From assembly GCA_036925085.1 (NCBI GenBank), contig JAUPFP010000003.1:10083008-10147007 (forward strand): DNA of 64,000 bases. Direction: 5' to 3'. Source of the stretch: Brachycybe producta. Its lineage: Eukaryota; Arthropoda; Diplopoda; Playtdesmida; Andrognathidae. Positions 1 to 64,000 of this stretch are shown piece after piece. Under the pieces are notes generated by a model. That model did not search any database. It was not told the DNA's origin and saw only the letters and a list, made by a program, of their open reading frames with translations. The first letter of the stretch is position 1; each line of letters opens with the position of its first letter. The translations under genes and the position numbers were made by a program.

Positions 1-2124
1 GAAAGATTTTTGCCAAGGTTTCGACGCAACGGTAAAATTTCCTTAATTAATTTGAGACTTTAAAAAAATATACGCCCTTTTATAATACGTTCTATACAGA
101 CGCGCCGTGGACGTGAATGGGGCGATATAAGGGCCGGTATAGGGGTGCTGACATCGTTAAAATAATTATCGTTTGTGAAAAATGTTTTTAAAAATATTTT
201 TAACGACTTATAAAATATAAAAGGTACCTCATGATCAGGAAAATAAAATTAACTTACATTCATCACTTGTTAAAATTTCAATAAAACGATCACAAGAGTC
301 GAAAATAGACGAACCATGCAAACAAATAGCAAACTTTTTCCGTTGGATCGTTATCTTTTTTTTTTTTTTTTGGCAGGCGACCCAACAGAAAAATAGATCT
401 GCCAGAGAAGAACAATTGTAGTGACTGAGTCAGGCTTTTACTCCTCTTGTGTGTGTTTAATCGAAATACAACAGATTATCAAAGTAAGTTCATTTTGTTA
501 TCGTATTCACGACATACCTTTTATATTTTAATTAAGACATTAGAAATATTTTTAAAAAACTATTTTTCGCAGACGTTAATGGTGTTAACGATGTCAGCGC
601 CTATATATCGCTCCATCAATGTCTGTGGCGCTTTTAAAGTTTCTTAACATTTTTTGTGTCCTTTTTACGAAACTGTTGAGAAGTAATTTGTTGCATTTTT
701 TTTGTCAACTGTGCAACGCGGTTTAAAGAGACGAAACTGATTTATTACGCCCACTTCCACATTAAGCTGACAAAAGTACAACACGAGTTCGAAACTAAAA
801 CACAACACAAACACGAACAAATTGTTTTTCGTTTTTGTTTTTATATCTGTCCTACATAAACTATGCAGATGTTTTGTTGTTGTTTTAATACTAACGGTCC
901 ACACGCACACACACTGCACATACAGAGTTGGCAAAATGTTGTGTTGTACACATACAAAATACGATTTTTTTAAAGTTTACCAGCTTAATTCGGGGCATGG
1001 AATAGTTAGTGAAATCGCAGACAAAACACAAACAAAAAGCAAAATTCCCAGAAATATATTTAGCATTGTCGGCAATTTATTTGGTTTATACTTGGTGATA
1101 GACCTGCGAAAGGCGACGCGAAACAAACCAAATAACTTTAGCGGACAAACGGTCACCTGTCGTCACCTTTCGCTGACATATAATAACATTTTCCTCCCTT
1201 TGCACACCTTTGTACTTGCAGAATATTGCGATAGGATTTTATTCTACTTTATTGAACGAAATTGACTCCACAGCCAAGGCCAAGCCTGCAGTACTGCCTG
1301 CAAAATCTTAGATCCGCAATATCAAGGGTGTAGGTATAGATTTTCTATAGGGGGGTTCAAAGCAAGGGTGCCATATGAGAGGGATATCCAAAAAATTGCA
1401 CAATATGTACAGGTTTTTGCAATTCCTTTAATTTTTAAATTTAACGGCAAAAAAAACGGCATGCTGGCCTTTTCCGAACAAAGTACAATTTCTGATGGTT
1501 CAATAGCGACATCTCTATAAATTCTGAGAAGGGATAGCCCAGTTAGACGCTCTTGTACCATAGTGTTTTAGGTATGTTTTTAAGCGCTTTAAAGCAAAAG
1601 AAGAACATTCAGCAGTTATAGTAGATACCGGAAGCGTGGCCAAAATTTGCACAAGTTTGTGAATAAGCGGGAAAAATTATTTATTACATTTATCGACTAT
1701 TTCAATTGCAGTTTGTTCGTCGCTGCTCACCTTCCCTTTTTCCACCACAATTCTCAAGAGATCGCGCCACCTTCGCAGTAGTTTTTTGCAAAGACGCACG
1801 ACTAACCTAAAAGTTTGAAATAGACGAGATGCTCCTGCTGTGTTCTGCATGTTCTGCGCGCGCATTACAGTCATGATCCACTAAAAACATATAGCTTAGC
1901 AGCGTTGGATGATAAAATTTTCTGTTTAAAATAATTTTTTGTATAATGTTACCATTTTACATAGTTGAAATGAAAACATTATTTTATCTAGTGTAAATTT
2001 GTTTCTCAATAGGGCGGGTTTAACTCCCCCCCCCCCCTCTTGAACAATATCAAGCATCGGCGCTTCACCCACCCCCACCCCCAATATCATTATTTTTCTC
2101 TTCAAAAATTAGTAACATTTTTAC
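1..2124. other. Repeat-rich region without a recognisable gene
   Basis: No ORF here shows a recognisable domain. Positions 752-900 contain a diverged member of a repeat whose end reads AAGCTGACAAAAGTRCAAC; it recurs at about 10285 and 60089. A C-homopolymer lies at about 2027-2038. The 5' exons of UCHL5, which should encode the catalytic Cys segment, were looked for by eye and not found, so they probably lie upstream of the window. Confidence 0.5.
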
Positions 2125-2522
2125 TAAGGCTGTACCAATCACACTTTTTTACCGAGCCAATACCGAACTGATCACACGAAAAAAATCGACATGCCGATCG
2201 ATTTAACCGAGCTGATCATGCCGATTTTCACTGCCGATTTCGGCTGCTCACATCAGCCAGGTGATAAGCGGTTCGCACAAGAACGTATGGAAAAAAAATT
2301 AAATTATAATTTTCAAGTTTACAAAGCAATGGCAAGACAACAATTTCCTTTTAAAGATGAATTAGTGATAAAGTTGGTAATAAATTGATTGGCCCTCCAT
2401 CACTGCCGTTTTAACAGGGAGCAGACCTAATTGTTGAGTGCGGAAATCGGTTAACATTTGTTCGCCGATCCGATTTTAACCAATTAGCAGTAAATCGGTA
2501 AAATCGGCTCGGTACAGCCTTA
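2125..2522. mobile_element. MITE with TIR TAAGGCTGTACC
   Basis: The 12-bp termini TAAGGCTGTACC (2125-2136) and GGTACAGCCTTA (2511-2522) are perfect inverted repeats. The flanks allow a TA target duplication. The interior is rich in CCGAT/ATCGG words that continue the inverted symmetry. There is no coding capacity. This is a non-autonomous DNA transposon about 0.4 kb long; the superfamily is not assigned. Confidence 0.7.
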
Positions 2523-2599
2523 ATTTTTACATTATAGCAGCAAACATGTAAATACGTTTGAAATATAAGTAGCTGTTTAATTTTGGTAAAGGTAAATGT

Positions 2600-2965
2600 A
2601 CTTTGCGCATTTACGAGAGGCTTTCTAGAGGGTCACTCAATTTCGAGAGGTTCCCAAGGCCTTCACTGTTTCTGTACGGTTAGAGGGGCTTCTTCGTTTT
2701 GAGTGGCTCCATTAGGTATGCAGTTTTAAGAGGCTTCTGGTGGACTTCCAGTTTAGAGAGGTCTATTTGGTGCCTCGCAGTTTCAAGACCATCTCGGCAC
2801 TTTGGCACCTACACAATTTTGAGAGACTCTTGTCGGGTTGTTTATACTGTCTTCTTCTTTCTCTGGACTATGTTCTGTCCCAAGCGGGGCCGGTCAACTG
2901 ATGATGATGAATGGTCTGACATTTTAGTCGGATTTAGCGAAATGTGTTTTGCGACCGACTGAAAT
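2600..2965. repeat. Degenerate tandem repeat rich in GAGAGG
   Basis: A segment with a loosely repeated unit of about 40 bp containing GAGAGG followed by a T-rich word. An 87-codon ORF runs through it, but it is low in complexity and has no recognisable domain, so I treat it as repeat rather than gene. Confidence 0.4.
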
Positions 2966-4325
2966 GCTTGATGTCAACTTCGCAATGACGGAGAAACTAT
3001 GAAAGACAACTACCACAAAAATGTGTTATAGTTTTCAAAATATGTATCCTTAAATGCAACGTCATGTTTCGCGCACCGGTTACCTAGAAGGGCTAGTGCT
3101 GGCCAATCACAGCTGAGCTGTCTGTTTTTTTTTTGGATGACAACGAAAGCAGTTGGGACAAGTTCTTTTAAAGAACAATTCGTTGCATTCCATGTGTATA
3201 GATGAAGTTTAATGTGAACACAAAGGCGATGACTTTAGCAACACACTAGATAGTTGCTCATCAACACAGAAGCAACCTCGTTCTTTTTTCAAGCAACTGT
3301 TTCGTACAATCACCAATGAACAAGTTGTTTTAGAATGACGTGACTACAATAAAAGTGAGATAAAGACAACGGTCATCACCATCTTGGCCTCATTTTCACA
3401 CAGAATCAAACACACGTTGTTTATTGCCTGTTCCATTCAGTAATTCCAAGAAATGTGGATAGTGCTTGTGTCATGACTCATGAGCTTTCCTAGCAACAAA
3501 TAGGAAACTGCAGTTGCTACAATTGTTTTTGCTGTGTGTGAATTGCACCATGACCAGCTTTTGCGATGCTAAACTATACGATAACGATAATGATTCTTCA
3601 AGGCTAAATTATTGAATTTGTTTAATGAAATTGAACTGCATTTTAATTTAATGTTTAGTGCACAAGCTTAGTACGTAAATTTCTCGAAAAAATGGCATCC
3701 TAAATAAACATTTGCTAAACGTCGAAGACTTACCGTATTATTTCCTCATGTTTAAGATGCGAGGACTTACGCTTAGCAACTCTGAAGTGATTCGCCAAGT
3801 ACACAACAGTTTCTCACGGTAAAATATTCTTTTATGGGCTATAAAGGTGTCTTAATAGATATTTATTTTTGTTTTTGTACCTCCAGGTAGATGGTGCCAC
3901 AGCAGTGGCTATTATGTTCTATAGGATGGTCTCTTCTCTCTACCCGCAGTTTTGAGAAAGTTTTTGTTTTTCAAGCAAGCGTTTTTCATTGGAAACCTTA
4001 CGAAAAAAATTCAGTGTTTTAGAAACTAGAACAGTTGTTGATGATGCTAAAAGTTTTTTTAACGATATCTTTCAAATTAATCTTTTTTCATGACAGTTTG
4101 AAAAAAGCGAAAATAGTTTTTCTTGAAATGTCAATAGAAAGAACAAAAAAAAACAGGTCATTTTCAAACTCATAAAATGTTTTATTTTTGAAGATATTGC
4201 GATGAAAAAAACTTTTAACATAATCTTTTTCTGTTCTAGTTTTGATGACAATTTTAATTTTTTTTTTTGTAATGTTTCTAAAAAACGTTTGCTTGACGTT
4301 TTTCTACGGAGCCCTGTTGAAGACA
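2966..4325. other. Non-coding region with a dispersed repeat copy
   Basis: No gene recognised. About 3955-4330 is one copy of a dispersed AT-rich repeat that recurs at about 14085, 22812, 38975 and 42655. Shared features include AAAACGTTTGCTTGACG-type words and the pairing of 'aaaactatttt' with 'cgcctttttcaa' in opposite orientations. Confidence 0.45.
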
Positions 4326-4760
4326 AGGAATATATTTTTATCTCATCCGGGCGACTTAGTAGACAAGATAGATACTATACGTTGTCCGGATCAGATACTA
4401 AGTCGGGTCTGGATGAAAGGACGAACATTGTAGGGTAACTCTAAACCCCGGAACAGTATGCATATAGAATTGGAGGAACACTATACTTTTTTTATATCGG
4501 TTATTAGAATTTGTTACGTTAAATTAATAATTGTGCGCAGTCCCCCAGAATAAAAAAAAATGGCATGATTTAATTTAAAAAATGGCTTTGTTGTTATGCA
4601 CCGGTGTTAGTAGTGTTCTATATGCATTTTGTTTCTGGTTTTAGACTTACCCCACAATATTCATCCTTTCATCCTGACCCGAACTACTGTCTCGTCCGTA
4701 TGACTTAGTATCTCGTCTGGACGACATAGTATCTCGTGTGGACGAGATAAAAAATATTAA
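4326..4760. mobile_element. TIR element, about 0.43 kb, just upstream of a UCHL5 exon
   Basis: The left end (ATATATTTTTATCTCATCCG, from about 4330) and the right end (GTGGACGAGATAAAAAATAT, to about 4758) are imperfect inverted repeats. Both arms carry repeated 'GACTTAGTA..' words in opposite orientation. The interior (GGGTAACTCTAAACCCCGGA and following) resembles a segment at 55125-55425. It sits about 180 bp before a UCHL5 exon and is therefore intronic. Confidence 0.55.
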
Positions 4761-4941
4761 ATGTCCTCAACATGCCTCCGTATTTTTGCGTCCATATTTT
4801 ACAAAAAAAAAACGTTTATGGAGCATAGCATTAGCCAGTGTAGTGGCGCCGTTGGGGAAACAAAAGCAAATAAATATTTATAAAGCCACATTAAGCTTTT
4901 TCACAATTACAGAACTAACTGCGCTTTCGTTTGTTATGTAG

Positions 4942-5072
4942 GCAGCAGCTTTTTGAATTTGATGGAAAGAATGTAACAAAAGAAGAAGATGTGTTTCATT
5001 TTGTGGGTTACATTCCGATCGATGGCCGTCTTTACGAATTGGATGGACTAAAAGAGGGTCCAATAGATTTGG
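4942..5072 (+). CDS. UCHL5: UCHL5 exon with catalytic His/Asp segment
   Basis: Coding exon of ubiquitin C-terminal hydrolase L5 (UCH37). This cysteine deubiquitinase is activated by the proteasome subunit RPN13 and also binds the INO80 complex. The translation begins RQQLFEFDG (first codon split) and ends at GPIDLG. It contains the family-diagnostic FHF and RLYELDG words, which carry the catalytic His and Asp of the UCH peptidase (C12) fold. The acceptor is TAG at 4939-4941 and the donor GG|GTAACC after 5072, phase 1. The exon that encodes the catalytic Cys is not visible in the window. The next intron is only 81 nt, a multiple of three with no stop codon, so unspliced RNA stays open. Identification rests on recalled family similarity. 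Confidence 0.93.
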
Positions 5073-5153
5073 GTAACCAACAACGAGTTTTATGTACTGT
5101 AGAAAATGTAACAATGCTGTATTGCATTTCTTTTTTTTTTTTTTTTGGAAAAG

Positions 5154-5320
5154 GTCCTATATCGCCGGACATCGAATGGACCGACGTTGCAACGCCTGTT
5201 ATAGAGAAAAGAATACAAAGGTACAGCGCCGAAGAGATTCATTTTAACTTAATGGCGATTGTTTCGGATCGTTTGGTGACATACAAACGGAAAGTGGATC
5301 AACTCATGGTGAAAATGGAG
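5154..5320 (+). CDS. UCHL5: UCHL5 exon, end of UCH domain and start of ULD
   Basis: Continues the previous exon in phase (the split Gly codon is completed by GT). It encodes the PVIEKRIQRYS and IHFNLMAIVSDR segments that end the UCH catalytic domain in UCH37-type enzymes, then a basic helical linker with Lys/Val/Asp/Gln. The acceptor follows a 17-base T tract (AAG before 5154). The donor is ATGGAG|GTAAAA after 5320, phase 0. An ORF runs on into the intron but loses similarity at once. Confidence 0.92.
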
Positions 5321-6617
5321 GTAAAACAGATAAGGTTATTCTCACTTTCCTTAACTCTACAATGTGTCTTTCGGGTACAATGATTTAGTTCCTTATCTGG
5401 CTGTTTGGTCTTACGATGTGCGAACGTCATTTAATGTTTAGCCCGAACCCTGCTAACGAAATGTTCTTAAAGTTCTTTCACAATGTGGGGATGCTCAAGC
5501 TTTGCTCACACAGTGCTTGCGGTGCAGTGATAACTCCCAGTGAGATAATAGTGGCCACGACCCCTATCAGCTTCTCCCTTACAATGACGACGCAATCACC
5601 TGAATTGAACATTGGAACTATGATAACACAGACCTGTTAATCACAACCTAGTGCATAAACCCTAGCTGCTAACCTATTGATACTATGTTTTCGTGGTACC
5701 ATGGAGGGGTAGGGGCCTCTAGGCTCTTGTCTACCTTCGCGGCAAAGACCCTTTTTGTTAAGACTGTCGTACACCAAATGGTATAAGTGGCCTAAAGCCT
5801 ATCGCCGGGTGGGCCGTAGTTATATTTGCAACAGTGCTTGCGGTACGTTTAAAATTGAAACAATTGAACTATATGAGAGTGTTCACGTTACGATGAATGA
5901 CACTCACACATATTCATAATGACCGCTGCAATCTTCAGGGTACCCTGAACCGAATGCCTAGTGTAAACAAGATGCGCGCACATACCCCCTCTCCCTTTTC
6001 TCCTGAACAAATCAGAATACCGAAATCTTGACTCAGTTGAGTGCGTTGGTGTCAGTACCTTGGAGCATGCTGTGAGTGTGTGTATGTGTGTGTCTTGAGA
6101 ACATGAGTGTGGCTTGACCGATATTTTTAAACAAATATTGTGTTTTTTTGCACCACTGACAAAAAAACACAATATTTGTCATATGTCACGTTTGTTTGAT
6201 GCAGAAAACATAAAATACAAGTCTCACATTACCAGTTACTGTGTCCTAATTCTACAGAATCGCATTGCCCGGCTTTTGCTAATGCTTTTTAAGGGGGCCA
6301 TACGCAAATTTTGTTCCTTAATAAATGACATCGATGATACCTCTCCAAGAGTTGCGTGTACAGGAGACGAGCCTGATCCCCAGAGCTGAAACGACGTATT
6401 ACGACAGCTTTTAGCTCGGACCAAGCCATATGTCTGGATTCAAAGCTGCACACTGAGTGTAGTGTACCTCAGCCGGCCTATCCAGTAACCTAATAATAAC
6501 ACAGTGCACAAAGTAAGATGCCATCGCGAACATTCAACCTGTAGGAAACCTGTAGCGTTAAGGAAAGTGGCGTATGTTGGTTTTTTAAATTTTAACTTTT
6601 AAGAATGTAATTTGAAG
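5321..6617 (+). other. UCHL5 intron with a perfect 19-bp hairpin
   Basis: Intron of about 1.3 kb. It contains a TG-rich stretch near 6075-6092 and a perfect inverted repeat (6131-6149 with 6161-6179, 11-nt loop). No gene is seen. A 74-codon ORF at 5416-5640 has no recognisable domain. Confidence 0.6.
6131..6179. repeat. Perfect 19-bp inverted repeat, hairpin
   Basis: ACAAATATTGTGTTTTTTT at 6131-6149 is the exact reverse complement of 6161-6179, separated by 11 nt. It lies in a UCHL5 intron. It could be a small MITE remnant or an RNA hairpin; there is no further evidence for a functional RNA. Confidence 0.7.
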
Positions 6618-6710
6618 GAAACCGGAATGGAAACCGATGAGGTGCACTCTGAAATTAGCGAGCTGCAGGTTCTAATCGCTGATGAAGAGAATAAGCATAA
6701 ACGATATCAG
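6618..6710 (+). CDS. UCHL5: UCHL5 exon, ULD helix
   Basis: A 31-codon exon, phase 0 at both ends: acceptor TTTGAAG before 6618, donor TATCAG|GTGAGG after 6710. The peptide holds METDEVHSEISELQVLIADE and ends NKHKRYQ. This matches the position in UCH37 of the MDTD word followed by the amphipathic helix that leads into the KRYKIENIRRKHNY segment. This C-terminal ULD region mediates binding to RPN13 or NFRKB in the known family. Too short to appear as a clear ORF on its own. Confidence 0.88.
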
Positions 6711-7969
6711 GTGAGGACAACGTTGTAGTTTTTATTTATCTACCGTTTGTAAATTTGGAAAGAAAATAGACGTTTTTATGCTCTCGTTACTTTAAAAAAA
6801 GTAATTCTTATGGGTTGTGGAATTCAAGTTTGCCAATCTACCTGGAAATGTCAGGGGATTAAAACATTATAAGAAAAGTTAGGGGGTGTGTGGTGGAACT
6901 TAAGCGAATTTAGCAAAAAAAAAATATGTAAAACCTGGAAAAGTCGGGGAATTTCTTAAGTGAAATTCCAATTCACAGTAATTAAAAGAAAACGGTCAAA
7001 AATCCAAAAGAAAATTTTAATTATCTAAATTGTGCTAAAAAGGAACCGAGGAGTGCATATGGAAACAAAAGGTTGCCACTCAATCTGGAAACCTGGAAAT
7101 GTCAGGCTAGAAGGGCAAAATGAAAAAGTTCTCTGACTGGCGCTGTAAAAAATAATTGGCTTACCTCTGTCCCCTTCCTTCAAAGTAGTCTTTATGTGGA
7201 GTGATATATCGAAGTCAGCACCTTTCCGACTTTCGAAAGCACTCCCGGAACTCATTTGCTGGAACATTGTTGAGGATGCTCATCATTATTTTGCCTTTGA
7301 TTTCAAAAAGTAAAGTGACGTCTTTTCTTGATTTTCAATGTTCGAAGCAAGAAAAAAGAGGAATTTTTTGTGGGACCAAGTTATTTTTTACAACGCTAGT
7401 CTTTGAACTTTTTGATTGATACACATATGTACGCTCATATATTACAGTGATAACCATTATCACAGTGTTCAGAAATTGTTTGTGTACAAAACCTGGAAAG
7501 TATTGAACTTTGGTTTAAAAAACTTGGATATGTCTGGGAATTTCAGAAATGAACAGTTGTGGCAACCTTGACAGAGAATAACCAGGGTTCCAATCCATTG
7601 TTCTACTTTGTTTGCATATTTTGAAATGACTTAGGCTGTCGTTACAGTGTATGCGTTGTTCAATGTCAAGCATTGCATACGATTGAATATGACAGTGTTG
7701 TCAGGCAAGGTTGGATACATTACATGCAACTGTCGCACAAATATGCTTTATATACATATAGGGAAGCTGTTGCATGGGGAAGTACAGGCTTTTATTTTAA
7801 GCTGGTTAAGTGTAAATCCGTGTTGAACTCTTATGTCTATAGAAAGTTTATTTTGAAAGATACCAACAAGTAAAAAACCTTACGTGATTGAGCTACCCTT
7901 TAAGTCGCTAAGACACTTTATACTTTTTCTTAATTTTTTTTTGAAATTAATAAACCATCTTAACGAGTT
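6711..7969 (+). other. UCHL5 intron, left part; nothing recognised
   Basis: AT-rich. It contains several short words of the 'aacctggaaa(t/a)gtc(a/t)gg' type (about 6840, 6930, 7088, 7490, 7525), suggesting a degraded dispersed repeat. No ORF is convincing. Confidence 0.45.
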
Positions 7970-8264
7970 GCAAGCAGCGATGGGTATATGTCACAAAAGT
8001 AATGTTTTATCCGTTGGCGTATGATACGTGAAGTATCATACTGTATAAAACGTATAAAACCTGTATAAAATGTATAAAACATAAAACCTATTATAAAATC
8101 ACAAATTTTAACGCCTATAAAATATTAAACCCCACGCATTGTATCAAGTTTGTTTTAATTTAATTTGAATCAAGTTAAATGAAAACAGAAAATTAAATAA
8201 AAAACATGTTTTGTGCTACTCATTTTTAAAAACAGTTTTCTAAACAGTAAGAAAAAACAAGATA

Positions 8265-8360
8265 TAATTCCATCTTGTCTTGTGTAGTGGTTAGTGTCCT
8301 AGGCTTTTAGCCCATGCTTATATGTTAGTCATGGGTTCAATCCCTGTGCAGTGTGGATTA
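8265..8360 (+). repeat. tRNA-Lys-like SINE head or tRNA pseudogene
   Basis: An A-box-like GTGTAGTGGTTAGTGTCCT is followed by an anticodon-arm-like CTAGGCTTTTAGCCCATG, whose 7-base loop would place TTT (Lys) at the anticodon, and then by a B-box GGGTTCAATCCC. Spacing between the boxes fits a Pol III tRNA-type promoter. The arms pair poorly and the downstream sequence is AT-rich, so a tRNA-derived SINE or pseudogene is likelier than a working tRNA. Confidence 0.6.
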
Positions 8361-8914
8361 TTTTCAATTATTTCAGAAGGTGGCATTGGACAAATACATT
8401 ATGAAGTTAAATAAAAGCGAGTAGTAGTAACAAACATGATACACAATGAGTGTGAGCTGATAGAAAACGTACTACGGATTATTCCAGCATCCACAGGTAT
8501 TTTGGAAAGCATATGTTCGTTCTGCAATAAGGAATATAGGCTCTCTCCAAACAACTTCTATGCATTTATCCCGTTCTTAAAGTGCAAGATAAACAACATC
8601 TTAATGTGCATAAATATTTCAAATAACAGTTACATTTAAATTTTAAAATATTTAATTTTTCTTTTCAGCCTTTTTTGGGGCAATTTTCCAGTTTTTTTTC
8701 CCATTGCAGATTTGCAACTGTTTTTATAATGAAACACTTTGTTTTGAATATTTAAAAAATCTTGTAATTTTGTTTTATTAAACTTTTTGTACTTATTTAG
8801 TTTTATACGTTTGGTTTTATACATGCGCTAAATAACAGTTTTATACATGCGCTAAATAACAGTTTTATACGTCATGTATTATACAGTATAATACCACAGA
8901 TAATACATGACGTA

Positions 8915-9592
8915 TGTAACCACCCGGCTATGGCCGTCACAACACCCAAGTAAAACTACTCCGTCTCACCCTTATCCTGTGTCTTGGGGGCTGGGATCGC
9001 AGCACTAGCTGCCCTCTTGCTCCGCCCGTGTCTCTCGATGGCACTGGCCAGGAGTCGTTCTCGCTGCACGTCGCCGGACAAAAGGCCGACGAACCGATGA
9101 TGGAACCCTCGGTGGACCTCTAATTGTGTCTACCGTGCAACTGGTGCGAAGGTACCGGCCGAAGAGACGGAAATAGGACGGTGGTGATGAGGGTGAAACC
9201 CCTCACCTGAATCCCCACCCTCCCCACGGTAACTTCCCCAATAAAGCGAGACAGACACCAGTGTAGTATAAAATATAAAAGAGGTATTTATTCAAACACA
9301 TAAACACTTAATCAATAGGCAGTAATATACAATAATCTACTGGACCATGGTCCAGCAAATGAAAACAAGCCACTTTTTTGCAGATCAAAGAAGACAAACA
9401 CATGCCATATGGCGGCCAGCAGCCATAACATCATGCATCTCTTCTTCAGGGTCTCAGTGCATTGGGGGAGGACAGTGACCCTAGCTGGAGTTCATGTTGT
9501 CTGCCGGGCTGCCTCTACAGCATCCTAGCAGACAACATCAGGATTCAGTCTGCTCCTACTAATTAAAGAAGGAGCAAAACTGGGTCGTCACA
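8915..9592. mobile_element. Solo LTR, 678 bp, with 4-bp target duplication CGTA
   Basis: The segment begins TGTAACCACC and ends GTCGTCACA (TG...CA) and is flanked by CGTA at 8911-8914 and 9593-9596. It interrupts the ACGTATTATAC-type arm of the surrounding TIR element. It is less AT-rich than its surroundings and contains a TATAAAA word (about 9269) and an AATAAA word (about 9240). No internal retroelement genes accompany it, so it is a solo LTR. Confidence 0.72.
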
Positions 9593-9612
9593 CGTATTAT
9601 ACCTACCCATCC

Positions 9613-10008
9613 CTGGCTGCAAGATATATAAATATTTCATTTTTCGGTTCGGTTCGTTTCGTTTGGAGTTATTTTTTTAAATTCATTTAAATTTTCATCA
9701 ACAATGCGTTGTCCCATTGACTTACAACGTTCAAACATCCCTTCTCATCTCCCACTACACCTGCGTTATGTTTTTGACTCTTCTGCCACTGTTAAACGCA
9801 CAAAAAACAAACATGTTTGATCTGACCAAATTTGTTGTACGACTCCGCGCGGTTACACGCAACACTGTTGCATACATTGTATTCGTTTTTATTGATTTGA
9901 ATGTGTTTATTTGTTACATGCGGAGTCGCACGACAGTTTGTCGTGAGACAATGCATGCAGTGTAACCATGGCTTTATGTGTTCTTTAACAACGTTATCTT
10001 TGTTGCAG
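9613..10008 (+). other. Rest of UCHL5 intron; no feature seen
   Basis: An 82-codon ORF at 9717-9965 shows no recognisable domain and stops before the coding exon at 10009. Confidence 0.5.
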
Positions 10009-10107
10009 ATTGAAAATATCAGACGGAAGCACAACTACCTCCCACTTATAATGGAGCTTCTCAAGATATTGGCCAAAGAAGGACAACTCCAAATGCTATT
10101 GGAAAAG
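10009..10107 (+). CDS. UCHL5: UCHL5 exon, IENIRRKHNYLP core of ULD
   Basis: A 33-codon exon, phase 0, after acceptor TTGCAG and before donor GGAAAAG|GTGCGT. The translation IENIRRKHNYLPLIMELLKI is nearly the vertebrate UCH37 sequence and is the best single diagnostic for the gene. It continues into a Leu-rich helix ending MLLEK. The preceding intron is 3.3 kb and carries nested transposons (7970-9612). The left edge of the tandem duplication (about 10299) lies 190 bp downstream, inside the next intron. Confidence 0.95.
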
Positions 10108-10481
10108 GTGCGTAACGAGACAAACTTCTATTTGATTTGAAATGCTAAATAATATTTCTAAATTGTGTACACGGTTCATCCTTTATCTGAGGTTTAAGTT
10201 GCAAAGGTTTGCAAAAATTGGAACCTGCTTCATCCTCTTTTTGTTCTGCATGAAGTTAAGAAATTTTCCCCGTATGCCTTATCCACATAAGCTGACAAAA
10301 GTGCAACATTAGTTTGAGACAAACACACAGCAAAAACGCCAGAAAATGGAGATTTTGAAAACAAAACAAACCTCAAACAACTGTCAGCAGTACTCAAGAC
10401 AAAACCACAACAAGTCCTATGTAAACTACGCAACTTCTGTTGTTGTTTTGTTGTTTTATGCCATATGGTTGTCATATACTT

Positions 10482-10541
10482 AAAAAAATTCAATCTCACG
10501 CTAAGCTTTATATGAAGCTTAGCGTGGGATTTAAATTTTTT
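10482..10541. repeat. Inverted repeat with GCTTAGCGTG arms (copy at 19205-19264)
   Basis: Near-perfect palindrome: CACGCTAAGCTT is answered by AAGCTTAGCGTG across a 4-nt centre, and the AT-rich flanks extend the pairing. Present in both duplication units. Two 148- and 157-167-codon ORFs overlap here on opposite strands, but this is repeat DNA and neither has a recognisable domain. Confidence 0.65.
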
Positions 10542-11377
10542 AACCGTATATACGCCCTGCACTGCAATCGTACGTTTGTTGTGAGCATGCATAGACTCGT
10601 GGTGTGGATGTACAGGTCGAATTGCGCATGCATAACAAGCAAGCTGATGACAATCTGTTATTTTTTTTGGAAGTATGTACGGTACGAGCTCGACGCTCGT
10701 ATATATTATGTAGTTAATAAATGTTACGTACAAGGACGACTTATGCGGTTAATTCGTTCCGAAAATTTCTTCTTAAGTGGAATGCGCTTAAGTACTATGT
10801 ATTTTTATTACATTTGCCGAGTCGATTGGTGGCGTTGCAAGCGTAAAGGTGCCTTTACACCGAGGAACTGGAAAAAATATTGTTAGTTGCAAAAATGTTA
10901 TTAGCAAATATGTTAATCAACAATTTGTTTCACTGTTTTGATAAATGTTAGCAACAAAATGCTAATAAATATTTTTGACAAAAATATTTATAGCATGTCA
11001 TGAACAATTTGAAAGAAACTATCTTGGATATGATATGAAATACCACATCGGCGGGGCTCCATTGAAATGCTTGTTATCAAAATATTCCGATTTGTTTTGT
11101 TTCTTTTTGGATCCGATATTGTGTGCGTCAACCCTTATAAGACTTGTCCCCCCCCCCCTTCCTACATGAAGCAGGAGGGGTTGAAGATATAATCTGATAA
11201 GAGAGAAAAATGAAGCAAAGGTTATAATTAAAAAAATTTGTTATTATTTTTAAAACTGTCACCAAACAGATACATGTATTTTTAATGCGATATTTGTGAA
11301 AATACTTGCAATAGGTTATCTCATAATGTGTCTCTATCGCTATAATTTTAAAGATTTCATTCACTTTTATTCACACA
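10542..11377. other. Non-coding repeat DNA (copy at 19265-20102)
   Basis: No gene recognised. It holds AT-rich inverted words around 10880-10985 and the variable C-tract at 11148-11158 (13 bases in unit B at 19871-19883). Confidence 0.5.
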
Positions 11378-12020
11378 GGATTTACCAGAAATTTGGGGGA
11401 ATGACTTTAAATATTTAGGATCGGTCCTAGAGAATGATGGTGACGTGACATACAGTAGATTTAGATATTAGTCATATTACAAATGGAACGAATTAAGTTG
11501 GCTAAAGTGGAGACAGGCTTGTGGGGTATTATGTGACAGGAGGATGATAATAAAACTAAAGGGCAAGTTTTATAGAACAGTGGTTATACCAGCTATGCTA
11601 TATGGGTCAGAATGTTGGGCAGCCAAAAAGAATCAAGAGGATAGACTGAAGGTGGCTGAAATGCGAATTCTAAGGTTTATGTGTAGGGTAACAAGAAAGG
11701 ATAGGATCTGAAATAACTTTATCAGAGGGAGTGTAGGGGTAGCACAAGCATAGTAGAAAAGATGCAGGAAAATAGGCTGAGGTGGTTTGGGCATGTAACT
11801 AGGAGTTAGGAGGATGAGCGGCTTAAACAGGTGATGAATTTGGACTTGGGAGGTAAAAGGGGGTAGAGGAAGGCCCAAACAAGCTTAGAATATGGTGGTA
11901 AAATGAGAAAATGGGGACGTGTATGGTCTCTAGGAGCACAAAATTGAAAGGAGTGGAGCGATAGAACCCATAAGGCCGACCTTGCATACAGTGACGAAAG
12001 GTGCAGGAAATGATGATGAT
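11378..12020 (+). pseudogene. RTE-like LINE 3' fragment, copy A
   Basis: Translated on the + strand in changing frames it reads DFKYLGSVLENDG, KLKGKFYRTVVIPAMLYGSE, ECWAAKKNQE, then LRWFGHV- and RGRPKQ-like segments. This is the end of the reverse-transcriptase/thumb region typical of RTE-type non-LTR elements. Stops and frameshifts occur throughout, so it is dead. The 3' end is a short (GAT)n run at about 12011-12020, as expected for RTE tails. Confidence 0.82.
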
Positions 12021-12526
12021 ATCTTACACCATTATTCTCTGGGACTGGCAACTCGGAAAATTCATTGCTTGGAGGTTGCAGTGAGTCGGTGACAGCACCA
12101 GCAGCGCCAATATAGCAGGAAAAAGTTTTACTAGCATTTAGTACAAAATGGACATTGGTTCATCAGTTAAACATCCATCGCCATTCAACACACTACAACA
12201 AGCATGTCAAACGCTATGGCTAACACGGGCCAAATAAACACGGTCTAAGTTTATGTGGGCCGCAAAAAAACAAAAACTTCAATTTTTATAGAAACGTAGG
12301 TTTATTTCGAAAAGTACAGTATAAAAAAGAACAAGGACAATAGATTTTTACTATAGAAATGTAATAACGGCAGCAAAAATTGAGAATTATAATATATTTC
12401 AAAGGTGAGAAAAAGTAGTTTAAAAATTAAGCCAAGCAATTTTTCTTAATGTTTTTGTTCTATGGGCCGCGAGTTTGACATGCTTGCACTACAAGTTGCC
12501 AGTTCCCGAGTGTAATGGTCTAAGAT
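12021..12526. mobile_element. MITE (outer), copy A; copy B at 20746-21251
   Basis: The left end ATCTTACACCATTA...GGGACTGGCAACT and the right end AGTTGCCAGTTCCCGAGTGT...CTAAGAT form an imperfect TIR of about 33 bp. It abuts the 3' end of the RTE fragment and is itself interrupted by a hAT-type MITE at 12199-12486. Confidence 0.65.
12199..12486. mobile_element. hAT-type MITE with 8-bp TSD, copy A; copy B at 20924-21211
   Basis: Termini CAAGCATGTCAAAC and GTTTGACATGCTTG are perfect 14-bp inverted repeats, followed inward by GGGCC-containing words. CACTACAA lies directly outside both ends (12191-12198 and 12487-12494), an exact 8-bp target duplication, the hallmark of the hAT superfamily. 288 bp with no coding capacity. 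Confidence 0.85.
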
Positions 12527-12594
12527 GTAATTATGAGTAACGATATTAGTCACCCATATAAGTGGACTTAATATATTAAAGCCATGGCGATTAA

Positions 12595-13091
12595 AGAGAC
12601 ATTACCTCCAGAAATGTCTTGTCAAAATATTGTCAAGAATTATTCAACGATTACCAAAACGATTTTTAAAATTTAAAATAAGTCATTAACATAATTTAAA
12701 AAATTAAAAATCAGTTGACTTCGTGTAAATGAACTTTATCAGATAGATGCGCCACTAAACAACAGACATTGGCAACAAACAGACCCCCCCCCCCCCGAAA
12801 GTATACTCCTCTACTTGAATTCTGATTTGTTGTCAAAGTACTATGGATGTAATATTTGAATTATTCCACATGGAAGGTTGTATGGAGTTGAATATGAATA
12901 GGAAATATATGTAATTTCATTAAGAAATTCTGGAAATGTGAGGGGACACCTTTGCCACAAAAATGGGGTCGTTTAAAAGTCATTTCATTTTTATGGTTTT
13001 AATGACTTATTTTAAATTTTAAAAAGCGTTTTGGCAATCTTTGGGCGAGTCTTGACAATATTTTGAAAAGATTTCTGGAGGTAATGGTCTT
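12595..13091. mobile_element. TTAA-flanked MITE, copy in unit A
   Basis: Ends are imperfect TIRs of about 100 bp (ACATTACCTCCAGAAATGTC and its partner ending GGAGGTAATGGTCT). TTAA directly flanks both ends (12591-12594 and 13092-13095), as for piggyBac/Kolobok-like target sites. The interior carries a 13-base C-tract. The same family occurs at 37136-38882 and 59197-59915, each also between TTAA. It lies in the UCHL5 intron 190 bp before the terminal exon. Confidence 0.75.
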
Positions 13092-13281
13092 TTAAAGCCA
13101 TTATTTTTGAAAAATAATTTGTGACTAATTAATTATAGTTGTCAATCAAAATTTTAGTCATTGTTACATTTTAGTCTGATTGTGTGCTGTTACTCTTTTC
13201 AAGAGACGACTTTAAAAGAATGATCTGACACTTTTATCTCGAATAAATTTCATTTATTTTTGATTATTTTTTTATAAACAG

Positions 13282-13335
13282 GCAAAAGAAAAAACCTCAC
13301 AACTTCAACTCAAAAAGGACAAAAAGCAAAGTTAA
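13282..13335 (+). CDS. UCHL5: UCHL5 terminal coding exon, copy A
   Basis: After acceptor ATAAACAG the frame reads AKEKTSQLQLKKDKKQS and then TAA. This is the Lys-rich KEKE-type tail that ends UCH37 proteins (family tail AKEKQNAKK...). Phase 0 fits the donor at 10107. The exon is too short for ORF lists. An apparently identical second copy lies at 22009-22062 because the region is tandemly duplicated, so a transcript could in principle use either terminal exon. Confidence 0.85.
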   Translation, partial: AKEKTSQLQLKKDKKQS

Positions 13336-14084
13336 GGTGTATTTTTGAAAATTAAAAAAATCATGTTTTGAATAATCTCATGATGCGGTTTTCTTATTTG
13401 TGTGTGTTTTTGCTCGTGTAAACATATGTAAGGATTCAAATTTAATTCCACCGTTTCTTCAATTTCTGTCTATCTGTGATCGCTTTAGAGGTGCACTGTG
13501 TCGCCACAAAGTAGCACCACATAGTGGTTGACGCGGCTTGCTTCACATGGACCACGATTAAAAACAATAGAATGTTTTCAGTGTATTCGACTGGTACGAC
13601 CTTCATCGTCACCAGTGATAAATAGACGGCGTTCGACACTTGTGACAGTACTCGAACACTCGTCAGTGTGGTACAAAAACCGGTGGCGATCATCATACCC
13701 TTTAGGGTAGATTCACACTATAAACTGTATACAGTCAAGGTGGTGTCTGGTTGATTGTTGTCAAGTATCGTACTGTATATTCTCAATTGAAATCTAATGT
13801 ATTTAGAAATTTGGCATTCACACTGACGACCACACACACATTTTGGTTTTCCATAGACAAATGACTAGTGACCATGATGACCGGACCGTGTTATGACCCA
13901 TATGCAAACAATAGTCTGCTAAAAAGGAAACAAACCCCCAACGACATATTGACATCCATAATAAATTTATAAAGGTAAAACAACTCTTATATTGGAAAAA
14001 CGCCAAAAGTGAATGAAGAATCGTCTGCTTTTTAAAACTAGAAGGAAGACATCTAGCTTAAGGTGGCTGAATAGATATTTACAT
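13336..14084. other. UCHL5 3' region; no other gene seen (copy at 22063-22811)
   Basis: Region after the UCHL5 stop codon. Short overlapping ORFs on both strands have no recognisable domains. A clear AATAAA-type poly(A) word occurs about 620 bp after the stop (near 13960, inside 'ccataataaatttataaagg'). Confidence 0.4.
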
Positions 14085-14450
14085 GTATTTTGCTTTGTTC
14101 CTCTGATGGCCCCAATACATTTCCTAATGCTATGCTCCATAGACGTTTTTGTCAAATGTGGATGCAAAAACATCAAGCAAACGTTTTTTTTAAACATTAT
14201 GAAAAAAATTCAAATTGTTTTAAAAAATAAACATTTTCAAGCAGTTTGGAAATGACCTGATTTTTAGGTTTTTTCATTGACATATCATATAAAACTATTT
14301 TCGCCTTTTTCAAGATATAATGAAAAAAACTTTTAACATGATCACCAACTATTCTAGTTTTTAAAACACTGAATTTTTTCGTAATGTTTCTCCTGAAAAA
14401 CACTCGCTTGAAAAATATAAAATTTTCTCAAAACCATGGGTGGGGCAAGC
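14085..14450. repeat. Dispersed AT-rich repeat family member (copy at 22812-23177)
   Basis: Shares with 3955-4330, 38975-39500 and 42655-43060 the words GACGTTTTTGTCAAATGTGG/AAAACGTC..., a mirrored AAACTATTTT / TTTTCGCCTTTTTCAA block and CTAGTTT(C/T)TAAAACA near the right side. It may be a MITE-like family with subterminal inverted symmetry. Not coding. Confidence 0.5.
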
Positions 14451-14513
14451 AGGGATGAGTAAATGTCACAAAAGTAATGTCTTATACGTTGACGTATAGT
14501 ACGTGACGTATTA

Positions 14514-15258
14514 TCTTATATATAAAACAAAGTCGATATTTCTTTTCAGATCAAAGGCTTTTTAATGGTGAGGGCTAGCGTCATGAAATTTGCACAGGTT
14601 ATTCTTTCCGGAATTTGCAAGTTAATGCAACTATTTTCAGCTCGCTACGTCATTCCCTTCCCGAGTTTTACACGTGGTGCACGTCTTCATATATAGGCAA
14701 TAAGGATGGGACCTTGCAAGCTAAATATCGATATTGACATCGAAGAGGTCACTATCGGTGGTTCAATATCCAATATCCACATCCAAATATCGATATTTCG
14801 ATACTATCGATGGTTATCCCTAATAGGCAAACCGTTTTATTTTAAAAAGATTAGAAACCTGAAACAGGGAAAATAGTTTCGACACCTTAAGATAGGCAGT
14901 GCACCTGTGCGGAATTCCATATCAACACATAAATAATGTATTTTTGAACCTGTATTTGAACCATGTATTTAGGAACCTGCAGAAGTGTATATAAAGCTGT
15001 GAAAGCGGCACAGTTTTTTGTCACAGTTGCCGTGTCTTCAACAAAGCTGCAGAATTTTTGTACTTGACTATGAAAGGGGTGCGGATTTTTTTCACAGTTG
15101 CCGTGTCTTCAACAAAGCTGTGGAATTTTTTTGGTTGGCTGTGAAAGGGGTGCGGTTTTTTGTCACAGTTGCCATGTTTTAGCACCAATGTTTTTCATCT
15201 TTTTCAGAGAAATTAATCTGAGAGTTTAAAACCCTGGCGAAGCCGGGTACAAAGCTAG
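14514..15258 (+). mobile_element. Non-autonomous Helitron, copy A
   Basis: The 5' end TCTTATATATAAAACAAAGT starts directly after an A. The 3' end is a GC hairpin (CTGGCGAAGCCGG) followed by GTACAAAG and the terminal CTAG, directly before a T. This A|TC...CTAG|T arrangement is diagnostic for Helitrons. There are no Rep/helicase ORFs, so it is non-autonomous. Internally it carries about 2.5 copies of an 80-bp unit (CACAGTTGCCGTGTCTTCAA) at about 15015-15190. Confidence 0.88.
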
Positions 15259-15263
15259 TGCTG

Positions 15264-15706
15264 TGTGACGGATCAGGGTGTTTGAATATGGCGCTCAAAT
15301 GATGTCACAAAAAGAGCGGGAAAAGTCCCGTTTATGCCTGTGATGTTTGTTGAAGAATCAAGTAAACAAAGAGGCTAAAGGTTGAATAAACGAATTGTTT
15401 ATTCAACAAACAAATGATTATAATAAAATATGTTTCTGTCTATTGGGAGTATAACAAAAATACAAAGAATGAACGATGATGATTAATAATTCGATAATTA
15501 GTAAGAAAGGCGGTTCCTCAATAAGTATTTTCGGCAATTCCTAAAGCACTCCCGTTGCAGACAGCTTTCATAGAGCGTATGCACTAGAGTAGATTTGACT
15601 TGAGAAGAACCACGAGATTTGAATTCGGCGCTTTTTATAATCGCGGGTTTGGCAACGCCCCCTCCTAGGGGGACGCGTCCAATCCCGAGGCTTCTCGGAA
15701 TTCTCA
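15264..15706 (-). mobile_element. Possible LTR-like segment (copy at 23991-24433)
   Basis: Begins TGTGACGG and ends ATTCTCACA. On the minus strand it holds a GATTATAAAAAGCGCC promoter-like word (about 15636-15651) and a TTGAATAAACAA poly(A)-like palindrome (about 15381-15406), the order expected in an LTR. No matching target duplication was found, so this is tentative. The GC content is locally raised near 15650-15735. Confidence 0.35.
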
Positions 15707-15987
15707 CACGGCCCTCCCAACCACCCTCTACCAGCGCAGGCGTAGAAGAGAGAAGAAGAAAGAGGGAGACAAGCTTTATTTTTAAGAAAAAAAGGAAAAG
15801 GAAGATAAAAAGCTAACAGAATGATATCAATTTTTTTAATATCCGAATAAAATGAAAATCCCCCAAAACGAAAAAAACAATGACAATGGGTTTACAAGGA
15901 CAAATTCGACCCTAACCCCAGCCAAGGGACACAAATATTGCCCTGTGAATTTTGCTCCCATCATTTATGACGGGTTACCCCACTAGT
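15707..15987. other. No gene seen (copy at 24434-24714)
   Basis: Purine-rich stretch (15740-15815) followed by unremarkable AT-rich DNA. Confidence 0.4.
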
Positions 15988-17034
15988 ATTGAGACACTAT
16001 CTCAATATATTGACTTAGGTTTGGTCAGTTTAGGTGATGTTAGGTTAGGTATACAAATACCTAACAATTACAACTACAATTAGTACTCTGCTAGCAGCCA
16101 AATAAGCCTGTAGCAGAGTTACATAAAAGTCTATATGCAGCATTAAGCATTGTCAAGCACAGTTACATGCACATATATAAAAACAAAATGAATTTACAAA
16201 TGTCAATCCCACAAAACAAAATTATCCACATTCACCACTGCCTCAGGAAGAGAGTTCCATTGTCTTATAACTCTAGGGAAAAAGACCAATAACATGAATC
16301 TGTCCTAGCAAAAATCTCCCTATTTTTCTTAGAGTGGTCAGCCCTGCCCATATATAGTGCTTTATGAATATCACTGGACTGTGGTTTAGGACAATCACCA
16401 CATGTAATTTTTCCAAACAATTTCAAACTTAACTCAGCCCTGCAATGTGCCAAACTATGCCATTATAGCACTGACAGCATCTCAGTGACACTGTCTGTAT
16501 ATTTGTGCCTGCCACAAGCAAACCTAGCTGCCTTTTGCTGAACCATTTCAACTGAGTGAGTGAGTGTGACAGAGTGTGGATTCCATACACTGCAGCATTA
16601 CTCAAGATGAGGCCAAACCAATGCTTGATAGGCAAGTTTTAACTTGTGCTGGGCAGGTGCCCAGTGTCCTTTGACTAAAACAAAGCATTTGTAGAGCTTT
16701 CCCAGTAACACCATTAATGTATTTTTCCAAGAAAAGTCATCTGTCATTGTAACCCCCAAGTTCTTATAACACTTGACACTCCGAAGAATAGTGTCATTCA
16801 TACTATATGTGAACACAATTTGTTTTTCTACTCTGAGTTAGCCTCATAACTACACTTCCTCTCATTCAACTGAAGTTGCCATGTATTACACCATCCTTCA
16901 ATTGCCTTCAAGTCTAGAGCTAATGTTTCACAGTCTTGGATACCATCAACCTCTTTGTAAATTAGAGTATCATCAGCAATCTAACCAAACCAAGCCTAAC
17001 CTAAAGTCAATATATTGAGATACTATCTCAATAT
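15988..17034. mobile_element. Inverted-repeat-bounded element holding an RT fragment, copy A
   Basis: The left end (TATTGAGACACTATCTCAAT at about 15987, then ATATTGACTTAGG) and the right end (CCTAAAGTCAATATATTGAG, then ATACTATCTCAATATATTG) are inverted repeats of about 40 bp. Each end is itself close to palindromic. Between them lies a 5'-truncated non-LTR RT fragment on the minus strand. The likely history is a small palindromic MITE that received a LINE insertion. Confidence 0.55.
16190..16985 (-). pseudogene. 5'-truncated non-LTR RT fragment, copy A
   Basis: On the minus strand the fragment starts at the catalytic ADD motif (IADDTLIYKEV) and continues through QLQLNERKCS, YKNLGVTMTDDFSWK, LAYQALVWPHLE and LILSNAAVYGI with several frameshifts. 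This is the palm/thumb end of a jockey/CR1-type reverse transcriptase. It ends with an AT-rich 3' tail near 16050-16190. It is related to, but different from, the intact-order LINE at 28963-32940. Confidence 0.82.
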
Positions 17035-17224
17035 ATTGACTGCATGCAAAAAATGCCAAATTAATTTTATTTCATTAATTTTAATTTAATTTTGTTAATT
17101 TTCTGCAACTTCCTGGGGCTTCGATAAAGAACGTGTCATCGACAGTTTCTATTGGTGATCAATAGATTGCACTGCTAACGCAAATCTGCAATCACTTTCT
17201 TATATAAAACGATAAGATGGCAAT

Positions 17225-18546
17225 GTGCATGCTCACTGCAAATACCACTGGGCTAATGCTAGTTTAAATTTAACTATGATTTTTACTCAGAAAGTTTACT
17301 TAATATATACTTGTGGAAGGCCAAGGGTGTCTATTTCCAGAGAACAAATACAGTTCTTACATAATGAAGGATATACTGCCAGAAAGATGGCAAAGCATTT
17401 TAATTGTTCAGTTATTGTTGTGTACAAACGTGCCTCTGAAGAAGGAATTAAATTTAGGGACAAATATGCAACAATGACTGAGGAAGAACTTACAAGTACA
17501 ATGATAGAGTTGCATGAGCAGTTTCCAAATGCTGGTTGTAAGGTATTTTATACATTTTTTTATTTTATTTTATGACATGCATTTTTGGACACAATACATG
17601 TTTATTTTAAAATAAAATAATGTGGATTATGACTGACAGCTTATGCTTGGCCACTTATGACACAAAGGCAATTGACCCTGTTGGAACTTTGAATAGAAAA
17701 GGACAAACAGTTCAATGACGCAGTTATTCTGTACCTGCACCGAACAGCCTTTGGCATATTGATGTCCATCTTAAACTTGCAAGGTTGTGTTTAATTCTAA
17801 TGGTAAATGAAATTAATGTCATGAACATCTTTCTATTATTTATTTAAAATGCACTCTGTCTATGACTGCAGATACTGTGTTTTTTTTATTTGTGAACTCT
17901 GTGAAAAAATTTGGTTTGCCATCTAGGGTATGAAAATTTGCATGTAGCCATTTTTATGAATCTTCTTCGTGGTTTACATCATGGAAGCCATATTACAGAA
18001 TCCTCTGTGCACAATGAATGCATAGAAAGGCTATGGAGAGATGTGTTTCTTCAAGCTATACATCAATTTTATGAAGAATTCTATAAACTTGAAGACAATG
18101 GCCTTTTGGATCCAGAAAATAATATGCATCGGTTTGCTCTACAAACAGTTTGCTTACCAATTATAAACAAGCAGCTAGAATTATTTTTAGCAGGATGGAA
18201 TAATCATCAGATGCGAACGGAAAACAACAGGACTCCACGGCAAATTTGGATTGATGGAATGGTTTCCAACTGTAACTCAAACCATACAAGTGTTACAGAA
18301 GTTTTTAGCAATGTTGAAAGTTTTGAAGAAAAAATGCATGAATATCTTACTGCAAATGGTATTAGTAGAGAATTGATTGAAGAGGCATCTGTATATAATG
18401 AAAGAAACATTTCAGCATATACAGCAAGGGTTGATTTGAGTGAAGCCCAGCACAGATTGATTCAAGCTGCAATACAAAATGTTGACAGTAGAAAAAAAAA
18501 TGTTTCTTGTTGTAATCAGTTAATTTCATTTGGTTTTTCAACATAA
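17225..18546 (+). pseudogene. rve/DDE integrase-type transposase gene, copy A
   Basis: Transposase-like gene with an exon-intron layout. The first ORF (17225-17575) holds a helix-turn-helix segment (FLHNEGYTARKMAKHFNCSV) and ends at GCK before a GTATTT donor. About 17670-17790 contains PNSLWHIDVHLK, which carries the first catalytic Asp, with stops in frame. The 3' ORF (17911-18546) contains HITESSVHNECIERLWRDVF, where the Glu of IERLWRD is the third catalytic residue, followed by FLAGWNNHQMRTENNRTPRQ. The usual segment with the second Asp is missing just before GYENLHVA (about 17925), pointing to a small deletion. A TATATAAAA word at 17200 may be its TATA box. Known family: metazoan integrase-core transposons (perhaps IS3EU-like). 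Probably inactive. Confidence 0.8.
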
Positions 18547-18567
18547 TTGCTATTGAACTTTTAAGTT

Positions 18568-18575
<8 letters not shown>

Positions 18576-18641
<66 letters not shown>
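18576..18641. repeat. (TA)33 microsatellite, unit A
   Basis: 66-nt TA tract between the integrase stop and the HECT tail. The unit B counterpart (27303-27340) has only 19 repeats. Confidence 0.98.
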
Positions 18642-18643
<2 letters not shown>

Positions 18644-18923
18644 GTGTTTTATTATATTTTCATGAACACTTACAAATAAACTTGGTCACATTGCATTATA
18701 ATGGATTACAAACAAGTTGGTGGGATGTCAGTATTTAGGAGTACATATGAGACAAAAGTTACGAAAACACATTACAGTCAACAATAACTTTATGGTATAA
18801 CCGCCACTGTGCTCTAATATAAAATAAATGAAGCTCAACCTGGTGAACTGGCTTAAATCTACTTACACCAGTAAATGCACACTAGGCTTTTATAAAGATG
18901 TATATTTGAAACAGTGTTCAGAA

Positions 18924-19021
18924 TTTAAACATGACTGAAATTCAAAATGAAACTCTTAATGTTTCATATGCTCGTGAAAGTTCTAATGTATTGGAGCATG
19001 TGTGAAAAATTGGGCATCTTG
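18924..19021 (-). pseudogene. Truncated HECT C-terminal tail at the duplication junction
   Basis: The minus strand encodes RCPIFHTCSNTLELSRAYET, the HECT C-lobe end including the catalytic Cys. It is cut by the tandem junction at 19021. The rest of the gene exists only after unit B. Confidence 0.8.
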
Positions 19022-20102
19022 AAGTGCAACATTAGTTTGAGACAAACACACAGCAAAAACGCCAGAAAATGGAGATTTTGAAAACAAAACAAACCTCAAA
19101 CAACTGTCAGCAGTACTCAAGACAAAACCACAACAAGTCCTATGTAAACTACGCAACTTCTGTTGTTGTTTTGTTGTTTTATGCCATATGGTTGTCATAT
19201 ACTTAAAAAAATTCAATCTCACGCTAAGCTTTATATGAAGCTTAGCGTGGGATTTAAATTTTTTAACCGTATATACGCCCTGCACTGCAATCGTACGTTT
19301 GTTGTGAGCATGCATAGACTCGTGGTGTGGATGTACAGGTCGAATTGCGCATGCATAACAAGCAAGCTGATGACAATCTGTTATTTTTTTTGGAAGTATG
19401 TACGGTACGAGCTCGACGCTCGTATATATTATGTAGTTAATAAATGTTACGTACAAGGACGACTTATGCGGTTAATTCGTTCCGAAAATTTCTTCTTAAG
19501 TGGAATGCGCTTAAGTACTATGTATTTTTATTACATTTGCCGAGTCGATTGGTGGCGTTGCAAGCGTAAAGGTGCCTTTACACCGAGGAACTGGAAAAAA
19601 TATTGTTAGTTGCAAAAATGTTATTAGCAAATATGTTAATCAACAATTTGTTTCACTGTTTTGATAAATGTTAGCAACAAAATGCTAATAAATATTTTTG
19701 ACAAAAATATTTATAGCATGTCATGAACAATTTGAAAGAAACTATCTTGGATATGATATGAAATACCACATCGGCGGGGCTCCATTGAAATGCTTGTTAT
19801 CAAAATATTCCGATTTGTTTTGTTTCTTTTTGGATCCGATATTGTGTGCGTCAACCCTTATAAGACTTGTCCCCCCCCCCCCCTTCCTACATGAAGCAGG
19901 AGGGGTTGAAGATATAATCTGATAAGAGAGAAAAATGAAGCAAAGGTTATAATTAAAAAAATTTGTTATTATTTTTAAAACTGTCACCAAACAGATACAT
20001 GTATTTTTAATGCGATATTTGTGAAAATACTTGCAATAGGTTATCTCATAATGTGTCTCTATCGCTATAATTTTAAAGATTTCATTCACTTTTATTCACA
20101 CA

Positions 20103-20745
20103 GGATTTACCAGAAATTTGGGGGAATGACTTTAAATATTTAGGATCGGTCCTAGAGAATGATGGTGACGTGACATACAGTAGATTTAGATATTAGTCAT
20201 ATTACAAATGGAACGAATTAAGTTGGCTAAAGTGGAGACAGGCTTGTGGGGTATTATGTGACAGGAGGATGATAATAAAACTAAAGGGCAAGTTTTATAG
20301 AACAGTGGTTATACCAGCTATGCTATATGGGTCAGAATGTTGGGCAGCCAAAAAGAATCAAGAGGATAGACTGAAGGTGGCTGAAATGCGAATTCTAAGG
20401 TTTATGTGTAGGGTAACAAGAAAGGATAGGATCTGAAATAACTTTATCAGAGGGAGTGTAGGGGTAGCACAAGCATAGTAGAAAAGATGCAGGAAAATAG
20501 GCTGAGGTGGTTTGGGCATGTAACTAGGAGTTAGGAGGATGAGCGGCTTAAACAGGTGATGAATTTGGACTTGGGAGGTAAAAGGGGGTAGAGGAAGGCC
20601 CAAACAAGCTTAGAATATGGTGGTAAAATGAGAAAATGGGGACGTGTATGGTCTCTAGGAGCACAAAATTGAAAGGAGTGGAGCGATAGAACCCATAAGG
20701 CCGACCTTGCATACAGTGACGAAAGGTGCAGGAAATGATGATGAT
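20103..20745 (+). pseudogene. RTE-like LINE 3' fragment, copy B
   Basis: Same broken RT fragment as at 11378-12020, carried in unit B at an offset of 8725 with the same disruptions visible in the translations. Confidence 0.82.
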
Positions 20746-21319
20746 ATCTTACACCATTATTCTCTGGGACTGGCAACTCGGAAAATTCATTGCTTGGAGG
20801 TTGCAGTGAGTCGGTGACAGCACCAGCAGCGCCAATATAGCAGGAAAAAGTTTTACTAGCATTTAGTACAAAATGGACATTGGTTCATCAGTTAAACATC
20901 CATCGCCATTCAACACACTACAACAAGCATGTCAAACGCTATGGCTAACACGGGCCAAATAAACACGGTCTAAGTTTATGTGGGCCGCAAAAAAACAAAA
21001 ACTTCAATTTTTATAGAAACGTAGGTTTATTTCGAAAAGTACAGTATAAAAAAGAACAAGGACAATAGATTTTTACTATAGAAATGTAATAACGGCAGCA
21101 AAAATTGAGAATTATAATATATTTCAAAGGTGAGAAAAAGTAGTTTAAAAATTAAGCCAAGCAATTTTTCTTAATGTTTTTGTTCTATGGGCCGCGAGTT
21201 TGACATGCTTGCACTACAAGTTGCCAGTTCCCGAGTGTAATGGTCTAAGATGTAATTATGAGTAACGATATTAGTCACCCATATAAGTGGACTTAATATA
21301 TTAAAGCCATGGCGATTAA

Positions 21320-21818
21320 AGAGACATTACCTCCAGAAATGTCTTGTCAAAATATTGTCAAGAATTATTCAACGATTACCAAAACGATTTTTAAAATTTA
21401 AAATAAGTCATTAACATAATTTAAAAAATTAAAAATCAGTTGACTTCGTGTAAATGAACTTTATCAGATAGATGCGCCACTAAACAACAGACATTGGCAA
21501 CAAACAGACCCCCCCCCCCCCCCGAAAGTATACTCCTCTACTTGAATTCTGATTTGTTGTCAAAGTACTATGGATGTAATATTTGAATTATTCCACATGG
21601 AAGGTTGTATGGAGTTGAATATGAATAGGAAATATATGTAATTTCATTAAGAAATTCTGGAAATGTGAGGGGACACCTTTGCCACAAAAATGGGGTCGTT
21701 TAAAAGTCATTTCATTTTTATGGTTTTAATGACTTATTTTAAATTTTAAAAAGCGTTTTGGCAATCTTTGGGCGAGTCTTGACAATATTTTGAAAAGATT
21801 TCTGGAGGTAATGGTCTT
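21320..21818. mobile_element. TTAA-flanked MITE, copy in unit B
   Basis: Duplicate of the element at 12595-13091. The only difference I found is a C-tract of 15 instead of 13 bases (21509-21523). Confidence 0.75.
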
Positions 21819-22008
21819 TTAAAGCCATTATTTTTGAAAAATAATTTGTGACTAATTAATTATAGTTGTCAATCAAAATTTTAGTCATTGTTACATTTTA
21901 GTCTGATTGTGTGCTGTTACTCTTTTCAAGAGACGACTTTAAAAGAATGATCTGACACTTTTATCTCGAATAAATTTCATTTATTTTTGATTATTTTTTT
22001 ATAAACAG

Positions 22009-22062
22009 GCAAAAGAAAAAACCTCACAACTTCAACTCAAAAAGGACAAAAAGCAAAGTTAA
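22009..22062 (+). CDS. UCHL5: Duplicated UCHL5 terminal exon, copy B
   Basis: Same 17-codon tail plus stop and same acceptor as at 13282-13335, offset by 8727 bp. It lies downstream of the first complete terminal exon, so it is probably an orphan exon or an alternative 3' end. If the tandem duplication is an assembly artefact, this copy is not real. Confidence 0.6.
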   Translation, partial: AKEKTSQLQLKKDKKQS

Positions 22063-23240
22063 GGTGTATTTTTGAAAATTAAAAAAATCATGTTTTGAAT
22101 AATCTCATGATGCGGTTTTCTTATTTGTGTGTGTTTTTGCTCGTGTAAACATATGTAAGGATTCAAATTTAATTCCACCGTTTCTTCAATTTCTGTCTAT
22201 CTGTGATCGCTTTAGAGGTGCACTGTGTCGCCACAAAGTAGCACCACATAGTGGTTGACGCGGCTTGCTTCACATGGACCACGATTAAAAACAATAGAAT
22301 GTTTTCAGTGTATTCGACTGGTACGACCTTCATCGTCACCAGTGATAAATAGACGGCGTTCGACACTTGTGACAGTACTCGAACACTCGTCAGTGTGGTA
22401 CAAAAACCGGTGGCGATCATCATACCCTTTAGGGTAGATTCACACTATAAACTGTATACAGTCAAGGTGGTGTCTGGTTGATTGTTGTCAAGTATCGTAC
22501 TGTATATTCTCAATTGAAATCTAATGTATTTAGAAATTTGGCATTCACACTGACGACCACACACACATTTTGGTTTTCCATAGACAAATGACTAGTGACC
22601 ATGATGACCGGACCGTGTTATGACCCATATGCAAACAATAGTCTGCTAAAAAGGAAACAAACCCCCAACGACATATTGACATCCATAATAAATTTATAAA
22701 GGTAAAACAACTCTTATATTGGAAAAACGCCAAAAGTGAATGAAGAATCGTCTGCTTTTTAAAACTAGAAGGAAGACATCTAGCTTAAGGTGGCTGAATA
22801 GATATTTACATGTATTTTGCTTTGTTCCTCTGATGGCCCCAATACATTTCCTAATGCTATGCTCCATAGACGTTTTTGTCAAATGTGGATGCAAAAACAT
22901 CAAGCAAACGTTTTTTTTAAACATTATGAAAAAAATTCAAATTGTTTTAAAAAATAAACATTTTCAAGCAGTTTGGAAATGACCTGATTTTTAGGTTTTT
23001 TCATTGACATATCATATAAAACTATTTTCGCCTTTTTCAAGATATAATGAAAAAAACTTTTAACATGATCACCAACTATTCTAGTTTTTAAAACACTGAA
23101 TTTTTTCGTAATGTTTCTCCTGAAAAACACTCGCTTGAAAAATATAAAATTTTCTCAAAACCATGGGTGGGGCAAGCAGGGATGAGTAAATGTCACAAAA
23201 GTAATGTCTTATACGTTGACGTATAGTACGTGACGTATTA

Positions 23241-23985
23241 TCTTATATATAAAACAAAGTCGATATTTCTTTTCAGATCAAAGGCTTTTTAATGGTGAGG
23301 GCTAGCGTCATGAAATTTGCACAGGTTATTCTTTCCGGAATTTGCAAGTTAATGCAACTATTTTCAGCTCGCTACGTCATTCCCTTCCCGAGTTTTACAC
23401 GTGGTGCACGTCTTCATATATAGGCAATAAGGATGGGACCTTGCAAGCTAAATATCGATATTGACATCGAAGAGGTCACTATCGGTGGTTCAATATCCAA
23501 TATCCACATCCAAATATCGATATTTCGATACTATCGATGGTTATCCCTAATAGGCAAACCGTTTTATTTTAAAAAGATTAGAAACCTGAAACAGGGAAAA
23601 TAGTTTCGACACCTTAAGATAGGCAGTGCACCTGTGCGGAATTCCATATCAACACATAAATAATGTATTTTTGAACCTGTATTTGAACCATGTATTTAGG
23701 AACCTGCAGAAGTGTATATAAAGCTGTGAAAGCGGCACAGTTTTTTGTCACAGTTGCCGTGTCTTCAACAAAGCTGCAGAATTTTTGTACTTGACTATGA
23801 AAGGGGTGCGGATTTTTTTCACAGTTGCCGTGTCTTCAACAAAGCTGTGGAATTTTTTTGGTTGGCTGTGAAAGGGGTGCGGTTTTTTGTCACAGTTGCC
23901 ATGTTTTAGCACCAATGTTTTTCATCTTTTTCAGAGAAATTAATCTGAGAGTTTAAAACCCTGGCGAAGCCGGGTACAAAGCTAG
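23241..23985 (+). mobile_element. Non-autonomous Helitron, copy B
   Basis: Duplicate of 14514-15258 within unit B, with the same TC start, 3' hairpin and CTAG|T end. Confidence 0.88.
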
Positions 23986-24714
23986 TGCTGTGTGACGGAT
24001 CAGGGTGTTTGAATATGGCGCTCAAATGATGTCACAAAAAGAGCGGGAAAAGTCCCGTTTATGCCTGTGATGTTTGTTGAAGAATCAAGTAAACAAAGAG
24101 GCTAAAGGTTGAATAAACGAATTGTTTATTCAACAAACAAATGATTATAATAAAATATGTTTCTGTCTATTGGGAGTATAACAAAAATACAAAGAATGAA
24201 CGATGATGATTAATAATTCGATAATTAGTAAGAAAGGCGGTTCCTCAATAAGTATTTTCGGCAATTCCTAAAGCACTCCCGTTGCAGACAGCTTTCATAG
24301 AGCGTATGCACTAGAGTAGATTTGACTTGAGAAGAACCACGAGATTTGAATTCGGCGCTTTTTATAATCGCGGGTTTGGCAACGCCCCCTCCTAGGGGGA
24401 CGCGTCCAATCCCGAGGCTTCTCGGAATTCTCACACGGCCCTCCCAACCACCCTCTACCAGCGCAGGCGTAGAAGAGAGAAGAAGAAAGAGGGAGACAAG
24501 CTTTATTTTTAAGAAAAAAAGGAAAAGGAAGATAAAAAGCTAACAGAATGATATCAATTTTTTTAATATCCGAATAAAATGAAAATCCCCCAAAACGAAA
24601 AAAACAATGACAATGGGTTTACAAGGACAAATTCGACCCTAACCCCAGCCAAGGGACACAAATATTGCCCTGTGAATTTTGCTCCCATCATTTATGACGG
24701 GTTACCCCACTAGT

Positions 24715-25761
24715 ATTGAGACACTATCTCAATATATTGACTTAGGTTTGGTCAGTTTAGGTGATGTTAGGTTAGGTATACAAATACCTAACAATTACAA
24801 CTACAATTAGTACTCTGCTAGCAGCCAAATAAGCCTGTAGCAGAGTTACATAAAAGTCTATATGCAGCATTAAGCATTGTCAAGCACAGTTACATGCACA
24901 TATATAAAAACAAAATGAATTTACAAATGTCAATCCCACAAAACAAAATTATCCACATTCACCACTGCCTCAGGAAGAGAGTTCCATTGTCTTATAACTC
25001 TAGGGAAAAAGACCAATAACATGAATCTGTCCTAGCAAAAATCTCCCTATTTTTCTTAGAGTGGTCAGCCCTGCCCATATATAGTGCTTTATGAATATCA
25101 CTGGACTGTGGTTTAGGACAATCACCACATGTAATTTTTCCAAACAATTTCAAACTTAACTCAGCCCTGCAATGTGCCAAACTATGCCATTATAGCACTG
25201 ACAGCATCTCAGTGACACTGTCTGTATATTTGTGCCTGCCACAAGCAAACCTAGCTGCCTTTTGCTGAACCATTTCAACTGAGTGAGTGAGTGTGACAGA
25301 GTGTGGATTCCATACACTGCAGCATTACTCAAGATGAGGCCAAACCAATGCTTGATAGGCAAGTTTTAACTTGTGCTGGGCAGGTGCCCAGTGTCCTTTG
25401 ACTAAAACAAAGCATTTGTAGAGCTTTCCCAGTAACACCATTAATGTATTTTTCCAAGAAAAGTCATCTGTCATTGTAACCCCCAAGTTCTTATAACACT
25501 TGACACTCCGAAGAATAGTGTCATTCATACTATATGTGAACACAATTTGTTTTTCTACTCTGAGTTAGCCTCATAACTACACTTCCTCTCATTCAACTGA
25601 AGTTGCCATGTATTACACCATCCTTCAATTGCCTTCAAGTCTAGAGCTAATGTTTCACAGTCTTGGATACCATCAACCTCTTTGTAAATTAGAGTATCAT
25701 CAGCAATCTAACCAAACCAAGCCTAACCTAAAGTCAATATATTGAGATACTATCTCAATAT
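24715..25761 (-). pseudogene. Inverted-repeat-bounded RT fragment, copy B
   Basis: Duplicate of 15988-17034 with the same palindromic ends and the same frameshifted minus-strand RT fragment (24917-25712). Confidence 0.82.
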
Positions 25762-25951
25762 ATTGACTGCATGCAAAAAATGCCAAATTAATTTTATTTC
25801 ATTAATTTTAATTTAATTTTGTTAATTTTCTGCAACTTCCTGGGGCTTCGATAAAGAACGTGTCATCGACAGTTTCTATTGGTGATCAATAGATTGCACT
25901 GCTAACGCAAATCTGCAATCACTTTCTTATATAAAACGATAAGATGGCAAT

Positions 25952-27273
25952 GTGCATGCTCACTGCAAATACCACTGGGCTAATGCTAGTTTAAATTTAA
26001 CTATGATTTTTACTCAGAAAGTTTACTTAATATATACTTGTGGAAGGCCAAGGGTGTCTATTTCCAGAGAACAAATACAGTTCTTACATAATGAAGGATA
26101 TACTGCCAGAAAGATGGCAAAGCATTTTAATTGTTCAGTTATTGTTGTGTACAAACGTGCCTCTGAAGAAGGAATTAAATTTAGGGACAAATATGCAACA
26201 ATGACTGAGGAAGAACTTACAAGTACAATGATAGAGTTGCATGAGCAGTTTCCAAATGCTGGTTGTAAGGTATTTTATACATTTTTTTATTTTATTTTAT
26301 GACATGCATTTTTGGACACAATACATGTTTATTTTAAAATAAAATAATGTGGATTATGACTGACAGCTTATGCTTGGCCACTTATGACACAAAGGCAATT
26401 GACCCTGTTGGAACTTTGAATAGAAAAGGACAAACAGTTCAATGACGCAGTTATTCTGTACCTGCACCGAACAGCCTTTGGCATATTGATGTCCATCTTA
26501 AACTTGCAAGGTTGTGTTTAATTCTAATGGTAAATGAAATTAATGTCATGAACATCTTTCTATTATTTATTTAAAATGCACTCTGTCTATGACTGCAGAT
26601 ACTGTGTTTTTTTTATTTGTGAACTCTGTGAAAAAATTTGGTTTGCCATCTAGGGTATGAAAATTTGCATGTAGCCATTTTTATGAATCTTCTTCGTGGT
26701 TTACATCATGGAAGCCATATTACAGAATCCTCTGTGCACAATGAATGCATAGAAAGGCTATGGAGAGATGTGTTTCTTCAAGCTATACATCAATTTTATG
26801 AAGAATTCTATAAACTTGAAGACAATGGCCTTTTGGATCCAGAAAATAATATGCATCGGTTTGCTCTACAAACAGTTTGCTTACCAATTATAAACAAGCA
26901 GCTAGAATTATTTTTAGCAGGATGGAATAATCATCAGATGCGAACGGAAAACAACAGGACTCCACGGCAAATTTGGATTGATGGAATGGTTTCCAACTGT
27001 AACTCAAACCATACAAGTGTTACAGAAGTTTTTAGCAATGTTGAAAGTTTTGAAGAAAAAATGCATGAATATCTTACTGCAAATGGTATTAGTAGAGAAT
27101 TGATTGAAGAGGCATCTGTATATAATGAAAGAAACATTTCAGCATATACAGCAAGGGTTGATTTGAGTGAAGCCCAGCACAGATTGATTCAAGCTGCAAT
27201 ACAAAATGTTGACAGTAGAAAAAAAAATGTTTCTTGTTGTAATCAGTTAATTTCATTTGGTTTTTCAACATAA
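25952..27273 (+). pseudogene. rve/DDE integrase-type transposase gene, copy B
   Basis: Same gene as at 17225-18546, with identical ORF translations and the same missing second-Asp segment. In this unit it is followed, after a (TA)19 tract, by the convergent full HECT gene, so this copy preserves the original two-gene transposon order. Confidence 0.8.
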
Positions 27274-27294
27274 TTGCTATTGAACTTTTAAGTT

Positions 27295-27302
<8 letters not shown>

Positions 27303-27340
<38 letters not shown>
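27303..27340. repeat. (TA)19 microsatellite, unit B
   Basis: 38-nt TA tract corresponding to 18576-18641. It is one of the few length differences found between the two duplication units. Confidence 0.98.
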
Positions 27341-27342
<2 letters not shown>

Positions 27343-27626
27343 GTGTTTTATTATATTTTCATGAACACTTACAAATAAACTTGGTCACATTGCATTATAA
27401 TGGATTACAAACAAGTTGGTGGGATGTCAGTATTTAGGAGTACATATGAGACAAAAGTTACGAAAACACATTACAGTCAACAATAACTTTATGGTATAAC
27501 CGCCACTGTGCTCTAATATAAAATAAATGAAGCTCAACCTGGTGAACTGGCTTAAATCTACTTACACCAGTAAATGCACACTAGGCTTTTATAAAGATGT
27601 ATATTTGAAACAGTGTTCAGAATTTA

Positions 27627-28660
27627 AACATGACTGAAATTCAAAATGAAACTCTTAATGTTTCATATGCTCGTGAAAGTTCTAATGTATTGGAGCATGT
27701 GTGAAAAATTGGGCATCTTGAAATTCCAATTACATTTATGAATGCGACCTTTATACTATCTTTTGGCATTTGCATTGCACCAGTTACAAAAAATAAAAAA
27801 TTTAGTAACATTTTATTTGATAAAGATAAAATGTATTCATGGTGAAAGTATAAAACTTTTTCTTCATCATTACTGACATGATCTTCACATGTTCTTATAC
27901 ATTCAACAACTTTCTGTGTAGTTGGTTTTTGTTGATTTATCATGAATGTAATATGATGAAGACTTAGCTTCCTAAATAATTTATTTTCATGTGCAGTTGG
28001 GATGCCTTGATGCATCAATTGATGCAGTCCATATGGTTTTCTAACAAGATATTCTTCTGAAATTGTCAATATTTGGTCATGCAAATCATTTTTTCAAGGG
28101 ATGTCGTATAATCCATGAACTGTAAAAAAAGTTGCTAATCTTTCTTTTTCCCAGTTATTTAAATGGTCAAAATCAGACATGGCTTTTTTAAGAATACGTT
28201 TTTCAGTCATAGTGACAAACATCAAAAATTTTCTAAGTAAAGCTTCTTTTTCTAAGGGTTCATTTGAGGATATAGCCATGTAGGTTGCTACTGATATTTC
28301 AACTGGTAATGCATGGGTTACAACAATAGTATGAGAAAGAATTCTTCCTAAAACTACAAATACCTCAGCCTCTTTACTCATTCGGTGCCATGGTAAGTAT
28401 GGGACCTTTACATTTTCACCAGTGAAGAATTTTCAATCGCCTTGTGCCAAACTGTTGTAAACATTTCTTTTGTTAAACCGCCGAGATCTTCACCTTCTTC
28501 ATTTACAAATTTCACGATGGGTGTTTTCAAAACAATAGTTGCATTTTTATAAACTTCAATGAGACCTTCCAGTACAATTTCCTGATCAATAATGATGATA
28601 ATTTTTTCTTCTGACACTTGGACAGAAAGCAAAGCTGTAAAGATAAATGTGATTGATCAT
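27627..28660 (-). pseudogene. HECT-domain ubiquitin-ligase-like gene of a transposon
   Basis: Reading the minus strand from 28660 down, three consecutive ORFs (28632-28408, 28381-28094, 28084-27641) cover a HECT domain in order. The N-lobe has IVKFVNEEGEDLGGLTKEMF. The middle has VLGRILSHTIVVTHALPVEI. The C-lobe has FLFFVTGAMQMP and HTCSNTLELSRAYE with the catalytic Cys. Two frame breaks (about 28400 and 28090) separate them, so it is probably dead unless the breaks are sequencing errors. The closest style I recall is the G2E3-like HECT proteins that are repetitive in fish and invertebrate genomes. It converges on the integrase gene (25952-27273). Confidence 0.82.
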
Positions 28661-28814
28661 AAAACTGTTTTCTGTGTCCTTACATTTTACTGTAAAATTC
28701 ACACATAACAAGGTTTTGTATAAAACACAAATGTTTCAAACAAGTCTAGATTCATCATTATTGCATGCATTAAAGTAAAAAAGTCTTATTTAGCAAATTA
28801 TAAAAAATGCCTGT

Positions 28815-28900
28815 TTTTATGTCTTCATTAATTTTCTCATTTCTTATGTCTACCACTATATCAGCTGTTATGTCTTGTGTTATATCTTCTATATCAGAGT
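28815..28900 (-). CDS. Probable upstream exon of the HECT gene
   Basis: After a TTGCAG acceptor (minus strand, 28906-28901) there is an open acidic stretch reading SDIEDITQDITADIVVDIRN. It lies about 150 bp upstream of the HECT start in the same orientation, with the spacing of an exon. The 3' splice boundary is uncertain. Further upstream exons may have been separated by the LINE inserted at 28963. Confidence 0.4.
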
Positions 28901-29058
28901 CTGCAATTTAAAAATTTACTAAAGTAACATAATATTGTGAATGTTTTGTACAGCTTACCATTATTCAATTCAATTCAATTCAATTAAATACACCTGCAAT
29001 CAGCTCGAAAGCCATGTGGCAGGGGGGATTGCTCACAATCACGACTGATTGTCATTAT

Positions 29059-31708
29059 TTAAAAATAAGAATCATCATGAAATTGAAATTGTCCTAACAA
29101 AGAACTATTCACAGGAAGAGAATTCCATAGTCTAATAACATTAGGAAGAAAAGACCAAAAATATGCATCAGTCCTAGCCATTAATTCTTTCAAAGTCTTT
29201 GAATGCCCAAATCTACCTTTACGAGGATTTCTAGTTAGTAAACCATTAAGCAGAGTAATGTTTTCACAAGACAGCAAACGCCCCAAAAGAGCGAGGCTTT
29301 GCTCATTTTTTTGGCCTGCTAATGATTCCCATTCTAGCTCTTGGAGCATAGACGATACGCTGTCAGTATACGCATACCGACCCTTTACTAATCTGGTAGC
29401 CCTTCGCTGCACCATTTCTATTTCTTGTTTTATTTTATTTCTAAATGGGCTCCAAATTGGGGAACAATATTCTAAGATAGGTCTAACAAGGGTAAAGTAA
29501 CAGACCTTCTTTACATTTTCTTTACAATGTTTAAGGATGCGTTGGACAAACCGCAGCCTCTGATTAGCTTTGGCAACTGCTTTGGTTATATGATCTTTCC
29601 AAAGCATGTCCTTGGACAAGGTTAAGCCAAGATATTTGATGGTATCAACATGGCTTAGCTGAACATCTTCCATTGTGTAATCTGCCATGCAAGATTCTCG
29701 CTTTCGGGAAACTCGCATAACATTGCATTTACTCCTATTCAGTTGTAAATGCCACTCAGAGCACCACTCTTCAACACTGTCTAGATCTCTTTGGAGGACT
29801 TCACTATCCTCATTATTCCTAATCTTCCTTTAAACAACAGCATCATCTGTAAACAAACGCATTGTACTGTTGCATGTCTGACAGATTGTTTATGAACAGA
29901 AGGAAAAGCAGTGGTCCAAGAATGCTACCCTGAAGTACACCAGATGTTACTTTAGCCCAGTCAGACACAGCACCATCAATTTGGACTCGCTGTTGTCTAT
30001 TTGATAAGAATGATGATGTCCACGAAATTACTTGTTTATTTAAGTTAAAAGTCATCATTCTTTTAATTAGTAATGAATGCTTCACTGTATCAAATGCTTT
30101 TGCAAAATCTAAAAATACCAAGTCAAATTCACCCTTACTATCCATGCCAGATTGTATGTCTTGGATGAATAGTGCTAGCTGGGTATCACATGATCTGCCT
30201 TTACGAAAACCATGCTGGTTTTCATGAATTAATGGTTTTTTAAATGCTTGATTGTATTAGAATAAATTATATGCTCGAGAGTCTTACAAACAATGGAGGT
30301 CAGAGAAATGGGTCTATAGTTCTTTGGACAATTTTTATCTCCTGTTTTAAAAATTGGGCAGATATTTGCTTGCCTCCATGCCATAGGCAGTGTACCACTA
30401 TCAAGGAAATCTTGGAAAAGTTTACTTAAAAAAGGGCTAACTTCTGTGGCTAGCTCTTTTAGCAATCTTGGTGAGATTTCATCTGGACCAGCTGATTTAT
30501 TAACATCTAGATTACAAAGCAAATTTTGTAATCCAGTGGAGTTTATGATTATATCAGGCATGACATGAGATAAGGTGCCAAGTTGAGGTTCCTTGTTGCC
30601 ATCATTAGCATGAAAGACACTTTGAAAATAATTGTTAAGTGTGCTTGCAATAACCTGTTTGTCAGTACAGACATCACCAAGTGGTGTTATAATTGAAGTT
30701 ATATTATTTTCAATTTTGTTGAGATTTTTTACATATTTCCAGAACAACTTGGGATTTTTATGGAGTGATGCCCCTATGACATTATTAGTAAAGTTTAAGT
30801 GTTCTTTTTTAAGCAAACATTTCACAAGACATCGCTGGGACTTAAACTGTAATTTAATAGTATCATTCATGTTAATCTTCATTTTAGATCTAAATTTGCA
30901 TTGTTTACGAAGAGTGCGGCGTATCTCAGTGGTGTACCAAATTGGTTCCAAGCTTGATTTTATATTTTTGAATGGGATGAATTTATTTATGCCATTAGAA
31001 ATGACACTGACAAACAGTGACCATTGTTGGTTTACATCTTTTGATAGTCCACTTTTATTTGTTACAAAGAGCTTAAAATTAGCCCAATCAGCTTTATTGT
31101 ACTATGGGACTTTTCAGGGAGCTGATTGGAGTTTTTCGAATTGGGTGGCAAATTCTAAGTAAATAAATCATTTTGTGATCGCTTATGCCATCAGCAATTT
31201 CAATTGATTTGGCATTTTCTAGGGTGTTCGTAAAAACTAAATCTAAAATATTAGCTGTTGTATTGGTGCAGCGTGTAGGGGTTTGCACTAGTTGATCCAG
31301 GGAATATGTGCATACACTATCAAGCAGTATATTTATTAATTTTTTACTAGAGCACTGGGAGTCAACAGAATAATTTTTCCAATTTATTTCTGGAAGGTTA
31401 AAATCCCCACCAATGAGAACTGATGCATGTTTGTGGGTAGAAAATAAGGAATCAAAACATTTTCTAAATTGGAGTAATTCCTCCTCGTCACTTGAAGGTG
31501 GGCGATAGAATGAAAATAAGAAAATTTTTCTCCCATTATGAAGTGAAATGCTACAACAAACTGCCTCACAATCACCTTCATAAAGGGGTTCTCTTTTTGA
31601 TATAAGGTTTTTATTGATAACAAGAAATACACCTCCACCTTTGATTAAGTTCTGATCTTTTCGGAATATGTTAAACTGTTGGGGGGAAAACTTCTGCGGA
31701 AGAAACAT
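29059..31708 (-). pseudogene. LINE ORF2: APE endonuclease and reverse transcriptase
   Basis: Pieces in order: 31708-31094 endonuclease (LIGGDFNLPEINW, ILDLVFTN and the final SDH); 30951-30229 RT N-terminal part (KSAGPDEISPRLLKE, NYRPISLTS); 30145-29843 palm (FDLVFLDFAKAFDTV, GVLQGSILGPLLFLLFINNL). The catalytic LFTDD motif at about 29828-29860 is in another frame. 29718-29059 is the thumb (IKYLGLTLSKD, FTLVRPILEYCSPIWSP). Breaks lie near 31090, 30190, 29860 and 29820. Confidence 0.88.
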
Positions 31709-31967
31709 CTTCAGTTAGCCATGATTCACTACCTAAGATAATGTCGGGATTGTAGCTTTCTATAGCTTCTCTAAACTGAATTTTTTATACTTCTGCAATT
31801 GATTATTAACATTTTTAAAGATTTATTTATAAGCTTGTTTTCTTTTTTGGTCAGAGGAACTGTCTTAGAAGAAATTTTGTTGTTAGAAAGTTGGGTTTCT
31901 TTTTGAATAACTATTTTAGGTACAGTAACTAGATTTGATTTCTTCCTAGAATCAGGGCATTTAGAGA

Positions 31968-32922
31968 TTAGAAGTTTCCCTGGACTTGACTACAAACAGA
32001 TTTCCAGAGAACAGAGCTCAAGACATCCTTACCAGCTGCAGTCAAGTGAAAGCCATCACACAGATAATACTTATCAAGTGCTTTAAGAAGCTCCCGAGAA
32101 GCATCTGCAAATGAATAACCAGCACTACGACAGAGAAGAGAGACCTCTTGTGAAATCTGCTGGACTGCAGGGTTCGGAAGAAAAGAACCCTTAGCATCAC
32201 GCTCAAACCGTGGCAAGACAGTAGAAATCACAATCCTTGCACAAGGCCTGATGCGTTTTACCTCTCTAGAAAAGTGCTTAAGTCTCTCAGCTATCCCCTT
32301 TGGTGCATTCATCTTGAGATTATTAGTGCCGGCATGCACAACTACAACAGGGTTAAGGCTAGCTTTGTTCAGCACTGCCTTAACTCAAGTAGTTAAATGT
32401 TCAACACGTGTGCCTGGATAGCACCACGTTGTTGACTTCCCAGTTTTGCCGACCCTAACACCTCGAACGATACTGTCATCAATGAGGTGCACATCGATAG
32501 GCTTACCAGTTTGCGGGCTATAATTAGTGGATGTTGAGGCAGGAATATCCTTAACCTCAGACAGCAAACCAAATCGGTTACCACCCATGATAGCCAAACT
32601 ACCATTAGCCACGACACTGGCAAAGCTTTTTCTTTGTGGCTGAGATCCTTTGCCTTTGACCACCATCCATCCATCTCCTGTCTGGGCTACCTGATTCTTA
32701 ACTACCAAGTCAGTCCCTACAGATACATTGGATGAAATGCCAGGCACAACATCACTCGTCTGGCAATGCAATCTTGTGAGTCACTGTAGGGTGAGCATTG
32801 CAATGCCGAAGGAGCAATTCTTTCAACTCAGCAACCTCCTTCCGCAAACAGGCGATATCACGTGATGCCTGCAATGAACGAGTAGAAGGAGCACCAGGTG
32901 GGGTCAAAGTCTTAAGAGGCAT
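31968..32922 (-). pseudogene. LINE ORF1 with SGNH-esterase domain
   Basis: The ATG at 32922 opens a short segment with a coiled-coil-like helix (ACLRKEVAELKELLL), then a frame shift near 32765. The following ORF carries the esterase: block I reads LIDDSIVRG (the usual GDS Gly is Asp), block III is HAGTNN and block V is CDGFHL with Asp and His. An in-frame TGA at 32385 splits the domain. SGNH/GDSL esterase in ORF1 is known for CR1, L2 and Rex1 LINEs and is thought to help membrane or RNP interactions. Confidence 0.8.
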
Positions 32923-32940
32923 ATTTAAAATGATAATAAA

Positions 32941-34128
32941 GTAAGAATAAGCCTAATAATTTTAGAGAAGAAAAAAGCGTGGACGTTAAGTGTTTTTTTA
33001 ACTTTTTGGGCCTAAAGTGGCGTTTTGATTTGAAAATACGATATATCTGCTTTCACCAGAGTGTTAGGCACGCTGAGATCTACAATATTCTATAAGGAAA
33101 TCAAGTTTGGATAAAGAATTACTTGCGTTTTGAGTAAAAAACGTGCACAAACAAAGGAAACAAAGAAACAGAAGACAAAGGAAGTAGCGTCCTAAACTAA
33201 AATTGCTCTAACTCAGAAAATACTTATCCAAATTGGAATCCGATTTCACCACTGTATTCAGGAGTCTCTAATAACCCTCTAATGACAAGTTTAAATTAGT
33301 AAAATAGCCGAAATATCGGGAGACGAAAAAAAAAGTGCTTCCCCAGTAACTTGTGTAACTACTTTAGTGATTGATGTGGATCATCACTTGTTTCATTCTG
33401 AATAGAAAATAAATGGCAAATCACATAAACATTATAGCTACTGCCAAACTGAGATTAGAAAAGTTATAAAAACATGTTCACTATAGCAGCAAGTGGTAGA
33501 AATAAACATTATTCAACTTATAAAACTTTTTGGGACTACATCAAGTTTTTAGGTTAACTGTTTCTTATAAAAGTGGTTAGGTTTTTCATTTTTTTCCAAA
33601 ACCACTCATCTTTTGTAAGTTTTTGGTTTTCTTTATTAAACATTTTATTTTTCTTAGATATAGGTTGCTGTAGTGTGCACAAATAATATATACGTGGTCA
33701 AAAATATAGCAGCCAGAGGAAATACTGTAGCAGCAGCAACTATAAGCTCTAGAGCTTGCAGCTGCAACAGACCATACACCAGAACTCTACAACTGGCCTT
33801 ATAATAGCAGCTGCTATTTCCTCTGCACTGCTATTTTTGAACACATAAATATACAAACCTGCTGTTCCTGTAATACTGCAGATACTGATGGCTCCCTTGC
33901 TGTATGTGGTAACTGTGAACTAAACATTAGGTTTTTGTATAAACAAATTCAAGTTCAATGTAATGAATTGATAATAATTCAATAGACCTGTGTTTCTTGT
34001 ATTTGTATTCCAGTGTGCATTTCTGAAAATTGCAATGTACTTTCATGACTTTCAATCTATAACACAGGCCTTTAAATAAATACTTTATTTTTTTTTCCCC
34101 CACAATATTAGCTGTTTCTTATGTTTTT
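32941..34128. other. No gene recognised
   Basis: AT-rich. 33690-33830 contains an imperfect inverted pair (AGCAGC..., 'aaatagcagccagaggaaat' and 'tttcctctgcactgctattt') with the shape of a small MITE. Confidence 0.45.
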
Positions 34129-34233
34129 CAGTACGCTGAGTTCGAAAATGCTGAGCATTTCCCTCTTATCACGTTTTTCCGCAAAGTGGGTATGAAAGTT
34201 TATGAGAAACACACAGAACAGATAGAAGTGTAG
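34129..34233 (+). CDS. Possible terminal exon, unidentified
   Basis: After a TGTTTTTCAG acceptor an open frame reads FENAEHFPLITFFRKVGMKV and ends IEV before TAG. Codon use looks coding and the acceptor is good, but no upstream partner exon was found. It could be the 3' end of a transposon gene or a chance ORF. Confidence 0.3.
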   Translation, partial: QYAEFENAEHFPLITFFRKVGMKVYEKHTEQIEV

Positions 34234-34328
34234 TAACACTTTAATTCAAAAACATATAAGATCAAGGTGAAATTACATTGTATTTAACAGATGTTGTTTG
34301 TACATTTATATTGTACAATCAAAGATCT

Positions 34329-35568
34329 TTATAATACCGAATTTTCTTGCCCTTGTTTCGAACTTTTTCTCTTGTGTACTGCACCTGTCTCTTCCCTGTG
34401 CAGCATCCAGCAGTAGTCTGCAATCATGTTCACATCCCATCGTCCTTGATACCTCTGCTCCATTTTCTTGATGTCCTGATGAAACCTCTCTCCTTGCTCT
34501 TCACTCACAGCACCAAGATTTTTTGGAAAATAGTCCAGATGTGAGTTTAAAAAGTGGAGCTTCAAGCTCATTGAGCAGCCCAAGGCTTGGAGGTTCTTCA
34601 ACATGTTTTCTACGATCAAGGATCATAGAAAGCACTTTGAGATCGCCGCAGATGGTCCATTTGTATTCGTTGTAGTTAAGCTTGTCCAAGATCAAAGCCA
34701 AGTTGTTGTATTTCTCCTTCAAATGAACTGAGTGTCCAACTGGAATAGAAGCATAAATGTTGCCATTGTGAAGAAGAACAGCTTTCAGGCTTTTCTTGGA
34801 CGAGTCAATGAAGAGTCTCCAATCATCCGCCTCATGCTGAATTTTAAACATTGCCATCAAACCGGGAACATCTGAGCAGTAAACAAGTTCACCATCCTGA
34901 GTAAAGTAAGGCTGGAAGGCTTTCTCTCGGTTTCGATACCAAGAGAATGAGGTCCCAGCTGCCAACAAGTTCTTCTCCTGTAGTCTGGAGCCAAGCAACT
35001 CAGCAGAATCCTTAGGAAGGCCCAGATCTCGGATCAAATCATTTAATTCTGGTTGTGAAAACAGTTGGGGTCCTCTGGTGTCGTCCACTTGAAACTCATC
35101 AGCAGAACTTTCCTCCAACTCACTCCCTGCTGGTGAAGGCACATAGTCTAGCCTTTCTGGAGGCAAAGGTATTGGAATGCCTGGTCCATAAGGCACAGGT
35201 CATAGTGTAGATTCAGGGTTGGGGTAGGAAATCACTTTTCTGTTTTTTAAACTGTAGCCTTGTATGTTGCATGTGCAAAAGTAGCAATCATCGCTGTGGT
35301 TTCGGGGCTCCCTCCAAATCAAAGGCACTCCAAAACGAAACGACTTCACCTTGCCCTTCAACATGCGGAGTCCTTCGAAGCAACTTGAACAGACTCCATC
35401 AGGGGCCCATGAGTTGTCCTGGTCTCCAATCTTAACACCAAAATATGCAAAATACACTTTCTTGACAAAGTCCGTGATGTTACGCTGTTGTTTTTTCACT
35501 ACAATTTCTCCACAAATGTAGCAAAAGCTATCAGGAGAATTGACACAACCTCTTGAAGCCATGGTCAC
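34329..35568 (-). pseudogene. Repetitive transposon-like gene family, internally deleted
   Basis: From the ATG at 35568: an N-terminal Cys-rich module (FCYICGEIV, VCSSCFEGL, HSDDCYFCTC) looks zinc-binding. It is followed by a frame with an in-frame TGA at 35200 and the segments LFIDSSKKSLKAVLLHNGN and YNEYKWTICGDLKVL. Near 34625 the sequence jumps directly to the C-terminal part (SLKLHFLNSHLDYFPKNLGA, SEEQGERFHQDI, ADYCWMLHRE) in another frame. In recalled relatives roughly 150 residues lie between these segments, so this copy has an internal deletion. The family is multicopy in cnidarian and arthropod genomes and has no assigned function. Confidence 0.72.
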
Positions 35569-35599
35569 ATTTAGTTATGCAATCTAAAATAAATTCCAT

Positions 35600-37131
35600 T
35601 AGCATCAAAACTGTACATGATGGATTGCTTTTAGTATTTTTCCTGAACTAAGCATTAAAAGTTACATAAGAAACACCCTTTATTGCAAAGAAAAAAATTT
35701 CATTGCAGACCTGTGTAATAGTCACAAATAGAAATAATTACAGTGAATTTTACATTTGTACAGTTATGAATGTTTAAATTTTATGTAACCTGTGTTTCTA
35801 AACTTGGTGAAGTTGAAATATCTGGATATGGTAGTCGCAGATCAATGTTTGGAATTAATATCAAGATTCCTTTCTGAATAATTGACTGAAGATGGTCAAT
35901 TGAATTTGGTTGAAATGTGGACACATGCTTTGACTTATCACATTTCCCATAAGAAAATCGAAGGTACAGCCCACACAAGAATTGCCTCAATTCTTCCAAT
36001 GACCACGATCTTTGAATGTCTACTTTTCATGTCTACTTTTCTTTGTAATATATTATATTTACATGTTCTTGGTTACATGGTACTCTGAGTATTATTATAA
36101 TTACTATCATATTTTTAAGAAATCACACTTTATATATTAAAAATATTGACAATTTGGAATTTAAAATAAGGTAGATAATATCGAATAGCTTTTACATTTA
36201 AACAATGTTTAAAATATGAACACATTTAAGAAATCTGAAGTTTCAAAATATGTGTTTATGTCACTTCTTGACATATTGGAATTTTATTAGTTCATAGATA
36301 AGATGTTTTTCATCAGGATGTATTGGAAATTAGAACATTAAATGAATGTTGTTATAATGAAAAATCATTTAACCTTATATAGGCTGAAATTTAGCTTTTA
36401 AACATATTTCCATATGGCAAAAAAATAGTGAAATGTTTTTATTTATTTAAATTTTTTTATGCTATCATTTTTTATGTATATTTTTAATTTTTTTAAAGAT
36501 AATTCTTATTTTATTTTTCTAATATAATTTTAATTTTTTAATTTTCTAATATTTTAATTTATTATTATATTTTATTTAATTATATAGGCTGAAATTTAGC
36601 TTTTAAACATATTTCCATATGGCAAAAAAATAGTGAAATGTTTTTATTTATTTAAATTTTTTTATGCTATCATTTTTTATGTATATTTTTAATTTTTTTA
36701 AAGATAATTCTTATTTTATTTTTCTAATATAATTTTAATTTTTTAATTTTCTAATATTTTAATTTTTTAATTTTCAAATATTTTAGATTTCTCTATACGA
36801 CGATATTTCTAATTTTTTAATTACTTTGAACTTTTCTATTTTTTTAGTATTATTAACAAAATTTAATACTTAAGACATATAATAAGTATGTTTGTACAGC
36901 ATAGTTATACACACCCATTCCATTGTTTTGCAAAAAAGTACATTCTGCTGATGATGGGAAGAAATCTGTGTTATTTCTCCTCAAAAGAAATACTAAAGCT
37001 TTAAACGTTTTTTGCCGTTTGCGGCCCTTTCGTCTTACTTGGCCTTTTCAAATTAATTAAAATATTTCATATTAATTGACTAACTTTACACCATTTCACT
37101 ACATAGAAAATCCATGCAGTGCACATGTATA
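35600..37131. repeat. AT-rich region with a 205-bp tandem duplication
   Basis: The segment starting TATAGGCTGAAATTTAGCTT at about 36377 recurs at about 36582 (period 205 bp, nearly identical through about 36750). No coding signal. Short ORFs at 35781-36088 have no recognisable domain. Confidence 0.7.
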
Positions 37132-37246
37132 TTAAAGAGATCATTTCCTTCAGAAATTTCTTGTCAAAATATTGTCAAGAGGTACTCAATGATTACCAAG
37201 ACGATTTTTAAAATTTAAAATAAGTCATTAATATAATATAAAAAAT

Positions 37247-37941
37247 TGTAACACCCTGTAAATCGTGATCCCGCCAAAACCATAGCCCGGGGGGTAAACA
37301 ACTCTCAACCGTCCCTCCCTCTTCTCTGACTCACCTTTCTGACTCATGCCCAAGCAGCGGATTGATACATAAAGGACCATGGTCACTTGGACCTGGTTAC
37401 ACCTCGCAGGTGTACACAGGTCCAAGGTATAAAAGGACCGTGTTCCTCTTTGTTCTTCAGTTCTTTCCTTTGCCTGTATTACGAGATATTATTCCGAATC
37501 ATGGGCATGAGGATTCACCGTTAGTATTATTAATATTCATCCTTGTATTCTGTGTTTCTTACAAGTGATGAATAAAAGTGTTGTAACAAGAAACAGCGTT
37601 GTCTTTCTGTCTATATGTAACTAACTTCTCTTCAGAGGCCGGAGGCTCCATAGGGCAGGAGCTATACGATTCTCAGCAGCTACAACATCTTCTCTTGTCG
37701 GTATACCGATGGAGAAGATGTATATCAGCATCAACCGGAAGAGAGAGAGATGGCCGCCACTCTCCTGCATCGATTTCACCCCCATTCAGAAGAGTGACTA
37801 CAATCTAGACGTCTCCATCCAGCTCTCTCTACAGCTCGGATCTTCTCTGTGCAGGTACCATACTGTTCAGAGAAGAAACGAAGTGTGGAAAATGTCATCT
37901 AAAGGTTGGTAATAAATATTGGTTGATGTCAAAAGCTCACA
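37247..37941 (+). mobile_element. Solo LTR, 695 bp, with 4-bp target duplication AAAT
   Basis: TGTAACACCC...AAAGCTCACA, flanked by AAAT at 37243-37246 and 37942-37945. The host MITE sequence resumes exactly after the right copy (TAAAATTCAGTTGACTTCC, as at 12710). It has an internal GGTATAAAAGGACC TATA box (37427-37440) and an AATAAA at 37570. A related, truncated copy begins with the same TGTAACACCC at 57675. It also shares TG(TAAC) ends and 4-bp duplications with the LTR at 8915. Confidence 0.82.
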
Positions 37942-38054
37942 AAATTAAAATTCAGTTGACTTCCTATAAATGGACTTTGTCGAATAGATGTGCCACCAAA
38001 CAACAGACATTTGCAATATAAAACCAAAAGTATACTCATGTACTCGAATTCTGA

Positions 38055-38522
38055 TGCCCTAAAGACACTTGCCCTAAAGCCATTTGTCCTAATGGGACAT
38101 TTGCCATACAGACACGTGTCCTAAATCCATTTGCCCTAAATTGAAATTTGTCCTTAAGATACTTGCCCTAGTGTAATTTGCCTAAAGGGACATTTGCCCT
38201 AAAACCATGTACCCTAAAGGGATATTTGGCCTAAAACCATTTGTCCTAAAACAATTTGCGTAAACTGACATTTGCCCTAAAGGGACATTTGCCCAGAAAC
38301 CACTTGCCCTATATGGTTGTTTGCCCTAACCAGTAGTCTAAGTCATTTGGCATTTTTTGCATGCCTGTGGTGCACAGAACCTATTTAACATACTCCACTG
38401 AAAGACACTACACCTTACTTTACCAAAAATGTGGTTTTAGGGCAAATGTTCCTTTAGGGCCAATTTTTTTAGGGCAAGTGGTTAGTGCGAATGGTTTTTG
38501 GGCCAGGGGTTTTGGGCAAATG
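38055..38522. repeat. Foldback-type array of GCCCTAAA / TTTAGGGC words
   Basis: The left part repeats (A/T)TTGCCCTAAA about a dozen times with varying spacers. The right part (38435-38522) carries the reverse complement TTTAGGGCAA. The array can fold into a long imperfect hairpin, as in foldback elements. A second, different foldback built on TTAGGTGAA lies at 57188-57669. Confidence 0.7.
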
Positions 38523-38886
38523 TCTATATCCCATATCAAAGTAAGCCTATAGTATGGCGCGCTTTTATCCCACCTGCCATGTGTCTCTCGAGTTGAGTGG
38601 AAGGTTGCATTGAGTTGCATATGAGTAGGGAATACATGTAAATTAATTTAGTAATTATGGATAGTTGACAAGTTGACAACATTTGCCACTAAGTTGATTG
38701 GGTATCTCTAGACTGTCATTTTTAGAAATTTAAAATGGCGTTGTTTGTTGACTCATGAAAAGTCACTTTTTTTAAGATTTTAATGACTTGTTTTTATTTT
38801 AAAATTATTTTGGTAATCATTAGGCAAGTCTTGACAATATTTCGACAAGAAATTTCTGGAGGTAATGGCTTCTTAAGTATATTTAT

Positions 38887-41340
38887 CCAAAATTCAGGTT
38901 CTATATTAAGAATGCAAGTAGATCATTTATTTTGTCCCTGCAGTGCTAGACAGATCTCGCGATCTGATAGATGTTTTCAAACTTTCTCGATGCAAGCTTT
39001 TTTAGAAACAACAGTAATAAAATATTCAAATTGTTTTCAAAACTAGAATGTTAGAAGATTATGATAAAAGTTTTTTCATGGCAATATCTTAAAAAATAAC
39101 CATTTATAGCAGTTTGTAACTGACACATTTTTAGGTTTTTTCATTAATATCATGAAAAACTAATATAATGTATGTGTACATGTGTTTATTTGCTGACAAA
39201 TGTGTGCACACATGTCTAATGCCCATACACAAGTGCGCACATGTTTACACACGTGTACATGTGCGTACATGAGCATACACATGTAACAATTAAATAAAAC
39301 TGGTTGTTTAATATATCAAAGCATATTATATTAAACCACTGGAGGACCATAGGGTTACTTGAATCGTTTGTTAAAGATATCATAAAAAAAATTTAGCATT
39401 ATCACCAGCTATATTCTAGTTCCTTTTTTATGTTTCTCATGAAAATCGTTTGCATGAAAAACGTTTGCATGAAAAACAAGTTTTCTCAAAATGTGGAGGT
39501 TGGACCTTTGGAGTGGAGACATCTATTGAACCTATGTATTTCTATGGCATGATGGTGGCGGCATCTAGCACTACAAATACAAATTAAATGTTTTAACAGC
39601 CCTCTTAAATCAATTTTTTTTCAAATTGTACACAAATATTAGAGTCAGAATGAGTGACAGTGTGAGTGTGAGAATGAGTGTGAAAATGAGAGATAGTGAA
39701 TGTGTGTGTGTGAGAAAGTGAATGGGAATGAGAGAGTGCGTGAGAATGAGATAGTGTGAGAGTGACAGTGTCAGTGAGAAAGAGTGAATGAGAAAAAGTG
39801 TTTGTGTGAGAGTTTGAGTATGAGTGAGAGTGTGAGACTAGATGATTGTTATATTTATCTAAAATCTGCCATAAAATACCTTACAAATTTGGCACAAAAT
39901 ATGTTAATAACTTTGAAAAGTTTGAACAAAGTACTGACTCAATTGTGGCTCATATAATTGTCAAGTTGGTTTTGTTACTTTTTGTACCACTTGGTATATA
40001 AACATAACATATACATATTATTATAACATTGAAACTTTTCAAAGTTATTGAACATATTTAGTTGCATATTAAATTTTACTTACTGTTCTGTATTAGTTTC
40101 ATTTGGTCGGAAAGAATGCCGTGTTGATTGCACTAGGTTGTCAAAACCAGAACCTAAAGGTGTTTCTGATTGTGCACGAGATGCGTTTATTAAACTACTT
40201 AGAATGCCAGTAGTAGTCATTTTTTCAAGAAATAACTTAAATTATATAAAATGTATCTTTACATATAAAGAAAACGCTCTAAATAATAAAAAAGTAGCAA
40301 AATCTTGTCAAAAGTGGACAAAAAAGGTCCCAACTTCCTGAGAAATGAGTAACTTCAAGAAAGTGTTACTTGTGACACTTTATCCAAGTCCCAGATAGAT
40401 TTAATTGCTGTCTACAAACTGTGGATTGTGCACAAAGGGATACTAACTTTGTAAAACTCTTCTCAATTTACAGATTAAATGTTTCAACTTTTAACAAACT
40501 ACATTTTTTCTAAATACATAGATAATATTATAATAAAATGTATATTGAAAAATCAATTAAGGTTTTATTATTATTAAGAGTAAACACATCTCCAACAGGA
40601 GTCCAACCCTGGTTAATGTCTTTCACATTATAAATGAAGAAAAACACGAACATGTTTTAGAAACTAGAATGGTAGCTCAGAATTATGTTCATATAAAACG
40701 ATTGAAGCAGAGGATATATTTTTAATTTTCCATAAGAAAATTATTTTAAAAGATAACAACATGAAAATACTATTATGTGATTTCGCTAGGATATATTTTA
40801 TATTCGGGGAGGTCAAATGGGTCTCAAGTTTTTCACTAAAATATTATTTTTAAAATATTATTCTTCCTGTTCAATTATTTAAAAGAAACAAATGAAAATT
40901 ATTTATGTAAAAACAAAACAAAAGATTTCATATTTTTTTGCAATTAATTAATTTTATTTCTGTTTAAAAAAAATTACAGAAAAAAGTACATGTATTTGTA
41001 TATAATTCATAATTTCATAAAATCATAAATAACTATATATACCTAGTATTAATAAGAGATGTAATTAAAAATGAAAGCAAAATTCTCCAGAGTAAATTTT
41101 GTTTGATTTTGGAATGAAACGTCCCTGAGCAGCTGAAGTGAATCTTTCGGAAACGGTGGTTCTTGCCAATTCCTTGAACGTTTCTGCATCCATGGTAGCA
41201 TCTTCTTGGTGATATACAATATAACACCGTGAAGTCTTGTTTTCCGGGATTTCCTGCACAAACTCCGCATATGATCACACCTGTATGGGTTAATTGAGAA
41301 TTTACGAATTGAAAAGGACCCGAGAAAATCTAAACTAAAT
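38887..41340. other. Gene-poor region of dispersed and simple repeats
   Basis: 38975-39500 belongs to the dispersed AT-rich family also seen at 3955, 14085 and 42655. 39165-39290 is alternating purine-pyrimidine DNA (ACATGTGTACACACG-type words). 39650-39838 is a GTGAGAATGA-type simple repeat. Small ORFs (40048-40341 and 41033-41278) have no recognisable domain. Confidence 0.55.
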
Positions 41341-41356
41341 AACTACTAACCACAAC

Positions 41357-42085
41357 ACGACACCCAAACGTCCATGAAAACACCCAAACCCCCATGACAA
41401 CACCCAATACTCCACGACAACATCCAAAACTTCACAACTTCCAAAACTTCAAGACAACATCCAATACCCCACAACAACACCCAGGCACCACAACATATTA
41501 AATAATATTTAATTTATATCTATTGATAATTATTCAGCTCATTTGTGAGTGCGCCCACACATTCATAACTGCACACACGCACTCATAACCACGTACACTC
41601 ACAAAGGAGCGTGCAACTCACAAATGAGCGTGTGCATGCACACTCACAACTGCACACACACACACACTCATAACCATGTACACTCACAAATAAGCGTGTA
41701 CACCCACACACACATTCACAACCGAGCACACTCACAAATGAGCATGCACGTGAAAACTCACAATTTAGCATGTGCATGCACACGCACAATTGTGAGTTAA
41801 ATAAGCGTGCGTGCACACTCACAATTTAGCATGCGTGTGCACACTAACAATTGGGCGTGCACACACATGAGTGTGTACATGCACACCGAATAGAAAAATT
41901 ATCAATAAATATAAATTAAATAATGTTTATTATGTTGTGGTGTCTGGGTGTTGTTGTCGTGTATTGGGTGATGTCGTGGGGTATTGGATGTTGTTGTGAA
42001 GTTTTGGAAGTTGTCATCAAGTTTTGGATGTTGTCATGGAGTATTGGGTATTGTCGTGGGAGTTTGGGTGTTGTCGTGTGTTTGT
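41357..42085. mobile_element. Large foldback element with minisatellite arms
   Basis: Left arm (41357-41535): an array of (ACAACACCCAA) units followed by TATTAAATAATATTTAATTT and ATTGATAATT. The right arm (41890-42085) is its reverse complement (TTATCAATAAATATAAATTA, then TTGGGTGTTGTYGT units). The centre is a CACACTCACAA-type satellite with inverted halves. Confidence 0.78.
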
Positions 42086-42099
42086 ATATATGGATTGCA

Positions 42100-45000
42100 C
42101 CTCTCGGCCACTATACCTTTGCAAAGCTAAATAACAACACGCATGAGAGAAAGTTAAAAGTTAAACACGCAAAACGCTAAATTCCATACTCTTTAAGGCT
42201 TTTGGCCACATAGACCACTTTTGGCCGTTGATCGACGCCAAAACTGACCAATTCGAACCTTTCCACAAAGAATACATTACAACCACAGCTCATGCAACCA
42301 CCACATCTTCATAATAAAAATTTTCAATCAACAAAAATGGTCTGTGTGCCAAATTCCAATCACATAAAGATACGTTTTCACTTAGACTAAGAAAGAAATG
42401 CAAAAAAACGAACCGAATTCATTGCCTGTTGCTGTTCCACGAATCCAGATCCAAATATGTATCTGTACGATTTGCAGTTGCATTTTGCATAATTGACGTT
42501 CTGAAGTTCGAATCTTGGAATGTTGAGAAGTTCATAAACCATTCGTAAACTGACAGAAAATGAGGAACTTCGAATTGACTCATTTATGGTGGATGAAAAG
42601 ATACTTACTTTTTTTTTTGCAGCCCCTCCCCCTCGACCCGGAGTCGCTGTGGCTTATGCTTTGCTAAATAGACGTTTTTTGTGAAATTTGGACGGAAAAA
42701 ACGTCAAGCGAACGTTTTTGAAAACAACATTACGAAAATATTAAAATTCTTTTCAAAACTAGAATGGTAAAAAATTATGCAGAAATGTTTTTCATTACAA
42801 TACCTTAAAAAAACCTTTTATAGCAGTTTGCAAATGGCCCGTTCTTAGGTTTTTCCATTGACATTTCACGAAAAACTATTTTTGCCTTTTTCAAACTGAC
42901 ACAAAAAGTATATTTTAAAAGATATCATCATTGAAAAAACTTTTAGCCTTATCACCAACTATATTCCAGTTTCTAAATTCCATTTTCGTAATGTTTCTTG
43001 TGAAAAATGTTCGCTTGAAAATATAAAATTTCTCAAAATAGAAAAAAAAGAAAGAAAAAGAGAAACATGAATATGTTTTAGAAACTAGAAGGGTAGCTTA
43101 ATCACTTTTGAAAATGGAAAATAAATTTTTTATCTTAGTTTGAAAATGATCCAACTTAATTAAACTTTAAGCAGGTGAATTTTTTTCGGGGGTGCTATTT
43201 TGAATAACAGCTAAACAGTTTGGACGCAGTATTAAATGGTAGGGGGCTCGGCGGAAGGTTGTTTTGTTAATTTAAGCTTATTGCAGGGGTTCTTGGGGGC
43301 GCAGCTCCCCAGTTTTAAAATAATTATTTAATCAAATTAGCCATTGTTCCCTAATTTGATCAATGGGAGGAAAGGAAATGGAATTTTATGGCCTTTTGAA
43401 AATGATCAAATATTTAAGTGTAAACGTTTCTCGAACTGTGGTTGTTCTTCTGTTTTTAAGAGAAAACGTGGAAGTATTTTTTAGAAACTAGAAGGGTAGT
43501 TCATCGTAATATCTTTTATAATGAGCTTTTTTCAGTCAGCAGACGATATTTTTTACCTATGTTTTGACTATAATTACTACTATAATTACTACTTTCTAGT
43601 TTCTTTTAATTTTGTTCATCTGAAAGATTAGACTAGAATAATCAGAGTTGAAAACTCAGCCGTTCATATACTCATCTTAATAAAGATTGTAATTAGGGTT
43701 CGGATTTTTATGCAAAATGTCAAGTAAATATTTCTCAATCTGTGGCCCAGGAGCCAATTGTGAAGTAACAATCTCCCATTTAGAGATCAACCAGCAATGG
43801 TTTTTTTTTCTTCAATCAAAACACTCGTTAGAGGCTAGAACTTTCTAGTTGACTACTAATAGTTTTCAATACATCTAGCCTCTAACCAGCCATTTTAATT
43901 AGAAAAAACCATAATTGCAAGTCTAAAAAGTCATTAAATAAATATTTTTCCAATCCTGAAATCCCGGAATTTATCGCATGTGATCCTGGGATTGTGAGAT
44001 TATAAAATTGTATGGAATACCGGGATTTCGGGATCCCGGGATTGCAAACCGTGCACCCCACATTTATTTCATTTTCGTCTATAAAAGGTTTATTTTAAAA
44101 GATACCAACATGACAATAGTAGTTGGCTACCGTTCAAACCATTGTAACCTGTGTACACGGTACAGAAACTAGAAGGGTAGCTCAATCAGTTTAGAGAAGT
44201 TTCATGTTGAAATGTTTAAAATATGCTTTGAAATGAATATGCTTGAAAATGGCGTTAAGTAGAGGATTCTTTTTAAATTTGTCCATAAAAAGTTTATTTT
44301 GAAAATTATCATCGAGAAAATATGCTTAAGTGATTTAGTAAAATTTGAGTTAACCTTCAAGTTTCTAAAACACTTTCTAGTTCCTTTTAAGTTTGGTTTT
44401 GAAAAAGAAAAATGAGTTCATTCATTATCTTAAAAAAATGGGTCGTGCAAAATTCTTTTTCGATGGCCAGATTACAGTCATCAAGCCATTCTTTTGAGGA
44501 CCCCATAATATAATGTGATGGACCTTTTCCACTAGTAGAATCTGCTCTTTTAAGTTAATATGAGCGAGTTTGCACTCGTATTGATAGTGAGTGGCTAGGT
44601 CACTAATTCTACTGGCCAGGGAGGAATAGACCAATATAACGTCTATTTTGTGTCCTCACTAGTCTCTGGCTAAAGACTTTCACAGTCTTGAGGATCTTTA
44701 GTCTTTGTATCTCGCGGACTCGCATCTGTAAATTTGCCCTGAAAATAGTGTGAAATATACTTACAATCTTGTGTTGCAGGTTTGCACCTGGTTGGAGCCT
44801 TGAAGTATCCAAAAGGGTGAAGAACTGCAATGTAATGATGAAATGCACAACCGCGGAATTTGTATTACAAATAATTAAACACCACTGTTTAAGTTTAAAT
44901 GTAAAGTAGAAGTTTATTTCGTGAAAAAGATTGTGAAACAAAATAGAAAACTTGATATCAAAAACACAACACATAAAAATAGTAACTCTTTGAGAAAGTA

Positions 45001-46030
45001 AAATAAAAGAACTTAGCCAAAATTGGGCATAGGTTCGGTCTTTTGAAAATCGCTCTACAATAGCAAAATACAACTCCTTTTATACCCTGAGAACCCAGAA
45101 GTCGGAATCTCAGGGCATAAACTTCTAATTAGTTAAATTGACTTTCTTGTCCTAAATAGACCAATCAACGGATCGGTCCATTTGGCCAAAAACCCTGACT
45201 CATCCTCTGTTATCACACATAGGTGATAACAGAGAAAACGAAAACAAAACAATTAAAAATTAATAAGTCCACTCATGTGGAAGTAAAAATGAGGGGAAAA
45301 CGAAAAGGTCAAGATCAATATAGAATCTGGGTCACTCTGTACTAAAAGTACCGAGTGGCCCAGAAGCTAAACACGATACAGGGTGACAAACAAAGTTTCA
45401 AAAGCCCCAAATTGACAAGCGCTAGAGAAAAAAAATAAAGCGGCAGGCCCAAACGTATCAATAATAATAGGACAAATATAATCTGCAAGAAACTAGAAGG
45501 GTAGCTTAACAACCTGTGTATTTTCATGTTGAAAACGAATCAACTTTATGCAGATTTTTTATTTTTGTCTATAAAAAGTTTACTTTGAAATATATCATTA
45601 TGAAAAAACCACAGGTAGGGTGGAGGAGACCTCCTATAGAACATATCGCCACTGCAGTGGTGCCAGTCAAGGGAACAAAAAAATAAATATAGTCAGCCAC
45701 CTTGAGAATGTATATATATACAAACATGTTAAACTAAAACTGAAAGAGAAACTTGGAAAGATATTGTTGAACAAAGTATGATTGAATATGAAATATATAT
45801 TGGCAGAGATACCACACATGGAAGAAAAATGCATGGAAAAGTTATAATTTACATGAAGATCAACATAACTATGTAGATCTTGTGAAAATGACATCACAGG
45901 TGAACATATTTCTGTCCAAAATTAGAATCAAAATGTATTTGTCTTGCGAGCTATGCAGAGTAACAATTTACGAACAAAGACTGCAAATGTCCACAAATGT
46001 GTTCATCAGGAATTATTAAAAAATTAAAGT
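42100..46030. other. Gene-poor region; dispersed repeat copies
   Basis: 42655-43060 is another member of the AAACGTC(A)AGCGAACG repeat family. The word AAACTAGAAGGGTAGCT(T/C) recurs at 43083, 43484, 44161 and 45486 (with an A>T variant at 40662), marking a dispersed repeat. 45190-45235 holds a small hairpin (CTGTTATCAC...GTGATAACAG). Minus-strand ORFs (44609-45073 and others) have no recognisable domain. Confidence 0.5.
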
Positions 46031-46500
46031 ATTTACCGTGTGGCAACCTGGTCTGCTCATTTTTAAATTTTGGGTTTGAGCAGACGAATTCCCTATGGTG
46101 GTCTGCCTGACAGCTACAGTAGGCTGTTGGGACGGACGCCATTTTGATGCCAGCAGACCTCTCACCATGAAGTCTATGGGTGAGAGGTCAGATGTGACCT
46201 CTGTCCCTTCCAGGTGGAGTTGCCTGGAGGTTTCCTGTGGCCTGGTCAGCCACAGGATCCGGGCAGTGGGTGGAAGGCTTTGGAAGTGACTAGACCTGTG
46301 GATGGGGGTCAGAGTGACCTCCCTGTCCGGCAATTTGGTCTTTCTTCGTTTTGTTTTATTTTTGCCTTTTGGCCTTTGTTTTGTATAGTGCCTGGCTGGA
46401 CAAAGTGTCCAGCCAGTTCTGTAAATACTGCCATCATTCATTGTAAGTTTACCGTGGGAGGGTGGGTTTCCGGTCTGGGGAAAACTCTACCATCCATATT
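46031..46500. other. GC-richer insert of unknown nature
   Basis: Base composition is clearly higher in G+C than its neighbours. It holds several hairpins, such as GACCTCTCACC...GGTGAGAGGTC (46159-46191) and TCCTGTGGCC...GGCCACAGGA-type words (46233-46258). Overlapping ORFs exist on both strands (141 codons on minus, 97 on plus) without a recognisable domain. It may be a transposon segment or an LTR; I found no target duplication. Confidence 0.4.
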
Positions 46501-46627
46501 TGTTTAATTACTTCACACAGATAGTCTAAATTATAAACAAAGTACAAACTTCACAAATAATGTAAAATACACATTAAGTAAGCAAAAGAAAAGATGACAT
46601 CTATCAACATTTCTGTGTTGTTTAAAG

Positions 46628-47926
46628 TTATTCATCTGAAGATAGTGAAGAATTCTGATCTACAGCTTCTTTGGAAATGTTATATTCGCTCTTATTGTTG
46701 AAAGCCGGCATTATATTTTGAGATGATGCCTCTGTTACCAGTTTCACACACCTTTCTACTGCCTGTGTGTGGCAAGGAAATTTCTTCACTTGTGGAAGTT
46801 CTCCTTCAGTCACCATAAGTTTCAAATCTTCATCAGAAATTCTGGCTGTTATTGGTGGTTCAGTTAATTTACATGTTTGCCAATCAATCATGTCTATGTA
46901 GTCTTCTGCACCAAAATTCATTACAGGTATCTTAAAATGTCGTATTCCTGGAGTTGGCTTCCTCTCTCTTGCCTTCATTATGCGACACAATCCGAGTTTT
47001 CTCACATGTGGTCGTGGATCAGAAATCATTGACAGGAGGATATTTTCTGGGTGTCCAAAATAACCATTCCTAGTGATAACTGGATCAATAATTGCCTTTA
47101 ATTTGTTGCTGAGATATCTAGACAAATTTATTGTCTTCCATAAGTTCGGAGCACCTACTGTGCAATATGGTTAGCAGCGCATAGTAAACCACATTTTACT
47201 GTAGACCTTCATAATATATTCAACAATGATTCGCAAGTTATCTGAAGGCTCATGACATCCAATGTAGTATCGCAATATTCTATTTGCAGTAGTTAACTAC
47301 CTGGCATGAGATAATTTTTCTGGATTCATTTTGGCCAATTTTGAAGGGCAGTTACCACTTGATACAGCATTACAAATATCCAGTAAATACTTTTGGTCTG
47401 CACTTAAGGATATTGACTCATCAATTGCAGGCAATTCCACTACCACTGGAATAAACTCTACAACTTCAAAATGTTATGCAGATTTAATTTGTTTACCAAT
47501 AGGACCAGTAAAACCACGAGGTCCTGAAGTAGGTCCATCCAATTTTTGTATGAAATGTCATAGCGAGAGTTCATTTGCGTGTAACTGGCATACCATCCAT
47601 TGAACTGACCTTCCTATGGTCTGTTAGAGAAGAGCAATCACACCATTATTGACTCCTGTGTTAACATTGGTTCCATCGCACCCAATAGCTACTAGTTCTG
47701 AAGTTGATATGTTGTTCTGGTTCAAGAAATCAATCACACTGGACTTTATACTTAAAGCTTGCCCTGATACTGGACAGACGTGCCCCAAGTACTTTACTCC
47801 TGGTTCACTTAACAAAACCACATGTTCTTCTATCACAGTACTTCTCGTATTTTTTCCCTTTTTATTATCTATTACCATTGTTGTGTCCTTCCGACTATCA
47901 AAATACAACCCTTGAAACACTGGCAC
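46628..47926 (-). pseudogene. Repetitive transposon-like gene, 433 codons, in-frame stops only
   Basis: On the minus strand a single reading frame can be followed from 47926 to the TAA near 46628. It reads LVAIGCDGTNVNTGVNNGVI, then a VCQLHANELSL segment, LSADQKYLLDICNAVSSG, PSDNLRIIVEYIMKVYSKMW, RYLSNKLKAIIDPVITRNGY and FPCHTQAVERCVKLVTEASS. At least four stop codons interrupt it, including a TAG at the HAR-LTTANR junction where related proteins have Trp, but the overall frame is kept. Similar multicopy proteins occur in hydra and arthropods; the function is unknown and a transposon origin is likely. Confidence 0.72.
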
Positions 47927-48680
47927 TTCTTTTCTTTATTTCTGCCTTAAACTAGACCGAGCTTTTTTTCTTTCTCTATGTATTTTATTTTTATTGATTA
48001 CAATTGACTTATTGTCCTTTGTAATTAATTTGAAATCTTCCAAAACTGCACTTTTAAATGTTTTTTGAAAAAGGGTCGAAAATGGCTAACTAAATCAATC
48101 GAATGTCCCCAAAATTCAGGCCCCTAGCGGCAACTGAAGACATTAACTTAGACTATTGTTTTTTATATAAACACACGGTATGGTATGAGGTCACTTTTCT
48201 GAGGTATTGCTAGTTTGAATTTTTAAAATTAATATTTTTAAGCATTATTGAATAACAGTCTAAAACGGCTAAATCAACTGAATTTCCTTAATTTTCAGAC
48301 CCCTAGCGGTAACTGAAGACATTGACCTAGACCAATGAAATTTTATATACAAACTATGTAGCCCATAAGGCAACTTTTCCGCTCTATTGGAAATTCAAAT
48401 TAAAAAAAAGAAAAAATTCAATTTTTTTCAATCCACCCTAGACACCCTACCGTGGATAATGTCCACGGTAGCCAACATTGGCATGCAGTTGGATAAGTGT
48501 CACTTCTGTCTGTTGGCCTAACATTGGTTAAAAGTTGGTTCCAATGTCATTAGTCATTATTTTTAAGAGTATTAATTAAAAACTAAAAAATTAAAAATAA
48601 GAATCTTAATTGTCCAAGCTGCCCTTATACATACCAAGCCAGTGACACACTTTTCAACACTTTAAATGCTAATTAGTATT
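47927..48680. repeat. Diverged 183-bp tandem duplication
   Basis: Units of about 183 bp at 48065-48247 and 48248-48425 share AAATCAAYYGAAT, CCCCTAGCGGYAACTGAAGACA and TTAGACYA-type blocks. No ORF. A GCCAACATTGGCATGC word near 48472 foreshadows the repeats at 49145-49380. Confidence 0.65.
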
Positions 48681-48689
48681 TACCAGACC

Positions 48690-48775
48690 CAGCAGGGATT
48701 CTATCTTGTGTCCTCTATGCCCACGAAAGTACAGATTCAGTCACTTACCCACTAGGCTACAATGACATCTTATTT
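48690..48775 (-). repeat. tRNA-derived SINE head, minus strand
   Basis: On the minus strand TAGCCTAGTGGGTAAGTG matches a Pol III A box. About 50 nt later AGATAGAATCCCTGCTGGG resembles a B box and T-arm. No 3' CCA and poor stems, so SINE or tRNA pseudogene rather than a working tRNA. Confidence 0.55.
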
Positions 48776-49038
48776 GGAGGTTGTTAAATTAGGCTTTATA
48801 AAAACTTACGAACTGTCCCTTTCTTTGTTAGAAATAGAAATTCCGTTCCATTTTAGAAAATTATCAATTATTTATTGATATATTAGTATTAATATAATAT
48901 TAGCATATCAATAACTAAATAAAAATAAAATTAACGAATTAAAAATAAAATAAAAGGTCAACTATATGTTGCACCGTTCCCATCCAAGAACCCCATGATA
49001 TTAAATTGGAAAGGTTGGAAAGTGTAGAGGGTGAGATT

Positions 49039-49121
49039 AATTCATTTTTATTTCTAATAAATTCATTTTTATTTCTAATAAATTCATTTCTATTTTTAAT
49101 TAATTCATTTTTATTTCTAAG
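49039..49121. repeat. 21-bp minisatellite, about 4 units
   Basis: AATTCATTTTTATTTCTAAT repeats about four times with one diverged unit. On the minus strand it reads as repeated NKNEFIR, a shadow ORF. Confidence 0.85.
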
Positions 49122-49139
49122 GAGGTTGGCCAACAGTAT

Positions 49140-49385
49140 GCTTTACAACACCATGCCAACGTTGGAAATACATCATTAGCTCAACGTTGGAAAAACAGCA
49201 TTGGCCCAATGTTGAAACAACCGTGGTTGGCCAATGGTATGCTTTCCGACGTCGGGCCAACGTTGGCAATCATACCGTTGGTCAACCACAGTTGGTTCGA
49301 CATTGGGCCAACATTGATTGCCGATGCCGACCAATTGCCAATGCAACCATACGTTGGGCCAATGTTGGGTATACGAAATGTGCTA
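49140..49385. repeat. CCAACGTTGG-rich palindromic cluster
   Basis: GGCCAACGTTGG and close variants (CCAACATTG, CCAATGTTGG, ACCGTTGGTC) occur about twelve times in both orientations in 240 bp, each a short palindrome. Related words at 48470-48540. Overlapping ORFs on both strands are repeat translations. Confidence 0.7.
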
Positions 49386-50807
49386 CTTGGGATATGAGTC
49401 AAGCACCTCCCAGGCTAGTGTTCCGAGAGGATCATGACTCACTGGGTGTTACAAGTAATAACTGTTGGAAGCATTTGTCACTTATCTATTCCATCTTGGA
49501 ATTACTGTCAAAGCTGTATTTAACTTTGTCAAAGTTTTACCAAATTAAAAAAAAAATCTTTTGAAAGTAACAATTTTTTTAAATAGTATTTTGTAGTAAT
49601 TAAAATACTAAAATACTATAAATAAAAAGTAATTTAAAAATACAAACACATTATTTAATAGATGTATTTTAATTACAAATACTAAATACAAAAGAAATAT
49701 TTTAAATGTATTTTAAATACATGTATTTAAAATACTCCCCAAAAATGCTGATTACATTAAAAAAAAATCAAGCAGCTATAGCAATGTTGCGATATATGGC
49801 CAACTTGCGACACGGCGCCCCTATCGGAAGCATTTGTCATTAACTTTATTTTTAACATTACAGAATAGGAAAGAGCAGCAAGTGCAACGATCTATAAAGA
49901 ATAGATTGGCAGTTAAGACGCCATCTTTGAGGCGAATTGAACACTACGGCGGCCATGACAGTAAAAGGCAAAAAGCTCTTAATTGCCTATGGGCTGCTCA
50001 TAACAAACTCATATATTCTTATTTTTTTTCAGAAAAGGAACTGCACATGTATTTGTTCATTATTTATGTAACCTACTAGTAAAATTATACTGAATACAAT
50101 ACAATAAAATTTAATTATTTATTTCACACAATTACCAAAATACACATATTTAACACGAATAATAAAATACGTACATAAACGTGATTTATTCAATCGCCTT
50201 TGAAAATAATTAATTTGGTTAGCTGTTGGTTAGCTGTTGCTGTTACAGTCATTCGCTTTTTTACTTTTGGCAGGTAGTACCCCACCTACCCTTGATTACC
50301 CTCACCTGCCCAAAAGTATCGCGACCTGCCCAGAAATAACGAAATTCTGCCCTATATAAAAAATTTCAAAATGTTTTTAAAATTCTGGAAATGTTTTTTC
50401 CTGGGCAGGTAACAGTTAAGTTTAGTAGGTAGTACCCCCACCTACCCTCGATTACCCTCACCTGCCCAAAAATATCGCGACCTGCCCAGAAATAACGAAA
50501 TTCTGTCTTTTCTGCCTGTCCTGCCTTTTAGTATGACCCCTAATCTATTCGACTGCTGATCACTAGAGCTCGGATGTTGATGAACTAAAAAATGGAAAAA
50601 ATGACCATATAAAATGCCCTTTAAAAAGTTAAAAATGACCTTAAAAATTGGGAAAATGACCTTACATTCACTCAATACCTATTCAGAATTGCACTGAACA
50701 ACTAAGTGCATTCTGAGGTACTTTGGTTTCACACAATTTGCAAAACAAAATAGTTCCATCTGTGGAAAATATATTTTCACCAAACTCAGCAACAAGTTGT
50801 CGTAAAG

Positions 50808-51492
50808 GGTAGTACACACTGGGATCCTTTGTTGCGATACATTGTTACGGGGCTGAATTGCGGCTGAATCTCGTCTGTTGTGATTCTGTCCCACAACAAT
50901 GTTGAAATGTTGCGGGACTGAATCTCAGCAGCTCAGATTCATGTTTTTTGAGCCCCATCGAAATGGGAAACATTTCAACATTGTTGCGGGACATTTCATG
51001 GTGTGGATGTCTTTAGAAACATAAACAGCCTCAAATGGCTCACTTTGCTTTTAATTATTAAAGACATCTTTAATAATTAAAAGCAAACTGAGCTTTTTGA
51101 CTTATAGACTATAGTACCAGACTTAAAAAAAGATGTGGACCACTGAAAATACTGTTAAACTAATTTTGCATAAATTGTGTAACTGTGTTTCAGGTTGTCC
51201 AAAAGGCTTAAACCGAATGTGCTCTCAGCTGAGAAGAGCTTGTGTGCCCACCACCATTTCTGCTTTATTTGCCCCTCTATAAATCATCGTGTAGGCCCAT
51301 ATTGCAAGGGCCACTTCTGCTGGTGATATTTACATGGTGAAAGCAAGCAGGAGGAAGAAACACTGAGTGTAGGTGTGGACACGGAACAATGTTGCATGTC
51401 TGAATCGCGTCAGTTGAGATTCTGCCCCGCAACATTGAATCGGAGCAGTCCCGCAACAATGTATCGCAACAAAGAATCCGGTGTGTACTAGG
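50808..51492. mobile_element. MITE with TAGTACACAC termini
   Basis: The left end GTAGTACACACTGGGATCCT TTGTTGCGATACATTGT and the right end ACAATGTATCGCAACAAAGAATCCGGTGTGTACTA are inverted repeats of about 45 bp. The interior holds repeated CCCGCAACA/TGTTGCGGG words and a near-perfect hairpin at 51038-51093. Confidence 0.72.
51038..51093. repeat. 27-bp inverted repeat, one mismatch
   Basis: GCTCACTTTGCTTTTAATTA (51038 on) pairs with TAATTAAAAGCAAACTGAGC (to 51093); the centre is CA. Confidence 0.8.
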
Positions 51493-51638
51493 CTTAAGTG
51501 TCCTGCTGTAGATAGTTTTGATTTCGGCATTTTATCAAGGTTAAAGAGAATTGCAAGCAAATGCATATAAAAATGTTCCCAAAAGCTAAGAATGTAATTA
51601 AAATCAGTTCAATACTGTCTCACACCTTTTTACCATAT

Positions 51639-51709
51639 ATGGAAGATGTTCTTTGTACTTTGACTGTGACCATTATGGTCACAGTCAAAGTACAAAGAAC
51701 ATCTTCCAT
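51639..51709. repeat. Perfect 35-bp inverted repeat with 1-nt loop
   Basis: ATGGAAGATGTTCTTTGTAC (start of the left arm, 51639-51673) is answered without mismatch by 51675-51709, ending GTACAAAGAACATCTTCCAT. A single T separates the arms. Confidence 0.92.
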
Positions 51710-52205
51710 CTATTTCACCTAAAAGAAACTAGTTTTATAATATTGTTCAATGGAGTTATTCATCCATTTTAACCCTATCTAAATGTTTTGAAATGTCTGA
51801 TATTTAATGGAGAGGAGGATAAAACCTAAAATTTAAAAAATGCCCTAATAATAGAAAAAATGCAAAAAATGTCTAAAAACCCAAAAAATGCAAAAAAATG
51901 CAAAATTAAAATTACATTTTTGGAATCTGTATGAAAAGAATCATATTTGTGTGTTATTTAGCATCGTGTCAGACCTTTCAGAAAAAAGATGAAATGTCGT
52001 CAACATCCTAGCCCTACTGATCACTGTTCTTTCTGCCTATAACTGTCATGGCGGTGCGTAGCTGCAGTAGCCCTGGGGGCGCTGATGTCTATGAAATTGC
52101 CAATCTATTCTTTATAGATCGTTGAGCAAGTGCCAGCAACCTTCTCCTTCTACTGACCATGTTGAAGAAAATGAAACAAACAGGCATGTAAAGACAGGGA
52201 GATAC

Positions 52206-52350
52206 AGTCGTTTGCCCCATCCTTTTATGAGCGTCACACCAAATATCAACCAATTGGAAATTATAAAGGGCAGGGTTGTCAGACCATATAACAAAATAAT
52301 TAGAAGTTGCGGGTCCTCATAAAGGGGTGGGGCAAACGACTGAATCTTAC
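52206..52350. mobile_element. MITE with TIR CAGTCGTTTGCCCCA
   Basis: CAGTCGTTTGCCCCATCCTT (52206 on) and GGGTGGGGCAAACGACTG (to about 52344) are inverted repeats enclosing about 100 bp. The internal AATTAGAAGTTGCGGGT word is shared with the GGCTCCGCCC MITE family downstream, so they may be related. Confidence 0.7.
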
Positions 52351-52883
52351 TGTCGTTACGTGCCCTAATACCTTTCGGGGTGGGTGGGGCGTAGAATCAT
52401 TCCTGTCTTTAGTTGTATATGCAGTGGCGCAACAACAAGGAGGATGGGGTAAAGTTAGTCTCTGGGCTCCAACAAACAGGGGCGCCAAACGTTTAGAAAT
52501 TAAAATTTAAAAAAAGACAAATTTTGAAAGTCGACTTTTTTGCGACTATTTTCCTAATTGCACATTTATTTAATTTAGTAGTTTTCATGTATTGTACAAA
52601 TTACACCAGTAAACCCGTCGTGCAATTTGTAAAATTTACAAAAACTTGTACACTGCTATAAGCAATGCCTTCTAAAGAGATAGTAGTTTTTGATTTCAAG
52701 CTAACAATATACAAGCTACTGAAATTTGTATGATTAGCCTGCAGGGAGGTAAGGGGCGTTCACAGAATAAGGAGATATACTTCTCCTTATTCTGTGGTAA
52801 CGTAGTCTCCGGGCACAAAATTCCTAGTTGCGGCACTGTGTAAACGTAGTATCATTCCTGTCTTTACTTGCCTGTCATGAGAA

Positions 52884-53081
52884 AGGCAATTAGAAAACGG
52901 AATGAACAAAAGTCGGCTCCGCCCTTTTTATGACGAATGACAACTTCTAATTAGTTGGTCATGTAGTCTGACGTCACATGCTCCATTTCAACGTCGAACG
53001 ACAAAACAAACCAATTAGAAGTTGCCTTTTGTCATAAAAAGGGCGGAGCCAACTTCTGTTCATCCCGTTTTCTAATTGCCT
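52884..53081. mobile_element. GGCTCCGCCC MITE copy 1 with a CRE site
   Basis: An almost complete hairpin of 198 bp. Arms of about 70 bp start AGGCAATTAGAAAACGG and include GGCTCCGCCCTTTTTATGAC. A full TGACGTCA (52969-52976) sits in the central region. Confidence 0.85.
52969..52976. promoter_or_regulatory. CRE/ATF palindrome TGACGTCA in MITE copy 1
   Basis: An exact consensus CREB/ATF site, about 470 bp upstream of the ATG at 53447. Whether it is bound is not shown by sequence. Confidence 0.5.
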
Positions 53082-53174
53082 GCGTAGTGAGGCAGGCGTT
53101 TACGGTAAAGAGGCTATGACCATACTGTTCGTGATTGACAGTTCACTCATATACGTCGTCTCCCTTGTTTAAAA

Positions 53175-53350
53175 AGGCAACTTGGCTCTGCCCTTTTTAT
53201 GACGAACGCAACTTCTAATTGGTTGGTTATGTATTCTGACGTCACATGCTCCGTTCTACGGTGAACCACACAACAAACCAATTAGAAGTTGCCGGTCGTC
53301 ATAAAAAGGACGGAGCCAACTGAAGTTCGTCCCGATTTCTAATTGTCTTT
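53175..53350. mobile_element. GGCTCCGCCC MITE copy 2 with a CRE site, promoter-proximal
   Basis: Second copy with a truncated left end (GGCAACTTGGCTCTGCCC). It has TGACGTCA at 53237-53244 and ends at TCGTCCCGATTTCTAATTG. It finishes about 97 bp before the start codon at 53447 and therefore lies in the probable promoter/5'UTR. Confidence 0.85.
53237..53244. promoter_or_regulatory. CRE/ATF palindrome TGACGTCA in MITE copy 2
   Basis: An exact consensus site 203 bp upstream of the ATG, within the promoter-proximal MITE. The third family copy (57840-58040) has TGATATCA instead. Confidence 0.55.
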
Positions 53351-53446
53351 CTTGTACAAAATCCCATAGGAATTTCTAGCCGCTTGATAGTGGTCGTCGG
53401 CGGCGGCGTTACTTTAGTTGGTTTCGTGACAAACGATTCGGACAAG

Positions 53447-53605
53447 ATGGCGGACTCGAGTGTTTGTTTGGATAAAGAAGATGATGAAGGAGGAGAAGAA
53501 CAACACAAGGAAAAGGAAAAGGAAAAGGACAACGAAGACGACGAAAAGAACACAAGAATTAAATGTTCACTTGAAAACGAACAATCACAAATGGAATCGA
53601 ACAAG
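53447..53605 (+). CDS. First coding exon, possible ZNF292/RLF-like gene
   Basis: ATG in the context CAAGATGGCGG, a YY1-type motif over the start codon as in many animal housekeeping promoters. It encodes 53 residues: MADSSVCLDKEDDEGGEE, a KEKEKEKD-rich charged stretch, then EQSQMESNK. The donor AACAAG|GTAAGT after 53605 is a near-perfect consensus, phase 0. The upstream flank is GC-richer than the rest, as expected for a promoter. The next in-phase exons are at 58514 (possible) and 60665 (good). Confidence 0.75.
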
Positions 53606-54690
53606 GTAAGTTTCTGTTTTATTTAGCTTTTTAAATGGCGTTAGTGTTTGAAGTCTTTTTTCTTCATCATCTCGTTTGTCATTGAATTGAATTTCGATGG
53701 GGGAAGGGATGGATGCATTGAGGGATGGAGGGAAATTCCGATTCCGATTTTTTTTCTTCTTCCGTTTAAACCGTTTTCTTTAAATAGGCGGCGTCATTCG
53801 ATTCGCTCACGAAGTAACCGAAGTGTTAATTTCACGCTCGTTTTTCAGTTGAAATGAACCAATTTTATTGTAAAGTGTTTTAATGAACATGTCTTCCATA
53901 TTATTATATGTTGTAGTTTTGTTTGTTGTTTTCGGTATAATCGAGTTGGGGGTGGGGGTGGTGGTTCCCCGTCACCTGTACCCCTTCTGTCGCTCTTTAC
54001 CACTTTAAGTCCTTACTTTTTAAAGTTAAAAAAACCCCAATCTTTTATTCAAAATCAGTATTTTTATTTTTAGAATCTGTTCTTGCGGTTTTAATGAGTA
54101 TTTCTGTGGTTGAAAACCGCGTTTTGAACTGTTTAAAAGCTTCAAAACTGAAGATGATTGTTGCATTACTTAAAGGTTTTCATAGTTTTTGGTGAATCAA
54201 TTAAAAAATCAATGCGAATAAATTATAAAAAAATAACAGTGCGGTAAATTTCGAACCCAATGTGGCAATCCCCTTTTTTTTCAGCGGCCTCACATGTACC
54301 CTTTATTTACATTCCAAAACGTAACTTTGTTTTCTATTGGTTGTTGACGATTCACGTGATGTGAATTGCGCCTATTATAGGTTGATATCAACTAGGCGGG
54401 ACAGTTTCACGCGGTACCGACTTGATATTTTCTCGAAATACAGTACCGAATATGTCATTGATCGGAGTATTTCCTAGAAATTCTGGGTTGTATTTGTAAT
54501 GATTGAGGAGCCTTCATAAATTCACGGACTCAAATTTTTCAGGAAGCGCAAAAGACCGAGTCCTTCCACATGTAAACAGACAGATTGAAAACTTGAATTT
54601 CGAGTTGCTGTAAAAGAAGTTTGGTGAAAATAGTCACTTAATTGAGTTGTGGGTATTCTTTCGGATAGTAGCCACGTATAGACGGTAATC

Positions 54691-55084
54691 TAAAGCCTCG
54701 TTTTCACGGCGATAGTTCTTTCGTGAGAGTAGCTGTCATGAAAGTTGCGATAGTTCACTCTCACGATAGCAACTGTCTACATGTCTTGAAGTAACGTGAC
54801 AGTTCCGTTGTGACAGTGTGACGTCTACTTCATAGATATCATTGAGTCAACAGCAGTGTTGCCTCTCTCCCTCCAGAAGCCAAATTTCCCTACAAGCTGT
54901 CACAACAACTATTACTATCGCGACAGTATTATCAACTATCTAGTCAAACGTGATAGTGCTATCGCGACTCTGCGATAGTGAGTATTAGTGACTATCGATG
55001 TGGGTTTCACGATGTTAGTTCTCGCAATAGTTGCTCTCATGATAGTAACTATCGTGACAACTATCATCGTGAAAACGGGGCTTA
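54691..55084. mobile_element. MITE family M1, copy 1
   Basis: TIR of about 26 bp: AAGCCTCGTTTTCACGGCGA at the left, TATCATCGTGAAAACGGGGC at the right. The interior is built from short inverted words such as CTATCGTGA and GTCATGA. 394 bp, no ORF. Confidence 0.82.
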
Positions 55085-55124
55085 AGGCAGGGGAGGTGTG
55101 TTTATATAGACAGGTTAGAAGGAT

Positions 55125-55430
55125 GAACGGGGTGAACATTTGGGGTAACTTTAAAACCCAAAACGCGGAATGCTTATAGAATTGAACGAACACTACTTTT
55201 TTTATTGGTTGTTATTTGGTGCGATTATGTCAAATTGATTTTGTTGCAGGGGGTCTGGGGAGGCGCAGCCCACCAGAATTTAAGAAATGAATTCGATTTA
55301 AAACTGATTTGTGTGTTCTGCACCCATGTTAATAGTATTCATCGCGAAGGTTTTTGTGTTCATCCATTTCTATTTGCATTCTGTTTCAGGTTTTTAGGAT
55401 TACCAATGATGTTCATCCTTTTATCGTGAC
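55125..55430. repeat. Dispersed repeat related to 4430-4680
   Basis: GGGTAACTTTAAAACCCAAAACGCGGAATG... TATAGAATTGAACGAACACTA parallels 4433-4485. The GTTGCAGGGGGTCTGGGG block parallels one at about 43283. Non-coding. Confidence 0.6.
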
Positions 55431-55439
55431 CCTATAAGC

Positions 55440-55658
55440 AGGCTTGCCACCTGTGGAGGACAGTCCCCTCCATTCGGAAGAAATGTTCTCCAGCCAGGAC
55501 CGTCTTCCACAATCGTATTTAAGTTTTTATAAAATTTATTGTGTGGAGGACCTTTTTGCCTTCGTGGAGACTGTGAAGTACGGTCCTGGCCAGGGCCCAG
55601 AGGACATTTCTTCCGAATGGAGGACTGTCCTCCAGAAAGGAGGAAAAGTGACAAGCCT
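55440..55658. mobile_element. MITE family M2, copy 1
   Basis: AGGCTTGCCACCTGTGGAGG at the left and ACTTTTCC...GACAAGCCT at the right as TIR. Internal repeated GTGGAGGAC/GTCCTCCA words. A TTTATAAAATTTATTGTGTG centre is shared with copy 2. Confidence 0.78.
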
Positions 55659-55767
55659 ATACCTATAAGTCTTCAGTTTGGGGTTTTAGAGTTACCCCAA
55701 ATGTTCATCGGTTCATCCTTTTGATCCTTCCCCTATACGTCACCGAACCTACCGTCGTCTCGACAAT

Positions 55768-56175
55768 TTAGCCTCGTTTTCACGATGATATGTTTTACCA
55801 GTAGTTGCTGTCATGACAGCAACTATCCCGAGAACTATCACCGTGAAGACCACATGATAGTCACTATCACACTGTTGCGATAGCACTAGCAAACTATGTC
55901 GTTTGACTAGATAGTTGATAGTACTGTTGCAATAGTAATAGTTGTTGAGTGACCGCTTGTAGGGAAATATCCACTTTGTAGGGAAATTTGGCTTCTGTAG
56001 GGAGAGCCAACACTGTTGTTGACTCATATCTGTGAAGTACCCGTAACACTGTCATGACAGAACTATCACGTTACTTCAAGACGTGTAGACTGAACTATTG
56101 CTAGAGAGTTAACTATTGCAACTTTCATGACAGTTACTATCACGAAAGAACTATCGCCGTGAAAATGAGGCTTTA
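55768..56175. mobile_element. MITE family M1, copy 2 (opposite orientation)
   Basis: Reverse-oriented relative of 54691-55084: its GTTTGACTAGATAGTTGATA corresponds to TATCAACTATCTAGTCAAAC in copy 1. It has a small extra duplication of TTTGTAGGGAAA near 55960-55990. Confidence 0.82.
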
Positions 56176-56768
56176 ATGTTTCGTCGTCCAAGTTGTACTG
56201 AAATGAATAGATGTGACACGGTGCAGGTTGCTCGTTGACTTCAAAACATTATTTTCAAAAATGTCTAGCGTTCCGTGACGTTGGCGGTAAATGTGAGTGA
56301 TATCATGAATTACAGTGTAGAATGTTTTTACGTAATTGTGACCCCCCCCCCCCCCCGTATAATGTGAATCGACTTTAATCCTTTGACTACATAATCGTTA
56401 AGTATACGTCTCTCTAAGTTTGCTGTTTTTCTTTTGAGAGATGATGATGGGTTCTTCGTCCCAAAATTGGGCGAGGTGTGTTTTATGAAAGGCTGCACTG
56501 CCGTAAGTCAACTCTTAATGCCGGGGAATTATGAGAAACACAACAGCCATGCTCCAACCGGGACATTTACCCATCTCTGGTCTAGGCTAATTATCGTCAA
56601 ATTGAATTCGTCATTGCAGCTATGGACGGCCATGTCTTACTTCTGTTAGGGTTTCTGGTAAAAATTCCATCTAACAAGGCTCTGTTTTCTGAAGCTAGCT
56701 AGCGTTTGAAAAAGGCAAATCTTTGCTCAGTTTCTCACTGAAGTTCGTTCAGCATTAGGGTTACACTT

Positions 56769-56952
56769 AGGCTTGCCACCTTTCATCTTTTGTGGAGGAC
56801 AGTCCTCCATTGGAAATAAATGTCCTCCACGAAGGCAAACATGTCCTCCACACAATAAATTTTATAAAAACTTAAATATGTTTGTGGAGGACGGTCCTGA
56901 CCGGAGGACATTTCTTCTATATGGGGGACTGTCCTCTACAGGTGGCAAGCCT
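56769..56952. mobile_element. MITE family M2, copy 2
   Basis: AGGCTTGCCACCTTTCATCT...CAGGTGGCAAGCCT with GGAGGACAGTCCTCC words and the shared AAATTTTATAAAAACTTAAA centre in reverse orientation. Confidence 0.8.
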
Positions 56953-57064
56953 AGTTACATTGTCAGAATAATACCTGTACATGTATGAGCGTATTTACAT
57001 TTTGCTAATGTTGCTGTCTATCGCTGTACCTTTTGTATTTCGTGTATTAGAGTAACTCGATAAG

Positions 57065-57115
57065 AATTCCAAATTGATGAACAATATTCTAATATTGGTC
57101 TGACAAGTGGATACA
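57065..57115 (-). repeat. Short CR1-like LINE remnant
   Basis: TTCCAAATTGATGAACAATA and the following bases parallel the minus-strand LINE at about 29450-29500 (GGGGAACAATATTCTAAGAT). Only about 50 bp remain. Confidence 0.5.
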
Positions 57116-57187
57116 GGTACTCTGAGGTCATATCAGGTGGTCGTAATCTTTCAGGCGATGAAAGGCGGAGTACATGGGTATCAAGAC

Positions 57188-57669
57188 ATTTAACCTAATA
57201 CTATTTCACATGAATTTGTTCACCTAAAGTTCACCTAAACCTTTTTCTCTAAACAAATTCACCTAAAATATATTTTGCCTAAAGGAATTTTTCTTCTAAA
57301 CCATTTCATCTAAGCAAATTTGTTGCAACAAGTTTTAAGGCAAAAAGTATTTTAGGCAAAATGTGTTTTAGGTGAATGGTATTTAAACAAGTTTGTTTAC
57401 GTGAAATGGTTTAGAAGAAAAATCTTTAGATGAAAATTTCTTTAGGCAAAATATATATTAGGTGAATTTGTTTAGGTGAAAAGGTTTGGGGTGAAATACT
57501 TTAGGTGAACAAATTGAGGTGAAATAGTATTAGGTTAAATGTTTTTCTATGAAAATGTATTAGAACTTCCTTTAGGTGAATATTCATTAGGTGAAAAGAT
57601 TTAGGGGTATTGTCACTTAGGTGAACTAACATTTAGAATATTTGAGTTAGGTGTAATTGTTTAGGTTAA
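57188..57669. repeat. Foldback array built on TTAGGTGAA
   Basis: The left side repeats TTCACCTAAA and the right side TTTAGGTGAA. ATTTAACCTAATACTATTTC (57188 on) is exactly answered at 57519-57540. Same architecture as 38055-38522 but a different word. Confidence 0.72.
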
Positions 57670-57674
57670 TGGTC

Positions 57675-57800
57675 TGTAACACCCAGCAACTCCCGTTTCC
57701 ACCAAAACCATAGCCAGGGGGGGTTTGATACTCAAAGGACCATGATCACTTGGACCTGGGTATACCTCGTAGGTGTATACAGGTCTAAGGTATAAATGGT
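57675..57800 (+). mobile_element. LTR fragment related to 37247-37941
   Basis: Begins TGTAACACCCAGCAACTCCC and shares AAAACCATAGCC, AAGGACCATG.TCACTTGGAC, GTATACAGGTC and AAGGTATAAA with the solo LTR at 37247. The 3' part is missing; a GGCTCCGCCC MITE follows at 57840. Confidence 0.72.
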
Positions 57801-57839
57801 TATCAGTTGCATATTTACAGATCCTAATTGATTTTGGGC

Positions 57840-58040
57840 TGCCATTTAGAAATCGGGACAAACTTCAGTTGGCTCCGCCCTTTTTAGGACGAACGCAACT
57901 TATAATTGATTGGTTATGTAGTCTGATATCACATGCTCCGCCCTTTTCAACGTCGAACCACACAACAAACCAATTAGAAGTTGCCGGTCGTCATAAAAAG
58001 GGCGGAGCCAACTGAAGTTCGTCCCGATTTCTAAATGCCT
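57840..58040. mobile_element. GGCTCCGCCC MITE copy 3
   Basis: TTTAGAAATCGGGACAAACT...GTTCGTCCCGATTTCTAAA with GGCTCCGCCC and GGGCGGAGCC arms. The central CRE is mutated (TGATATCA). 201 bp, within intron 1. Confidence 0.85.
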
Positions 58041-58049
58041 GTGATTTCG

Positions 58050-58452
58050 GCACTAGGGAGACGGAGCTACTGCTTGTAGTCAATCAGAAGTAATGTAAAG
58101 AAATTGACTGGTGCATAGCTCTCTCAGACTACTGAAAATGACTGTGACCTGTCATTTAATACTATTATAAATGACTGAATGCAAAATGACTGAACTTTTC
58201 AATCATTACTACTGCCAGAGTACATAATTTCTTTCAATCACAAAGCAAAAAATGGCGGGTTAAAAGTTTGTGCCAGAGGGCGCTTTCTAGCTGTTTTAAT
58301 TTAAAATACAATTTATAATTTAAGTAAATTTGAAAATTTGGGGAAACTAGAAAGATGTTTATGTACATTTTTAACTATAGCCTAACCAACGCGATTTTTT
58401 TCATGTTACTTCTGATTGGCTACAAGCTGAAGCTCTGTCTCTACTGCTGTGC
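58050..58452. mobile_element. TIR element of about 0.4 kb
   Basis: GGAGACGGAGCTACTGCTTG TAGTCAATCAGAAGTAA and TTACTTCTGATTGGCTACAAGCTGAAGCTCTGTCTC are inverted repeats of about 40 bp. No ORF. Confidence 0.72.
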
Positions 58453-58513
58453 GGCTACATTCAAAAACGATCGGGTGGATGGCGGTACATCTAAGACTCT
58501 TGTGCTTGGTTAG

Positions 58514-58628
58514 TGTGGACAGTGGTTAACCGATTGCTTTGTTGAAATGGTTGTGAAGATTAGAGTGCTCGCTGTAAGCGATGGATCAACTGCGAACAAG
58601 AACATATTTGCTCCGAAATGGATGCAAG
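58514..58628 (+). CDS. Candidate exon, unidentified
   Basis: From the acceptor TTGGTTAG the frame reads CGQWLTDCFVEMVVKIRVLA and on to NIFAPKWMQ. It ends ATGCAAG|GTGAGC, a strong donor in phase 1. The next candidate exon begins GC|ATACCAGAG, which completes a Gly codon, so the two join in frame. The phase-0 start fits the donor of exon 1 at 53605. It may be exon 2 of the right-hand gene or belong to a nested gene. Confidence 0.45.
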
Positions 58629-58988
58629 GTGAGCATTTCAAGGTAACCCGAGCAAACATCGGCGTGCACGCGCAAATGTTTGGTCTTGCTCGCTCTTTCG
58701 ACAAATACCGGGCTTTAGGGAGAAGAAAAAAAACAGTTTACCATTTATTAACTTGTATGAAAGTGGATTCCTAAATAGGCTTTTCTGCTTACCTTCTAAT
58801 AACAAAATAAACAAGTTTGGGGAATTTATAGTAATTCTTTCTACTGCATTCGGATATACACTGATGCAAAAGTCCAGTTATGTTCTAACTTATTGCAAAA
58901 AGTACATCGCCAGAACTTCTAAAATGTGCGATCAGAATAATTGAGATAATTTTAATTTTGTTGTACTTCTAAATTAAAATTGTTATAG

Positions 58989-59170
58989 GCATACCAGAGA
59001 TGCCTTTGCCATCATGGGTGAGACACGGTCAATTTTGCATTTATGAAGTTCTTCAAATGGCGGGTAGCAACCAAGCAACAGTTCGAAACGTTGTGTATGT
59101 ACGTGAAGAACATATTCAGCACTATGCACAGTTTTTGTTAAAGCTGAAAGGTGTTTCTGATGAACGAAGG
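58989..59170 (+). CDS. Candidate exon joined to the one at 58514
   Basis: Acceptor TGTTATAG, then (G)IPEMPLPSWVRHGQFCIYEV and MAGSNQATVRNVVYVREEHI up to a Leu/Lys-rich end. The reading frame is coding-like. The donor is uncertain: AGG|GTGTCT after 59170 and TAT|GTACGT after 59096 would both give phase 0 and fit the exon at 60665. The frame runs on to 59227, but from 59197 it is MITE sequence. Confidence 0.42.
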
Positions 59171-59196
59171 GTGTCTAGGAAAATGGACCTTCTTAA

Positions 59197-59915
59197 AGCG
59201 ACCATTACCCCCAGGATTTTTTGTTGAAATATCGTCTAGACTTACCCAACAGTTGTTAAAATAATTTTTTAAAATTAAAAATAAGATATTAAAATTATTA
59301 AAAAAAAACCTTAAAAATGAAGTGACTTTTATTAGTCACCAAACAACGCCATTTTAAATTTCTAAAAACGAAAGTCTTCCCCTCAATTTAGTGGCAAATG
59401 TTGTCATCTCACATTTCCATAATTCCTTAATCAAATAATGTATTCCCTAGTCATGTTAAACTCAATACAACTTTCACATCAACTCGAGAGCCACGTGGCA
59501 GGTGGGATAATCCCAATATTAAATCCATAGTAGTTTGAAATTAATAGAAAATACATGTATTTGAACAGTGAATTAAAAGTAATAGAAAATACATGTATTT
59601 GAACAGTGAATTAAAAGTAATAGGAAATGCATGTATTTGAAAAGTGAATTAAAAGTAACGTGACGTACAACACTGGCAAAAGGCTTAAATATCGGTATAT
59701 GGATATTTTTCGACTTGAGGATTATACTTTTTATTGCTTAGTTCCGATTCATGTTGTTTGGTGGCACATCTATCTGAAATTGCAAGTTTCTACCAAATAG
59801 CGATTCATTTTGAAGTTTTTTTTAAAGTAAGAATTTACTTTTAAAAAAAATAAACATTTTTACAATCATAATATGGCCACATCATATAATGGCCTTTTTA
59901 AGGTCAATGGTCTTT
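59197..59915. mobile_element. TTAA-flanked MITE, third independent copy
   Basis: Left TIR AGCGACCATTACCCCCAGGA; the right end finishes GGTCAATGGTCT; TTAA lies at 59193-59196 and 59916-59919. The interior matches parts of 38555-38770 in reverse (GAGAGCCACGTGGCAGGTGG; CTCTCGAGTTG...). Confidence 0.72.
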
Positions 59916-60080
59916 AACATGGGACTAGCAAATTAGTATAATTCAAAATTAAATAAAATAAAAACTTTGAATATTGCATCCAAAAGACCTTAATATCTTG
60001 TCCAAAACATTCAAGAAGAGTTTGCAACTGCAGTCATTGTTCAAAACTCAGTTTAAGGAGAGTAGTAGTTATGCGTGATC

Positions 60081-60415
60081 CACACCAAGCTGACAAAAGT
60101 GCAACGTGAGTTCTCAAGACGAACCCACAACGACTCAGTGCCGCAATACAAGCAAACTGGTTTTTGTTCTGTTCTGTCGTTATGATCTTAACTGGACACT
60201 TTACAGACAGATTTGAAAAAATGCTGGTAGTTCTAAGACAAAACGAAACCCTTTGTTGTTTACCGACTTGAGCTGGGACATTCGTGTTTATTTTGTTTTG
60301 TCTGCAACTTCACAAACTATTCAAAGTTGCAAAAATGTTTCAGAATTGTTGCCACATTTGTCTTGAAACACATCAGTTTCTGTGTTGTTTGTGTTTTGTC
60401 AGCTTGATGTAGATT
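60081..60415. mobile_element. TIR element with AAGCTGACAAAA termini
   Basis: CCACACCAAGCTGACAAAAG at the left and TTTTGTCAGCTTGATGTAGA at the right. Same family as the repeat at 752 and at 10285, where the left breakpoint of the tandem duplication falls. Confidence 0.72.
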
Positions 60416-60664
60416 GGCCTTTAGAATGGAGACCATGTTTTTAAGCAGATTAATTTTCACTAAACATGGCATCATGCAGTACGTGCGCGCTGGAGTGTCT
60501 ATGCTCGTAACCTCTATAATTTCATGCTTGAAGCTATTGGTTTGTCCTAACTTTTTAGGTTATCGAGTGATTTTCTTTCTGTCTAAATATATGAATGTCT
60601 TAAAGTAATTTATAACCAGCCCAAAACTTGGCGACATTTAAGCCTGATCGATTGTATATTTCAG

Positions 60665-60876
60665 AGGGAAGAGCCGTTACCCGAGCCAGTTGCAGTTCGC
60701 AAATTGGCGTCTATCTTGGAAATGACTGCCAGAGAATATGATTTTACTGGTGATGTGGGTTCAGCTTCAGACCGTGATAAAAGGCGATGCCTTCGAATCT
60801 GCCAGGCTTGGAACGAATTAAAGTTATTGGATGTTGATTTGCAACAATATAAAGAATATGTCCGGATGATGTTTCG
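60665..60876 (+). CDS. Coding exon of the right-hand gene (acidic/helical N-terminal part)
   Basis: Acceptor ATTTCAG, then REEPLPEPVAVRKLASILEM, TAREYDFTGDVGSASDRDK and RRCLRICQAWNELKLLDVDL to the split codon CG|GTACGT (phase 2). The frame has no stop and high coding character. Joined to the next exon the split codon gives Arg. Predicted mostly helical. No catalytic motif recognised. Confidence 0.68.
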
Positions 60877-61034
60877 GTACGTTTTTTTCTTCTACCTTAT
60901 GGCTTTACTATATACTTTTAAAATGCAATATCCCGTAAACCGTAATACAGATTTGTATAATATTTTCAGGGTATCGTCTACATATTATATATTAACACGG
61001 TACATATTCATTATTGTTGGTATTTATTTAGAAA

Positions 61035-61938
61035 CTACCTGTACCCGGCGTGCGTTGCAATGCCACTGAAAGAAAGAAAATGTTTTCTTGTTTTATTTAT
61101 GTATCACCCTGTGGGTGTACCCCATCTATCCCGTTCTCGTCTACATTGGTCTATACACATGGAATCATAAGGTAGCATCGATATAGTGTTGTGATATCGC
61201 TCGCCTTGGAATATTAGGCGTGTTTTGGCGCTGTGATATGGTAACACGGAGATCATAGTGGATCATAGCCGGATCACTGCAGGGTCACTGTGAGCTGTGG
61301 GCGAAAACGCTGCGTGTCACATCTGGTATGACGTGTTAAAAGGGGATGAATGTTTGATAGTTATAAGAGAGCATGGTGGTAGGTCAGGTGTGGCCTTTTG
61401 GCCTTAGGAGCGAATGTTAAAATTCCATTCTCTCATGGCACAAAGTTAGGGAAAACGGGGCTCTTTTTTCTATGTTTATTTGCAAGGTTGCTTGATGGTT
61501 TTTTGTCTGGAACTTCGTTTTCATGGTTTCTTGGTTCCATTATTATGTAGTAAAGCTGCTGTTGGGTATAATAAATTTAAGATGTACCTGTTTCAACGTG
61601 GGCTTCGCCATTTTATGTGTCCTGGTGATGTAGGTGGAGAAGTTGATCACAGCGGTTGACCGTTACTGATGATACGCATATCTTATATCAATATGATATG
61701 GAGCGCATGTCGATATCAGTGTACTGGACGGCGACATTCGTTGTTCAAATACATTGTTCTCTATGGCAATTTCAAATGTCCATAACTTGAGAACGGAACG
61801 GTATTGGAAGTTAAAAATAGTTGCGAAACCGTCGTGGACGTGCAGGAAACAACTCACCAAAGTTTTATCGCAATCGGATGGATGGTATAGGAGATCATAA
61901 GAGACAGACAGACATACATTCATTTTCATATATATAGA
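61035..61938 (-). mobile_element. Non-autonomous Helitron, minus strand
   Basis: Read on the minus strand it starts TCTATATATATGAAAATGAA after an A at 61939. It ends with a GC-rich GCACGCCGGGTACAG segment and GTAG before a T (plus-strand A at 61034). The usual CTAG has become GTAG. 904 bp, no Rep/helicase ORF. Related in end structure to, but distinct from, the Helitron at 14514. Confidence 0.78.
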
Positions 61939-62539
61939 TTTGAAGAAAAAAATGTCCCTAAAAAGTTGCAAATTTTTAAAAATGGCTTTTTTTGATGCCA
62001 TGTATAATGGAAAAGAAAAACGCCATTTTGACATGAAACACACCATTGAATTCTCTATTCAAAGATGAATTCATAAATACCAATGAAGTTAATATATTAT
62101 ATTAATAAACACAAAAACTTCTGTCATTTTTATGGGTTTTTTACCTTTGAAAAAATGGTTCTGTAAAACTTACAAGTCTGAATTTTTTTGTAGACATGCA
62201 CCAACTAACATACTAATACAGATATTTCTCAAAAGTGGTGGTATTTTGTTTGTTTGGTTGTTAGAATTTTTAATGTTCGATAAGATATTGTAGATCGTGA
62301 TATATTTATTTTTCAATACTGGTTATAATAATATAAGCAAAGTACAGAAATTATTTTAACAGTAAATAAGGGTCTTAATTATTTTTCAATCCCTATACAC
62401 AATTTAATTTTCATCAAAATTGGAGACTATGAGTGGCATGCCCTGCCTGACTGGTGATGGACTGTGTCACTAATTAATAATTCACAAGCCAAGTGCAATC
62501 AATTAACAAGTCAAGTTCAAGTTCAGTTTTCAAGTCAGG

Positions 62540-62625
62540 ACAACACAAATGGCCATGCCCCAGAACTCTCAGTATGGCAAAGCGGAGACCTTCCCCACTG
62601 CGCTACTGCGATGTTAGCAACTATA
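62540..62625 (-). repeat. tRNA-like SINE head, minus strand
   Basis: On the minus strand GTAGCGCAGTGGGGAAGGTC is a good A box of a tRNA-type Pol III promoter. The B box (AGAGTTCTGGGGC) is degenerate. Probably an old SINE or tRNA pseudogene. Confidence 0.5.
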
Positions 62626-63374
62626 AATGTTGACTAATAACTAATGATTAATTATAGTTATTAGTCAGACTAGTGATTAATGTCTAAATCAATCATGTTG
62701 CCATAATGGCTAATTAATTACTAAGGACTTGCTAGGAACTTGCTAATCACAAAATTTAAACTATAACTAATATTTTCTAGTCATTAGTCATTATTACACA
62801 ATTTATTGTAGTTATAATCATTAGTCATTTGTGAGACATATGTTTTGCCCAACTCTGCTCGTATGCAGGCTCCACACCTAATGCATACCAGTATGAGATC
62901 TCACATCAGAAGACAATTGAAAATAAAGTGGCATATGGAGCCTGTGTTGGAGAGCATATATCGACACTTCTATCGGAAGTAGTAGTGCCGTGTAATAAAC
63001 CTCAATGTGTTCACATTCCTTGCAACGTTTTCTTCGAACGATAGATACCTCAGAAAAATTGCTTCAGGTTGGGCCTGAAATGTCCCCCATTCGTACTCAC
63101 CTTGCCACACTATTGTACCACAATGTACCGTTTGGAGACAACTGGTTTAGTGTTGTTTATTTTGCTTTTTCCGGTAATATTAATATTTATTTGAAAATGA
63201 AGCTATGCGTTCAATTCGTTTTCGAGCGCTCATTGCGAGCTGCTGCAAGTGAGCGAAGAGTGAAAAAAATAGGTGTTTATGAACTGAACGCACACAATGA
63301 ATGCACGGATTGTGTACGTTTAAAATGATGATTTGTATAATCTAATCGGATGTGTTGGTTTTATTTTTCTGCAG

Positions 63375-63801
63375 CAATACTCTAATCTACACAATGTCTT
63401 GGGAATGGGATATGTTACCGCTATGTTTCAAACAGCGTTTACAGTTGGCGCTTTCAGATATACCGTTTCTTCTGTGCCAAACACTTTCTTGTCTTTTGCC
63501 GGATCCTTGGGGACAGTTCTCGATTCGGACGATGTTTTGCTGTGATCCTCAGAACGGGTCGATCGATACAAAATATCCACTACCTTTGGATCACTGTTGC
63601 ATTTCTGCGTGTTATTCGGAGCCTCGTTATGTGACACGGTCTCGAGTCGAACTTTTGTGCGCGGCTTCTTGTGAAGAAGAAGCTCTTCAGCTATGTCTCA
63701 TGTGCAATATGTGCCCTATTCTTAAAGGCGATTACTTTTTTATGGAGACGGCTTTTCGAATTCTCTATTGTATGGGCAACATTTCACGGATGACGAAAAA
63801 C
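63375..63801 (+). CDS. Coding exon, Cys-rich helical region, ZNF292/RLF-like?
   Basis: Acceptor TTCTGCAG at 63374, phase 2 entry, 142 codons, donor AAAAAC|GTTAGT (phase 0). The peptide includes MSWEWDMLPLCFKQRLQLAL, LCQTLSCLLPDPWGQF, RVELLCAASCEEEALQLCLM and FFMETAFRILYCMGNIS. The pattern of paired Leu/Cys helices with an R-x2-LL...EAL-LC motif resembles the N-terminal helical region of ZNF292/RLF zinc-finger proteins as I remember it. Identity is unproven. Confidence 0.65.
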
Positions 63802-63868
63802 GTTAGTGAAATTCTTAACATGAAACATATTCCAATTTTGTAATTTTGTTGGGTATTTTTTTTGTCAG

Positions 63869-64000
63869 ATGTCAAAGTTGGCGTGTCACGACGGATTTCA
63901 GTTGATAGAGCACATTTTGCGAAACGAGGGTCCGTTGTCTTATTCGTTGGTCGAGTGTCTCATTCAGATTCTTTTGGTTCGCGATCTTGTCGGGCCATCT
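63869..64000 (+). CDS. Following coding exon, runs off the window
   Basis: Acceptor TTTTGTCAG, phase 0; the intron before it is only 67 nt. The frame MSKLACHDGFQLIEHILRNE continues without a stop to the window end (44 codons). The K-x2-C-x5-L-I-x2-I-L-x2-E-G spacing again parallels the ZNF292/RLF helical region. The gene continues to the right. Confidence 0.68.
   Translation, partial: MSKLACHDGFQLIEHILRNEGPLSYSLVECLIQILLVRDLVGPS

Follow-up and report, generated by a model that had tools for sequence, protein, structure and literature searches.

The window, a 64,000-nt stretch of the genome of Brachycybe producta, contains a dead copy of a transposon in which a + strand gene for an integrase-core transposase converges on a - strand gene for a HECT ubiquitin ligase. 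Both reading frames are broken, and the copy has undergone tandem duplication and is interrupted by an insertion. Its features are as follows, with the strand given for coding parts and the transposon core.

10299..19023: duplication unit 1; contains another copy of the integrase (17216-18543) and a ~30-aa HECT stub (18945-19031)
19022..27722: duplication unit 2, with its terminus within the HECT gene
25943..26302, + strand: N-terminal part of the integrase, helix-turn-helix (HTH_7, E = 1.4e-4)
26008..28965, + strand: degraded transposon core (integrase plus convergent HECT), from homology to two sister loci
26446..26571, + strand: integrase piece with the first catalytic Asp, from translation; WHID lies at 26479-26490
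26632..27273, + strand: C-terminal half of the integrase core, with HNECIERLWRDV (presumed catalytic Glu); Pfam rva_4, PF24764 'Integrase core domain', E = 7.1e-45
27641..28093, - strand: C-terminal part of HECT; Pfam HECT, PF00632, E = 6.9e-8, 32.9 bits (cut-off 23.9)
28094..28432, - strand: middle part of HECT, upstream in the gene beyond an in-frame TGA, from a Pfam HECT genome search through the stop
28408..28656, - strand: start of the HECT N-lobe with GEDLGGLTKEMF, in a different frame, from a joined-piece comparison with C1:6.57 Mb
28966..33365: later insertion inside the element, with a TTCAA-repeat edge and reverse-transcriptase-like ORFs (- strand); homology on its far side starts again at 33366
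33366..34062: continuation of the tract common to C55 and C1:7.52, from identity to the sister loci
35716..37247: further tract shared with C55 (89-92%) beyond a second insertion; this tract may or may not belong to the transposon

The first-pass annotation had described a + strand integrase-core transposase with HTH and WHID motifs, and Pfam matches to rva_4 and HTH_7 confirm it, although the HTH_7 score of the ORF at 25943-26302 (22.3 bits) falls slightly below the gathering cut-off of 23.8. The stretch at 26446..26571 is also covered by the rva_4 genome search (match C3:10109459-10110022), and the region expected to carry the second catalytic Asp is absent. The same annotation had proposed a - strand HECT domain with a catalytic Cys (HTCSNTLEL), convergent with the integrase at ~350 bp. 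Consistently, PF00632 matches above its cut-off, the presumed catalytic Cys of FHTCSNTLEL is the codon at 27695-27697, and the genes lie tail to tail with a measured gap of 367 bp. The Pfam HECT model reads across the TGA in the genome search (27659-28366, E = 1.8e-5). Once joined, the pieces share 49% identity over 282 aa with a HECT stretch at C1:6.57 Mb; on their own, those at 28094-28432 and 28408-28656 gave no Pfam match. Folding the window HECT piece from its single sequence gave a pLDDT of 39, too low for use.

The limits of the copy were read from two sister loci, C1:7.52 Mb (L051) and C55:25 kb, to which the window core is 77-95% identical (~90% over the longest stretches; blastn). 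This homology begins near 26008, is interrupted at 28965 by the 4.4-kb insertion, whose ORFs carry what we take to be a reverse-transcriptase motif, and picks up at 33366, with 92% identity to C55 across 33366..34062 and 88% to L051 over the first 180-190 bp. Additional C55-like patches follow the tract at 35716..37247, up to about 38236, and no homology to the HECT N-terminal part was found in that tract. The duplication spans 8.7 kb (10299-19023 versus 19022-27722, 99.6% identity) and, as claimed earlier, its junction falls inside the HECT gene. The profiles that located the unit-1 integrase copy and HECT stub were built partly from the window; the stub was also recovered in a separate HECT search. 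No terminal repeats or target duplication of the copy were found in the window, and likewise no terminal inverted repeat (TIR) in the two sister loci.

Family A, a relative with shared ends and open genes

Family A comprises four copies in the 295 Mb genome (7,137, 7,120, 6,936 and 6,975 bp), of which those on C13 and C7 are 99.8% identical. All four end in TACGGAGCCC...GGGCTCCGTA (TACGG...CCGTA), are flanked by perfect 6-bp target site duplications (TSDs; CTCTCC, GTTAAG, GGGTTG and CATTTG) and keep open, between these ends, a 402-aa integrase frame and a 640-aa HECT frame, both of which give 100% identity in all four copies as listed. By this sequence evidence, family A supports the earlier proposal of a mobile element that would carry its own E3 ligase, both genes lying inside one TIR/TSD-bounded unit. 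The convergent arrangement within shared terminal repeats and target duplications was thus found in 4/4 family A copies; in the window copy itself, no ends could be recognised. Exact matches to the terminus TACGGAGCCCTGTAAAGG number 768 in the genome (control, 0), and perfect 6-bp TSDs flank 7 of the 14 short terminus pairs fetched. A relative of family A at C1:14.1 carries TACGGAGCCCTGTTGAGGACA at its integrase side; its opposite terminus was sought and not found, and a search for the ends of the C12/C3:11.29 and window families gave no clear TIR.

These ends indicate the kind of transposon involved. According to the accessible text of PMC10045372, the IS3EU (IS3EU/GingerRoot) superfamily has TA..TA termini, usually with 6-bp target duplications, and an integrase-like DDE transposase without an HHCC motif; TET-carrying IS3EU families in seven rust fungi end in TAYGG..CCRTA, as described in the available part of PMC12730594. 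Family A likewise has TA..TA ends, which fit the rust-fungus consensus, and 6-bp TSDs. Its integrase matches rva_4 at E = 5e-32, that of a second family, B, at E = 8e-83; DDE spacings by motif assignment are D58D40E and D56D34E, and N-terminal matches of HTH type are weak, every one lying under its curated cut-off. We read the window element as the remains of a cut-and-paste DNA transposon of IS3EU type.

Pairing of integrase and HECT genes across the genome

The count covered 26 integrase loci, obtained by merging the hits of two genome searches; they are not independent, since family A accounts for four, the window tandem for two, and C1:10.50/C6:8.25 for one duplication. A convergent HECT stretch lies within 3 kb of 14 of them (C3:11.29, C12:2.29, C1:7.52, C3:10.10, C3:10.11, C3:11.06, C55, C13, C7, C11, C45, C1:12.29, C1:14.12 and C3:10.54), and every pair at this distance is convergent. 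With the limit at 11 kb, 18 of the 26 loci have a HECT neighbour, namely 16 convergent, including two at wider spacing (C1:17.25, 9.2 kb; C3:10.60, 8.5 kb), and two on the same strand at a distance of 9.9-10.8 kb, which represent the one duplication. Independent copy boundaries without co-occurrence, the pattern that would have spoken against the earlier proposal, were not seen; the 16 convergent loci compare with about 0.1 pairs expected by chance within 11 kb when 50 HECT loci are placed uniformly over 295.3 Mb, and chance adjacency was rejected on these counts. For the window family, HECT DNA matches three dispersed loci, and both genes are present at all three.

The remaining eight integrase loci had no HECT in the whole-genome search, and seven of these (C1:18.83, C1:6.17, C1:13.06, C62, C9, C1:16.54 and C1:12.81) were also negative over ~1.5 kb of flank. 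The eighth, C3:10.58, gave a weak convergent HECT match (E = 7e-4) in a local profile scan, which used pieces from the same genome, the window included, and so matches those pieces by construction; it was left out of the 16. Seen from the other side, just 17 of the 50 HECT loci have an integrase within 11 kb, and the other 33 include host HECT genes. A 19.5-kb block (C1:10.499-10.519 Mb and C6:8.243-8.264 Mb) with an integrase of 490 aa and a HECT of 677 aa was considered as a large element and not counted as a pair, because its ends show neither TIR nor TSD, its two genes share a strand and are separated by 9.9-10.8 kb, and the block of this B-type HECT (HECT677) also occurs at C74 without an integrase hit.

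The paired integrase groups share just 17-30% identity, and the association with HECT therefore looks old; the convergent order recurs in distant lineages of the element. Integrase and HECT trees are concordant within two groups, i.e., C12/C3:11.29/C3:11.06 and window/C3:10.54. The integrases of family A and C1:14.1 are sisters (62% identical, 100/100 support), whereas the two HECT domains do not form a group (AU p = 9e-5; this grouping was picked once pairwise identities had been seen, and the branch of family A is long). The two proteins are nevertheless related in their N-terminal part (28%, E = 3e-11), which tempers the mismatch. A HECT swap between lineages is not concluded, since this N-terminal part is shared and family A is a long branch.

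All HECT domains scored exceed the Pfam cut-off of 23.9 bits (window 32.9, A 27.0, B 44.8, C1:14.1 43.1, C12 31.4, C1:12.29 33.7). The Thr-Cys motif of the C-lobe, which we take to be the catalytic Cys site, is kept at 11 of the 13 loci at which the C-terminus was read (A, B, C1:14.1, C12, C3:11.29, C3:11.06, C1:12.29, window, C1:7.52, C1:6.57 and C1:9.63) and lost at C3:10.54 and in the dead copy C3:11.35; the weak C3:10.58 match was left out of this count. Of the 92 differences that separate the family A HECT from a dead relative, 34 are synonymous (24.5% expected, p = 0.005; frame-shifted control, p = 0.46), indicative of modest codon constraint. The clearest constraint was observed in family B, which is not a convergent pair (14/25 synonymous, p = 0.0006). 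Between C12 and C3:11.29, no significant constraint was detected for the HECT pieces (p = 0.21, 0.16) or the integrases (p = 0.98, 0.98), and the window HECT pieces gave dN/dS-like values of 0.56, 0.63 and 1.13 against the sister loci, on 17, 12 and 13 differences. Ligase activity of the family A protein is not assured, given its 27 bits and a sequence search of PDB that found no relative (none among 177635 sequences, E up to 1).

Beyond this genome, scans of viral_contigs for counterparts in other species gave none. Those of genome_contigs gave three integrase loci, on contigs titled sponge symbiont genome and just 3.4-4.2 kb long, none of which contains a HECT; one has an open integrase frame followed by ~1 kb without HECT.

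A proposed role of the HECT ligase as an accessory enzyme

Our data point to many IS3EU-type elements in this genome carrying a convergent gene pair for a DDE integrase-like transposase and a HECT E3 ligase, and we think it rather probable that the latter serves as an accessory enzyme that ubiquitinates a host protein in favour of the element. The transposase would bind the TACGG...CCGTA ends and inverted subterminal repeat arrays, cut, and insert with a 6-bp stagger, while the HECT protein would act in trans and be kept because ubiquitination of its host target raises expression or transposition of the element. The target might most simply be a chromatin or small-RNA repressor, perhaps thereby removed, or a cell-cycle or repair factor. 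The eight integrase loci without HECT, the two same-strand cases and the two convergent pairs 8.5-9.2 kb apart are points against this explanation, as are the 33 HECT loci lacking a nearby integrase, the HECT pieces of C12 and C3:11.29 without significant constraint, the dN/dS-like values of the window pieces, the occurrence of the clearest constraint in a family that is not a convergent pair, and the symbiont contig with an open integrase frame but no HECT.

The same anatomy would result if the ligase acted on the transposase of the element itself, to limit or time it, rather than on host defence. Pairing across transposase lineages fits a co-evolution of cognate partners, as do the two groups in which the trees agree, but the ungrouped HECT domains of family A and C1:14.1 are not what tight co-evolution predicts, and we regard such self-regulation as unlikely. 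The HECT could also be a captured host gene that is carried without benefit in a family that is merely old, since DNA transposons are well known to capture genes. For plants, this has been reviewed in PMC13317346, as far as its available text goes. Paired copies read outside family A are decayed, and the unconstrained HECT pieces of C12 and C3:11.29 also fit a passenger. Against this stand the open HECT frame in all four family A copies, its codon constraint, the Cys motif kept at 11 of 13 loci, and the recurrence of slot and orientation across such divergent integrase groups, so that we consider a passenger quite improbable. That HECT and integrase belong to separate repeats lying together by chance or nesting could be argued from the 33 HECT loci (host genes included) with no integrase within 11 kb and from the B-type copies without integrase; however, each family A copy encloses both genes between one pair of ends and one TSD, which refutes it for that family, and the 14/14 convergence within 3 kb and the ~0.1 pairs expected within 11 kb make it hardly credible elsewhere.

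An accessory enzyme in this position has partial precedents. In the fungal TET-carrying IS3EU families, as the available part of PMC12730594 describes them, the transposase gene lies opposite an alpha-kinase gene with a TET/JBP gene between; the opposite orientation of transposase and second enzyme is shared, whereas the second gene here encodes a HECT ligase, and a third gene was not recognised. HECT and ubiquitin are absent from the main texts of PMC10045372 and PMC12730594, and the ligase is an accessory gene here relative to IS3EU as described there. Kaonashi MULEs of plants carry Ulp1-type proteases, according to the accessible text of PMC6117577 and PMC13317346, and are thus also DNA transposons with an enzyme domain from the ubiquitin/SUMO world, although their transposase is unrelated and the enzyme is a protease rather than a ligase. 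Among the literature matches listed (titles, abstract openings and term counts), none reported a HECT gene in IS3EU or another DNA transposon.

If HECT is kept while transposases diverge to 17-30% identity, it would parallel viral E3s and the kinase and TET genes found in fungal transposons. The usual view is that a DNA transposon requires a transposase alone. We tentatively raise the possibility that the HECT E3 is a core, ancient and functional part of animal IS3EU transposons, disarming host repression as viral E3s do, and the source of many annotated 'repetitive HECT genes'; if so, transposon counter-defence would become testable via the ligase substrate. Multi-copy HECT or G2E3-like proteins in fish and cnidarians are repetitive and have similar features, and may be genes of the same transposons that have been annotated as belonging to the host, which would be a caution for annotators of multi-copy HECT genes. 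Family A, with both frames open in four copies and many short derivatives, offers natural material.

Family A: both genes within one mobile unit

In the Brachycybe producta genome (295.3 Mb, 442 contigs), we found one element, family A, in four copies on contigs C13, C7, C11, and C45 (7,137, 7,120, 6,936, and 6,975 bp, respectively). All four start with TACGGAGCCCTGTAAAGG and end with CCTTTACAGGGCTCCGTA, and each is flanked by perfect 6-bp repeats (i.e., CTCTCC, GTTAAG, GGGTTG, and CATTTG). Repeat arrays with a period of ~20 bp (spacing of self-matches) are present at the two ends in mutually inverted orientation, and between the ends lie two open frames:

1096-2301 of the C13 element: integrase frame, 402 aa, open
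3373-5292 of the C13 element: HECT frame, 640 aa, open, convergent to the integrase

The integrase has a D58D40E spacing (assigned by motif), and in the HECT protein the Cys occupies position 606 of 640. Printed identity across the four copies is 100% for both proteins, with slightly different integrase scores, and C13 and C7 share 99.8% identity across the 6.5 kb compared (C11 and C45 were compared via ends and proteins only); this high identity suggests recent movement. The first-pass annotation had proposed an integrase-type transposon carrying a convergent HECT ligase and had asked for co-occurrence within shared ends; in 4/4 family A copies, HECT and integrase do lie inside shared ends with target duplications, constituting direct evidence for movement of the two genes as a single unit.

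Genome-wide, the 18-bp family A terminus has 768 exact copies (388 forward, 380 reverse), compared with 0 occurrences of a backward control. Among the matches listed, at least 17 +/- terminus pairs are spaced within ~1.1 kb. A perfect 6-bp duplication was observed at 7 of the 14 pairs examined (e.g., loci L073-L086; the three longest of the 17 were omitted), and thus the transposase seems to have mobilized short derivatives.

IS3EU elements are described with TA..TA termini, usually 6-bp duplications, and a DDE transposase near IS3/IS481 (PMC10045372), and in seven rust fungi, IS3EU elements with a TET gene terminate in TAYGG..CCRTA (PMC12730594). Family A is IS3EU-like in its TA..TA ends (as TAYGG..CCRTA), 6-bp duplications, and integrase-type transposase. 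In these fungal elements, a gene for an alpha-kinase also faces the opposite way to the transposase (PMC12730594), so a second, oppositely oriented enzyme gene has precedent, although the enzyme is an alpha-kinase there and a HECT ligase here. Among the matches listed from the open PubMed Central literature, we found no HECT ligase described as an IS3EU accessory; of 35 papers naming IS3EU, two also contain ubiquitin, and their titles and abstract openings are on subjects other than transposon genes. Since Repbase and subscription papers lay outside this scope, a database-only description may exist.

The decayed window copy

The window copy and its surroundings comprise the following features:

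25943-27273, + strand: integrase, tail to tail with the HECT gene
26479-26490, + strand: WHID motif of the integrase
26632-27273, + strand: rva_4 (PF24764) match, Pfam, E 7e-45
27641-28656, - strand: HECT gene, convergent to the integrase
27641-28093, - strand: HECT (PF00632) match, Pfam, E 7e-8
27695-27697, - strand: presumed HECT Cys codon
28966-33365: 4.4-kb insertion splitting the tract, from comparison with sister loci
33366-34062: tract resumes, matching sister loci
35716-37247: further part of the tract, matching sister loci

Frames and Pfam matches thus confirm the convergent order first read here, integrase on + and HECT on -. The integrase frame is interrupted and lacks the stretch expected to hold the second catalytic Asp, and the HECT frame is broken by a TGA in frame and by a shift to another frame. 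Upstream HECT pieces, taken alone, gave no Pfam match; we assigned them to the HECT gene because a read-through HECT match links them to it and because a HECT stretch located at C1:6.57 Mb matches them at 49% identity. Sister loci at C1:7.52 Mb and C55:25 kb, with ~90% identity to the window copy across the longest stretches, show the shared tract extending past 28965. A left end and terminal repeats were sought in the window copy and not found; it is an IS3EU member via its genes, not its ends.

Positions 10299-19023 and 19022-27722 form a tandem duplication of 8.7 kb (99.6% identity) with its junction inside the HECT gene, as annotated earlier. This duplication (10299-27722) is recent; the integrase is doubled and a HECT stub remains in the first unit. 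A second insertion in the shared tract (34063-35715) holds ORFs 34504-35199 and 35203-35574 (-), the latter apparently resembling a repetitive cysteine-rich animal protein. Positions 24654-24717 are a short dispersed repeat, also present in fetched loci L059, L065, L006, and L050.

Pairing across the genome

We compared 26 integrase loci (merged matches to rva_4 and to the 402-aa integrase) with 50 HECT loci (merged HECT matches, host HECT genes included). A HECT stretch lay within 3 kb of 14/26 integrases, convergent in 14/14, and within 11 kb of 18/26 (16 convergent, 2 same-strand, 0 divergent), versus 0.097 pairs expected within 11 kb under uniform placement, in support of the proposed convergent co-occurrence. 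The two same-strand neighbors (C1:10.50 and C6:8.25) represent one duplication. Whole-genome searches gave no HECT match at 8/26 integrase loci; one of these, C3:10.58, has a weak convergent match (E 7e-4) to a profile built in this analysis, and ~1.5 kb of flank scanned at the other seven yielded none. Conversely, an integrase lies no more than 11 kb from 17/50 HECT loci, and some transposon-type HECT loci (e.g., C1:6.57, C1:9.63, C74, and C1:11.77) have none within that distance.

Between the three principal groups of paired loci (A / C1:14.1; C12 / C3:11.29 / C3:11.06; window), integrase identity is 17-30%, several rows being fragments. Integrase and HECT trees of paired loci agree in C12 / C3:11.29 / C3:11.06 and in window / C3:10.54. 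Family A and C1:14.1 integrases are sisters (62% identity, support 100/100), whereas grouping of their HECT domains was rejected (AU p 9e-5; group chosen post hoc from identities, with A a long branch); their HECT N-terminal parts do show a relationship (28%, E 3e-11). This mismatch may reflect either rapid change in the HECT domain of A or a chimera. A Thr-Cys motif is present in 11/13 loci with a readable C-terminus (8/9 of paired ones).

Two scans of viral contigs gave no match. One genome-contig scan returned three related integrases (L088-L090) on contigs deposited as a Cycloclasticus genome (MAG LWTN01), from a symbiont of a Poecilosclerida sponge, one with an open 441-aa frame and two cut or interrupted; ~1 kb downstream of the open frame contained no HECT. 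These contigs look like eukaryotic, host-sponge DNA within a bacterial record, and bear neither for nor against general pairing.

Codon constraint and possible roles of the HECT ligase

Codon comparisons give modest evidence of past constraint on a paired HECT; all p values are uncorrected for multiple tests, and post-insertion decay blurs both these and the dN/dS-like values. When family A was compared with a dead relative at C3:11.35 Mb, 34/92 HECT differences were synonymous, where 24.5% would be expected (p 0.005; p 0.46 for the frame-shifted control); for the integrases of family A and C1:17.25, 21/54 were (p 0.008). For C12 versus C3:11.29, p was 0.21 and 0.16 (HECT pieces) and 0.98 and 0.98 (integrase pieces). 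Against its sisters, the window copy gave dN/dS-like values of 0.56, 0.63, and 1.13 for HECT pieces (17, 12, and 13 differences) and 0.48 and 0.61 for the integrase (36 and 21 differences).

We consider it probable that this is an IS3EU-type transposon with HECT as an element-favoring accessory E3, a confidence held down by the two same-strand neighbors and the weaker constraint data. Given its family and the TSDs, the transposase would bind the ends, cut, and insert with a 6-bp stagger. A HECT E3 acting in trans would serve all copies, such that its persistence would need an element-level advantage, e.g., repressor removal or, while transposition proceeds, an influence on the cell cycle or on repair. 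Self-regulation, with the ligase targeting the element's own transposase, appears unlikely, and HECT as a mere passenger more doubtful still.

A B-type HECT protein, not part of a convergent pair, also showed codon constraint (versus the C74 copy, 14/25 synonymous, p 0.0006; control p 0.95). With 677 aa and a KHA-like N-terminus (Pfam E 4e-9), it is the second HECT protein present in several copies and is found at L059:4490-6520 (C1:10.512 Mb), C6:8.257, C74:240571-242599, and C1:11.772 Mb, and no convergent integrase was found at these loci. A ~19.5-kb block duplicated between L058/L059 (C1:10.499-10.519 Mb) and C6:8.243-8.264 Mb, with no TIR or TSD, is ~99-100% identical in the parts compared and contains long tandem arrays.
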